In this document: in pieces, positions 1 to 64,000 of the stretch
Layout: each line of letters begins with the position of its first letter
Numbering within the stretch: position 1 is the first letter of the stretch
NCBI GenBank assembly: GCA_025093555.1
Contig: JAIWNF010000033.1
Location: 496,001 to 560,000, forward strand
Length of the DNA stretch: 64,000 nt
Source: Circinella umbellata
Lineage: Eukaryota > Mucoromycota > Mucoromycetes > Mucorales > Lichtheimiaceae
Direction: 5' to 3'
Program-made: the position numbers and the translations under genes
The notes under the pieces: model-generated
What the model was told of the DNA's origin: nothing
The model's database searches: none
The model's input: the letters and a program-made list of their open reading frames with translations, nothing else

Positions 1-786
1 GCGGGATAGTCACTTTAATAATACTATAGTATTAATAGTACTGGTGGTGATAAAAGAAAAGAGCACAGTTAGTGGCTCATAGTAGCGATAACTACTTTAT
101 CGCATTCAACATGATTATCCTATGATCACATTACAAAACAATATTAAATCAAGCTTTTTCACTTGGAATATATATAAATAGGTCTGCTACCTCCAGATAA
201 GCAAGCTTATTACTATTTTCTGTAGGGTTAATTTCTAAATCATCGGTGGTAGCAACGACCCCACAAGATGTTTAGTACAGTAGTCTACTCTATATTCTTC
301 TTCTCACACACAAAAGTTTTTCGGATGTATACCAAGATATTTCATATTTGTTATTACAGTAACTATTTAACTATTGTTGTACTTATTAGAATAATACAGC
401 CTACTTTATTACTCCAAGTCATAGATCACATTTATATTCTACTAGCAAATCTTATACACATATCTCGAATAAGAAAGAAACAAACCTATCTCAAAAACTG
501 CAGAATCATGTCCCAACATCTAGAAGTACTATAGACCACCTAGTACCAAATATAGTAATATCTAATCACTTCACTTCAAATGATCATATCTTGATGAAAA
601 ATCAACGAAAAATAATAAAATAAACTGTTTTAAAAACGTCAGAATCATCTCCAACGTCTCCAATCACCTTAGACATTTATAAAATATAAAGAAAATATAT
701 AAAAAAAAATTATTAAAAAAAAAAAAAATTACTGACCAAATCGCCGCAAAAATGATTTCTCAAGTTCTTTTTGAACTCGAATCTTT
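1..786. other. Outer tip of left arm, no gene seen
   Basis: AT-rich. Contains a perfect 16-base palindrome at 19-34 (TAATACTATAGTATTA) and A-runs at 701-728. The open frame at 268-534 has no recognisable protein features and I treat it as chance. The mirrored copy is 19436-20222. Confidence 0.6.
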
Positions 787-858
787 TAGCGACAGGTGGT
801 TTCGATCCACCGACCTTTGGGTTATGAGCCCAACGCGCTTCCTCTGCGCTATGTCGCT
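787..858 (-). tRNA. Initiator tRNA-Met (CAT), left arm copy
   Basis: 72-base tRNA folding perfectly: acceptor AGCGACA/TGTCGCT, D stem GCGC/GCGC, anticodon stem TTGGG/CCCAA around CTCATAA, T stem GGTGG/CCACC and discriminator A. Three G:C pairs in the anticodon stem, A1:U72 and a T-loop beginning with A (ATCGAAA) are hallmarks of eukaryotic initiator tRNA rather than elongator tRNA-Met. There is no intron. It is identical to the copy at 19364-19435. Confidence 0.95.
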
Positions 859-2387
859 CTCGGATGATTGTAGAAACGTCCGTTTGATGATATAGGACAA
901 AAAAAAGTATAAAAATGCAAAAAAACTAATAAAAGCTTAATTAAAGATGTAGCTTTAGGGCATGTGTGTGAATCACTAGTAAGTATATGGTGAACTTAAT
1001 ATCAGCGTGTAGAGAAAAAATAGGGCTATCGAATGGTATAGGTTGCATCAGAAGAGAGCAGTTGTATCAAAAGTTATTAATTTTTAAAGTTATTTCTTTA
1101 ATATTTTTTTATTAGAAACCTATATCATTATGATTTGCTATCTTTTTTTTTTTTTTTTTTTTTTGCCTCACGTTTTTTAAACCCAGCAATTTTGATGTAT
1201 AGTGAGGCTGGTATTAACAAAAAATAAAGAGATAGAAGCCATTATGGAAGAATAGCTAGATAGAATGCTATATATTTTAACAAAGTAATTTTGTACTTGG
1301 TTGGTAGTAGTTGCATAGAAACAATCTGCCTGTAGTAAAAATTTTACCATGGCAATGATATTGTAATAATAGACTAACTGTTGTTAGTTCCTTAAGAGAA
1401 ATGCTCGCTAGTTGTTGCTCTTTGATTCCTTCTTATTAATATTAATCCGGATAAAAAAGAAGGAACATTGAGGAAAGAATTATATCAGTAGTAGCCGTTA
1501 TAAACGGTTTTGGAGAATGATATAGAATCAGTACTTATAATAGATATCCCACCGATAATAAGATTTCATATACGTAAATAGAGATACTATTTTATTTCAA
1601 TAAACTTCAGTTCAATTTTGCTCTTTTGGGTCTCATTGACTTATCCATTGGTTCTTTATTTTACTGATTTTTAATTGATATAACACTTTTTTTATTATAC
1701 TTTTAAAAAAAGACTTATTTAATCGATTTATTATTAATACAAAACGAGGAGAGTATGTCTACAAAAGACTATATATTATTATTCTATACTGATGGCTATA
1801 AGTGCTGACTTAAGTCTATACTTGTGTAATGATATCATAGTCACTAAAGTAGCTGTATCGAAAGGACAGCTTTTTGTTGCTTATATATTAAACAAGGCTG
1901 CATTAAGGTATTTAACATGTTTCTTTCTAAAAATATATTATTTAAAAGAGAAAATAGCAGTTTATTATTCTTTACTAAAGGTACAGTTGAAAAATGTATC
2001 CAGAAAATTATTAATCCATTTTTAGATATCTTTGACCGAATTTATTTTTATTCAGAAAACTTGGCACATAGACATCATGTACCCCTACTTTTTATCTATC
2101 ATTTAAAAGTTCCAAGTTTTTGGATAGAAAGCTATTAGCCTTTTTTTTAAAAAAAGTATATAATAAGCTACATAATTAAGAAATAAAATATAACAGCATA
2201 TAACCGACTATTATAAAACTGCAATCAGGTTCGATGGATCAGTTTGCAAGGAAGCATAGCAGTAAATGGCTCGGTAAAGAAAAAGGCTCGGGATTATATC
2301 GATTATGGTTTTCCAGATACTAGGAAACCCTCTATCTATTTATATATGTTGAAATATTATGACCTAACTTACATCTAGCTAATATAT
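859..2387. other. Non-coding stretch of left arm
   Basis: AT-rich, with a 22-T run at 1143-1164. Small open frames (1792-2025, 1917-2138) look like chance. I see no gene. Confidence 0.6.
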
Positions 2388-2912
2388 TGTTACGTCCCGT
2401 TCGGATCGTTATTAATAAAATAAAAAGAAAATATAAGAAATTCCGAGTAAAAGACTCAAGGAATAAGGAAAGTTATATCAATAACTTATTCAATAAAAAG
2501 AAAAATAAAGAAAAGGGCGGTTTTTATAACCAGCAAATTCAACCGATCAAATAGTCGGGAAAATAGTTTATTTCAATAAAAATGAAAGAGAGCGAACTAA
2601 TTGTTATTTTGTGTGAAAGGAAGAAACTATCCTTTTTATACTAATTATTTGATTATTTAACTCCTTAATTCGAATCTTATTTCAGGTGGAATCGAATCCA
2701 ATTTCAGGTACGCATAGTTAACTCTTATTGGATAAAGGTGAAATTATTATTGACTGTAAAACTTCTTGTATTTATTTAAATAGAAATATTGGGATAAGAT
2801 TGATGATATTGATTGTACTGATAATAATAATAATAATAATGAAAAATAAATAAATAAATAAATTATGAGAAAAAAAAATTATATAAGGGAAAATCCCAAA
2901 TAGGAGGTAACA
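2388..2912. mobile_element. Solo-LTR-like element, left arm copy
   Basis: 525-base segment bounded by TGTTACG and GGTAACA, giving 6-base terminal inverted repeats TGTTAC/GTAACA. It is flanked on both sides by ATATAT, a possible 5-6 base target duplication although low in complexity. TG...CA ends and length fit a solo LTR of a retrotransposon. No internal region or primer-binding site follows. Orientation is not determined. The mirror copy is 17310-17834. Confidence 0.6.
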
Positions 2913-4448
2913 ATATATCTACTAATATCAATGGTCAACATTTCTACATAGAGTATCTATTCTAATGATTCTGTACTCAACCACATACTTAGCTGTGCTA
3001 TTGTTTATCCTTAGTATTCCGCCGATACGCATGTTGGCCAGCAACCTTATGGTCATCGTAATGGTCTTACACCATTACAGTAGTAGTAGTGTAAGAATGC
3101 CTTCAATATTTATACGTTACAGCACCATCTCTTTTTCTTCCACAGTATGCTTATTTTAAACTGGGACTCTGCTTCCAATTAAAATAGCCATTTTCTCAGT
3201 ATCTCTTCCAAGTTCTTTATTGTATGATCAAGTTGAACGTGGTCCCCCCCCCTTTTAATTAAAATTGGCGCAGAACACAAAAAATGTATTTCAGTATTGA
3301 ATCTAAAACCATCCTACGCTCTTTTTATTCATTTATTTGCCATAAAAAAAGAAGCACTGGTTAAATATGCTTACTTCTTTACTTCAACTACCTATTCTTA
3401 TAACTACTTTGGTATAATATAGACTAGTATTTGTCTTCTTTTCTTCGCTTTGGCTGGATGAGCTTCTACTGCGCGAAGATTGGTTGGTGTCTTGCAGAAA
3501 GTAAGTAAGGCACAATATGTACAGCAACCAAGGGTAAATAATTTCCTCTTGTCAGCAAAACTTTTTTTTTCACAAGATACATGTCATGATTACTAGCCCC
3601 TCATTTTTACTCTTTCAACATGCATCCCCCATTTTTTTTTGTTCAGTCCTTCTAATTTGGTCATTTACTATTATCTATTACTGCTGTGTTTTATTTATCA
3701 TAGCAAGAGAGCGTTTATATAGTTTTTGGTTGTCAGTCTCCTTTGTTATTACTTTTCTTTGTTTGTATGAAAAAAAATCCCATGCCAGTTTGCATATTAT
3801 TATAGCTTTATGAAGATACGACACTAGCTACACGTGTTCGATTTATTCATTAGTGTCATCCGATGATCTTTTTTTCCTTATGTTTAATAGTAGCAATATT
3901 CTTTTTATAGACGCTAGTAATTTACTGCTTTATTCTGGAAGTTGGAAATGTCTCGTATATTGTCTATGGTCACTGTTGTAATGATACTAATATGATCTTT
4001 TTATCCCAGATAAAATAAGAAATCATATTTAGACCAAACCTCAATTCTAAAAGGAAAATTGAGTAAACTTGCGTGATGATGTCCTGAACCCCCCTTCAAC
4101 TTAAAATAAAAAATATTATGACCAAGCCAATATATTTCATATTAATAGCTATAGTGACCTTCCTGATATTGATAACTAGCCCCACGTATCCAGCTTTAAC
4201 ATCAATCGTCTATATCAAATAATTAACCAAGCTTCATAACTCATAGAATTGAAAAAGTTTAAGTACGTTGGTGTTAAAAAATAGCTTTTTATTTTAGTCT
4301 TTAGAACTGTTATTAAAGTATATAACAAAGTATTAAAGAGTTTTATTTTGTTTGTTTTTATTTCCTACTATTATTAAAATAACTAAATATTACAAGTACT
4401 AAGTTATATTTTTACTAGAAATAATAAGACTCGCAACCTTGATATTCT
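2913..4448. other. Non-coding stretch of left arm
   Basis: AT-rich with a 9-C run at 3244-3252. Open frames 2965-3159 and 3586-3813 show no family features. I see no gene. Confidence 0.55.
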
Positions 4449-5326
4449 TTATTTTGTCAAATGACTCAAAATATCCTTTAATGTTCTGGGGATGGCTTTT
4501 GTGTTACCTGGATCGTCTGGGCAACCAGCTTCCAGACAGCCATATTCAAGGTTTCCTTGTTTCATGACGAGATCAACTTTCGTACCAATTATTTTCCTAT
4601 TAAGTTGACCTTCTTCATTGGTAGTGTGATGTAGATCCATTAGATACTGACACTTCATTGGTGAAGCAGTGAACGAGTCCGTCACAAGCTTTGGACCAAT
4701 CTGTTACTACTACATCTATAAAAAAGTATAAAGTACTCAGTCACAAAATTTTCAAAATAAAGAAACATATCTATATACTACACTAATAATGAAACATACT
4801 ATAGTCAAATTCAGCTCTTTGGCCACGGTATGAAATCTAGTTTTCCAAACTGATTGGAAAGCTTCACCAAGTTCTGTTTTAGCTACTAGAAATGGTGTGT
4901 TTTCTTTGACAAAATTACCAAGAGCTGGGCTTTTTCTTGTTTTATTTGCATTCTTGAAATAGTCCTCTATGACTATATATAATTATATATTTAACACCCG
5001 AGCAATCGTTTCCATAGTTACTCTTTTTTTATTACCTGGACGCCAGTCAAGGACTTGTACAAGTCAAGTTCGTCACCAAAGCTCTTGGCCAATATTACCC
5101 AGTCGCTAACAATGCTCATGCTACGCATTTTGAGAAGCTGGATGTTGGACTGTTGTCCTTTGATTGGAGGGCTGAATGGCGTTACTGTCACATGGCTGCG
5201 GCTTATCACAAAGTATTTCAATAAAAAGCATTTGAAGAGTTTCTTCAAAATGGCTTTGTGTTTGTTAAATGAAAACTTTCTTTTATCATCCGGTGGTGTT
5301 GCTTGTCCAGGATCTGACGCTTGTAT
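4449..5326 (-). pseudogene. Decayed gene fragment downstream of gene B (left copy)
   Basis: Reading on the minus strand, three short coding-like pieces follow gene B without a continuous frame: about 5248-5018, then about 4960-4800, then 4685-4449. The last contains a 'KVDLV...LEYGCLEAG...TLKDIL' pattern. From memory it resembles a large unnamed protein family that recurs in Mucorales genomes, which I cannot verify here. The pieces are separated by stops or introns, so I call it a fragment of unknown function. It is identical in the other arm (14896-15773). Confidence 0.35.
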
Positions 5327-7010
5327 TTATCTGTCAACTGCTTGGGTAATCAAAAATCCATCAGATGAATCAAGTGCTGCATACACAAGACCTAATGACC
5401 CTTCTACGCAATTATTTCGATTTTTGTAGTTGCGTTGGTTTAGAATTGTGGCGGCATCATGTTCATCCATGACTGGAACTTGTTCTTTATCTTCAAGGTC
5501 AAATTCGATAGCATCCAACATATCGTGGGCATAAAATGCGAATGCATCATAAGATAGACCATTATTTTCAGATGTGAGTACTTCTTGCTCAAGTTCTGGA
5601 CATCTGTGCATTGTATTTTTTGTCTTGTATAAAGACCGTCTGCAGAATATACATGTTGCAATGGTCAATCCACGATTGTCAGTTTGGTTCCAATGGGTTT
5701 CCGTCGACAAATCAAGTAAAGCCATTTTTTCTCGTTCCATTTGGTTTCTTTCCATATTTGCATGTGCACCATATATTCCTAGTTTTCTTTTCTTCAGGTA
5801 ATCATCTTCCTTCTTCATTTAAATCGCGGGTTGGGTCGCTGCTGAACGCGTTGGTCGAATACTGCATGTCTTTTCCAGATTTTGCGTGATGAAACCACTC
5901 GCGGTAGGCGTCACTGAATAGGGCAATCCCAGGCGGGCATGGAACAATAGAATATACAAGTCCTCGAGCAGTTCTTGAATCTTCCTGCGTTCAGACTGAA
6001 TTCGATCTTCTACGTCGGAAAGAGTTTGTTTTGCTTCATGTAAATGAAGTCCAAATGGATTGTTGTCCATGTATTGATTATATTCTTGACGGATATCTTG
6101 AAGCCAATTCAAAAGATCAGCGCGATTCTGTGGTTCTGTTTCACCATTATTAAGACGTTGTCGTACAATTCCCTCAAGCACCAGTGAACAGCAAATCTCT
6201 AAAAAGATTTCTTGTGCCTTCAGTTGCTGCAAAACAGGATCATATCTTAGAGAGCCAGGGTGACGCATCGGTACAAGTAATGCCAAATCCAAAGGATCTG
6301 GACCATAGGAGACGATTGAGACATTGCTAAAGTCTTCATTATATCGCGTAAAAAATCCAGTTGAGCTAAAGGCTGTGTTGATAATATTTTCAAAAAAAGT
6401 AAAATATCGCGGCTTATCAATCATATTCAAAAATCGCTCTGTTGGTCCTTTTCAAGCAGTTTCAAGTAAATCAAGATGAAATATGCTGAATAGAAGGTGA
6501 CATATTAATGTTATAATCAAAGGACAAAACCGACGCAGATAACGACAGAAATATAGAATCCCAACAAGCGAGACTTGTTATATCATAATAGATAGACATC
6601 GATAATTATAATTCTGAGCTGCGGACATTTCCAGAAGCGAGAGTAAAAAGAACCTTGTAGGCTTCTTGTACAGAGCTACTGTCAGTAGCTCTCCGGTATT
6701 CAACAGAACTATTGAACGTTTTTCTGATAATACCTTTTCTAGTTGATACTGATATTATGTGTTTGTTGACTAAATTACGAGGGATGCGTATGAGAAAAAA
6801 GAAGAAGACAATAATTATTATATTGACTTGATGAAAATGACATATAACAGTTAGCATACCTAAATCTCTAACAGTTGAGCAAGAGCATCATTAGGAATTA
6901 GCATTCTCATCAACGCGTTTTCCTGTCTTTTATTAAATTGTGCATAATCGTCGAAATGGTCTTGAATATGCTGCTGTTCAACTGAGGCAGAGTGTTCCGC
7001 AAAATATATA
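5327..7010 (-). pseudogene. Gene B, broken paralogue of gene A (left copy)
   Basis: Homologous to gene A from its second exon onward. It matches around the 'GPDPLDLAL..PMRHPGSLR' block (gene A: 'GPDDTDLAL..PMRHPGSLR'), the 'LLNWLQDIRQEYN' block, and the CCHC motif (C-x2-C-x11-H-x-C). Lesions: no counterpart of gene A exon 1 (the GIY-YIG-like part), a TGA at 6452-6454 where gene A has Trp in 'TAWK', another stop region near 6590-6610, a frame break near 5820, and an early stop right after 'QAVDR' where gene A goes on for about 155 residues. The same lesions are in the right-arm copy. Confidence 0.8.
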
Positions 7011-7938
7011 TATTGCCCTTATTTTAACTTGGCCACACATCTCCTTTCCAAGTTTAAAGCCACAATAGTTGTAAATAAGATCGGTTTCCTTTTTATGAAG
7101 TTATCTTTTATTGAAAAGAGTGGAAAAAAAAACCACGATGGAAAATAAAGAAATGCATTTTATCAACCACTGACTTTAAAACAATTAAAATAGGGGCAAT
7201 TGTATGATATATAGAAGGCACCCTTAGTCGTGCCATCCTACGGCTGTGCTATTGATCCTCTCTTGCTATCCTGCCATCTTCTAAGTTCAAGTTTACCACA
7301 TTATACTTGGTAATATGATATATAGCTTGTATTACTCTTATTTACCAGCAAGTTAATTATGAATATTTTTTTATTTAAATCCTATTCACCTAAAGAAGTG
7401 ATAGTTCTGGCTAAAAATGGATGTACATAATATATGTTGTTAGTCTTGACGTTTCTAAAAATATCTTATACACACTTTGTCCTATTCATTTTTTTTTATA
7501 ATAGCTGCTATGGGTAATTTATGTTTTGTTTTTACTACAAGTTTGGTATGCTATTTTATCTTTTCTTGGCCAAATCCTGCTATATCTATTCTATTATAAT
7601 ATATTATAAAATACATTATATTTTCATACAGTTACTTGAAACTGTACTTATATTATATCAACAGCACAAATGACGTAGTATTTACATATGAATACAGCTA
7701 TATATACTATAAGAGCCCCATAGCATAAGATATAATATCTCTGTGCCCATATTTTATTATATTACGATTATTGTCACTTTTAACATATATCATTCCGAAA
7801 GAACTTGAGTATATAATAAAAGCATAACATTATAATATACAATAATATTAGTGGTGTTCTCTCTATAAACGTAAAACAAGCATCTGTTATGTAGCTAACT
7901 AATATTTCTCATTATAAATTGAGTATAAAAACATTCGG
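7011..7938. other. Non-coding stretch of left arm upstream of gene B
   Basis: AT-rich, no open frame of note. It holds the A/G difference between arms at 7067 and ends at the identity breakpoint 7938. Confidence 0.6.
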
Positions 7939-8500
7939 GCTAGTTACATGAACAAATATTTGCTAAAATACTGGCTAGCATCTGTATCATGAAGAAGAGT
8001 GTAATTTATTGCTACGTATAATTAAATCATTCATTGTTGGCCTTTCAAAAGGCACTTATCATTATACTGAAACCAATGATAACTTGTAAAAAAGAAACAA
8101 GTTCTTCTATAATAGCAATACGTGTGTGTTCATTGACATTATAAAGTGTACATTTATATTATACAAGCAGTAGTTTATCAATAAAAGGAATAATCATTGA
8201 TAACTATTGTGGTTACAAAGACAATAAGGACTAACAGCTTTCAAGCTAACTTCTTCTGGATTTGACAATACTACTGGTATTTATTTTTTAATTGGTACGT
8301 GCGTAATGATATGAAAATGACAATGACAATAAAGGAAAAAATGAACAAGGAGGTAACACTTATACTTGAGAAAAATAGAAATAATAATGATAATATTATA
8401 AATATTTTTTCAGAATGATTAGTTATTCATGTCACTTTCATTTTTTAATTTGGCCGGTACATGACTGGGTCCACCTGCCAGTCTCTTGGATCGTATGTTA
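7939..8500. repeat. Inner, diverged part of inverted repeat (left)
   Basis: Continues the palindrome inward but with many substitutions and indels against 11787-12283. One left-only stretch of about 80 bases follows 7945. Long shared blocks remain, for example around the sequence near 8270-8330 and the 3' end of gene A near 8445-8490. It covers the 3' flank and last codons of gene A, so it marks an older inverted duplication than the near-identical arms. Confidence 0.85.
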
Positions 8501-11500
8501 GAAGCCTACGACAATAAGCGAACCATAAGAATCGTTGAACAGACATTGGTAATCGATTAAACTCCGTGAGATATTCCCCAAACGTGCATCTTGCCTGGCG
8601 CCGAAGTAAGCCATGTTTGTGTTGTTCGTTCCGTAGTATGGGTCGGCGATTTCTTGAAGAGCCACTTCTTGCAGGGATTCGTATGCTGTAATAGTTACAC
8701 CGGTCGTTTAAATCATTCACACCACATCTTGTTTCACACAGAGGATATTGCCGTAAATTTGGAGTCGAAAAATAATTGATTAATGCATTTCTTGTCTGCT
8801 GCGTTTGGATAACAAATTCGTCATCACGTTCCACTAAATCAATTCTTCCTTCCGTATTGTAAATGATTTCTTTATCAACCGCCATCATCCTTACAAAATC
8901 CTGGGTTGTATCAGTTCTACCAATGCAATAAACCACACCCAACGAACCAGCTTCATAGTGGACTACCCGATTCGCAGCATTATTTATTTCTGTTGCTGCG
9001 TCAAACTCCTCAACCTCCATTAAATCGACATCGTCATCGGAAAGCAGTTCAAGCGCATCATGGGCATAGAAAACTAAAGTATAGTTTAGACCATCCGATT
9101 GTGCGTTCATCGGAGTATCGTCCAATTCAGGGCAGATATGGGGAACATTATGGAATTTGAAAAAGCGATGATCACAAAACATACAATGAGCGATTTTAAA
9201 TCCGGAATCAGGTACTTGATCATTCCACTGTGTTGGATCCATAAGTATTCTCAATATATTATCAGTGCGCTGTATTTCGTTTACTTGACGATTTGCGCTA
9301 GCACCATAACGCCCCATTGATCGTCTACGAAGATACTCGTCTCTTTCTTCCTCAGTCAAATTCGTCATTGGATTGTTACCAGTAGCATTAGCAACTCTGT
9401 ATATAATAGTACCAGGACGAGCGTTCATAAACCATGTTCTATAAACAGCTTCCACGGGATTTTCAATTTGTAAAGGACAAGGAACAATCCTGTTCACTCT
9501 TCCTCTAGCTTGTCTATCTTGGTAGATAGCTCGTAATTGTTGGAGCTGATTTGCTCTTATAGTGCCATTTATTTCGCCCAAAAAGCGCAATGGTTCACTA
9601 CGTGAGGTCTGGGGACCATACTGGCGCTGGACAATTCGCTGTTCATTTAAATTGTTTCTTGTGCGAGCATCTAATCAAAAATAATAATAAAAAGTGTCTT
9701 TTATGAATATGTATAAACATAAACATATACGCTTCAATGTGGTTGTTGCTGTTTTTTAAAAAAGTTAGTAGATAATGTTTTACCTGCTATTCTCAGAGCC
9801 AAAATAGTGCTCTCTCTGGTCTGTAACATATTTTTTATATTGTTTAATCTTCTATGCAAATCATTGTCAGTCACAATTCTGTTGTATTCATTACGTATAT
9901 CTTGCAGCCACTGAAGTAGCGCACCGTGCTCATTTGGACGTACTTCGCCATTATGCAACCGACGACGGACAATCATGTCTAGGACATTTGAGCAGCATGC
10001 AACCAAAAATATCTCCTCAGCTTTATAATGCGCTAAAGCAGGGTCGTGTCGAAGAGACCCGGGATGTCGCATTGGTATCATAAGGGCTAAATCGGTGTCA
10101 TCTGGTCCATACATTACGATTGAAACTTCTCCAATATATTCACGATATGTCTCTTCAAACGCAGTAGTTGGATAGCCCGTCCGAATAAAATCTCCAAATC
10201 TTGTAAAGTTATTTGGTGATGTTGTTTGCTCTAAAAATCTAGACCGCACATCACGGCTTTTCCATGCGGTTTTAAAGAGATCGATGTCAAACATGCTAAA
10301 CACTTGGTGAGATAGAGTAATAATTATTATCGGCTTTGTCACTTTGATATAACGGCATAAATAGGGCATTGAAATAAGAAACTGCTGCTGTGGGGAAAGT
10401 GAGAACAAATCGACGAATGTTGGGTATGTAAAATGTCTTTCTTGAGTATTTGGAGCGTTCGAATATAATAGTTGATAAATTTCTTGAAGGAAATGTGGCG
10501 ATACGGATGCGTCTTCCCAAAATGTATGTGCGGCTATGGCAAATGCTCTTTGGGTAATGTCCTTGCCAACCATAACCGAAACAGTTTGATTATTAAGTAC
10601 ATTCTGTGGGGTGCCTAATATATATAAAGAATAAAAGAATTGCTTATATTAGATTCTGCTGATTTCTTTACAGATTGCAAAAATCATTGTTATTTACCTT
10701 GTCTAATTGCAGTATTTACTAAAATATTGTTAGGGGTAGGAGCATTAATAACACGTTGTGTTGATTGTTGTCTGATAAAGTTGGCCTGGTCATTGAAATG
10801 TTGAATAATAACTTGTTCTCGTTGATATGACAAGCGATTCAAAACAAAAAACTGTGAATAGTTGATTTGTTCAGCGACTGTAGTCCAGAGGTTCTACATA
10901 TTTTCAGAAGATAAAAGTAATTGAAGTTTAGAAAAACGTAACGTTAACGGAAGCATAGAGAAATCAATTCACATATACGTACTAATAAATCTTGATTTGG
11001 GTGCCAATCTATATAAAAACCTCCATTGGCGGAATTTAGTGCTGTGGGCCCACACGACTTTATCAAGATGTCTTCTATGTAGCCTGCTTCGACTAAGCTC
11101 ATATCTTCGGTAATATTCGTAAGGTTTAATACTTGATAAACTTGCCATTGAGGATTATTCGCGACTTCATAAAAGTTTCTGAATCTTGATGCTGATCGAT
11201 GGGAGATATCATGAACTAATCGCATGTTTGGCGTCGAGCGATGCGTAAAACCAGCATATATTATAGTAATAAGAGGAACATTAGCTAAATCATTCAACTG
11301 TCCTCGAACATGGTTTATCCAGTCAATATCGTAAGAGTGGGAAAGCTCGTATAAATTCAAAATATCGCCAATGGCTGGTACAGTAAAATTTGCACATCGC
11401 AAATAATATTCGGGGACATCGGTGGTTTGGATAACATCTTGATTTTCAGGAAGATCATCACCGATAGCTGGTGTCAACACCACATTTGTATGATGTAAAA

Positions 11501-11672
11501 CATTGGGATGGTCTGCAGGGTTAAAAGTAAGTGGATTTTCCAACAGCTCCTGAAACATATGGTAATGGTCGTCATTGAATGAATTCCATATCGGGTGTTG
11601 CTGGTTTATGGGTCTCTGACTTCGTTGGGCACGTCGTTCAATAATTCGCAATTGGATGTTATTAATGTCCAT
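8445..11672 (-). CDS. Gene A: GIY-YIG-like / CCHC-motif protein, unknown family
   Basis: Four exons on the minus strand: 11672-10983, 10893-10698, 10614-9784 and 9670-8445. All have GT-AG introns and phases that close (980 residues). Exon 1 residues 137-215 look like a GIY-YIG nuclease core: YAG (139-141), R151 and H154 following it, E195 in a helix, N213 in 'ALN'. The leading GIY triad is not obvious. The middle carries a conserved block 'GPDDTDLALMIPMRHPGSLR'. A C735-x2-C738-x11-H750-x-C752 motif follows. The frame is uninterrupted over 2.9 kb of coding sequence, unlike its broken paralogue gene B. I do not recognise the whole protein. It could belong to a mobile element. The nuclease reading is an inference from residue pattern only. 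The start was chosen as the Met before 'DINNIQ', since the longer frame upstream is hydrophobic junction sequence. Confidence 0.75.
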
Positions 11673-11786
11673 TTGATAAAGTATGTAGAAAGAAAATACT
11701 AGTGAATACGGTTGTTGTTGATAAAATAGAATAAAGGATATAAAATAAGAAAGCAGAAATAAATGTAAAGGAGAGTTCGCGTGGAC

Positions 11787-12283
11787 CATTTAATCCAAGA
11801 GACTGGCAGGTGGACTTGGTCATGTACCAGCCAAATTAAAAAATGAAAGTGACTTGATTAAGTAATTATGATGTAAAAATAATCATAGTATTATCATTAT
11901 TATGTTTATATTTCTCAAGTATGATAATAGTATTATCCCCCCTATTCATTTTATATTCTTTATCGTCATTGTCATTTTCATATCATTACGTACGTACCAA
12001 TTAAAAAATAAATACCAGTAGTATTGTCAAATCCAGAAGTTAGCTTAAAAGCTGTCAGTCCTTATTGTTTTTGTAGCCACAATAGTTATCAATGATTATT
12101 CCTTTTATTAATAGTAAACTACTGCTAGTATAATATAAATGTACACTTAAAGTCAATGCACACACACGTATTGCTACTATAAAAAAACTTGTTTCTTTTT
12201 TCTTGGTTATCATTGGTTTCAGTATAATAACAGCTGCTTTTTTAAAAACTAACAATGAATGATTCAATATATGTGGAACTAAG
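11787..12283. repeat. Inner, diverged part of inverted repeat (right)
   Basis: Counterpart of about 7939-8500. It begins with a remnant of the last codons of a second gene A copy and continues through the former 3' flank. By eye the identity is roughly 85-90% with indels, against nearly 100% in the outer arms. Confidence 0.85.
11793..11839 (+). pseudogene. 3'-end remnant of a second gene A copy
   Basis: The plus strand reads 'PRDWQVDLVMYQPN' then TAA, against the gene A C-terminus 'PRDWQVDPVMYRPN'. Only the last 14 codons and the 3' flank survive. It shows that gene A once lay in both halves of the inverted repeat. The breakpoint is at about 11787-11793, some 115 bases upstream of the surviving gene A start. 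Confidence 0.85.
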
Positions 12284-13211
12284 CCGAATGTTTTTATACT
12301 CAATTTATAATGAGAAATATTAGTTAGCTACATAACAGATGCTTGTTTTACGTTTATAGAGAGAACACCACTAATATTATTGTATATTATAATGTTATGC
12401 TTTTATTATATACTCAAGTTCTTTCGGAATGATATATGTTAAAAGTGACAATAATCGTAATATAATAAAATATGGGCACAGAGATATTATATCTTATGCT
12501 ATGGGGCTCTTATAGTATATATAGCTGTATTCATATGTAAATACTACGTCATTTGTGCTGTTGATATAATATAAGTACAGTTTCAAGTAACTGTATGAAA
12601 ATATAATGTATTTTATAATATATTATAATAGAATAGATATAGCAGGATTTGGCCAAGAAAAGATAAAATAGCATACCAAACTTGTAGTAAAAACAAAACA
12701 TAAATTACCCATAGCAGCTATTATAAAAAAAAATGAATAGGACAAAGTGTGTATAAGATATTTTTAGAAACGTCAAGACTAACAACATATATTATGTACA
12801 TCCATTTTTAGCCAGAACTATCACTTCTTTAGGTGAATAGGATTTAAATAAAAAAATATTCATAATTAACTTGCTGGTAAATAAGAGTAATACAAGCTAT
12901 ATATCATATTACCAAGTATAATGTGGTAAACTTGAACTTAGAAGATGGCAGGATAGCAAGAGAGGATCAATAGCACAGCCGTAGGATGGCACGACTAAGG
13001 GTGCCTTCTATATATCATACAATTGCCCCTATTTTAATTGTTTTAAAGTCAGTGGTTGATAAAATGCATTTCTTTATTTTCCATCGTGGTTTTTTTTTCC
13101 ACTCTTTTCAATAAAAGATAACTTCATAAAAAGGAAACCGATCTTATTTACAACCATTGTGGCTTTAAACTTGGAAAGGAGATGTGTGGCCAAGTTAAAA
13201 TAAGGGCAATA
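11840..13211. other. Diverged repeat then right-arm non-coding stretch
   Basis: Up to 12283 this is the diverged mirror of gene A's 3' flank. From 12284 it is identical to the left arm. No gene is seen. The open frame 12055-12303 has no supporting features. Confidence 0.6.
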
Positions 13212-14895
13212 TATATATTTTGCGGAACACTCTGCCTCAGTTGAACAGCAGCATATTCAAGACCATTTCGACGATTATGCACAATTTAATAAAAGACAGG
13301 AAAACGCGTTGATGAGAATGCTAATTCCTAATGATGCTCTTGCTCAACTGTTAGAGATTTAGGTATGCTAACTGTTATATGTCATTTTCATCAAGTCAAT
13401 ATAATAATTATTGTCTTCTTCTTTTTTCTCATACGCATCCCTCGTAATTTAGTCAACAAACACATAATATCAGTATCAACTAGAAAAGGTATTATCAGAA
13501 AAACGTTCAATAGTTCTGTTGAATACCGGAGAGCTACTGACAGTAGCTCTGTACAAGAAGCCTACAAGGTTCTTTTTACTCTCGCTTCTGGAAATGTCCG
13601 CAGCTCAGAATTATAATTATCGATGTCTATCTATTATGATATAACAAGTCTCGCTTGTTGGGATTCTATATTTCTGTCGTTATCTGCGTCGGTTTTGTCC
13701 TTTGATTATAACATTAATATGTCACCTTCTATTCAGCATATTTCATCTTGATTTACTTGAAACTGCTTGAAAAGGACCAACAGAGCGATTTTTGAATATG
13801 ATTGATAAGCCGCGATATTTTACTTTTTTTGAAAATATTATCAACACAGCCTTTAGCTCAACTGGATTTTTTACGCGATATAATGAAGACTTTAGCAATG
13901 TCTCAATCGTCTCCTATGGTCCAGATCCTTTGGATTTGGCATTACTTGTACCGATGCGTCACCCTGGCTCTCTAAGATATGATCCTGTTTTGCAGCAACT
14001 GAAGGCACAAGAAATCTTTTTAGAGATTTGCTGTTCACTGGTGCTTGAGGGAATTGTACGACAACGTCTTAATAATGGTGAAACAGAACCACAGAATCGC
14101 GCTGATCTTTTGAATTGGCTTCAAGATATCCGTCAAGAATATAATCAATACATGGACAACAATCCATTTGGACTTCATTTACATGAAGCAAAACAAACTC
14201 TTTCCGACGTAGAAGATCGAATTCAGTCTGAACGCAGGAAGATTCAAGAACTGCTCGAGGACTTGTATATTCTATTGTTCCATGCCCGCCTGGGATTGCC
14301 CTATTCAGTGACGCCTACCGCGAGTGGTTTCATCACGCAAAATCTGGAAAAGACATGCAGTATTCGACCAACGCGTTCAGCAGCGACCCAACCCGCGATT
14401 TAAATGAAGAAGGAAGATGATTACCTGAAGAAAAGAAAACTAGGAATATATGGTGCACATGCAAATATGGAAAGAAACCAAATGGAACGAGAAAAAATGG
14501 CTTTACTTGATTTGTCGACGGAAACCCATTGGAACCAAACTGACAATCGTGGATTGACCATTGCAACATGTATATTCTGCAGACGGTCTTTATACAAGAC
14601 AAAAAATACAATGCACAGATGTCCAGAACTTGAGCAAGAAGTACTCACATCTGAAAATAATGGTCTATCTTATGATGCATTCGCATTTTATGCCCACGAT
14701 ATGTTGGATGCTATCGAATTTGACCTTGAAGATAAAGAACAAGTTCCAGTCATGGATGAACATGATGCCGCCACAATTCTAAACCAACGCAACTACAAAA
14801 ATCGAAATAATTGCGTAGAAGGGTCATTAGGTCTTGTGTATGCAGCACTTGATTCATCTGATGGATTTTTGATTACCCAAGCAGTTGACAGATAA
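13212..14895 (+). pseudogene. Gene B, broken paralogue of gene A (right copy)
   Basis: Mirror image of 5327-7010. Readable segments are about 13212-13361 (matches gene A exon 2), about 13550-13616 and 13640-13767 (exon 3 start), 13771-14403 (exon 3) and 14404-14895 (exon 4 with the CCHC motif). TGA at 13768-13770 replaces a Trp codon. No GIY-YIG exon lies upstream, and the C-terminal 155 residues of gene A are absent. The segments 13792-14403 and 14404-14895 translate identically in both arms. Confidence 0.8.
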
Positions 14896-15773
14896 ATACA
14901 AGCGTCAGATCCTGGACAAGCAACACCACCGGATGATAAAAGAAAGTTTTCATTTAACAAACACAAAGCCATTTTGAAGAAACTCTTCAAATGCTTTTTA
15001 TTGAAATACTTTGTGATAAGCCGCAGCCATGTGACAGTAACGCCATTCAGCCCTCCAATCAAAGGACAACAGTCCAACATCCAGCTTCTCAAAATGCGTA
15101 GCATGAGCATTGTTAGCGACTGGGTAATATTGGCCAAGAGCTTTGGTGACGAACTTGACTTGTACAAGTCCTTGACTGGCGTCCAGGTAATAAAAAAAGA
15201 GTAACTATGGAAACGATTGCTCGGGTGTTAAATATATAATTATATATAGTCATAGAGGACTATTTCAAGAATGCAAATAAAACAAGAAAAAGCCCAGCTC
15301 TTGGTAATTTTGTCAAAGAAAACACACCATTTCTAGTAGCTAAAACAGAACTTGGTGAAGCTTTCCAATCAGTTTGGAAAACTAGATTTCATACCGTGGC
15401 CAAAGAGCTGAATTTGACTATAGTATGTTTCATTATTAGTGTAGTATATAGATATGTTTCTTTATTTTGAAAATTTTGTGACTGAGTACTTTATACTTTT
15501 TTATAGATGTAGTAGTAACAGATTGGTCCAAAGCTTGTGACGGACTCGTTCACTGCTTCACCAATGAAGTGTCAGTATCTAATGGATCTACATCACACTA
15601 CCAATGAAGAAGGTCAACTTAATAGGAAAATAATTGGTACGAAAGTTGATCTCGTCATGAAACAAGGAAACCTTGAATATGGCTGTCTGGAAGCTGGTTG
15701 CCCAGACGATCCAGGTAACACAAAAGCCATCCCCAGAACATTAAAGGATATTTTGAGTCATTTGACAAAATAA
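14896..15773 (+). pseudogene. Decayed gene fragment downstream of gene B (right copy)
   Basis: Mirror of 4449-5326. Pieces lie at 14974-15204 (ending at a possible GTAATA donor), about 15260-15420, and 15537-15773 (stop TAA). The sequence begins exactly where homology between genes A and B stops, so it is joined to gene B by rearrangement. Function unknown. Confidence 0.35.
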
Positions 15774-17309
15774 AGAATATCAAGGTTGCGAGTCTTATTA
15801 TTTCTAGTAAAAATATAACTTAGTACTTGTAATATTTAGTTATTTTAATAATAGTAGGAAATAAAAACAAACAAAATAAAACTCTTTAATACTTTGTTAT
15901 ATACTTTAATAACAGTTCTAAAGACTAAAATAAAAAGCTATTTTTTAACACCAACGTACTTAAACTTTTTCAATTCTATGAGTTATGAAGCTTGGTTAAT
16001 TATTTGATATAGACGATTGATGTTAAAGCTGGATACGTGGGGCTAGTTATCAATATCAGGAAGGTCACTATAGCTATTAATATGAAATATATTGGCTTGG
16101 TCATAATATTTTTTATTTTAAGTTGAAGGGGGGTTCAGGACATCATCACGCAAGTTTACTCAATTTTCCTTTTAGAATTGAGGTTTGGTCTAAATATGAT
16201 TTCTTATTTTATCTGGGATAAAAAGATCATATTAGTATCATTACAACAGTGACCATAGACAATATACGAGACATTTCCAACTTCCAGAATAAAGCAGTAA
16301 ATTACTAGCGTCTATAAAAAGAATATTGCTACTATTAAACATAAGGAAAAAAAGATCATCGGATGACACTAATGAATAAATCGAACACGTGTAGCTAGTG
16401 TCGTATCTTCATAAAGCTATAATAATATGCAAACTGGCATGGGATTTTTTTTCATACAAACAAAGAAAAGTAATAACAAAGGAGACTGACAACCAAAAAC
16501 TATATAAACGCTCTCTTGCTATGATAAATAAAACACAGCAGTAATAGATAATAGTAAATGACCAAATTAGAAGGACTGAACAAAAAAAAATGGGGGATGC
16601 ATGTTGAAAGAGTAAAAATGAGGGGCTAGTAATCATGACATGTATCTTGTGAAAAAAAAAGTTTTGCTGACAAGAGGAAATTATTTACCCTTGGTTGCTG
16701 TACATATTGTGCCTTACTTACTTTCTGCAAGACACCAACCAATCTTCGCGCAGTAGAAGCTCATCCAGCCAAAGCGAAGAAAAGAAGACAAATACTAGTC
16801 TATATTATACCAAAGTAGTTATAAGAATAGGTAGTTGAAGTAAAGAAGTAAGCATATTTAACCAGTGCTTCTTTTTTTATGGCAAATAAATGAATAAAAA
16901 GAGCGTAGGATGGTTTTAGATTCAATACTGAAATACATTTTTTGTGTTCTGCGCCAATTTTAATTAAAAGGGGGGGGGACCACGTTCAACTTGATCATAC
17001 AATAAAGAACTTGGAAGAGATACTGAGAAAATGGCTATTTTAATTGGAAGCAGAGTCCCAGTTTAAAATAAGCATACTGTGGAAGAAAAAGAGATGGTGC
17101 TGTAACGTATAAATATTGAAGGCATTCTTACACTACTACTACTGTAATGGTGTAAGACCATTACGATGACCATAAGGTTGCTGGCCAACATGCGTATCGG
17201 CGGAATACTAAGGATAAACAATAGCACAGCTAAGTATGTGGTTGAGTACAGAATCATTAGAATAGATACTCTATGTAGAAATGTTGACCATTGATATTAG
17301 TAGATATAT
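15774..17309. other. Non-coding stretch of right arm
   Basis: Mirror of 2913-4448, AT-rich, with a 9-G run at 16970-16978. I see no gene. Confidence 0.55.
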
Positions 17310-17834
17310 TGTTACCTCCTATTTGGGATTTTCCCTTATATAATTTTTTTTTCTCATAATTTATTTATTTATTTATTTTTCATTATTATTATTATTATTA
17401 TCAGTACAATCAATATCATCAATCTTATCCCAATATTTCTATTTAAATAAATACAAGAAGTTTTACAGTCAATAATAATTTCACCTTTATCCAATAAGAG
17501 TTAACTATGCGTACCTGAAATTGGATTCGATTCCACCTGAAATAAGATTCGAATTAAGGAGTTAAATAATCAAATAATTAGTATAAAAAGGATAGTTTCT
17601 TCCTTTCACACAAAATAACAATTAGTTCGCTCTCTTTCATTTTTATTGAAATAAACTATTTTCCCGACTATTTGATCGGTTGAATTTGCTGGTTATAAAA
17701 ACCGCCCTTTTCTTTATTTTTCTTTTTATTGAATAAGTTATTGATATAACTTTCCTTATTCCTTGAGTCTTTTACTCGGAATTTCTTATATTTTCTTTTT
17801 ATTTTATTAATAACGATCCGAACGGGACGTAACA
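17310..17834. mobile_element. Solo-LTR-like element, right arm copy
   Basis: Reverse complement of 2388-2912: begins TGTTACC, ends CGTAACA, flanked by ATATAT. It was present before the arms were duplicated or last homogenised. Confidence 0.6.
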
Positions 17835-19363
17835 ATATATTAGCTAGATGTAAGTTAGGTCATAATATTTCAACATATATAAATAGATAGAGGGTTTCCT
17901 AGTATCTGGAAAACCATAATCGATATAATCCCGAGCCTTTTTCTTTACCGAGCCATTTACTGCTATGCTTCCTTGCAAACTGATCCATCGAACCTGATTG
18001 CAGTTTTATAATAGTCGGTTATATGCTGTTATATTTTATTTCTTAATTATGTAGCTTATTATATACTTTTTTTAAAAAAAAGGCTAATAGCTTTCTATCC
18101 AAAAACTTGGAACTTTTAAATGATAGATAAAAAGTAGGGGTACATGATGTCTATGTGCCAAGTTTTCTGAATAAAAATAAATTCGGTCAAAGATATCTAA
18201 AAATGGATTAATAATTTTCTGGATACATTTTTCAACTGTACCTTTAGTAAAGAATAATAAACTGCTATTTTCTCTTTTAAATAATATATTTTTAGAAAGA
18301 AACATGTTAAATACCTTAATGCAGCCTTGTTTAATATATAAGCAACAAAAAGCTGTCCTTTCGATACAGCTACTTTAGTGACTATGATATCATTACACAA
18401 GTATAGACTTAAGTCAGCACTTATAGCCATCAGTATAGAATAATAATATATAGTCTTTTGTAGACATACTCTCCTCGTTTTGTATTAATAATAAATCGAT
18501 TAAATAAGTCTTTTTTTAAAAGTATAATAAAAAAAGTGTTATATCAATTAAAAATCAGTAAAATAAAGAACCAATGGATAAGTCAATGAGACCCAAAAGA
18601 GCAAAATTGAACTGAAGTTTATTGAAATAAAATAGTATCTCTATTTACGTATATGAAATCTTATTATCGGTGGGATATCTATTATAAGTACTGATTCTAT
18701 ATCATTCTCCAAAACCGTTTATAACGGCTACTACTGATATAATTCTTTCCTCAATGTTCCTTCTTTTTTATCCGGATTAATATTAATAAGAAGGAATCAA
18801 AGAGCAACAACTAGCGAGCATTTCTCTTAAGGAACTAACAACAGTTAGTCTATTATTACAATATCATTGCCATGGTAAAATTTTTACTACAGGCAGATTG
18901 TTTCTATGCAACTACTACCAACCAAGTACAAAATTACTTTGTTAAAATATATAGCATTCTATCTAGCTATTCTTCCATAATGGCTTCTATCTCTTTATTT
19001 TTTGTTAATACCAGCCTCACTATACATCAAAATTGCTGGGTTTAAAAAACGTGAGGCAAAAAAAAAAAAAAAAAAAAAAGATAGCAAATCATAATGATAT
19101 AGGTTTCTAATAAAAAAATATTAAAGAAATAACTTTAAAAATTAATAACTTTTGATACAACTGCTCTCTTCTGATGCAACCTATACCATTCGATAGCCCT
19201 ATTTTTTCTCTACACGCTGATATTAAGTTCACCATATACTTACTAGTGATTCACACACATGCCCTAAAGCTACATCTTTAATTAAGCTTTTATTAGTTTT
19301 TTTGCATTTTTATACTTTTTTTTGTCCTATATCATCAAACGGACGTTTCTACAATCATCCGAG
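17835..19363. other. Non-coding stretch of right arm
   Basis: Mirror of 859-2387, with a 22-A run at 19058-19079. No gene seen. Confidence 0.6.
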
Positions 19364-19435
19364 AGCGACATAGCGCAGAGGAAGCGCGTTGGGCTCATAA
19401 CCCAAAGGTCGGTGGATCGAAACCACCTGTCGCTA
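19364..19435 (+). tRNA. Initiator tRNA-Met (CAT), right arm copy
   Basis: Identical to 787-858 on the other strand, with the same perfect cloverleaf and initiator hallmarks (A1:U72, GGG/CCC in the anticodon stem, T-loop ATCGAAA). A five-T run at 19470-19474 is a likely RNA polymerase III terminator. Confidence 0.95.
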
Positions 19436-20222
19436 AAAGATTCGAGTTCAAAAAGAACTTGAGAAATCATTTTTGCGGCGATTTGGTCAGTAATTTTTTT
19501 TTTTTTTTAATAATTTTTTTTTATATATTTTCTTTATATTTTATAAATGTCTAAGGTGATTGGAGACGTTGGAGATGATTCTGACGTTTTTAAAACAGTT
19601 TATTTTATTATTTTTCGTTGATTTTTCATCAAGATATGATCATTTGAAGTGAAGTGATTAGATATTACTATATTTGGTACTAGGTGGTCTATAGTACTTC
19701 TAGATGTTGGGACATGATTCTGCAGTTTTTGAGATAGGTTTGTTTCTTTCTTATTCGAGATATGTGTATAAGATTTGCTAGTAGAATATAAATGTGATCT
19801 ATGACTTGGAGTAATAAAGTAGGCTGTATTATTCTAATAAGTACAACAATAGTTAAATAGTTACTGTAATAACAAATATGAAATATCTTGGTATACATCC
19901 GAAAAACTTTTGTGTGTGAGAAGAAGAATATAGAGTAGACTACTGTACTAAACATCTTGTGGGGTCGTTGCTACCACCGATGATTTAGAAATTAACCCTA
20001 CAGAAAATAGTAATAAGCTTGCTTATCTGGAGGTAGCAGACCTATTTATATATATTCCAAGTGAAAAAGCTTGATTTAATATTGTTTTGTAATGTGATCA
20101 TAGGATAATCATGTTGAATGCGATAAAGTAGTTATCGCTACTATGAGCCACTAACTGTGCTCTTTTCTTTTATCACCACCAGTACTATTAATACTATAGT
20201 ATTATTAAAGTGACTATCCCGC
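19436..20222. other. Outer tip of right arm, no gene seen
   Basis: Mirror of 1-786 with one extra base in the T-run at 19495-19509. It carries the same 16-base palindrome near 20189-20204. Confidence 0.6.
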
Positions 20223-20226
20223 TTGT

Positions 20227-20300
20227 CAGTGGTAATTATGACATTCTGAAGCCCTCAGGAACTTTGTCGGTCAGGCTTGATAAATGTCAGAATACCACTG
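20227..20300. repeat. 74-bp imperfect hairpin just outside the palindrome
   Basis: Ends are CAGTGGTA and TACCACTG (8-base perfect inverted repeat). Further pairing comes from TGACATT/AATGTCA and AAGCC/GGCTT around a loop of about 20 bases. It looks like a MITE-scale hairpin or a solo terminal inverted repeat. The left mirror position lies outside the window. Confidence 0.6.
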
Positions 20301-22967
20301 GCGCAGATAACTAATCACTATTGTTATTACTGCTGGTATGATAATATCTTTGGCCGTATATAAAAAGTATTCCCATTCCATGTGGCCACAACATCCAATA
20401 ACAATGGCATTGAAACGTAAATTAAATGTCTAAATACATACAACTTTACTTTTACTACCTGCATGAAAGATTTAATATCGGTATTGTATATACACCATAC
20501 AAGTGAAATAACAGTGTATTGTATTGTTACTATTTTTTTTTTTTTTGGAAAGTGTGGTTTATTATCATACCTAAATTAAATATAGGTAATATCACTATTA
20601 AAGCGTTCAATGTGTGCTTAAAGTACTTTGTATAAATGTAGTTGTATTTGGATAGAAGTTTTAGTTATGGGAGTTCTTATATGCATGGATATATTACGCC
20701 TGAATCCACAAAAGGGAAATCTTATGATGAGCTTAAGAGACTTTATGCTCAAAGAAAACTATTGTCAGGTCAATAATCTAATTATTAAAAGACTAAAAAA
20801 ATTCAAAAGGTAAAGATATAAATAATTATACTACTAGCAATACCTGGATTACGGCATTACGTGAACCAATAAGATCACGTAGCATAGCTGCTTGTGACAC
20901 TACAATACTAATAATAATAGTAATAATAACGTTGATATAAAGTTGTTTTCAATTTTTATACGTTACAATACAAAGAAATAAGAATAGATATATTAAAATA
21001 GGACGTAACAATGTCCTGAGCCTCTGCAACAACTTTAGCTACTTTTCAAAAAATGGATCAATGTATCTAGTCATTCTTTGTGAACTTATGGTGTTTCGTC
21101 GCAAGACGACATAGTTTGTCATTTTTATCAAGCTGCCATTTTCATGTTTATTGTTAAGATTATACGAGTATTTGTAGCACCAAACGCCATAAGTCCAATC
21201 ACACGTTATCCACATTGTTAGTTAAATGCTGCAAGGGCACATTCTTGTAAGTCTGACAATCACCAAAAGTTTTTAATCTACGCGTTGTCAAAATAAGACC
21301 TCATTGAATACTTTTGAGAATTCCATCTGCCGAACTACAGTGCACAGAGTGTTTACCCCAAATAGGTGATACATGCCAAATTTTCGGATCAAAAAGGTGT
21401 TTCAGAGTATTTCCAATGGCAGAGGTGTACATTGTTGTTGCCTTACTTTTGTGTCTCTATTTCTAATTGAATACGTTTTCGTTGCTGTAGATTACATCAT
21501 AAGAGTCTTGTATGGTGTAGTTTTACAATCTTATATTGCAAAATGAGTTGAGTAGGGAAAATATTACTAATCCCTCAAGTAAGATCCAAGCTTAAATATT
21601 TGTAGCATTGTCAAGAGTCACTCGAGCTTTTTTTAAAAGTGGTGTCCCAAATATTCCGTATGACGATATCGGGTTTTGGTGTCTTAGGAGAATAGTGGTC
21701 TTGTTAACTGGATTGTACTTTACTTATCTATGTTCGAGGAAGCATGTAGAAAAAGTGTTGCCTTCATCTTATTTTTCATTATCAATCACGGCTTTGGAGC
21801 ATTTTGCTAATCCCAAAACATTAATAATCTCGGGAATACTTGACTTTAGTTTTCTTTTATCCTACTTTTGCTACTTATTGGGCTTGTTGATTAGTAAAAA
21901 TGGAGGCCTTTGGGGTTGTTGGGTTTATCTTGACAATGTACTTGTTTGTACCAGCAAAATAACTACTACAAAACATTCTTTTGTCTTCTATTTCCGAGTT
22001 ATCTTACTATCTATTGTAATTATGCATAACTGCTGTATTACTCAAAGTGGAAAGCTACCAATTTGAAATAGTGATGAAGTTATCACTCCCAGAATAAAGA
22101 AAAAAATAATGGTTTACTTCATGTACCATGTCGATTCACAAAGAGGTAAATCAAACATATTAATTAATTATCAAATAATCACATCTCGATAAGCATATAA
22201 CAAGTAACATTTATATACTCTCATACTATAAAATGAATAGTATAAATATTAGCTAGAAAAACTAACACTGTTACTATGAATGTATTTTTTAGTGGAGCAA
22301 AAGTTTCACAATCGGGAATAGTACGTAGTATACAGACAAAATGGCTTGTATAAATTAATTATTACATGAAAAGAAAAAAGGATCATGCACTACTCTGATA
22401 TATAGCCAAGTCTATCCGAATATTTCCAACGGTGGTCTTCAAATCAATAGCTAATATTGTGTTGTACTAAGAGTGATTTTTTTTGGGTGGGCGGACTGAA
22501 AAACATGTCAGGTAAAGTAAGAGTAAAGCTTAGCAGAGAAAAATGAATATATTTAAATAACTTTAGTATTATATCTCTTTTAAATCATAGATGTTTCTTA
22601 ACAGAGGTCATATATAGTCCGAAGATCAATTCTTCTGAATGCAAGTATGCGTTATGTTTATATTGGTATTATTAAACTAATTGTAGAAAAGATACAGTGC
22701 CGATTAAAACTTTTTAAAAAACACACAGTCAGCACACATATGAAAACCAACATGGGAGATATTAACAGTTACTTCAAGCTAGAGAATTCTTTGCTTTGTT
22801 TGATCTATTTTGAGAAGTGACACAAGGATTACCTGGCGGAGTAAGTAGTGTGCCTCTTTTCTAAAAAAGTATGCCTGGATTATAAGCCCTTTAAGAATTT
22901 AGCTTGGATAGTTGTTTCGGGTCATTTTCAAACAATCAAAACAACCAAAAGAAAAAAAAAAAGAAAA
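20301..22967. other. Gene-poor stretch with possible decayed fragments
   Basis: No intact gene found. Plus strand 20650-20770 contains a short protein-like run ending 'YDELKRLYAQRKLLSG' before a stop. Minus strand about 21430-21050 contains frame-broken protein-like runs such as 'IWHVSPIWGKHSVHC' and 'TRYIDPFFEK'. The 152-codon frame at 21608-22066 lacks a recognisable family. An LTR-like end GGACGTAACA lies near 21001-21011, matching one end of the solo LTRs. These look like relics of repeated elements. Confidence 0.4.
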
Positions 22968-24844
22968 ATGAGCAGCAACAGTAAATCGCATGGTGGATGC
23001 TTTACATTAAGTGGCTTCAAGTATAACACCATGCGTGCTCTTAATGCAGCGCCGGTCGCATTGCTCAGCTTGATCTTCATATGGTGCTTTTGGGCATTCC
23101 ACTTTCGACTTTGTGCAAAATTATTTAGCGATGGACCAGTCGTACAAGGTAAACCATGGCTGATATATAACATGTATTTCATAGATATGGGCAATTTATT
23201 GCTGTTACTCATTCGTTATAATACATTAGGAGCATTGTACGTTGTCTTTTTCCAGCCATTCTTCTTCTTAACATTATGGTGTTTTTATAAAACTGTATCT
23301 ACTCCTCCCGGTCGACCAATAGATGTAAAGTTATTTCCAAACAAACAGACAATCTATGTATATATCCATAAAATTCATTTTACCGATATGGTTTGATATA
23401 AATAGGTTATAAATGGACGAGAATCCCGGGACGAAGACCGAGAGGATGTACAATTATTAAACGCCGACGAACAGCAACAGACTCATCGCCATATTCATCA
23501 AGAGGAAGTTGGTGATGAAGAACAAGGGCGACGAAGTATTGCGATATTAAATGTAGAAGCCGCTGGCGAGTCTCGAACTAGTCTTGCACGCCTTTCCTCC
23601 TCCAATGATAACAACAACAATAACAATAATAGTACGATTAACATGCGTAATGTATACCCACTTATCACTGTGAAACGAAGCGGGGGAAGACGATACTGTA
23701 CAAAATGTCGGTTGGAAAAGTTTGATCGCACACATCATTGTCGAATGTGTAAAAGGTAAAAAAATATGTTGAAAAACGAACGTTTATATTGAATGGATAG
23801 TGTTGCCTTTATTGTTCTGACGTACATACATGTACTGACAATCGTTTATTTTTTATAATCCTTTAGTTGTGTCCTAAAAATGGATCAGTAAGTAGTTATG
23901 ATAGAAAAGCGAACAAATTGTGGATATATACAATGTCAATTTTTTGGATTACTCATTTTCTTTCCATTCCATTTTATAGCCATTGCCCATGGTACGGTAT
24001 ATATAAATACTCTTAGAAAAAATGTATCATGTCACAATGTTGTGATGATTTTTATAAATCTCTAACTCGAGTAGGGTGAACAATTGTGTTGGATACTATA
24101 ATTACAAGTATTTTTACTTGTTCGTCCTATACGGATCACTTCTTTGTACATATATTTTTAGTACCACATTACCACCGACTATTCAAATGCTTAATGGGCC
24201 CCTGGTAAGATTTATAGTTATTTTGTTTGTTTGTTTGTAAAGTAATATTATTAATCAATTAGATGATTTTTTTTCTTTAATCAACAGAGCGTATTCGGAC
24301 TAGACTTTAATTGGCCTGTTCTTCTCTTTGTGTCCGGGATTTTTGGAATTTTCCTGATTCCTTTTACAATTTTTCATACTCGACAAATATTAAAAAATCG
24401 AACAACAATCGAATTTTATGAAAAAGCAAGCTTTAAACTTGGACGAACTCCAAACGGACGAGTGGATGTCATGCGTAGTCGCTATTTCAATCCATGGGAT
24501 TTAGGAGCAAAGTAAAAAGATAGTTTTAATTTGTATGAAGGTTGCCATGGCAATAAAATAGTAACCATAGTATTTTTTTTTCACTTTCCAGGAAAAACTT
24601 CATGCAAGTGATGGGTCAGAATCCTTCAAAATGGTTTTTACCTGTAGGAAAGCCGTAAGTCTAATTTTTTTTATGTAACCAAATTAATCTTTTTCCTACA
24701 GAAAACAATGATAATAACAAAAGTAATATTGTCTTATCCCAAAATATAATTATTAGGCAAGGTAAAGGATGTTATTTCCCAATCAGTGAATATGCTTACA
24801 ATACTTTATCGACGGAGCCAGATGATAATATGGAATCATTTTAA
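22968..24844 (+). CDS. DHHC palmitoyltransferase, Pfa3-like
   Basis: Protein S-acyltransferase that attaches palmitate to cysteines of membrane-bound proteins, in Golgi or vacuole membranes for Pfa3 relatives. Eight exons: 22968-23324, 23406-23755, 23867-23887, 23981-23992, 24075-24204, 24288-24511, 24592-24654 and 24757-24844 (414 residues). Two membrane spans lie before an Asn-rich insert. Then comes the cysteine-rich domain 'RYCTKC..HHCRMCKSCV..MDHHCPWVNNC' with the catalytic DHHC, then two further spans. The C-terminal 'NPWDLGAKKNFMQVMG' matches the conserved Asn-Pro-(Phe) Asp-Leu-Gly block of the family. The start is the Met of 'SSNSKSHGG'; an upstream in-frame extension lacks an ATG. 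Closest remembered relatives are yeast Pfa3 and animal ZDHHC2/15; assignment within the family is an inference. Confidence 0.88.
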
Positions 24845-25172
24845 AGATTATGTGTTTATAAATATATAACTATGTATATTTATAATTTATATACTTTTTT
24901 TTTTGTTAATAACAAATATAATATCAAATAATACCATCAATGAATTATAAATCTATGCATTATTTTTTAATGGGAAAGCGTGTATATTTTTTTTCCATGG
25001 GTTGCGTGATCATCAATGCTGATAAAACAAAAGGGCGGAACTTAATCATTCCTTTTTTTTGTGTATCAGGTAACAAAAAGTGCCAAGCTCTTTTTTCTTT
25101 TCTTCTTTTTTTTTGTATATTTTACATATTCATTCCGATACATACATACATATAATTATATATAGCATACTA
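24845..25172. other. Intergenic, DHHC gene to membrane-protein gene
   Basis: AT-rich 3' and 5' flanks with T-tracts before the next start codon. Nothing else seen. Confidence 0.6.
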
Positions 25173-26075
25173 ATGAGCAAACCTCATAATACTCCGGACC
25201 ATGACGAGGCACCGCCTCCACCTTATGCAGAGTCAGACAACACTGCTTATAATCCAGCATTTATGAATTCGCCTAGTACTCAACATCATGCACAACTTCA
25301 TTCGCCCGCACATTCATCTGTTGGTACTTCTGTTGTGGATAGTAGTAGTAATCCAGTATCCCCTACTGCACCCCCTCTAGTCTCTGCTCCACAACGACAG
25401 CAACCACAACCGCCTCATGAACATTCTTCGTCAGGTTTGTATCCCGCTGTTCCACCTTCTCCTGATCCACAATACTATCAACAGTTTCAGCAACAGCAAC
25501 AGTATCAATATTATCAACAACAGTATTATCAGCAACAACAACAACAACAGCAACAGTTGCAGCATCAGAATATACCATCAGAACAGCGACCAGTACAACA
25601 GCAACAACCTCAGAGATACCATTATCAATCTATTAATGTACCTATACATAATCAATATTATCAAGGCGGATCTGTCGTTCGTCGACGAGTTATGGTTGAT
25701 TCTTCTGAGCGAGGATTTCCTATCGCTGCATTATTTTTCTTATTTGGATGGTAAAATATTAATAACGAGAAAGACAAAGAAAGAGAAAAGGGAGAAAAGT
25801 CGAATAAGAAAGAAAACATCATGTGAGAATAACTAATGCTAGAATGACTGACTCTAATCATTTGTATAATATATATTAGGTTCTGTCCACCTTTTTGGGT
25901 TTTAGGTGCATGTTGTTGTAGTGGAAGTCGAAACAGATACGAATCATGGTGGGGAAAAGCAAATTTTATTATGGCAGTCATGTTTATTATTTCATCAATT
26001 GTATATTCGATGATTGCTATTACCATGGGGGATTGGATGGTTGGAATGCGATTGTTAAACTTTTCGGTAGAATAG
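25173..26075 (+). CDS. Pro/Gln-rich protein with C-terminal membrane hairpin
   Basis: Two exons, 25173-25750 and 25880-26075 (257 residues). The N-terminus holds 'APPPPYAE', a PPxY-type motif that could bind WW domains of a ubiquitin ligase. It is followed by Ser/Pro-rich and long Gln/Tyr-rich sequence encoded by CAA/CAG repeats. The C-terminus 'RGFPIAALFFLFGWFCPPFWVLGACC' plus a second hydrophobic span 'FIMAVMFIISSIVYSMIAI' suggests two membrane spans joined by a short Cys- and Arg-containing loop. Fungal proteins with this 'FPxxxLxFLxGFxxPPxWxxGA' tail are known to me as uncharacterised membrane proteins. I give no function. The splice (TG|G) preserves a Trp codon. Confidence 0.75.
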
Positions 26076-26305
26076 TAAAGATGGAAAGAATAAGTAGAGT
26101 AGTAGTAATAATAGTAATAGTAATAATATGTGTATGATGATGATGATGATGATTGATGTACAATGTGTGTTTTTTTCCAAAAGAAAAACATTTGATATAC
26201 ATATATACCTTTCCCCCCTATCTATACAGTTTTTTCTAATAATATATCCATATTTAAATTTATACATTATATTATATATATACACATATATAAATATTCC
26301 TTCAT

Positions 26306-26919
26306 TTACTCTTCATCACTAGACGATGAGTCGGTATCTGACATGACAGGTCGATTATTATTAACGAAAAGATCATCATCATTATCGCTATTGTCATCGT
26401 CATCGTTGTCTTTTTCAGGTGTTTCTTGCCTTTTCCGTGAAAATTCAGCCGGCCTAATATATATATGATTGAATAAGAAAAGATATCTTATATCTACACA
26501 CATATCTACATATATATATTTCTTACCATTGACCTGATTGTTCTAAAGTTTTGATGTGCTTAGGGAACAGCACATGAATAATTTCTCCACCTACTTTTTC
26601 ACTTGTTGTACCGAGTGAAGGATCAACAATTACATAGTGACCTTAAATAATAGAAAACGTCAATTGAGTATATTCTGCTGCCATGATTCATATAATATAC
26701 ATATATACAAAATCTTATATACACACCTCGCTTGACCCAAACTAAATGACGAAATCGAGGTTGTAAAGTAACAAGGGTTCGAGTGCCGTCAATGAATTCT
26801 ACTTCGTGTTGATGATTTCCTCGAGGACCAATGACTCTGGCATAACGTTGTTCAGTTCCAGGTTCAATGGAAGGTGATTCAGAGTCTAATATATCAGCAG
26901 CAGTTTGCTTTCTTCCCAT
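26306..26919 (-). CDS. EIF1AD-like S1/OB-fold RNA-binding protein
   Basis: Three exons: 26919-26727, 26641-26527 and 26453-26306 (151 residues). Residues about 20-95 form an eIF1A-type OB fold ('YARVIGPRGNHQHEVEF', 'HLVWVKRGHYVIVDP'). A 'WPAEF' motif and an acidic tail with 'DLFVNNNR' and a Ser/Asp/Glu-rich end follow. This order, including WPxxF and DLFVNxNR, matches EIF1AD, a nuclear-enriched eIF1A-domain protein implicated in 40S ribosomal subunit maturation. Length agrees with the family (about 165 residues). It converges on the upstream plus-strand gene, with a gap of about 230 bases. Confidence 0.88.
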
Positions 26920-27510
26920 TTTGTAAAGGTGTAAAAGAAATGAAAAAGGTTGTCACTTTTTTTTAAAGAAGTCTTCCCTTTGCTTCTATTAACGGAGTTT
27001 TCTTTTTACAAAGTTGCAGAAACTGAATGAAATAGAATAATACACAATCATTGTTCCTTCTTTGGTGGCTTAAGAAATCCATTTGCATTCAAATTATCAT
27101 TCTCACCAAAAATAGTCATATGTAGTAGAATTAGCAGCACATGCGAATGTATTATCAAAATATATTTAATAGCAAGTAGGTGGATGTCATATATAGGGGG
27201 ACCTCATGATGAGCACAACATATTATTCAACGTCGCTATAATTCAGTAATGATATACGTAGCAATAGCAGTATTAGCAGGTAATTAAATAGAGACAAATA
27301 TTATTTTAATTGTATTTGTAGTATATATATATGTAATAATATATGTAATACTTGATAATATAATCTTGGACAGAGAGGTTTATGGAACACATAAAAAACT
27401 AATCTGGTTAATTAATTAAAAGCGACGCGCCCTCTCAAATTCGCGTTTATCTCGCGCTTTTTTTTCTCTCTCTTTTTTTTCCGTCTTACTCTCCCCTTTA
27501 TATAACAATA
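26920..27510. other. Divergent promoter region, EIF1AD-like / POLD2
   Basis: About 590 bases between two divergently transcribed genes. AT-rich apart from a CGCG cluster at 27423-27457. Confidence 0.6.
27423..27457. promoter_or_regulatory. CGCG cluster, candidate MBF/E2F-type site
   Basis: GACGCGC (27424-27430), TCGCG (27441-27445) and CTCGCGC (27451-27457) sit 55-90 bases before the POLD2 start in otherwise AT-rich DNA. A full ACGCGT also lies at 27530-27535, at the end of the first POLD2 exon. MluI-cell-cycle-box-type sites drive S-phase genes, including DNA polymerase subunits, in yeasts. Use here is inferred. Confidence 0.5.
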
Positions 27511-29774
27511 ATGGCCAGTAGTTCTCATGACGCGTAAGTCATATACAATATAGTTCGCTATATATCCCTATATAAATATGTCTGTAATAAAGTGTTGCCA
27601 ATTCAGTGATTCTAATTAAAGGGGAGTACACTCTTATACATATGGTTATATATACATCTCATGAAGTGCAACTTTAGAGCGTGCTGAGTCAACTTATGAC
27701 GATCTTCCTGATGTCGCTGACGGTTTAATCATCAAAACGAGATCATTTCATCGACAATATGCTAGTTTATATTTTGTTCGTTTACTTAAATTACGCCCTG
27801 CTGTATTACAACAAGCTGAACTTCGTTGGGGAAATCTACCTGGTAAAAAAAAACAATAAGCTCAACAAATTATGTACTCGATTTTTTCTTGATATACATA
27901 TTTAAGCTAATTATTGGCGGTTATCAATAATTAGATAAGCCAAAATTCGTACCTAAAGTACTTGATGCTGGTATGAAGCGTTGTTATGTGGTGGGAACTA
28001 TCTATGTTGATATGCAGCTTAAACCAAACGTTTTGAAGGATCTTACACAAGAGGTATGTTGTATCATATTTTGAATTGATATAATTGTTGCTTCTATAAT
28101 TAGTTAATAACAACAATAAAACCAACTTGTGATTTATAGACTTCATTAGCGGCACCAGTAGTACCACGCAAATATAAAGGATCAGAAGATAAAATTTCAA
28201 TTGAGGATGAATCTGGTCGCATCCAGCTGATCGGTGCTGTGTTAGAGAAAGAATTCTGGGTTACTGGTAAACATTGTTGTTATAATTATTGGTTTTCTCA
28301 TAATAGTGTTTTGAAAAAAAAAAGAAACAGGTTCACAGTGAAATTAGATTGATCTGTTATTTACAAAAAGAATTTGATGTTAGGAACTGTTGTCGGTTTG
28401 CTAGGAAAAGAATCATCTACGGGTGCTTTTGAAGTGCAAGAAGTATGCTATCCAGGTGTTGCACCACAACAGCCGCTTCCTCAAAGTAGGGACGATTCTA
28501 AATATGTCGCCTTGGTATCCGGATTAAATGTTGGTGCTGATCCAGCGATGGATTTAAAATTACAGTTGCTTACTGAATACTTGACTGGTGAATTGGGAAC
28601 AATGGATGTATGTATGAAATGAGAGAAGAAAAAAAAAATATAAAGACAAACATGTTTAATAACTGGTAAATTTTGATTATTTGATTCTAGATACAAAAAT
28701 CTAGTTCCAGAATCACTCGACTTATCATTGCTGGCAATTCGATTGGTACAAGGCAACTTATTGAAGATAGTCAAAAGACGGTAAAGACATATATAAGAGA
28801 GTTAACTATGATAATATGTATTTGTATAATGTTGAGAAGAAAAAAAGGTACTAATATATATATCTTTTTTATGGTTGTAGAAAAAATATGGGTACGATTC
28901 TACACAATACGATTCAGGCCCATTAACACAATTTGATGAATTATTGGAAGAGATATGTGGAAGTGTTCCCGTTGATGTTATGGCTGGATCCAAAGATCCT
29001 GTTAATTGTCAATTACCGCAGCAACCAATTCATCCATCTTTATTTACAAAAGGAAAAGAAGCTGGAACTTTAAATAGTGTCACAAATCCATATTGGTGCA
29101 AAGTAGATGATATCACGTAAGTAATTAATATGTCAAAACAAATAAATAAACAAACAATTTTTTTCATAACTCCATACATTTATAGATTTTTGGGCACATC
29201 AGGACAAAATGTGGATGATATATTAAAATATACAGATTTCGATGATCCAATTGTAATGGCAGAAAGGTGTTTGTTCTGGAGACATATCGCACCTTCTGCA
29301 CCAGATACCCTATGTATGTGATTTTCTTATATCATTTTTAGATACTAGAAGAAAAAAAAAGTTGATGCTTAAAAACTATATTTTTTATATTTATATGTAA
29401 TATAGGGTGTTATCCATTCCAGGAGAATGATCCATTTATAGTAGAAAAAAGCCCACATGTTTATTTCATAGGAAATCAGCCACAATTTGAACAAAGTATA
29501 ATTGAAGGTAAACCTTGAAAACATAACTATGTTCTCTCTCTTCGTGTTTTGTTTTCTTTCGTGCCTAAATGATACTTCTTTTCAAATGTTATTGATTGGA
29601 AGTGTAGATGGAATAAATAAGATACTAATAAGTATATATGTGGATAATAACTTAATAGGTCCAGAAGGTCAAAAAACAAGGGTTGTTATGGTGCCGTCAT
29701 TCTCAGAAACAGGCTCTATTGTACTTGTCAACTTGGGTACATTAGAATGTAGTGAAATTTGTATAGACGTATAA
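27511..29774 (+). CDS. POLD2: DNA polymerase delta small (regulatory) subunit
   Basis: B-subunit of replicative DNA polymerase delta (Pol31 in budding yeast, Cdc1 in fission yeast), which bridges the catalytic subunit to the remaining subunits. Ten exons: 27511-27533, 27667-27842, 27935-28053, 28140-28266, 28384-28607, 28691-28780, 28881-29116, 29186-29313, 29406-29507 and 29659-29774 (446 residues). An OB fold lies near residues 45-140 ('FVPKVLDAGMKRCYVVGTIY'). The degenerate calcineurin-like phosphodiesterase fold follows with 'LIIAGNSIG', 'LPQQPIHPSLF' and 'FLGTSGQNVDDI', all diagnostic for the family. The length is normal. The start ATG sits within a weak GCC context directly after an AT leader. 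Confidence 0.93.
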
Positions 29775-32380
29775 TCTAGTATTATTATTAATACTATTAA
29801 TACTATTATCTATTGTTGTTATTATTTATTAATGTTAAGATAATGAGAAAGGTTAAAATTACTCTCAATAATTGGAGACACACTATACAAAAAAAAAGAT
29901 GAACACAGAACAATAAGAGTAAGAAAAGCGTTATGATTTGAATTGAATCAAGTTTTTCTGTTTACTGTTTGCAACCCTGGATACAGGAATAATAAGATGA
30001 TTTAAACCATGGATTTTAAATAATATATATCTATATATTAGCAGATCTCTTTTGTAGTAGATATTAATCATCCTTATTGATTTATAATTCAAACTGGACT
30101 TAATATTTTCATACGAATATCAAAAAAAGAGGCTGGAAAGCCAAACTTTATATATTTTATATTGCTTTTTTATAGATAAGGGTCTAATAAAGAGTAATTT
30201 ATCTGAACAATAAAAGGGCCCATTGTTTTTGTCGATCACATTATTATAGTATGGAATAAAGTTTCGAAGAGAAGAGAAGGGAAGGGCTGTTTTTTTTCTT
30301 TTTTTAGATTTTGTATAATTGTAGAGGCGCTAAAAATTATTATATGTAAAAAAAGATCAATAAAACAGAAGTATGACCTTCTCAACTGTCCATCATTGTC
30401 ATATCAATTCTTATATTTATCATTTTAATGATTGTTAGTTTTTTTTATATAGGGATGTAATGGACAAAAAAGAAAAGGGAGATAAAACGTACTTAAAAAA
30501 AACTTATTTCCTCGTATTTACGTGACCACCACGCTACAAAATGATCTACATATATGTTTATATATAAATAAAAACTCACGAGAGGAATGCACAACGTGAT
30601 TGTTATTCTTGAGAGTATGGTAGTGGTGTTGTTGTTAATTATTAGTAGGTGGCGAGGCCCTTTTCTATGTTCGACTTTTTATTCATAAAAGGAGAAAGAA
30701 ACAAGAAGATGATAATAATAATGAAGGAGGTATGGTTTAGAGTAGGTAGAAAAGAATAGATAGGAATGATACAAAATATGGTTCGTTTCCTTTTTACTCT
30801 TCAGAAAAAGGAGCCATATTTCCTTATTAAATGGTATTCCCACCCCTTGTTATCTTTTTTAATTACCAGGTGACTTATTATTACGTGTAAAATTATCCCT
30901 CAAATATCCATATCATAGTAGACATCAAGAAGAGGGGAAATGTATAATGATCTAATAATAATGAAGAAACAAAATAATATTTATTATCTTCTAGTTGAAG
31001 ATAGTCAAAGCTATGTAAAGTAGTATTATTGTTTCTCTAAAACACACATTTACTAGCTGTAAAGCATACACTAAATGTACTCGCTGGCGTCTTGGTACAT
31101 AAATAAATAATTTACCATTATCGTAGAACGCATCAAATCTTTAAATAAGACTCTCTAATTTTTTTTGGTTTTTGTATAACTTAGGGGTTGAAAGGAAGAA
31201 AAGTTACACCACTCCTCCACATGGAAAGAATGGGATTTTCCCAATTTTTTTTCTTGTATAGTTTGTATGTAATAAGACAGAAAAAACATTTAAAAAAATG
31301 CTAAAACCAGAAGAAGATAAAACAAACGCACGAGAAAATTGGTTTCTTTTATTCTAATTATCAAGTCATGAATGATAAATAGTCAATGTCCTATGAGCAA
31401 GAGCTCAGTCCAAAGCTATAAAAGAAAACGATGCACGTCCCACATGTATAATAAAGGAAATCCTTTTTTCAAATAACAACAACAGCAACAACAGCAGCAG
31501 CAACAACAACAACAACAGCAACAGTAGCGTGAATGTGTTTTGAGAAGCGTCAATAATTTAAAAATGCTAGCCACATGGAGCTAAAAAAGCTGCGATCAGT
31601 CAATAGGAGTAAGGTGATTTATTGTTCAAGTTTATACTATTATTATCAATGATGATGTATATTATGCGCCAACAAAAAGTTTAATTTTGTTGGTACTTGA
31701 TGCTGCTTGTTATGAAAATTGGTTTTCTTTATCACTTAACCCCTCATATGTATATAGTTATCTTCTCTATGATCCATAAAAATGAGATAATGCCTATAAA
31801 GTACTTTTTTCAGCAATATCATAAATGTCACTAGTAGTACTGCTGTTTTTGATAGTAGGAATGATAAATAAAGAATAATTTGACCTGTTTATTTTCCTTT
31901 TCCGTCTCATTATTGTGTATTCTTACCTTTCAACATAGTAATATTACGGATAAAGTTTATTATTTGGTTAATGACATTATTTAAAAAAGCAATTTAATCG
32001 AACATAAAGAGTAAAATAGTTTATTGTGCGTGTCTGTGTATGTGTGTGCATGTGCCTCAAAGGGCCAACAAGAATTATTTACAAGGTAAAGAAAATGAAA
32101 AGTATATATCAGTCTCTCTCCCTAATTCTTTCTATCCACTCATTTTTTTTTACTGGATGAGATAAAGTAACCTAAATCCTTTGTTCTTCTTTCTTCTTTC
32201 ATTTCTTTCCTATTCTTTATCTACCATTGCTTTTTTGGGGTTTCAATTATAAGGGTTATCTTAATTATCTTTTTTTTTTTTTTTTTTTTTACTTTTTTTG
32301 ACTGAGGAACAAAATTAAGTAAGCCAAGTTCAGTAGTTACATAGATATATACATATACCTAAAATATCACAGCAAAAATA
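29775..32380. other. 2.6-kb non-coding stretch
   Basis: No gene seen. AT-rich with a (CAA/CAG)n tract at about 31475-31525 and a 21-T run at 32270-32290 shortly before the CaaX gene. It could hold long untranslated regions or a regulatory domain for that gene. Confidence 0.5.
31475..31525. repeat. (CAA/CAG)n microsatellite
   Basis: About 16 CAA/CAG triplets in a row within non-coding sequence. Similar tracts elsewhere in the window encode poly-Gln, but no open frame of length surrounds this one. Confidence 0.7.
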
Positions 32381-32932
32381 ATGGCATCATATTGGTATTC
32401 AACAGACGGTATGGATCATCAACGCCTTTCAAGTCGCCACCTCGAAACTTTAGATCGTGCTTATGAACGACGAACACGAGTTGAGATCAGTGACGATCAA
32501 GCTTTTGGTAATGTGGCCGCCATTGCAGATCCATTCCTTGGTACAATGACAGCAGGCGACATTCATTACGGTCTTTATCGTAACCCGTCGTTACGTAAGA
32601 GCGAAAGTAACTGTAGCCTAAACACATTAATTTTGGTTGACAGCACCGCTGCTATTTTACCACCATCACCAAATGCGTTACTTCAGCAACAAGCATCGAG
32701 GAGCCGTTATAATAATAATACCTCTTCCTCTAATAATAACAAAATTAGCGATAATGATATAATGTTTCCCGAAGATACTAGTGATTATGTATTGCATGCT
32801 TCAGATCATAATATTCGTCGACCTTCCCAACAACATCGAAATATACAGCTTCCATCAACAACAGGGACAACACCAATAACAAATCGCCATATGGTCGAAG
32901 AAGAAGAATGTGTTTGTTGTGTTATAAGCTGA
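32381..32932 (+). CDS. Orphan protein with C-terminal CaaX box
   Basis: Single exon, 183 residues, no introns, unlike most neighbours. The C-terminus is '...EEEECVCCVIS', ending in Cys-Val-Ile-Ser. This is a CaaX motif whose final Ser predicts farnesylation, with two further cysteines just upstream available for palmitoylation. The N-terminal half (residues 1-90) is rich in Arg, Tyr and Asp and may fold. The second half is Asn/Ser/Gln-rich and probably disordered. I do not recognise the family. The layout suggests a small membrane-tethered signalling or adaptor protein, an inference from the lipidation signal only. Confidence 0.7.
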   Translation: MASYWYSTDGMDHQRLSSRHLETLDRAYERRTRVEISDDQAFGNVAAIADPFLGTMTAGDIHYGLYRNPSLRKSESNCSLNTLILVDSTAAILPPSPNALLQQQASRSRYNNNTSSSNNNKISDNDIMFPEDTSDYVLHASDHNIRRPSQQHRNIQLPSTTGTTPITNRHMVEEEECVCCVIS

Positions 32933-35903
32933 AAAATAATCACTATCTGTTTTTTTTCGTCACGGTCTGCCTCGTTTTATTTCTCTATTTTTCCTTCCTT
33001 CTCGCATAAAATACGTATTACTACTAATAATTTCTTCCTGACACATAATATTAATAATTTTCTTGCTACTTTTATCTTTTACATATTATATATATTTCGT
33101 ACTTGCATCATAAACACAGCATTTCACTCTATGATTTCACTCTTATTATATACTACACATAATTTATTATACCATCACTATATGTTTTTACAATAATCAT
33201 TTTCTATATACACCACAACTAATGGAACTTCTTTCTATTTCCGCCCCCTTTTTCAGTTTGTTATTATAATTTCTTGTTTGATCTTACGTTGTGTAACATA
33301 AAAACCCTGATGACCATTTTATACTACATGTACATTTATCACCTGTCATGTATAGTGGATCTTTTCATGATGTGCATAATACGCATGAAAACTATCTACA
33401 GTCTTTTTTTTTACTATGCAATCCTGTATGGAAATTTTCCACAGCAACAAAAAGCATTGGTTTTTTTTTTATTCTTATTTTGGGCTTTCGTAATGATAAA
33501 ATGTTATGAGATAACCAAGCCAGACTTTAACATATTATATGTTATATAACAGTTTTACTGTTTTAAAGGAGTTGGAAATATATCACTACTTTTAATATTT
33601 TCACGATTGTAAAATAATTTGCTATGGTTTCTTAACTGTCGTCACGTAAAAATATAATTCTGCACTTAATTTGGTTTTTTTATATCTTTCACCTAGGAGA
33701 TAGGCTTAAGAAATAATGAATTATTACTGTTTTGATAAAGGATTTTCGTTATGGTTATTATTCAATTTTTTGTCAATAGTGCAAAATAATACGCAGGAGG
33801 TTATTAGAAAAAAAAACGTGGCGATTGATTACATTACAGGGGAAATAAAAATGATGAAAAATAAAAGGAGAAAGAGAAAAGGACAAGATAATTCGTTTGG
33901 TATTATTAAAATAAAGAAAGATCTACCGCTGTTAAGAAAAGTATAGTAGTCAATTTAGACCATACTGTAACAGAAGAGTCCGTGTGAAAAGACAAACAGA
34001 GGAGTTAACATATATAATGATATATCAAACAAGTATGCTGCTTGTAGTAGCAGCTCGTTTGAACTCGCATCATTTTATATTATATTCTTGAATAAGTATT
34101 GCTGCTAATGTTTTTATTTACTTTTAAATGGAAAAAGGGCCAGTAAAAAAAAAGGATTTTTGTTTACTGCTTATTCTTCTACCAGCAGCTGATATTTCGA
34201 CAGCTTAAAATGGAAACCGGGCAAAAGGAGATGTATATTACTATAAATAGATTATTGCGATAAGATGCGCTGCCACTTGCTAAAAGAATGAATAAAGAAG
34301 GCCTCCTTTTCTTTATATATTTAACGACGTGAAAAAATAGGAGATTGTTTATTTACAAATCTGTTTTTAAAAGTCATATTATCAGATACTTTTCTTTTTG
34401 TTTAACAAAATGAATCAGTGAACACTCTTTGATACTTTTCAAGTAGGAAATTATTATTATTTCTTTCTATTACAGTTATATTTTTAGGGTGCTGCAAAAA
34501 GTTTGTCTCGGTAGACCTGTATTTTGGAAAGATATGTTTGTTGTAACAATTCTCTTTTACATCTGTACATTTTTTCTTCAATGCTTGCTTTGAGATATGG
34601 TTTTATTGTAAAATTCATTATAACCACTATTTCGGTCGTTTAATGAGAAGCCATTGGTTGCATTTGGGCAAGACTAAGATTTTATTATTAAGAGTACTAA
34701 GAATGGTCGTAAAAGCTTATAGCACACCGAAGTGCTGACACAGTAAAAGCTACGATTTGAGCCTGTCTGAAAATCTGTCTTGACACTGATATTAGTAGAC
34801 TTTCAACTCATTGTAACTGCTTTAATATAGAGTAAGAAGTCATTTGTAATATCTGTTTAATATGACTTACTGTATATATATATATATATCATATATAAGC
34901 ATCATTTTTTAATTCATTTAAATAAAAAGCTGTGTTGGCGTATTTCCTGGATGTAGTTAGGTTTCACTTTCTTCCCTTTCTTTGTATATACTGCTCGCCA
35001 AAGGCTTAAAATGTACTGTTTACCTTGCAGTGATAAACTAGGGGATATAAAAGAGCTCAATTATATTGGAGCGCAATTTGGGTGATGTACACAGGTGGTC
35101 ATAATATGCTTTAATATTTCCAATTAGACTATATAGTAAAGTCATAACACAAGCTTTTCAGCGCAAGAACTCATACAAAGTATCAAAGTAATATTGAGGC
35201 ACTATTTGACAGGTGGCATTTATCGGCCCGTACATACAAAAAAATGCTTTGATCATTACATCTTTGTTTAGCTGCATTAACTCCCTTAGATTGAAGTTCA
35301 TTCACCAATTGTTAGTTAAGGTATAAAAATACTGCCTTATTTTTATAAGCGAGATCTTAATAGTTTGCTGTTGTTCATTATTCTGATAATATTTCTTAAT
35401 ATATATATGCCTTAAAGCCAAATAAAAAATTCAATACGGGAGATTTATTAACATTATACTAATGATAAAAAAAACATTCTACTACTTTAAAACAAAAGTT
35501 CGGAATCATCATTTATCAGTGTAAAAGCTAAAACATAAAGCAGATTTATTTATTGACCGCGAATTCTCATCGATCAACAAACCCAAAATATATGATTAGA
35601 AAGTCGAGAAAGAATCATAACAGTTGATGGATTTAATTTTTCGTTATTATGCTTATTGTATTTAGTAATTGTTCAGTGTAGAAAAATAATAACAACGGGT
35701 AGATGGTGCTAAATATATACGTAATAAGATAAAATAATATGATATAATGTGATATATGCCGGAAATTATATTGCGCTGCCAATACTGATTATTCTCTTTT
35801 TTTTTTGTTTCCATGTAATCAAATCCTGCGTATCGTTACAATATTTTTTCAGATTCTTCATATAATAAATAGCAAGAAGGGTTCTAGTAAGATATTATCA
35901 CGA
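32933..35903. other. 3-kb non-coding stretch
   Basis: AT-rich with an (AT)n tract at 34872-34889. Segments near 34495-34720 and 34985-35120 have the feel of decayed DNA-transposon ends (for example a GCAAAAAGTTTG motif at 34496-34510), but no pair of terminal repeats is visible. Open frames 33274-33549 and 33716-33946 are unsupported. Confidence 0.45.
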
Positions 35904-37269
35904 CTACACACACATCACAACAGCAACAAAAGTTGCCAATAGAAATAGTGATGATAAAAAAACATTATTATTGTATGATAAGCAAGTCAATACTGTTGCA
36001 TTGGATGTTGGATCATCATACTTGGGTGTCATGTTGGGATCCATAACTTGAAGTTGACTCTGTGGCCCTCCAGGTCGATTACATCGAAAATACTTTGCAC
36101 AACCTTCAATACATAATTGTTGGGTAGATTGATTAGTGCATTTAGCTTGACATTTTTGTTCTCTACCAGTGCATTCAGCTAAAGTAACTGGCCACTGATA
36201 TGGTGGTGAATCTGGAACTTTATTCTAAGAAAAGAAAAAAGAACGAATACCATAATTAATAATAGTAATAAGAATATATATCCGGCATAAATAAATAAGT
36301 GACAAATATTGCCTATTACCCGACAGCTACAATTCCATGCCATTGATGTTTGATTACAAAAACTATAAAATTATTTAAATGTGTCAGACTGCTTTCTTTT
36401 CTTTTGCATAATTGTTTGTGCACAATTACGTGTAATGGAAATTTGTTATTGCTGTATAAAATAACTAATAATGGATTAAGCTATCAGTAAATTGTTTACT
36501 TTGAAGACGTCATTTCAGATCCTCCACATTCGTTCTAAATTTATAAAGTTTTTAAGGATTTTGTCAGTTCTGAATTGTAAACAAAAACAAAAGAGGAAAA
36601 AAAATAACATTACTGCACAAAATTCTGCTTGCTGCTTGCATACTGCATCTCGATCAGTGTCGCTTAATTGAAGAATAGACCATTGACTATCAATCGGTAA
36701 ACCCACTGTATATATTAAAAATGAGTAAGAATAATGAATTTGTTCATGTTGAAATTTTTTTAAGGAGAAGGTTTAAGAAAAAAAAGGAGGAAAAGATATT
36801 ATAGAAAATTGATTGTGTGTCAATATGTATTTTAGTGTGTATAAGCAAAACGTACTACTACTAGTACTTTTAATAGCAGTAAACCAAAAACAATAATGAC
36901 ATGTAATAACAGCTTTGAAAAAAAAAGAGTAGGAATATGCATATTTGCACCATGTAGTATTTTATATGCTATATTTATTAAATGGATAAAGAAAAAAGCA
37001 GCATAATGTGTTAAACTGTAAATAAACCTACCGGCAGGAGATGAATGAGTGCTGCTCTCATTTGCAGAATTATTTAAACTATCGCTATCATCAAAAATAG
37101 CACTAGAAGTACCACCACCAGATATATTATTTACTGGGGATGATGTTACATCACCTATATCTGGTGATGTATGTTGATCTTCTTGTTGTTGAGCATGAGT
37201 TACATTAATTAATGAAAATAAAATTATAGCAATAATCGAAATAACACATTTCATTCTATTGTCCATCAA
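35904..37269 (-). CDS. Secreted Cys-rich, GPI-type surface protein (DUF7707-like)
   Basis: Five exons: 37269-37032, 36705-36614, 36534-36500, 36362-36320 and 36224-35904 (242 residues). A signal peptide ('CVISIIAIILFSLINVTHA') leads into Ser/Asn-rich sequence. A Cys-rich domain follows ('DAVCKQQAEFCANEC', 'NFCNQTSMAWNCSC', 'AECTGREQKCQAKC', 'LCIEGC'). A hydrophobic C-terminus after 'PTSNATVL' fits a GPI-attachment signal. The Cys spacing, with a Trp/Cys-x-Cys centre, resembles the fungal DUF7707 cell-surface domain. Two exons are only 35 and 43 bases. Function of the family is unknown to me. Several in-frame Met codons at the start leave the exact initiator open. Confidence 0.78.
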
Positions 37270-38614
37270 CTCCCAATTAAAAAAATAAGAAAAAAAAAAG
37301 AAAGAAAAGAATTATATAAAGAAAGAAAAGTAGGGATGTCTTATTATATTCCGCACATATATGATACCATCATCTTTTTCATATGGTTGTGTGCTTACAA
37401 TTGGCAGCTGCAGCAAAATCAGTTGTTGATTTTTTTTACATACCTCGTGCAGAAAAGAAAAGGCGATAATAGAAAGAATTTCAAGTCAGCAAAAAATAGT
37501 GTTTTTGTGTATCTGAGAGAAGAAACATAATACAGGGGAAGACTATCCATTATCCTCCTTTTTATTATTATCCTACATATAATTATCTCCACAGACCATA
37601 GTATATAACGAAATGTGTCTGTGTGCTTGAATAATTATTTCTTTTTCTTTCTTATTAGTTTTGCTTCGTAGCAACATACTTTTATCGTTATTGTTAACAA
37701 TAAAGATAAAGATGAACGTATCTGTATGCGTATGCACCTTGTCAATGATGTACAGTCCGTTTTGAGATGATATTTCGCTATTTACTTTAAATGTTATCCC
37801 CATAGAGAAGAAATATAAATATTTCATCGTGACAAAATGCACTATATAATCATGACGAATTTGTATATACATTATTATTTATTAGCGCATGGTTAAAAAA
37901 AGGTTCATATTTTGAATTATAATATGAAATGCACATGAAACCATTAGCAACAATTTTTGGTTACCATGGTTCTTTCATGTATAAACTGAAACAATTATTT
38001 AATCCGATGTATAATTAAAATTAAAAATAGAAATAAAGATCACACATATAAAAAATATTGGCCTAAGCAGCTCAATTTTTTCATTTTTGAGATTTGTAAT
38101 GTAATAAATTTGAACCAAAAAGGCTGTTGGACCGCATGAACATCCTCTCCCCCCAAAAAAAGAAAGAAGGAAAGAAGGTTTGGGCGAACTATGGTATTTA
38201 TTTATATTGATTATTATTATTATTATTATTGTTATTGCTTTTTTTTGAGTCACGAGATGCAGCCTTTTTTTGATTTTTTTAGTCAAAAAAGGAAAAAATA
38301 AAAACTGCATACATGCTGTGGATATACTTCTTATAACTCATTAGTACGATGATAATCTTTCTCCTCCTCCTTCTTTTCAATTCGCATATCCCTTTCTTTT
38401 TTTCTTTTTCCTTTCTTTCATATCTTTCCAGGGAGCGTTGATATACATATAATAATTTATTAAACATTAGATTATTCTCTCTATACCTTTTTTTACGCCC
38501 TCCTTCTCCTTTCCATATATATATACATATACAACTATATATGCAGCTATTAAAGGGATGGTGTGTCGGAATTCTCTTTCTCTTTCACTTTTTTTTTCTC
38601 GGATCATTCATGCT
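37270..38614. other. Divergent intergenic region
   Basis: 1.3 kb between the Cys-rich surface protein gene and the exchanger gene. Homopolymer-rich (A, T and C runs) with a (TTA)n tract near 38209-38231. Open frames here look like chance. Confidence 0.55.
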
Positions 38615-41600
38615 ATGTGCCGTCGTACTTGTCGAATATTATTAATCGCATTATTCCTTTCCTATTTTTTTGTTGCAATTGGAAAAGCTGATACAGTAAC
38701 AACAGCAAATACACTTGTATCCAATACTTCAACTGCAGCAACAACAGACGAGTTTGTCGTTACACTAGGTCGTAACCACCATCATTCACCGGTAAATAAT
38801 ATTAATAAGAGTATAGGCAAGATCTTAAACAAGATTACTACAACATTGTGTAATTTTGCAAATGACACAATTCATTACGTTTTATTCGAAATGAACAAAA
38901 AAAGAAAAAGAAACTCACTGTATTGTTTCCTTTTTCATGCATTTATATTTATATATTAAATTTTTTTAGCCATGTATAAATATTGAAGAATATGAAGACC
39001 AGTGTGCGTTTGTTGAGTTAGCATGTCACGGATTCAGTGGGATGTATCTAAAGTTATATTATTGTTCTTCCTTATGGAAACCGATCATAGTTTCACTTAT
39101 GGTAGATGCTCTTTTTCTTTTTTAATTTTAATCACATCCACTATTTTTTTTCTCTTTGATTTTTCGTGCTTATTAACTCGTGCTATTTTTTGTATTCTTT
39201 TCTTGGGGGGGGGACAAAAATTGATATATTGAACTGCAATATTTTACTCATTTATTCATCTTATGTAATGATATTATAGGGGATCATATTAATGCTATTC
39301 TTTGGTGCTGTAAGCATTGTTGCTTCTGATTTCTTTTGTAAGTAGCTATTAGTAATATTAATAATCCACAATAATAGTAATTACATAATGTTATCATCTA
39401 CTTACAGTCATCAACAATTAATCACTAACAAAATCATTGATGTGAATACTCTTTCTCTATGTTCAGGTCCAAATTTACAAACAATTTCATCTAAACTCCA
39501 ACTTTCAGAAAGCATGGTAAAAAAGGAATTCCATAAATCGTTTGAACGGGAATTATTATCACTATTAGGATGAATCTGACAAGCGGACTTTTCTTTTTTT
39601 GTGTTCATGTATTTTTTTTACAACTTAGGCTGGTGTAACTGTTCTAGCATTTGGTAATGGAAGTCCGGATCTGTTTAGTACTTTCAGGTAAATCGGATTA
39701 GCAAAAAGAAAAACAAACAAAAGATAAAAAAACAAGGCGTAGAAGTTAAAATGTATCAAATTTATCATAGTGCAATGAATTCTGGATCAGGATCTCTGGC
39801 AATTGGGGAACTTATTGGAGCAGCCTTTTTTATTGTTGCTATTGTATCTGGATCAATGGGAATCATACGACCTTTTAGATCAGAGCGAATTACATTTATG
39901 AGAGATGCAACCTTTTTAGCAGGAGCTGTCATAATGATGACATGGATTGTTTATCATCAAAGGATTTACTGGTATCATGGAATTGGTCTCGTTGCATATT
40001 ACCTAATTTATGTCGCTGTTGTGATGTTGGGCTCCGTTAATTTTCAGGGGACAAGTTCGAATACAAAATATGAAGTTAAATCTGTCACTGAAGAGTTAAT
40101 TGACGAAACAACACGGCTATTGGGAGGTTCTGGAGGCAAGTACTATCATATATTATTATTTAATTTCTACGGTGATTTTTGAAATATAGCATTTTTTTTA
40201 TATAATATCATCAATTGATAGTTATTAACTGGTGTATATCAGTGGATATGTAATGTATGTATTTATGCACTTGTGATCTGATCTTTTTTTTTTATTACTA
40301 CCTGTCATTTTTCTTTATTCAATTAGCAGGAACGACAAACTCAAAGCAATCTAAACCACCAAGACTATCTATCCCTGTTTATGGATTTGAGACACCTGGT
40401 GGTATGTCTATATATGAAAATCGCCTGGGTCATATTATTCGCCCTATGACAGCCAGATCACCTTCACGTCATTCATTCCGTATGGAGACTGGATCAATCA
40501 ATAATATTCCACGAACTACAAGCACAAGTGGATCTATATCCTCACGACTTGTTCGTTACCCAATGACTCCGCGTGTTGGTATTAGAACATCATTGTTTGG
40601 CGCCATTGAGGTAAAATGAATTAAGGATATAATACTCGTAATTTTATCATCACAAGGAAAAAAAAAGAAGAATCTATGCTTCCCCCCTTTTCGCTCCCTT
40701 ATGCATATAAAGTGCCATTATAAGTGTTATTGTTATAAGAAGGTTCATTTTGAACTCATCCAATAATTATTTTATTATTATAGTTCCAACAACATGTCAG
40801 CGCCATACGTCGTGTCAACAGTAGTCATTATATGAATCAGCCAGAATCTGCAAATAGTAACAATAATATTCGACGTCGACAAATTTCAATGCCTCATTGG
40901 AAGCGATCTCCGTCTCCCTCTCAATATATTAGATCTCCTCATCTTAATAGTGCCAATAACAATAGAAACTGTAATAACGCCACAGGCGTAGAAGTAGGGG
41001 GTCGTCCGCGTGCATCTACAGTCACTGGCCAATTGCTAACAGCAACATCGTCTGCAGTTAATCGAGGGCCTAGATATAACAGTAGTAATAGTAACCATTG
41101 TTATCCTAATCAGCAGCAACAAGGTCAACAAACTACTGTTACTACACCTGATAGTACCAACAGTAGTACGGGATTGGCAGAAGATTATTTTACCTATTTA
41201 TCTGCTAATCAACATAATCAATTACCCCTTGAAATTACTACTACAACCGCCACAAATAGTCAACGACAAGAAGGAAATTCTCCTCTTTCTCATCAGCATA
41301 ATCAAGAGCATACCAATGATCAAAACCACGAATTCATGATACCAGAAATTAGATTAGCACCACCTAATAACCTTATGTCAGCTACCGCAATGACTTTCGA
41401 CCAACGACAGCAGCAACAACAGTCAGAATACCATAGCAACCAACAGGAATATCAAGAACAGCAGGATGACATGAACTACTATAACTATAATAGCAATAAT
41501 AACATTCCACGGAGACAGTTCAACTGCACCTCACCAATCAATTCTATTTATACAACCCCTCGTTCGCTAAGAAGGAACCGAAGCAGGGGTAATAGTCTTG

Positions 41601-43297
41601 TTGTTCCACGCAGCCCAAGTATTGCCAACACTGAAGATGATGTTTTTGTATCTGCACGTCAAAGTCCTGCTGTGACTCCTTCGCCATCCATGTATAATAC
41701 TAATAGTCATCAGAATGATGCTCATGCTATTTCCATTATTTTATCCAATGCCGACAACAGTAATAATAATAGCAATATTACTAGTAGCGAATATCCATTT
41801 GTTCAACGTACATTAGAAGCACAATTTGCTCCACCTGCAGCATCTTACCAAGTATTTAATTATGTTGTGAGTGTTGTTGACAGTGTAGGACAAACATTGT
41901 TCCCTACCATGCAAGATTGGTGTGACAAGTCATTCCTTGCTAAACTCAGCTCTTTTGTGGCCGTTCCTCTCGTGCTGGTTTTCACGTTAACGCTACCTGT
42001 GGCTGAACCTGAAGATGTCAAGGTAGATGGCATTGAGGTATTGGATGATAGTAATATCCAGCATAATAATCCTATGAGTGGGGGTGGTGCTGATGAAGAT
42101 GATATGTCACTATTAAGTCCCGATAGTTGCGCCGCCGGTGGTGGTGGAAATGCTGTTAGTTGCTCGAAAAATTATTTGAGCGTGGCATCAGCATTTGAAA
42201 ATGATAGTATGATTTTGTCAGATGATATGATTTCCATAATGGATACTCAGGATAACTATCAACAAAATGAGTGGTGCAGATGGCTATTAGCTCTACAAGC
42301 TATTTTTGGTTCGACTTTTCTTGCTTTTAATATGGCCAGTAAGTTATTATTAGTATTCACATATTATATGTTACAATACAATCCCAACGAACAAGATTAC
42401 TTATAATACTTTTTTATGGAAATAGTCAATGATTTTATAGAGCCATGGCATCTTGTATTTGGATTTACTGCTGGTTGCATGATTGCTGTTCTTATCATGG
42501 CCAATACAAGTGCTGATAAACCACCAAAGTGGCGCTGGATGCTATCTTTTGTTGGTTTTTTTGTGGCACTCAATTGGATTTTCTTACTTGCAAATAACAT
42601 GGTTGGATTGCTCAAGGCTATAGGAATGGTCTTTAATATAAGTGATGCAATCATGGGTTTGACTGTTTTTGCTTTGGTAAGCTTTCTTTTCTTCTTTCTC
42701 CATTTCTTTCTTTTGTGTGTGTGTGTGTATAATTTTAGTAATTTGAAATTATGCTAATGTTTATATATAATAGGGTAATAGTATTGGTGATCTTGTCGCA
42801 AATACTGCTATCGCAAAGGTGAGCTTTTTCTTTCTTATTAATTCGTTTTGTACAATAATATCAAAGAATGGAAACTCTAGAAAACTAACAAAAAAAAATG
42901 TACTTGACTTGTACAGATGGGTTTCCCAACCATGGCTATTTCCGCATGCTATGCTGGTCCTCTTTTGAGTAAGTTTTTCATCTTTTTATTATTATTTAAT
43001 AGCAAAATATATAAAAAATAAATTAGAAACTAACACGGATTCACTTTTTCAGATATGGTACTCGGCGTTGGTATTTCATCATCTTATCAAATCTTCAAAA
43101 CTGGACAGCCATTTGAATTAGATATTGCACCTACAATCCTTGTTTCTTCAGCAGGACTTATTACGGTGCTATTAAGTACACTCATTGTTGTTAATCTCAA
43201 TGGGTATCGTATAAATGAGAATTTAGGTTTTTGGATGATTGGTATTTACACCATTTGTTGTGTCATCAATGTTTCATTGGAGTGCTTTTCTGCATAA
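38615..43297 (+). CDS. Cation/Ca2+ exchanger, NCLX / Ecm27-like
   Basis: Membrane antiporter of the Ca2+/cation superfamily. Twelve exons: 38615-38791, 38970-39101, 39280-39337, 39467-39516, 39629-39687, 39771-40135, 40330-40610, 40784-42338, 42426-42676, 42774-42818, 42917-42968 and 43053-43297 (1089 residues). A signal peptide is followed by an alpha-1 repeat 'AGVTVLAFGNGSPDLFSTFS' and an alpha-2 repeat 'GNSIGDLVANTAIA...GFPTMAISACYAG'. These are the ion-binding motifs, in the form seen in human NCLX (SLC8B1) and yeast Ecm27. A cytosolic loop of roughly 500 residues between the repeats is Asn/Gln/Ser-rich and much longer than usual. The intron after 40135 has a GC donor and a TAGCAG double acceptor. 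Exon 9 could instead start at 42441, also in frame. Confidence 0.88.
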
Positions 43298-43630
43298 TGA
43301 TATCATATATAAAATAATAATGTTATTATTATTAATAATTTCTTAATATATTAATCAAAATAAAAATCGATTACTGTATATAATTTAGCAGTAAAAAGAA
43401 AAAAAAATCAGATTTATAGTGCATATATAAAATGATGATTTTTGTTATCCAATAATGTATCGATCTGATTTAAAAAAGTCCAGAATGAATGAATGATAAT
43501 GCAACCTGTTGCATTTACCTCCAAATTCATTTGACGTCCAGTGTTTTTTTTTCACACACTCTTTTTTTCTGTATCAAAAAAGACTTTTTGAATTTACCCT
43601 TTCCAAAACCATTTTAAATGAGAACCTGCG

Positions 43631-45480
43631 ATGGCATTCAATGTCAAAACAATGCCGACTTTAGCTCCCGAGCTTCAAGGGGAAATACTCCAGTACTTTT
43701 CAATACCTGAATGTTGGCGGTTGGCAGGGGTTTGTAAAGGTTGGCGACGTATGGTTTTTAACTGGGAACCTTTTTGGTTTTGCCTATCTACAAAACCCAA
43801 TCGATACATTTTTCCAGATATGGCTCCATATAAATCTTTTATGAAGAGTCGAACTGTGAAGCGTATATCTATCCATCATGGTTGTGGTGATGAGGCTAAC
43901 ATAAAAAATGGCATTTCTTTTATCCAAGAACAAGCTTTTTATGCAATCACTGAAGGTAGCTTAGCACTTTTTTTTTCTTTATAATTATGTTTCTAAATAT
44001 AAAAATATACACCTTCTATGTTGACTTTGTTTGGATTTATATATATGTCACTATGCTACTTTCATTAGTGGATATAGTTGGACGATGTTTCATAAAAGAA
44101 GAGTTTATAAAACTCGCTGATGTATGCGGGAAATCTTTGACACATATCACTATCGGTGGACTTTTCGAAATGGATTCAGACGGTGTACGACCTGATATCA
44201 TATTACAAAGGTGCCCGAACCTTGTTAAGCTTGATTTTAGAGGATCCATATATAATGAAAAGTGGGCCCATCAATTGGCAGGATTTAAACACCAAAATTT
44301 ATCTGACGCATCGCTTCGTTTCTACACTGCTGATTTTGATATACAACCTTTTCTGAAAGCAACGCCAAAACTACGACGTTTATGTTTACGTATGAGCAAT
44401 CCAGGATTGGGTCGATCTTTACCCGAGTCAATACAGAAATATTGTCCAGAACTCGAAGCTTTTATTTTATATATGCACACGGATCAATTAGACGATAGTG
44501 ATGAAAGTAGTCAAAAAACTTTTATGAGTGGAAAACGAATCGTTTATACCGACAGCCCTAAAAATTCAACAGTGATGGGCCCCCAACTAGAAAAACAGGA
44601 TCTGAAAGGGTTACAGTATATTGTATTTCAAGAAGAGCTTGCTCATAGTGAAGCATCATCTATCATTTTATTGCCACTTGTTGAGAAATTTAACAAGCAG
44701 CTTATATCATTGGATCTCGGAAAACCGGGCTGCGTTAATGACGATGTCTTGTCGCATATTTCCGAATTAATATTTCCTTCATTAAAGTATCTTACACTCA
44801 AAGGATCATCTCCTTGGGACGTTTCAAGTGTATCCAGTCTACGATCCATGTTTGAACATGGTTCTGTACCCAACTTGACGCATATTGCATTACATCAATT
44901 GGATACTATCGTGGATACTGTACTTGACGCTATTACATCTTCGTGTCCGCACCTACACAGCATATTATTGGATAATTGTCAAGGGATTACAACGGATGGT
45001 ATGATTAGATTTCTTAATCGTCTGACTGGACAGCTACGGGAAATTACTATAGAACAATCTGGGTTTGCATTGACACCAAGAGTTCTAGAGTGTATGGGAA
45101 CACAATTACAAGTATTAGAATGTTTAACAATCGAGGCGTTTCAATATGATTTTTTGGCATTGGCGGATGTGGAACGGTATCTTGATATTCGAAATCATGA
45201 GCAAAAGAAGAAGAAAAATAGCGACAGGAAAATGATGGAAAGATTAGATATTTATTTTGTGTTTGATTCTTCATCGGATTACCCAGGGAAAGCTCGTGTG
45301 GATCGTTTATTAGAAAAAATGGACTCAAGCGCTAAAGAATGGAGCTACACAATGGTAATGCCGTACGAAGAAGTACAAGTGATTCTTGATTGTGGTGAAG
45401 ATATATATGACCAAATCACTCATGTTGAATTTAGGAGAAGAAAAAAAAGAAGAAGCAAAGAGTTATTACAGATAGCTTAG
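43631..45480 (+). CDS. F-box / leucine-rich-repeat protein
   Basis: Two exons, 43631-43955 and 44069-45480 (578 residues). Residues about 10-55 ('LAPELQGEILQYFSIPECWRLAGVCKGW') are an F-box, which would dock to Skp1 in an SCF ubiquitin ligase. The remainder has irregular leucine-rich repeats typical of fungal F-box proteins ('CPNLVKLDFRG', 'CPELEAFILYM', 'CPHLHSILLDNCQGI'). The C-terminus is basic ('RRRKKRRSKE'), possibly a nuclear signal. Substrate unknown. It converges with the minus-strand gene at 46060. Confidence 0.82.
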
Positions 45481-46059
45481 CAACATAATAACATAGTGAT
45501 TGTTGAAGTATATCTGTATTATATCCCCCCCCCCCTTTCTCTTTATCTCTTTATAATAATGTTACAAAAATTCACATCATCATTGCATGTATATATGTAT
45601 ATAGTCATTTTATTTTTATTATGCAAAGATTTAGTATTAATCCAATCTTCTTATTATCTGTATGGTAGCTATGATAAATGGTGATCGTAATTGTATTATT
45701 TTATAAGTTTACTGAATTACTCAATCACAACTGGTAAATCAAAGCAATAGTGGCTTTGTTAACCAAATTATCGTGTAAAATAAATGTCAAATTCTCTGAA
45801 GCTGTGTTTTTAAGAGAAACCACGACCGATTATCAGGCAGCAAACAAGAAACCAAAATAAAATGCATCTGTTCCGACGGATGCAAATGAATAAATCAGGA
45901 GCAAAGCGATCAAATAATTATTAACTGAGGGTTAAGTTGCCAAAAATGCGAACTGTTTTATATTAAACTATTAATGAATAAAGAGCAACAGTAACAATAA
46001 TAATAATAATAACCTTATTTAATTAAACTATGAACATGTGATTATATTTTTATTATTAT
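45481..46059. other. Convergent intergenic region
   Basis: AT-rich 3' flanks of two converging genes, with a 10-C run near 45526-45535 and an (ATA)n tract near 45993-46011. No gene seen. Confidence 0.6.
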
Positions 46060-48204
46060 TTACAAGTCTGTGCCTCCTGCACGTAATTTATCCAACAAGT
46101 TATCCAACTCGATCATTTCTCGATCTTGACCTTGTTGCATTTCACCATCTTGTTGTAAATGATGATGTCTTTTACTACTTTTATAAGTAACTCGAACATT
46201 CATGGGATTCTTTGGTTGATATTGAGGTCTTGAAGAAATGTTCTCATGTTCTTGATTTTTTTCTTTTTCTTGTTCGTCCTCCTGTCCAAATTCATTTTGC
46301 ATAATAGCCATCAATTCACGTTGCATTCGATGACGATATTCTTCGTCATCTTCGTCCATCATTTTAGTTGTTTCTACCATGGTTTCTTCTCCTTCTCCTC
46401 CATCATCCTCATCCTCGTCGTCATCATCAAAATTATACTTTCGCAGTGATGGACAATTTGATGATTGTATTGATACAGCACCTGTTGCTCCTCGTAGCTT
46501 GGAAACCAGATTTCGTTTTCGTTTTACTGGTAATTGTTGTTGTTGTTGTTGTAGTGATGGTACTGATAATGAGCATTCTTCTGTTTCCTTCACGATTTCT
46601 TCAGAAAACGTGGGCGCAGAAAAAGGTTGAGATCGATCCAATGATGTTCGGTAGAAGGTGCTGATAAGTATTTCCGGTGCAAAACGGACACGCCTTCCTG
46701 ATGATGATGGTGTATCGCTTTTAGATTTTTTTAATGAGAGTGGTTTCCGTTTTTGTTGATGTTGTTGATTTCTTGGTCGTAGTGGTTCTTTAGGGATTGT
46801 ATATGCACTATTAGCTTGAGATACATTTCTTTTCAGTGGCTTCTTATCACGTTCATTATTGTTTTTAGCTGGAAAAGAAGAAGAGGAAGACAAAGATAGA
46901 GGTGGAGTAGATGTTATTTTGAGTTCTACAATATTGGTATCATCATCTTCAGGAAAATCAAAAATATCAAATTGCGTTTGTTTAGCGTTCTTTTTTACTG
47001 TTTCTGGTACTGCAGGTGCTTCAGGTGCCGCTACTGTCGTTGTTACTATGGGTGGTTGCTTTGTAGGCGATTGGTATTTTTTCGTTACCTTTGGAGTATT
47101 ATTTTCTAAAGAAAAATCAAAAATATCAAATGAAGTATTACTGTTGCCTTGAGATGATTGCTTTTCAACAAAACGAGGTGAAATAGATGGGGTTGGTATT
47201 TCTGGTATTTTAAATACGTCAAATGAGGAGGAGGAGGAGGAGGAGGAGGGAGAGGAAGAAAAAGATGGTTCTTGGGATGATGATATGATGGTGTTTGTAA
47301 TTACAGATCCTGGCTCTAAATAGACATTAGATGTTACATTGTTTTCTTTATTTGTATAGTTGTTGTTGATGATGGCGATGCTACTCAACGTATCGATATC
47401 GACTACAGACTGTGGTGTTGGTTGGATGGGAATAAAAGAATTATTACAGCCTATTTGCCTTGACTCAATAGTACTAATATCTGATCCGTTATTACTAGAC
47501 GGTCTGAACTCTTGCTGCTGTTGCTGTTGCTGCTGTACCTGTGGTTGTAGTAACGCAAGAGGGTCAGGTGCCGACGGTGGTGCTGATACGTTTTGTTCAA
47601 ACGTACTTCCCAACGTCATCCAATCAAAAGGTGTATCTAATATTGATGGTAAAGGCTGTGAGGGAATTTGAAACGATGTATCAAATAGTTGATATTGTTG
47701 TTGTACACGCTGAGAAGTTTCGAGGAGATTTGCAGAAACCAAGGTACTACTATTATTTTCGATAGTTGGGACAGAAAATGACGAAGTTGATCGTTCTTGA
47801 TATTCTACTACTGAAGAGGATTGAACTACTGGTTGAATAGTTGGTGACGATAATGCTATACTAATTGACTGCTGGGGCTGTAGCGCTTGCGGTATTTCCA
47901 GCTGTTGCTGCTGTGGTGGTAGCTCTTCTTCAAAAGTAATATCTCGTGTGTTTATCTCAAGCTGTTTGTCCAGAAAAGTTGATATTGGATGCTGTATACT
48001 AGTAGTAGTACTAAAAGTATCGTAACTGATATTATTCCCCAGTTTAACACCAGGTGACGATCGGGTAATAGTGTTAGTAGAAAGAATTGGTTCGTCTAGA
48101 TCGGAATCGTCATCACTTAAAGTCGCTGGAAGAGGATCAATCCGCTTGCGTTTATAAGTAGTGATTGTGGTAGGTCTCCTGCTATAGCCAAAGTTGGAGA
48201 ACAT
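46060..48204 (-). CDS. Disordered Ser/Gln-rich nuclear-type protein, possibly WAPL-N-terminus-like
   Basis: Single exon, 714 residues, low complexity (poly-Gln, poly-Ser, Asp/Glu runs). Recognisable points: an N-terminal 'TYKRKRI' near residue 17; three repeats of a 'FD(V/I)F(K/D)(I/F)' motif (FDVFKIP, FDIFDFS, FDIFDFPEDDD); a basic 'RRVRFAPEI' (RVxF, a PP1-docking form); and a C-terminal 'VRVTYKSSKR' followed by 'LLDKLRAGG' just before the stop. The combination faintly recalls the N-terminal part of the cohesin-release factor WAPL, but the large helical WAPL domain is absent and nothing coding follows. I consider function open. The start is the Met of 'FSNFGYS', about 120 bases after an ACGCGT. 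Confidence 0.6.
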   Translation of the reverse strand: MFSNFGYSRRPTTITTYKRKRIDPLPATLSDDDSDLDEPILSTNTITRSSPGVKLGNNISYDTFSTTTSIQHPISTFLDKQLEINTRDITFEEELPPQQQQLEIPQALQPQQSISIALSSPTIQPVVQSSSVVEYQERSTSSFSVPTIENNSSTLVSANLLETSQRVQQQYQLFDTSFQIPSQPLPSILDTPFDWMTLGSTFEQNVSAPPSAPDPLALLQPQVQQQQQQQQEFRPSSNNGSDISTIESRQIGCNNSFIPIQPTPQSVVDIDTLSSIAIINNNYTNKENNVTSNVYLEPGSVITNTIISSSQEPSFSSSPSSSSSSSSFDVFKIPEIPTPSISPRFVEKQSSQGNSNTSFDIFDFSLENNTPKVTKKYQSPTKQPPIVTTTVAAPEAPAVPETVKKNAKQTQFDIFDFPEDDDTNIVELKITSTPPLSLSSSSSFPAKNNNERDKKPLKRNVSQANSAYTIPKEPLRPRNQQHQQKRKPLSLKKSKSDTPSSSGRRVRFAPEILISTFYRTSLDRSQPFSAPTFSEEIVKETEECSLSVPSLQQQQQQLPVKRKRNLVSKLRGATGAVSIQSSNCPSLRKYNFDDDDEDEDDGGEGEETMVETTKMMDEDDEEYRHRMQRELMAIMQNEFGQEDEQEKEKNQEHENISSRPQYQPKNPMNVRVTYKSSKRHHHLQQDGEMQQGQDREMIELDNLLDKLRAGGTDL

Positions 48205-48621
48205 TTTCTGATTATGATTATAATAGATGCTCTTGTATATAAAGAGAAATAAGTATGAACGTTTTAAAGGAGATGGTAATACAAAAAAAAGAGAAAAATT
48301 TAAAAATAATAAAAAAACACGAACGCGTGTGTGTAATATCGCGTTTTTTCTTTTTTGCAGCAGGAAATAAAACTCCTGATTACTGGACAAAAAAGGTCGA
48401 TTTCAGTCACAGTAGCGTTGCACACGAATTAACCATAAAAATATATTGTCATGATACAATATCATATGGAGTTGTTTAGATAACTTCTTTTACCATTTTT
48501 CTTTGTAATATATGTAAAATAATGTAGGCTGTGTGGTGTACACATGGAGTTGTGTTGACGAGAAAAAAAATCCAAGAGATGGAGCAGGGGGTATATATAC
48601 ACATTTCAGAATAAACCATTT
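48205..48621. other. Intergenic, promoter of the 46060-48204 gene
   Basis: About 420 bases between two minus-strand genes. It contains the ACGCGT/TCGCG pair listed separately. The rest is AT-rich. Confidence 0.6.
48323..48344. promoter_or_regulatory. ACGCGT and TCGCG, candidate cell-cycle box
   Basis: ACGCGT (48323-48328) and TCGCG (48339-48343) lie 120-140 bases upstream of the minus-strand start at 48204. Identical in type to the sites before POLD2. Suggests G1/S expression; inference. Confidence 0.4.
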
Positions 48622-50913
48622 CTAATTTTTAACAACAGGTTGACCATTTGCAGCCATAGCCATCATATCTAATCCTTTTCTGAAGCAAGCAGAAACACGC
48701 TCGTTCTCTTCCAACTCATATGAACCAAATACTTGGCGCCACCATAAATACCATTCACGAACTTCATCATAATTAACTCGGTCTCTTGATAATGTAAGCC
48801 ACTTGTACAAAACATCCAACCATTTTGAAAAGAACTCGTTCTCGATTAATTGTGACAAGGTATGTTCCGATAATATATCTTTCCATGCCATACACCAAAT
48901 AAGAGGTTCCAGTTGTTGTTCTCTTGGGTTCACCATAAATTCGTCCCGCATTACACGTGTAAGTTTTGGTAATATTGATTTGTTGACAAATGATTCCATT
49001 TGCTGAGAGGTCCAAACATCTTTCCAGGGAACAATGATATGTAACGCTGATTCATCAGATGGATGCCAGACCCGCAAGACAACACCCAATTTATGTCGAA
49101 TGCTCGTGAATAAGTCACCTAATCTCCAGGCCTCCAAGACAGGTAACCATGGATGAATCCATGTATGAATCATTTCAGGATCGTTACGTGGATCCCAATC
49201 AGATACAGCATGGGAAATCTTGGGTAAGATTAGTTGATTCACAATGTTTTCAAAAATAAAACGAGGCAAAAGTGGTTTCCACGCTTCTAACAGTTGAACA
49301 AGTGGATCAGGATCTCGGATGTTCCATTGGTTGCTATTTAGAAAAAAAAGGAAAAATAAATAAATGATAAACCAAAATTTGAAATGCGCATATCTATAGC
49401 ATGAGTATATTCACTATCACCCAATAAGAAAAAAAAATACTTACTTAATTGCACTACGAACTCGAACTAGCCAAATAGTATTCATCATAGTTTCATAAGG
49501 GGTTGCTTTTGGATTTTCTTTTGAGCGTGGTCGAGGTACCATTAATCCAGTTTCGTCCCTGATTGGATCGTCATTACTGACTAGCAGCTGTCGCCACTTT
49601 TGTACATCAGCCACACCCCAAGTAGGATCTGCTAATACATCCCACCGAGCCGATTTGAGTTTCATCATAGGCGCCCACACAGCTACAACCAACTGATCCA
49701 AACCAAGTTGCTCAATTTCAACACTGTACTTTTGTTGCATTTGTTCAAAAACATGACCAAATAATGCAGTGATATTTGCTTGTTCATAAGCACCAGTAGC
49801 TAAAGCATTCTTTGATATCTTTTTCAATTCTAAAGCCATTTCCTTGACATCTTGAACCTTGCCTTGACGAATATTTTCTGCTGCCATCCGCTCCCGTATT
49901 ATAGCACATTCTTCTTCCATCGTCTTAAGACGTAATGCATTGGATTGCTTGTCTCTTGATAAGTTTTCAAGATCCCCTTTAGCAAGATCCATAATAAGTC
50001 GTAAATTATGACGTAGTTCAGGTAATCGTGTTGTTGTTTCAATCCAAGTAGCTGATTGCTGTAAATCTGCCATGGTGACTTCTTTGATTTGTGGGCCTGT
50101 CATATCAATAATCTTTTGTTGTGTTGCAGGTTGTTCGTGTTGCATACGGCCATCATCGTTTGTTGTTTCAGCAAGAATGGTTGCAGCTGTTTTAAATACT
50201 TGTTTAGGTTTTCGAGTTTTCGTTCGTTTCCATGCTTCACGTTTTTCTGGTTGTTGTTTTGATGGTTCTGTTACGTCTTCCATTTCTTCATCTTCATCAC
50301 TAGATACAATTTCACCACGTAGTTTTGCTTCTCTCCTTTGTTCTTCCGTACGTTCACTAAATCCCCTGAAACCAATACCCATTTGCTTAGGTCGAAGCTT
50401 TGTTTCAATTGGATTGACGATACCAGAACCTTCTTCACCTAAACCTTCACCAGAACGCCAACCCATTTTTTCCAACATGCGTTGGCCAAATCCAGTTGTA
50501 TATGTATTAAATTTGCCAAATTCTGAACTGGGTTGTACTTTTTTTACTGGTTTTCGTTCTTGACGTTTTGCAGCCGGTGGTGCCATTGACGACGATGGTT
50601 CGGGTGATGCTGACGCAGGCGAAGCTGTTGTTGATTTACTTTTTGCTGTGGTAAAATTCATAAATGCATTGGCCATGTTTGATCCACTAGCACTGCCCAG
50701 CCCTAAACCACCATGACCAAAAGTTTCTTCTTCTTCATCGTCAGTATAATCTTCACCAAAACGTTTTCGTTTTTTGTTTTTGTTGTTATGTTGTCCATAA
50801 AAGCCTTCGGCTTCTTCGTCTAGATCTTGATCTGTGATATCGAATCGGATACGACCTCCTTCATCATCAGAGGAGTCATCACCTTCGTCCATAAATTGTT
50901 TACGACGTCCCAT
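48622..50913 (-). CDS. TFIP11: G-patch spliceosome-disassembly factor TFIP11 / Ntr1
   Basis: Two exons, 50913-49445 and 49333-48622 (726 residues). The acidic N-terminal TIP_N region ('RIRFDITDQDLDEEAEGFY') is followed by a G-patch at about 140-180 ('GFGQRMLEKMGWRSGEGLG...IETKLRPKQMGIGF'), which activates the helicase Prp43. The long GCFC domain carries 'VSDWDPRNDPEMIHTWIHPWLP', 'VLRVWHPSDESALHI' and 'MRDEFMVNPREQQLEPL', diagnostic for TFIP11/Ntr1(Spp382). The protein acts in the nucleus to dismantle post-splicing lariat complexes. Length is slightly below the human 837 residues, as usual in fungi. The intron is GTAAGT...TAG. Confidence 0.93.
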
Positions 50914-52370
50914 TATTATATGTTTAGTTTAGATTTTCTTTGGAAAAAAAACTATAGCCAAGAAAAAAAAAGTCAAGTTGTTTGAATGACACGCTTAAAA
51001 AATATAAAGGCAGAGAAAGAATTTTTAATACCCGTACATAAGATGTTAAAGCAGCAGAAAAAAAAAATTGGTCATTGCTTTTATCATACACTTTCTATCT
51101 TATCATATTGCTTTCTAGGACGATTAAGAAATACAAATCAATAATAAGAAATGTCGAATATAAATATAGTACACTACTGATTATCTTGTCTAGAAACACC
51201 CTTTTTAGGATATTTAAGAGAACTCCATCGCATATCAAATTAAAAAAGCTGTGGTTCCTTTAATGAGTCCATGACACATTATTATACTTGTTTACTATTA
51301 TTAATATTATTATCAGCTCCTGCATAAGTATTGTCCATATGTACACTTTCCTCCAAAATGAATATAGATATGTGCCATCTGGGAACCCCTACTTCGATGG
51401 TAATCAATTTTCATGGTAACACGTATTACATACACTAGGGATGTGTCCATCTCTTTTTTTTTATCTATTTAGTCATGAATATAAAATGTGTGCTAAAAAA
51501 CCATTTTTTAAACCGATATCCCTCAGTAACATCAAGCTTGAAGAAGATAGATAATATTTTCGTCGGAAATGTATGATGTAGTATATATAAAGTCGTAAAA
51601 AACTTACATAATTTTAAGTTCGTAGTAACAGGAGGAAAGGTGCTAACTACTTTTATACAAGCACTAATACTTTTTCCTTTTTTTTTTTACCAAGTGCTAC
51701 GACAACTACAAACAAGAAGGAAAAAGTAAAGTGTAAACAGTTTATAATCTAGTAAATGCATATTTTATTATAGCAAGATGGATTTTAATTAGGCGCATTA
51801 CTAGACTCTAGATAAATCTTTGAATAAGATAATAAAAAAGCTCAAGTTTGGTTACTCTTAATTCAAAATAGCAATCCACTTTTGAATTAATACAAAATAC
51901 TGTTATATAATAGAATTTTCGATAATATGGTAATTGATATGCATTTGTCAGGTTACCACGTTCTATATATTTTTTTAAAGAATTGAAAGCGCGGTTAATT
52001 TTCTTAAAAAGTGCCTTTTTCTTTTTTTCGTTTGTTTCACGTGAAATGTTCTATCCCTTATGCTGTTATGGATACACAGCATAAAAATGGGAATTCGATA
52101 AATCTATAAGCCTTGTTTTATATATAAATATGTAATATGGAGTTTAATGCTAATGAAACGTTTTGGCAGTAATATGAAAAATAAAAATCAGCGCAGAAGG
52201 AATATGAAGAAAGCGGCAACTAAAATAGACGACCTTTCTAAATTAAAAATCGTAAATTGACATATTCAATCAAACTAAAAAGTAACCCTTTTCGTTCCTT
52301 TTGTTCTATTTTTCTATTTATATTTTCACTCTTTATTACTTTTTTTATTCTTTGATTTATAATATAATAA
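50914..52370. other. Divergent intergenic region, TFIP11 / STK32-like
   Basis: 1.46 kb, AT-rich. A perfect 12-base palindrome TTTCACGTGAAA (52035-52046) contains an E-box (CACGTG) about 330 bases before the kinase start, a possible bHLH site. Open frame 51075-51263 is unsupported. Confidence 0.5.
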
Positions 52371-54314
52371 ATGGGAGGAGTGTGCTGTAAATCAGAAGAA
52401 GTTGACTTTACTGATGAAGGTATATGTATTTACCAATTGTAATTTATTATTTTATAGATAGGGGGATGATTTATAGATGTAGAGAAAAGAGAATATTAAA
52501 CAACTTACTATCATTTTATCATTATTAGTGGAGCTATTCCATTTTTATTTAATACGAGTCATTGGTAAAGGAGCGTTTGGAAAAGTACATCAAGTACAAC
52601 ATAAACGAACACTTCACGAATATGCATTAAAATGTATCCACAAAAGTCGATGTGTTGAATTACGAGCAGCTAACAATATGGTTGCCGAACGTCGACTATT
52701 AGAGCGTATTGACTATCCCCTGGTCGTTAACTTGCGTTATGCTTTCCAGGATGACGACCATTTATTTATGGTACTTGATCTGATGCTCGGTGGTGATTTG
52801 CGTTTTCAATTAGAGCGACTAGGTACCTTGACTGAATTGCAAGCAAGGTTTTACGTTGCTCAAATCAGCTTGTCATTGGGTTATTTACATAAACGACGTA
52901 TTGCTCATCGAGATATTAAACCCGATAATATTCTTTTGGACGGGAATGGTCATGCCCATCTTTCGGATTTCAATATTGCTACTCAGTTTAATGATAAGCG
53001 ACCTTTACGATGGACAAAAGCTGGATCGTTGGCCTACATGGCACCTGAAATTCTTGATAAACGCGGTTATGCTACTTCAGTTGATTGGTGGAGTCTAGGA
53101 ATTTTAGCTTATGAATTACTTTTTGGTCAAGTAAGTTGTTAACAAAAAAAAAAAAGAAAAAGACACACGCAATTATTCTGCTTTCTTGGATTTTGGTGTA
53201 ACCATTGGTCTACCAAGATGAAATAATTATTAATTTGTGTGGGATTTTTTTTATACTGATACGAAAAAAAACATACAAACAAAAAAACTAACTCTTTATT
53301 TTTCTATAGCGACCCTTCAAAGGTAACTCCAATGAAGAGCTAATTGATGCTATCTTAAATGAACCTTTAAAATTTCCTGATAATGTACATGAGCTGGTCT
53401 CTGAGGATTGCATTGATTTGATTACTAAGGTAATATGAAAAAAAAGAAAGTGGGGGAGGATGACGGAATAATATGAGCTGACTTTTTTTTTTTTCGATCA
53501 ATTTTTTTTCACGATCAGCTACTTGATCGAACACCATTAGAACGGATAGGTTGCGGCCAAGGAGGGTTTGAACAGTTTAAACAACATCCATGGTTTGATA
53601 CAATCGATTGGAATAAATTAGAAACAAAAGAAGCAATACCTCCTTTCACTCCTAGCGTAAGTCTATATATTTTTTTTTTCTAATCATTCTGTATTATTAT
53701 CAAAAGCAGCTTGTTTTATAATATACAGTAAAAGTAAGTTAGAATCCAGCACAAACATATTAGAGGAGAAAGAAAAAATCTAACCGAAAAACTATATAAT
53801 ACAAAAAAAAATTTAGAAAAACGAGTCTAACTTTGATGCTGTACATGAATTGGAAGAGTTATTATTAGACGGTGAACCATTAAGAGCACGAAAAAGGGCT
53901 TCAAAATCAACACTAGTAGATATAGATCAACAAAGTGAAGTAGATCAAGCGCGACAATTATTAGATGATAAGTTCTTACCTTACGACTGCACAAAACAGG
54001 AAAGTTGGGGGCAATATGGAGGTTTCGATAATAATAATAGTAAATTACCGATAACGTCAGCAACGGCAACAACACCAATAACAGCAACGATAGCTGCAGC
54101 GGAGATGAATACTGGTCGAGAATTAGGAGATGGTAATCATAATGAAATACGTTTGTTAAGAAGAATTGGTGGTGCATTAAATGAACATTTAGATAATGCA
54201 AAGTATCGTGGACAAGGTTATATCCCTGCACCCGCTGGAAATGAGTGTGATGATATGGATGATGGTGATGTAATCAATTTGGTGGCTGGTAAAGGATTAA
54301 ACAAGTCCGCATGA
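52371..54314 (+). CDS. STK32/YANK-type AGC Ser/Thr kinase, N-terminally lipidated
   Basis: Five exons: 52371-52419, 52529-53130, 53310-53429, 53519-53656 and 53817-54314 (468 residues). Kinase hallmarks: glycine loop 'GKGAFGKV', catalytic Lys in 'YALKC', 'HRDIKPDN', and 'DFN' in place of DFG. The last is characteristic of the STK32/YANK group and supports the assignment. They are followed by 'GSLAYMAPEI' and 'DWWSLGILAYELL'. The first exon encodes MGGVCCKSEE: Gly2 is a candidate N-myristoylation site and Cys5/Cys6 are candidate palmitoylation sites, so the kinase is probably plasma-membrane bound. The C-terminal 165 residues are Asn/Thr-rich and family-atypical. I started at this ATG because exon 1 splices in phase into 'VELFHFYLIRVIGKG'. 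Confidence 0.9.
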
Positions 54315-54644
54315 TGTATTAGTGTTAATTCATCATATAAAAAACACAATAATTATTTCCCTATACCCTCTCCTCTAATAACAGACAGAAAAACATTCCT
54401 ACATCACGTTTTTTATATATAACTGTATACAATATCATTTCATACCACCTAAATCCAGATTATTAACTCTTTTTTTTGTACACTATTTGTAATGCAACAG
54501 TAATTATTTTTTAAACTTGCTTTCACACATACAAACACACACGTAACCCAGTATATAGTGTATATATTATAATATATAGATAGCTAAATAAAATAACAAC
54601 ATCAACAATAATAATAATACTCGTATACTTTGTTTTATTATAAT
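54315..54644. other. Convergent intergenic region
   Basis: 330 bases of AT-rich 3' flank between converging genes. Nothing seen. Confidence 0.6.
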
Positions 54645-56184
54645 TCAATATAATATTTGACGGGTATATTTTACAATATCAGGATCATCTACAAATCGCC
54701 TCATCGATTCAGTATCCATTTGTACCTGAACATCATACATGACACCTTTGTTATGATCGTTTCGACCAAATAATACAAGACATCCATTTCCACCAGCTGT
54801 TATATACCCTCTTACTCGGTCTGGATCTCCATATCCAAAGTCTAATCGCCAATAAGGCAATGTACTTGCGTCACTGGCTGTCAAATGAGTACTTGAGTTG
54901 GGTTGGTAACACAAATAATGCACAGTCATATCTTGATGAATTGTATAGAGTTTACTTATTCCATGGAATAAGGAAGCCTTGGGTGTTGTCATTTGTTGTC
55001 GAAATGAAATAGCAGTGTCTACTAATCTAGTTTTCTTCACTCCTTGTTTTGTTAATGATACTGCACGTGTTCTAATAAGATACAAAAACAGAACAAAAGT
55101 GAATAGCTGATTAATACTAAAAAAATTTCATCAGCTATCTATGATATATAGAATGAAAAATAAAATTAACATACACCATCCAATTTCCAAAATAGAAATC
55201 CAAACCCTTCATTTTTGACCGACCATTAATTCCCATAACCATTTTGACAACTTGGTCAGGCGATAGATCACGTGATCTTACGATCGCCCTAAATAACATG
55301 GCAAGTAGTGCATCTTTTGTTGATAGCCACATTTTGTTTTTAATCATTTCCTCTGTATGTGCATCCCTTTTACATTGATGTAGTCCATCCGAATAAAATT
55401 CCAATACAACACTCTTTAATGGTATTGGGCCTTTGGGTGATGTTCGTGCATATTTAGGTTGATCTTGATTGATTATTCTGCCATCATTGGCTGCAATACT
55501 TGCTGCGACATGGTCTTCCCCAGTTGCCCAATGCTCATTCCGATAATAATCCAATACTTCATCAGTAACTTCAACATTTTTGGGTGGTACAGCCACCAGT
55601 CTGCGATCAAAGGTAGCCTTATTATAAGCGACACCACGAGCTTTTTTACACCATGCTTCCAAAAACAAACATTGCGAATACTTATCTGCAATTTTATGCA
55701 ACAGCATTATACCCATGGCTACTCCTCCATCTGTAAATCGAGTCACTTGGATGGCTACTAATGGATCTTGATACTTGGTATAGAAATGAATTGGGAATAG
55801 CCGATGATAATCCAATTTATTTGGTAAATAACCATTGGCTTGGAATTCTTCCAGTGTGTCATGATATTTGGCTTCTTGAAATAAGATACCAGCGTCGTTG
55901 CAATCAATGGCATCTCTACCTTGACCAATATCAACCAGTCGACCTGCTAATGGATAAAAGTCAACAAGTACATCGGCTAATGCGCCCATTAATTTTTGTG
56001 TATTCATAAAATCCGGAATATCCTTTGGATTAGTGTAGAATAATAATATCGGTGTATAAGATTTGAACATGACGACATCCCAATCCGATAATTGAACATA
56101 ATCACCATGTAGAGTTGGTGTGGATGGTGTTATGGATGTTCGAAAAGTTGTTTCAATGTGTGGTTGTTGATTGATATTCAACAT
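54645..56184 (-). CDS. BAHD-type acyltransferase
   Basis: Two exons, 56184-55175 and 55071-54645 (478 residues). CoA-dependent O- or N-acyltransferase of the plant/fungal 'transferase family'. Motifs: catalytic H163-x3-D167 in 'HKIAD', and the structural 'DFGYG' (414-418) in place of DFGWG. Also typical is 'LADVLVDFYPLAGRL' at the N-terminal fold and 'NGRSKMKGLDFYFGNWM' at the crossover. The correct donor is GTATGT after Trp-Met, giving 'WMVTRAVSL'. Substrate cannot be read from sequence; no biosynthetic cluster is evident around it. Confidence 0.87.
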
Positions 56185-56716
56185 TTACAGCAGAAAAAAA
56201 AGTAAATAACAAAAAAGGAAGAGACGAAAATTAAATAAGTGAAAAGAAACCTTTTTTATTTTTTACCCCTTTTCATAAAGTTAAAGAATAAGAGTATTTC
56301 AATTATTAATAATGGTCCTACTAACAAGAATAATTAACATTATGAAGAAGTTTGCATAGAATTCGGTAAAAACGTTAAATTCGTTTGTTTATAGTGAGGC
56401 CAATCTTGGATCAGCCCGTGCTTCTATATGTTTGTCTTAAAAAAACCCCATGATTATAATTTCAACTGACAATAAACTTGTTTTTTTTTTATTTTTTGAC
56501 ATGTTTTGTGCAACAGTTAGTTTCTGTTTTGTAAACATAAATAAACTATTGATATTAATATAAGATCATTAAAGTATTTCAGGCCGATATTGATTTATTA
56601 ATTGTTATATTTCTCTCTTTATCACCTCTGTGGAAATTTCAAAGATATTGTGTAACAATAATCAGTATCAAATAATTTAGTATATAAGCAACTCTAAAGT
56701 AATCATACGCATTTTT
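56185..56716. other. Intergenic between two minus-strand genes
   Basis: 530 bases, AT-rich, no gene seen. Confidence 0.6.
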
Positions 56717-58012
56717 TTATTGTTTCAATAACCGAAACTGTACTAAATCATCAAAGTTTTCTCTCGGAAGGTCGCGGAAACGAGGTAGTTCCATGTCTAG
56801 ATTATCAGGATGAATATCGGAGAAATGTTGTTCAATTGTTTGAATCAACAATTCATATGTAACCTAAAAAAAATCATCATCATCATCATCATCACCATCG
56901 TTGTTAAGTATACTACATTTATAATCCATTTATTTTTTCCTTTTTTGTTAATTATTTACCTTATTTCCATTAGCATTCAAATGTAACCCATCCAAAAGAT
57001 ATTCATGTAAGTGGTCTGTACCAAAATCCATCAATTTAGTCCATAAATCTGCAACAACAATTCCACGCTCCTTTGCAACATCACGTACAGCTTGTGCATA
57101 ATCTCTTGAATATTCCCATGTGCGATTAAGTGGTCCACCTTGATCATCGCAACGTTTTTTCCACTGCACTTCGTTCAAAGGTGGAGGAGTGATCAATACT
57201 AAACGTAGCTCTGGGTTATAAGTAGGCGACTCTGGGGATTTGATCATTGAGATCATAGCATTCAGATTAGCTTTGAATTGATCCAAAGGAACATGTTGTA
57301 AAGCAAAAGGTAAAGCTGAATCATTGGCCCCAAGGAAAATAGTGGCTAAAAGAACTTTGGCTGGTGTTCGCTTTTGTTTCTCAACAGGAGGCAAAAGTTG
57401 TTGTAAAATGGGTAAACACCATTTGGTATTGTAACCTAATTATGCAATGATTATTGATATATATATATATATATAACAGCGAGTGAAAAAGTTACTACGG
57501 AGAAAGATATAACTAGGTTACCTGAAAATCCACGGTTTACAACGTCAACTTTACGTTGATAGGCCTAATTATATAAATTAGATTGTATAAATACCAGTAT
57601 TTTTTTTTACTTTTTTACTTTTTTTTATAGTGTCAACTGTAATATCTTACATTGGCAAGACTAGCACCGAAACCAAGAAGTTCTGGGTCAAAGCTAAACT
57701 ACAATAATAAAAATAACAAGGGAGAGTGAATTAAAGCTATTGAGAGTCACTGTCAAAGAACACGGTCGTACCTGAGTGATTGAATCCTGTTTTTAAACAA
57801 AAAATAAATTCTCAGTTTTAATGAGCAAGAACAAAAGAAAAAAAAAGGAATCAGGCGTGTAATATAAAATAATAAAAGCTTACCCCGAATAAAAGAATTT
57901 GATTATAAGGATGATCCATTTGAATAATTGTTGAAGATGAACCTAGTTGTAAATTGCTTCTATAAATATATGCAAAAAGAACGCCGGAACAAAGGAATAA
58001 TAATCGGCGCAT
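56717..58012 (-). CDS. IAH1: SGNH/GDSL esterase, IAH1-like
   Basis: Six exons: 58012-57884, 57786-57772, 57698-57651, 57564-57522, 57435-56960 and 56863-56717 (285 residues). Hydrolase of the isoamyl-acetate-hydrolysing esterase family (yeast Iah1). Catalytic blocks: 'FGDSITQ' (nucleophile Ser), 'GRGFSGYNTKW'-type block II ('NRGFSGYNTKW'), 'FLGANDSA' (block III Asn) and 'DGLHLNANG' (Asp/His). Exon 2 is only 15 bases and encodes exactly DSITQ. A hydrophobic leader precedes the Iah1-equivalent Met ('MDHPYNQ'), so the product may be membrane-anchored or secreted, or translation may start at the inner Met. A (ATC)n tract lies in the last intron. Confidence 0.9.
56873..56895. repeat. (ATC)n microsatellite in IAH1 intron
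   Basis: About eight ATC triplets directly upstream of the IAH1 last-exon acceptor (minus strand reads GAT repeats before the T-run). Confidence 0.7.
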
Positions 58013-58373
58013 AGGAACGATTGCTTAGTTTTTTTTTGTTCGGGTTCTAATCTCGAGAAAAATTTCCCATTAATTTGACAGGTTGTGCACATACCCCATA
58101 AAAGTAATCTTTTTTATGCTTTATATATAATATTGTATTAATAATTGAAACACAAATGTGAATTTATTGTTATGATAGGAAGAAAAGGTTATAAACTAGC
58201 TATTTAAATGGTGTGTGCGCGTGTGTATGTGAAACTGAAACGAAAGGGAAAAGGTTAGAATTGAAGAATAAAAAAAAGCATATACAAGAAAAAAAAAATT
58301 AGGGAAGAAGAAGGACTGGAAATGTTTATTATTTATTATCATTATTACATGTTTTATGTGTGAACCAGCTGAA
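58013..58373. other. Intergenic IAH1 promoter / SET1 3' flank
   Basis: AT-rich 360 bases, no gene. The open frame 58196-58399 overlaps the SET1 last exon in another frame and is unsupported. Confidence 0.6.
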
Positions 58374-61300
58374 TTAATTAAGTCTATCAGAAGAAACAAA
58401 AAAACGAAGGTTTAGTAAAAACATCCTTAAAAATTTATATAGAATTCTAAAAGAAGATATAATACTTACGTTCCCTTACAGAACTTACTGCCACACAAAC
58501 AGGGTATCTTATCCGCTTCAATAGGGAATTTATAATCGTATGTTATTTCTTCACCAGGTTCAATATCGCGATTAGCGTAAATTACAATCTTCTTTTGTTT
58601 ATCGACAGTAATGATTTTCGCACTACAATTAGGCTATATAATATATTATTAATAAAATTTACCAATAACTTGGATTTTCAAACAAATAAACAGAAAAAAA
58701 AAGTAAAGGCAATTTTACCGAACAACAATGATTGATGAATCGAGCAATACTGCCCTTTTTCGTAGCATCAATAACAGTATCATCATCCACTCTGAATAAG
58801 TAACTACTACCGATACCACACCGTTCATAAGTTTTTTCCCGTTCTTCTGCTACCTGTTGTCGAATAACTTCACCAACATATTCAATCACCATATCATTCG
58901 CATCAATTCGTTCCTCTGCAAATAAACCCCAGTCATGAATGGGGGATTTGGCAAATCTTAGTTGTTTCTTGCGATTCTTGAGTTGATTAAATTTAAGAAT
59001 ATCCGAATCAGCCATTGATTTCTTTTGCATATCCATCCCCACCAATAATCGACGGTTATTAACTCGGTTAGTACGAGATGTTGTACGACCATTCACACTT
59101 GGATTATCAAATACCGCTCGATTACGAGGTAAATAAGTCGCTTTGACAGAATCAGGAATCGGGTAGTATCCACGCGCCCGCGCGCATCCACCTTTTTGTT
59201 TTCCTTCTTCTTCTGGCTGTTGCCCTTCTCTTTCTATTGGTTGCTGTTGCTGCTGTTGTCCAGCACCAGTACCACCGAATCCTTGAGGACTGAGCTGCTG
59301 ATTATGGTCATCACGTATCACCACTGAATGGGGATGATTTGGACGAACTTTTTCGAGAATAGCTAACCGTAGGAATTCAAAATCTTCACCATCCTGGACT
59401 TGTTGAAAAGGATCCCATTCTGCACGTTTTTCAACAGCATTTAGTGCATCTTCAACGATACCATTTTCCATACTGGTTTTTGATAATAATTCATCATCTG
59501 AATCGTCTGAATCCAATAACGATTGTTCATATCTTTCTTGTTCACGCGCTTTTCGTTCTGCTTCTTCTTGACGCGCACGTTTTTCTTCTTCCAATTGAGC
59601 TTGGTTAGGAGTTCCTTCTTTTTCTGTAGCTGTAGCATTCTTTTTGGGACGGCCAGGGGCACGCTTTTTCCGTCTAGTTGACTTGGGTAAAATGGTTGTA
59701 GGATCACCAAAAATGTCATAATCATCGAATACTTGTTGCTGTTGCTGAGTTTGATGTCGTCGGTGAGATCTTTGTGGATGATCTTCTTCTTCTTCTTCTT
59801 CGTCTTCGTCTTCTGCCTCCACTTCTCCATGTTCTTCAGATACAGGTGGTACTGATGGTCGATTTAATTTATTTTTAGTTTCGTTCATATTGCCATCCGG
59901 TAATAAATCCGGTGTATCAACAATTTCAACTCCTGTTGTGCGTTTATTATCATTCTTTTCTTCTTCCACTTCTCGTTCCTTCGTAACATCTGATGCTTTT
60001 TCATACACCTGTTCTTCTTTGTCATCATCGTCACTTTGATGTCGTTGCAATTGTTGTAAGAATAAATCATGTTCATGGTCTACTTCACTTTCATCGCTGA
60101 GATAATCTCGCAATGTTCTTGGTCTTTGTTGTTTGCGTGATTTACGTGATCTGGCAAGATGAATATGTCCTTCTTCTTCGTACTCTTCCTCGATATCATC
60201 TTCAATTAATTTCTTCTTTTTGATGTTATTGCTCAATTTAATTGAACCATTCTCCTCTTCATCAGAGCTTGACATCAGTATGCGTTTACGACGCGTAAAT
60301 AAGGATTGTTGTTGTTCAGAATAAGAAGGACGATGTCGTATTGGCGGTGGGGATGATGATAACCTATTGTCATCTTCTTCTTCGTCTTCTCCCTGCTTTT
60401 CTTCCACTTCTTCCGACTCTTCATCAGATGAATAGCGGAACTTTTTAATAATTTTGCTATTATCGGGTTCAGGAGCTTGTGATGAAGGACGTTTTTTTAT
60501 TCGTGGCAGTTTGCTAATTGATGGTAAATGACCTTCTGTTGACGACTTTGGCAATAATGCTACTGTTGCTGTTGAGATACTGTTGGTATTTGAAAAATCT
60601 CGATCGTTATTATTTGATACAGATACGTTTGTTGTCGGTATTGTCGCTTTTTTCGTTGTTTCTGACAATGTACTAATAGAAGTGTCAGGTACATGGGCAG
60701 ATGTATCATTAATATCTTCAGAAGGAGTTACAGGTCGAGATGATTGTCTTGAGGGTTTTCCACGTGATTTACGAAGCTCTGGATTATGGAAATCATTGAT
60801 GGCAGGTCCAACAACACGGTTTTTCAAGTCCTTTACAAACACATCTGCTAATTCCTTCATCAATAAATCCTTTGCTTGTTCTTTAATAGGTTTTTTATTC
60901 TCATGGGTCATCGATCCCTTTTCTTCTTCACGTTTGGACGTACTGGATTTTCTGGCTAATTCTTCACCGCTACGAACCGTTGAACTACTAACAGATGCTG
61001 CGGAACGAGGTACTGTTTCTGATGCTGTGTCACTATCTCTACGTTGTTCATCGACTCGTTCTTTATCACGTCGTGTTACTGATGATGATAATGATACTGC
61101 TGGATCAGACAGAGTAATTGTTAAATTATATCCCATAATTTGTTGACCAGCTGCTGCCGCTAATCCACGTCTTGCTGCACTTGTTGAATCAAATACAATA
61201 TGCCAATTTTCCTCATCGTGATATAACTATCCTTAAACATTAGTCTCAAATTCTCTAATGATAGATCAATCCTATTCTCTAATCCGCATCCAAATTAACT

Positions 61301-63186
61301 TAAAAAACTTACATCAACACAGTTATAGTAATAAAATAATTTACGAAGGTCTTCCAAAATACCACGTTGGAAAGGTAAGCATTGTCGTGAAATAACAAGA
61401 GAAGGTTGCTCACGATCCTGAAAATCATATACATATATATGCATCCAAGTTAATCATATATTCTCTCTCTCTATAAATAATACACTGTTATTATTATTAT
61501 TATATTACCTCTCTTGATCGTCTTTCTTGAGCAGAGCCCCAATATTCGTTCCTTCGTCGATATCGATCTCTGCCCCAATCTCGTTCATAATCATGATCAT
61601 CCCACCGTCTATCCGAATAATAACCACGGGGTTCCCTCCCAATACTTCTACTACGGCTTCTACTTCGACTACGATATCCTGGACTCGGTGAACCACCAGA
61701 ACTACCTCTACTACTCCATCGTGGCGGTGGTGGCGGTGGTGGTGGTGGCGGCGGACGACCACTCCGGGAACCTGGTTCATAATGATCTGAGTCCAAGTGG
61801 CGCGAAGAAGGTGGAGGTGGTGGATATCGTGAAGCATAAGGTGGCATTGGCGGAGGTGGTGGTGGAGGAGTTGTACCTGATGCATGAGAAGGAGGGGGAG
61901 GATGAGGAGGCGGTGGTCCACTTCTATATCCACGATAATCATCATATCGATATGATGAAGAAGAACGATGATGATATGGATGATGATGAGGAGGTAGTTG
62001 TTGCTGTTGTGATGCTGGGGGTGGTGGCGGAATATTTTTGGTATCATATCTACTGCCACTACTACTAGTAGTAATATTGTTGTTATTATTATTGTTATAT
62101 TTTGAAGCGGTGGGTAATATTTCGTCATCAACTACTTCACCTTCTTCATGATTGTGCGATGATGAGGATTTAATACTATCAGTTCGTTGTGGTTGCTTTA
62201 ATGAATTGTCGCGTCCTCCAATACTAGTTGACTCATTACTACCACCGCCACTACTACTGTTGCTACTTGGCGTGCTACTCGCGTTATTGTTATTACTGCT
62301 GGTAGTGCGTTCTGCTACTGCTGCTTTCAATTTATCCCCTGTAGAATCTAATTCGACACGAAGTGGACCTGCTCTACCCATATATTGACCATTACTATGT
62401 TCAACAGCACGTACTCCAGCATCTTTGACATTCGTATCGAATTCGACTCGAGCAATACCCAACGAGCCGCCTGTTGTAGGACATTTTTCAATCGTAACAG
62501 AAATAACTTCACCGTATTTTGAAAAATGAGTTGTAATATGTGTTTCTGTTGCTAATGGTGATAGATTGGAAACAACAATCGCGATAGGGTTTTTTGATAC
62601 TGTTGAATTACTGTCCACCTAATAAAATAATATTCATTTATATTAAGTATATATATATAATATAGAACCATCCCCTCCATACTATAAATTTACCATAAAT
62701 TGAATTGATTTCAACTTGGTTCTATGAGTCTTATTTCCTTTGGATGTATTTTTGCCATAACCAAGACAACTTAAGCGAGGATCTCGAACAGGTTCGGAAG
62801 ATTGCTTAATATGTATAAAAAACGTACTATGTTAGTTGTGTCATTACCCTTCATTTATTTAATTAACAATAAGCTTACAACATCGCCTTCAAATTTACGA
62901 ATGGCTTGTGAATGCTGTTTTGGTTTAGTCTGATCAAGTTCAGGATCGTAAACTACTCTATAAGTACGTTGTTGCTTTGTTGTACTGGAAGAGTCTTTGC
63001 CAGAAGAATCTTTATTAGGCTTGCTAACAAGAAAATATATAAATACATGTGTATAAAGTTTTTTTTGTTAGATATATAATTGATAATAATAAGTTTTTGA
63101 AAGGCACTTATTAAGAATGTGTTTGTTAAAGATTATATAAATTAGAGTAATAGAATTTAGTCATACACGCACCATTGTAAATCCAT
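58374..63186 (-). CDS. SET1: Histone H3K4 methyltransferase SET1 (COMPASS)
   Basis: Eight exons: 63186-63173, 63023-62879, 62804-62694, 62618-61509, 61417-61313, 61226-58719, 58633-58470 and 58383-58374 (1388 residues). Catalytic subunit of COMPASS, methylating histone H3 Lys4 in chromatin. N-terminal '[12 protein letters not shown]' and '[12 protein letters not shown]' are fungal Set1 signatures. An RRM follows ('[10 protein letters not shown]...GEVISVTIE'). Then come Pro/Ser/Arg-rich and long acidic regions, an n-SET ('[15 protein letters not shown]'), and the SET domain from about residue 1248 ('[11 protein letters not shown]', '[15 protein letters not shown]', '[16 protein letters not shown]', 'EITYDYKF'). 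Post-SET Cys residues are '[13 protein letters not shown]'. The last exon adds only three codons plus stop, giving the family-typical GTLN end. The 14-base first exon is the least certain part. Confidence 0.92.
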
Positions 63187-63535
63187 CGGGGGGTTTACCA
63201 AAGAACGAAACAGAAAAAAAAAAAGGAACAAGCAACCAGTGTACCTGTGCAACCAGATTCAATTTCTCTGCTTAAACTTGTCTATGTAATAAATTACCCC
63301 GCCAAAAAAGATACTGCGAACTTTCTGATGGACAGTCCCTTTTTTTTGTTGATGCTCTGTCATAATATTAAAATTAGGGAATGACTACGGGCGCGCCAAA
63401 AATTTACAGTCAGACGAGGGGCGCACTCTTCTTTCGCTATTCATCACTTTTTCGTGAAAATAGCCTTATATAGTAATAGCTCAAACAACTTTTTCTTTTT
63501 TTTCTTCTTTTTATCACCTTTTTCCAAGCAACTCT
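63187..63535. other. Divergent promoter region, SET1 / zinc-ribbon ORF
   Basis: Contains GGGCGCGCCAAAA (63389-63401) and GGGCGC (63420-63425), unusually GC-rich for this window and similar to E2F/MBF-type sites. It probably separates SET1 from the 5' leader of the next element. Confidence 0.45.
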
Positions 63536-64000
63536 ATGCCACCAGCGCTTGAGAAGCTCACACCAAGTGAGGTGGAGCTCTTACACACCAACTTTAACAA
63601 GTACCACCCGATACTCACCTGTCCACAGTGCCATCGAGCAGGCCATATTAAAAATAATGGGCTTACACGATCAGAACCAAAGATGCCTACTTTTCGCTGC
63701 AGCCAATGTGATCAACATATTAATCATATGCAAATACAAGAACGTATCCAAGCTACAACCCCGACAATGTTGGGCGCTGTCCCTAACCCAGTTTTTCTTC
63801 CCACGCACGCAACTTCTTACCAATCATCAAACCAACAACCAGCCGACATCTTACAAACAGTCCTCCAACAAATCGCAGACCACAGCAAACGCCTTGATGA
63901 CCATGACCGTATTCATACCGAAATTGCTCGCCTCCAAAAAGAATTATCCGCTGCTCACCTACGTATTGCCGATTTAGAACAAGTCAATGCACAACTCTCA
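63536..64000 (+). CDS. Partial ORF: zinc ribbon plus coiled coil, likely retroelement ORF1
   Basis: Open frame of 155 codons with no stop, running off the window. Residues 29-58 carry two CxxC pairs (C29-x2-C32, C55-x2-C58; 'LTCPQCHRAGH...FRCSQCDQ'), a zinc ribbon. A Pro/Thr/Gln-rich linker and, from about residue 110, a heptad-like helix ('IARLQKELSAAHLRIADLEQ') follow. Codons are C-richer than in neighbouring genes. From memory, Mucorales non-LTR retrotransposons begin with such a zinc-ribbon/coiled-coil ORF before the endonuclease-reverse transcriptase. It could alternatively be a host gene. Confidence 0.6.
   Translation, partial: MPPALEKLTPSEVELLHTNFNKYHPILTCPQCHRAGHIKNNGLTRSEPKMPTFRCSQCDQHINHMQIQERIQATTPTMLGAVPNPVFLPTHATSYQSSNQQPADILQTVLQQIADHSKRLDDHDRIHTEIARLQKELSAAHLRIADLEQVNAQLS

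Follow-up and report, generated by a model that had tools for sequence, protein, structure and literature searches.

How can the two arms of a palindrome be almost identical over 9.24 kb and yet be continued, at both ends of this stretch, by homologous sequence that has clearly diverged? The question is raised by a contig of the mucoralean fungus Circinella umbellata, where inverted-repeat arms occupy positions -1749 to 8491 and 11793 to 21933, in the coordinates of the window (the whole stretch of 64,000 nucleotides that was analysed). The window edge truncates the palindrome, i.e., base 1 is the edge of the window and not the end of the palindrome, which measures 23.7 kb (about 24 kb) overall with a unique centre of 3.3 kb. 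The preliminary description had given it an extent of 20.2 kb around a 4.3-kb unique centre. The palindrome is indeed present in the assembly, but its arms run on to -1749 and 21933, and only 8492-11792 is unique; this centre is bordered by an inverted repeat with copies at 8017-8491 and 11793-12271 (475 bp, 86.4% identity). The palindrome is composed of the following parts:

1-7938, continuing off the window to -1305: near-identical core of the left arm, aligned to 12284-21527
12284-21527: near-identical core of the right arm, reverse complement of -1305 to 7938
21528-21933: right outer shoulder, diverged; its partner, -1749 to -1306, lies outside the window (406 aligned bases)
7939-8491: left inner shoulder, a diverged inverted repeat that carries the 3' end of the central gene
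11793-12283: right inner shoulder, a diverged inverted repeat, partner of 7939-8491
8492-11792: unique centre, without inverted partner, GC 0.382
3973-4395: dispersed repeat of the left arm, position mirrored from 15827-16249
15827-16249: dispersed repeat of the right arm, about 70-73% alike to copies elsewhere

Inside the window, a repeat finder reported 1-728 with 19495-20222 and 701-7948 with 12274-19521 as inverted repeats of 100% identity. The full alignment of the cores (9243 aligned bases, 99.99% identity) contains one substitution, at 7067/13155, and two one-base gaps, both of them homopolymer length differences, at 714/19508 and -324/20547; the single substitution and single homopolymer difference noted earlier within the window are thus both seen. 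An inverted match of 9.24 kb with a single substitution cannot be chance. The outer shoulder differs by 14 substitutions in 406 aligned bases (10 under an alternative gap placement) and by one 38-base gap, placed some 17 bases beyond the outer end of the core, and the inner shoulders differ by 60 substitutions in 480 aligned bases and by seven gap runs, including a gap of about 67 bases that starts about 15 bases inside the inner end of the core. Beyond -1749 and 21933 the left and right sequences are unrelated, and the shoulders are therefore remnants of the same palindrome.

A near-identical tract is thus nested in older, more diverged homology (1/9243 versus 14/406 and 60/480; Fisher p 6e-19 against the outer and 6e-79 against the inner shoulder). 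This is probably best explained by an old inverted duplication in which recent gene conversion, through homologous recombination between the inverted arms, has overwritten the arms. Ongoing gene conversion or a very recent origin had been suggested beforehand; conversion is the best supported option. Had the entire palindrome arisen very recently, its diverged homologous flanks would be left unexplained. On the conversion reading, the inner inverted repeat would be older than the rest and may have been the seed from which the arm was duplicated by fold-back; one or a few later conversion events would have copied one arm onto the other, with tracts ending close to the indels. The same recombination would at times yield crossovers that invert the centre. 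A single conversion tract of 9.2 kb would be long, and several events may be needed. It also counts against the conversion reading that the two shoulders are strongly unlike each other (p 6e-7), which calls for two or more earlier ages. For Saccharomyces, gene conversion is reported as an established means by which inverted repeats are homogenised (PMC9731477); in C. umbellata, we infer gene conversion itself from one assembly. There is no sign of a GC bias of the kind reported for primate X palindromes (PMC8981503), since the GC content of the arms (0.321) is not above that of the flanks (0.343 and 0.338).

The same shoulders bear on a simpler scenario, in which, after a break, the copies of an inner inverted repeat that was already present paired and the arm was copied outward in one fold-back event, with no later conversion. 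The 475-bp inverted repeat, with copies 3.3 kb apart and 86% identical, is the inverted homology that should border the spacer, and its outer end coincides with an abrupt rise in identity. Repeats of 82-95% identity are reported at three of 21 sequenced junctions of human fold-back duplications (PMC3907307), and yeast repeats diverged by up to 25% and up to 30 kb apart are described as able to react in single-stranded DNA (PMC10164571). As in the human cases, a single-copy spacer is edged by short diverged inverted repeats and then by the inverted duplication (PMC3907307); unlike them, the C. umbellata arms record three or more ages, and the duplication lies inside the contig. Fold-back alone is disfavoured because one event gives one age, and the arm does not have a single age: the outer 406 aligned bases hold 14 differences and the 38-base gap against one difference in the 9243 bases of the core, a contrast that a single event could produce only through a burst of errors confined to the outer end. 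We therefore consider a single fold-back unlikely, although it is the strongest of the competing explanations.

It may also be asked whether the identity of the arms was made or exaggerated by the assembler or by polishing, with true arms that differ by a few per cent. Homopolymer lengths, a usual sequencing error, account for two of the three core differences. However, anchored long reads should keep the arms apart for kilobases into the core, whereas the observed change in identity takes only tens of bases, and one substitution survives in the core. For the yeast inverted repeats, independent long-read assemblies are described as mutually consistent (PMC9731477). An artefact of this kind appears to us improbable.

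The centre and the arms contain a predicted gene and its relatives:

8445-11672, minus strand: central gene, predicted, 980 aa; exons 11672-10983, 10893-10698, 10614-9784 and 9670-8445
5303-6568, minus strand: decayed relative of the central gene in the left arm, with broken frames
13654-14919, plus strand: decayed relative in the right arm, same as the left

The reading frame of the central gene contains no stop, its introns are GT-AG, and its product is identical to BDC45DRAFT_571105, deposited as a hypothetical protein. It has relatives at several loci, decayed copies among them; those in the arms match it in three pieces with 38-47% amino acid identity. In Pfam, the central protein reached the cut-off of no family (the best was B domain, E 0.055), the three central exon ORFs gave no match, none of nine arm and flank pieces scored above the cut-off, and of ten window ORFs three matched, all outside the palindrome. 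The right-hand neighbour had been taken by eye for a DHHC palmitoyltransferase gene, an assignment that was dropped, the scanned pieces having no Pfam match. Against PDB sequences the central protein gave five matches with E values of 1.2 to 2. Two single-protein searches recovered only the deposited protein itself, and a profile that included paralogue pieces recovered three further proteins, all matching exon 3. An AlphaFold model built without an alignment had a mean pLDDT of 31 and no residue at or above 70. Judged from its sequence, the central gene is an intact spliced orphan.

A gene of a multi-locus family with decayed copies, flanked by inverted repeats, could suggest a mobile element bounded by very long terminal inverted repeats, and an inverted-duplication element had been proposed for this locus. 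The proposal is not supported, since no second locus was found with either the inner inverted repeat or the outer arm end, the candidate terminal repeats. Among the best 40 of 247 candidates that were scored, arm pieces matched elsewhere only as short diverged stretches or as the one dispersed repeat of about 420 bp, which makes up 34 of the 43 match rows. The paralogous loci match by gene pieces and no shared terminal repeat was seen; nor is there a recognisable transposase or mobility protein, the central protein being below every Pfam cut-off. A mobile element is very improbable.

The layout also resembles inverted-repeat centromeres, which combine a unique core, inverted arms and tRNA genes. 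In Candida tropicalis, repeats of 3-4 kb are described around a core of about 3 kb (PMC7292649), and in fission yeast, Schizosaccharomyces pombe, recombination has been proposed to preserve the identity of the inverted repeats (PMC4059236); in both, as here, a unique core lies between near-identical inverted repeats (PMC7292649; PMC4059236). Unlike these cores, expected to be gene-free, the C. umbellata centre carries the intact spliced predicted gene, its GC content exceeds that of the flanks, and no near-identical copy of the centre or of arm pieces was found on other contigs among the best candidates. Mucor lusitanicus is described as lacking CENP-A, with point-like, AT-rich cores set in regions rich in retrotransposons (PMC10977804). 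A centromeric role thus seems scarcely credible. The idea of a chromosome-end structure is not supported either: about 494 kb of contig lie on one side of the palindrome and about 83 kb on the other, and neither TTAGGG nor CCCTAA occurs in the terminal 3 kb on either side, although a contig may end short of the end of its chromosome.

Each arm carries a tRNA gene:

787-858, minus strand: tRNA-Met(CAT), initiator type, left arm
19364-19435, plus strand: tRNA-Met(CAT), initiator type, right arm, identical to the left copy

Searches of the 50.8-Mb assembly found no further gene for the initiator tRNA-Met, with which translation begins. Selection that keeps the arms alike on account of these genes would be a guess. 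Two other close inverted tRNA pairs in the genome likewise sit in inverted repeats. A second inverted repeat of the genome, on C21, is also patchy (12/691 versus 52/502 differences, p 6e-11), which adds to the case for conversion. A more ambitious possibility is that this early-diverging fungus has a whole class of inverted repeats anchored by tRNA genes, the copies of which recurrent gene conversion keeps alike. The 24-kb palindrome would be the largest of them; it would hold every initiator tRNA-Met gene and hence be essential, with mutually repairing arms and a centre whose orphan gene is able to flip. This possibility is weakened because the tRNA-bearing patch of the C21 repeat is the less similar one (89.4% versus 97.7%), and we regard it as doubtful. 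The tRNA-Arg pair on C168 was left out of the count, as it consists of two different isoacceptors among many small repeats. A further tRNA pair, on C47, has unequal scores.

No description of the C. umbellata palindrome was found among the titles and abstracts in literature searches. The preliminary description regarded such palindromes as rare outside sex chromosomes, which overlooks the homogenised inverted repeats reported in yeasts (PMC9731477; PMC7292649). The arms of primate X-chromosome palindromes are reported to be kept more than 99% alike by gene conversion (PMC8981503); unlike them, the C. umbellata arms show no rise in GC, and they are not on a sex chromosome as far as is known. 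The closest system is the flip/flop repeats of Saccharomyces chromosome XIV (PMC9731477), likewise inverted repeats homogenised by conversion, with a tRNA gene per repeat and a genus-restricted protein family. The flip/flop tRNA is tRNA-Ile, whereas the C. umbellata arms encode initiator tRNA-Met. The flip/flop repeats are given as 4.2 kb long and 97.6% identical, with 24 kb and 15 genes between them, compared to a 9.24-kb core, 99.99% identity and 4.3 kb with one gene here; they are described across strains and species with proven inversion (PMC9731477), whereas the C. umbellata palindrome is known from one assembly.

The identity of the arms is thus no guide to the age of the palindrome. The flip/flop authors, in the part of their study drawn on here, could not name the pressure behind homogenisation (PMC9731477). 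This mucoralean case, with again a tRNA gene in each arm, and one that is apparently encoded nowhere else in the assembly, would offer an independent system in which tRNA genes, their dosage or mere proximity can be tested as the driver of homogenisation.

The inverted repeat reported in the preliminary description is present in the window (G000:C138:496001-560000; C numbers are contigs of the 50.8-Mb, 210-contig assembly G000 and L numbers are loci extracted from them), but the window edge truncates its arms and the real extent of the palindrome is larger. Contig sequence taken in for 30 kb upstream and 10 kb downstream of the window shows that the homologous arms extend to -1749 (negative coordinates lie upstream of the window start) and 21933, and in the arm alignment on the contig the flanks past these points are unrelated to each other. 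Nor is the 4.3-kb centre unique throughout, as it contains an older inverted repeat, 8017-8491 / 11793-12271, of 86.4% identity. The left arm aligned to the reverse-complemented right arm falls into three zones.

Features of the palindrome
-1749..-1306 with 21528..21933: outer shoulder, 406 aligned bases, 14 substitutions (10 under alternative gap placement), one 38-base gap
-1305..7938 with 12284..21527: core, 9243 aligned bases, 1 substitution (7067/13155), two one-base homopolymer differences (-324/20547 and 714/19508)
787-858 (-) and 19364-19435 (+): identical tRNA-Met(CAT) genes, one in each arm
15827-16249, mirrored at 3973-4395: dispersed repeat of about 420 bp
7939..8491 with 11793..12283: inner shoulder, 480 aligned bases, 60 substitutions, 7 gap runs
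8445-11672 (-): the one intact gene of the centre, four exons

Fisher tests distinguish both shoulders from the core (outer, 6e-19; inner, 6e-79) and from each other (6e-7). Since the shoulders are diverged but homologous and the flanks beyond them are unrelated, the core lies inside an already existing palindrome. Both ends of the core are close to a large gap: the 38-base gap lies some 17 bases from the outer end, and one of about 67 bases lies some 15 bases from the inner end; homologous-recombination copying that halted near heterologies would yield both the core and such gap-adjacent ends. Arm GC is not raised, so no GC-biased conversion is seen in the arms of this one assembly. Alternatively, the assembler may have homogenised the arms.

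The inner repeat flanks the spacer in an arrangement like that of fold-back duplications. In the available excerpts of two studies, 3 of 21 sequenced junctions of a human fold-back set lie in repeats of 82-95% identity (PMC3907307), and in yeast a divergence of up to 25% and a distance of up to 30 kb still allow repeats to react in single-stranded DNA (PMC10164571). Fold-back alone, without conversion, leaves the outer shoulder unexplained, whereas a fold-back origin followed by conversion is consistent with the observed structure. Because the 3' end of the central gene has its mirror image in the right inner shoulder, the centre may once have had two divergent gene copies, one of which was subsequently lost.

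Once spliced, the predicted central gene encodes 980 aa that match Circinella umbellata BDC45DRAFT_571105 without a difference. The protein is below every Pfam cut-off, and two protein searches matched only its own deposited entry. In a profile search, three unnamed proteins match exon 3 at 64-74% identity; because two of them continue into the same intron boundary, the family probably exists beyond this genome. Relatives within the genome are diverged pieces on C192, C124, C133, C189, C200, C166 and C168, and each arm carries one decayed relative (38-47% aa identity). On C192 the pieces are interspersed with others that match a transposase, PF04827 (Plant_tran) and DDE_Tnp_4 (G000:C192:2281-3448, L048). 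The C189 copy, also decayed, directly adjoins a spacerless 1.57-kb stretch, 95.4% identical to its own reverse complement (G000:C189:967662-969229, L052:1662-3229), which looks like a fold-back element. Close to the decayed C133 copy is an inverted repeat of 669 bases, 95.5% identical, with a short spacer (G000:C133:506375-507040 / 507293-507948, L051).

As for other arm contents, the 420-bp repeat accounts for 34 of 43 match rows (best 40 of 247 candidates scored) and has at least 34 further copies of about 69-73% identity, mostly sharing one end base. The outer arm (minus strand of 20948-22003, mirrored in the left arm) resembles a coding sequence that has decayed and contains many stops; none of three pieces of it has a Pfam match. 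In the neighbouring gene on the left, one piece contains a STAG domain.

The arm tRNA-Met is assigned to the initiator type on three initiator features: its first base, an A, faces U72, its anticodon stem is GGG/CCC and its T-loop reads AUCGAAA. A 91-base search of the assembly found 2 places, both in the palindrome. The pattern GGGCNCATAACCC has 3 matches (control pattern, 1), the two arm copies and GGGCACATAACCC on C164, the last taken for chance. A D-arm pattern with at most one mismatch occurs at 8 places (control, 3), exactly only at the two arm copies. Judged by these sequence searches, both recognised initiator genes lie inside the palindrome.

A tRNA family search gave at least 58 matches (best 63 of 2136 candidates scored, hence not a census), and the 58 listed were read by eye for pairs of equal score on one contig within 20 kb. 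Three pairs were found among the matches listed, all in opposite orientation: the palindrome pair, tRNA-Thr(AGT) on C138, in an inverted repeat 96.4% identical over 358 bases (G000:C138:343351-343708 / 347349-347703, L060), and tRNA-Ala(TGC) on C21, in the repeat G000:C21:19263-20470 / 35051-36920 (L061, L062). The latter is patchy, 97.7% over 695 bases beside 89.4% over 521 bases (12/691 vs 52/502, p 6e-11), and its tRNA gene sits in the less similar patch, which argues against tRNA genes driving repeat identity. Three pairs make a small sample, and 2 of the 17 scanned stretches (C133 and C189; 210,500 bases) contain inverted repeats of high identity that lack a tRNA pair.

The layout is shared with inverted-repeat centromeres, as these are presented in the available parts of PMC7292649 and PMC4059236, but a centromere is spoken against by the intact gene in the centre, by the GC-richer central region and by a search of the assembly's other contigs, which found no near-identical copy of centre or arm among the best candidates scored. 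The nearest known case is the yeast flip/flop region. The accessible portion of PMC9731477 describes inverted repeats of 4.2 kb (97.6% identity in S288C), each of which contains genus-restricted genes as well as a tRNA-Ile gene; the repeats are homogenised via gene conversion and apparently grew from an inverted tRNA pair. For the Circinella umbellata palindrome, recurrent conversion of the arms and flipping of the centre would be the predictions.
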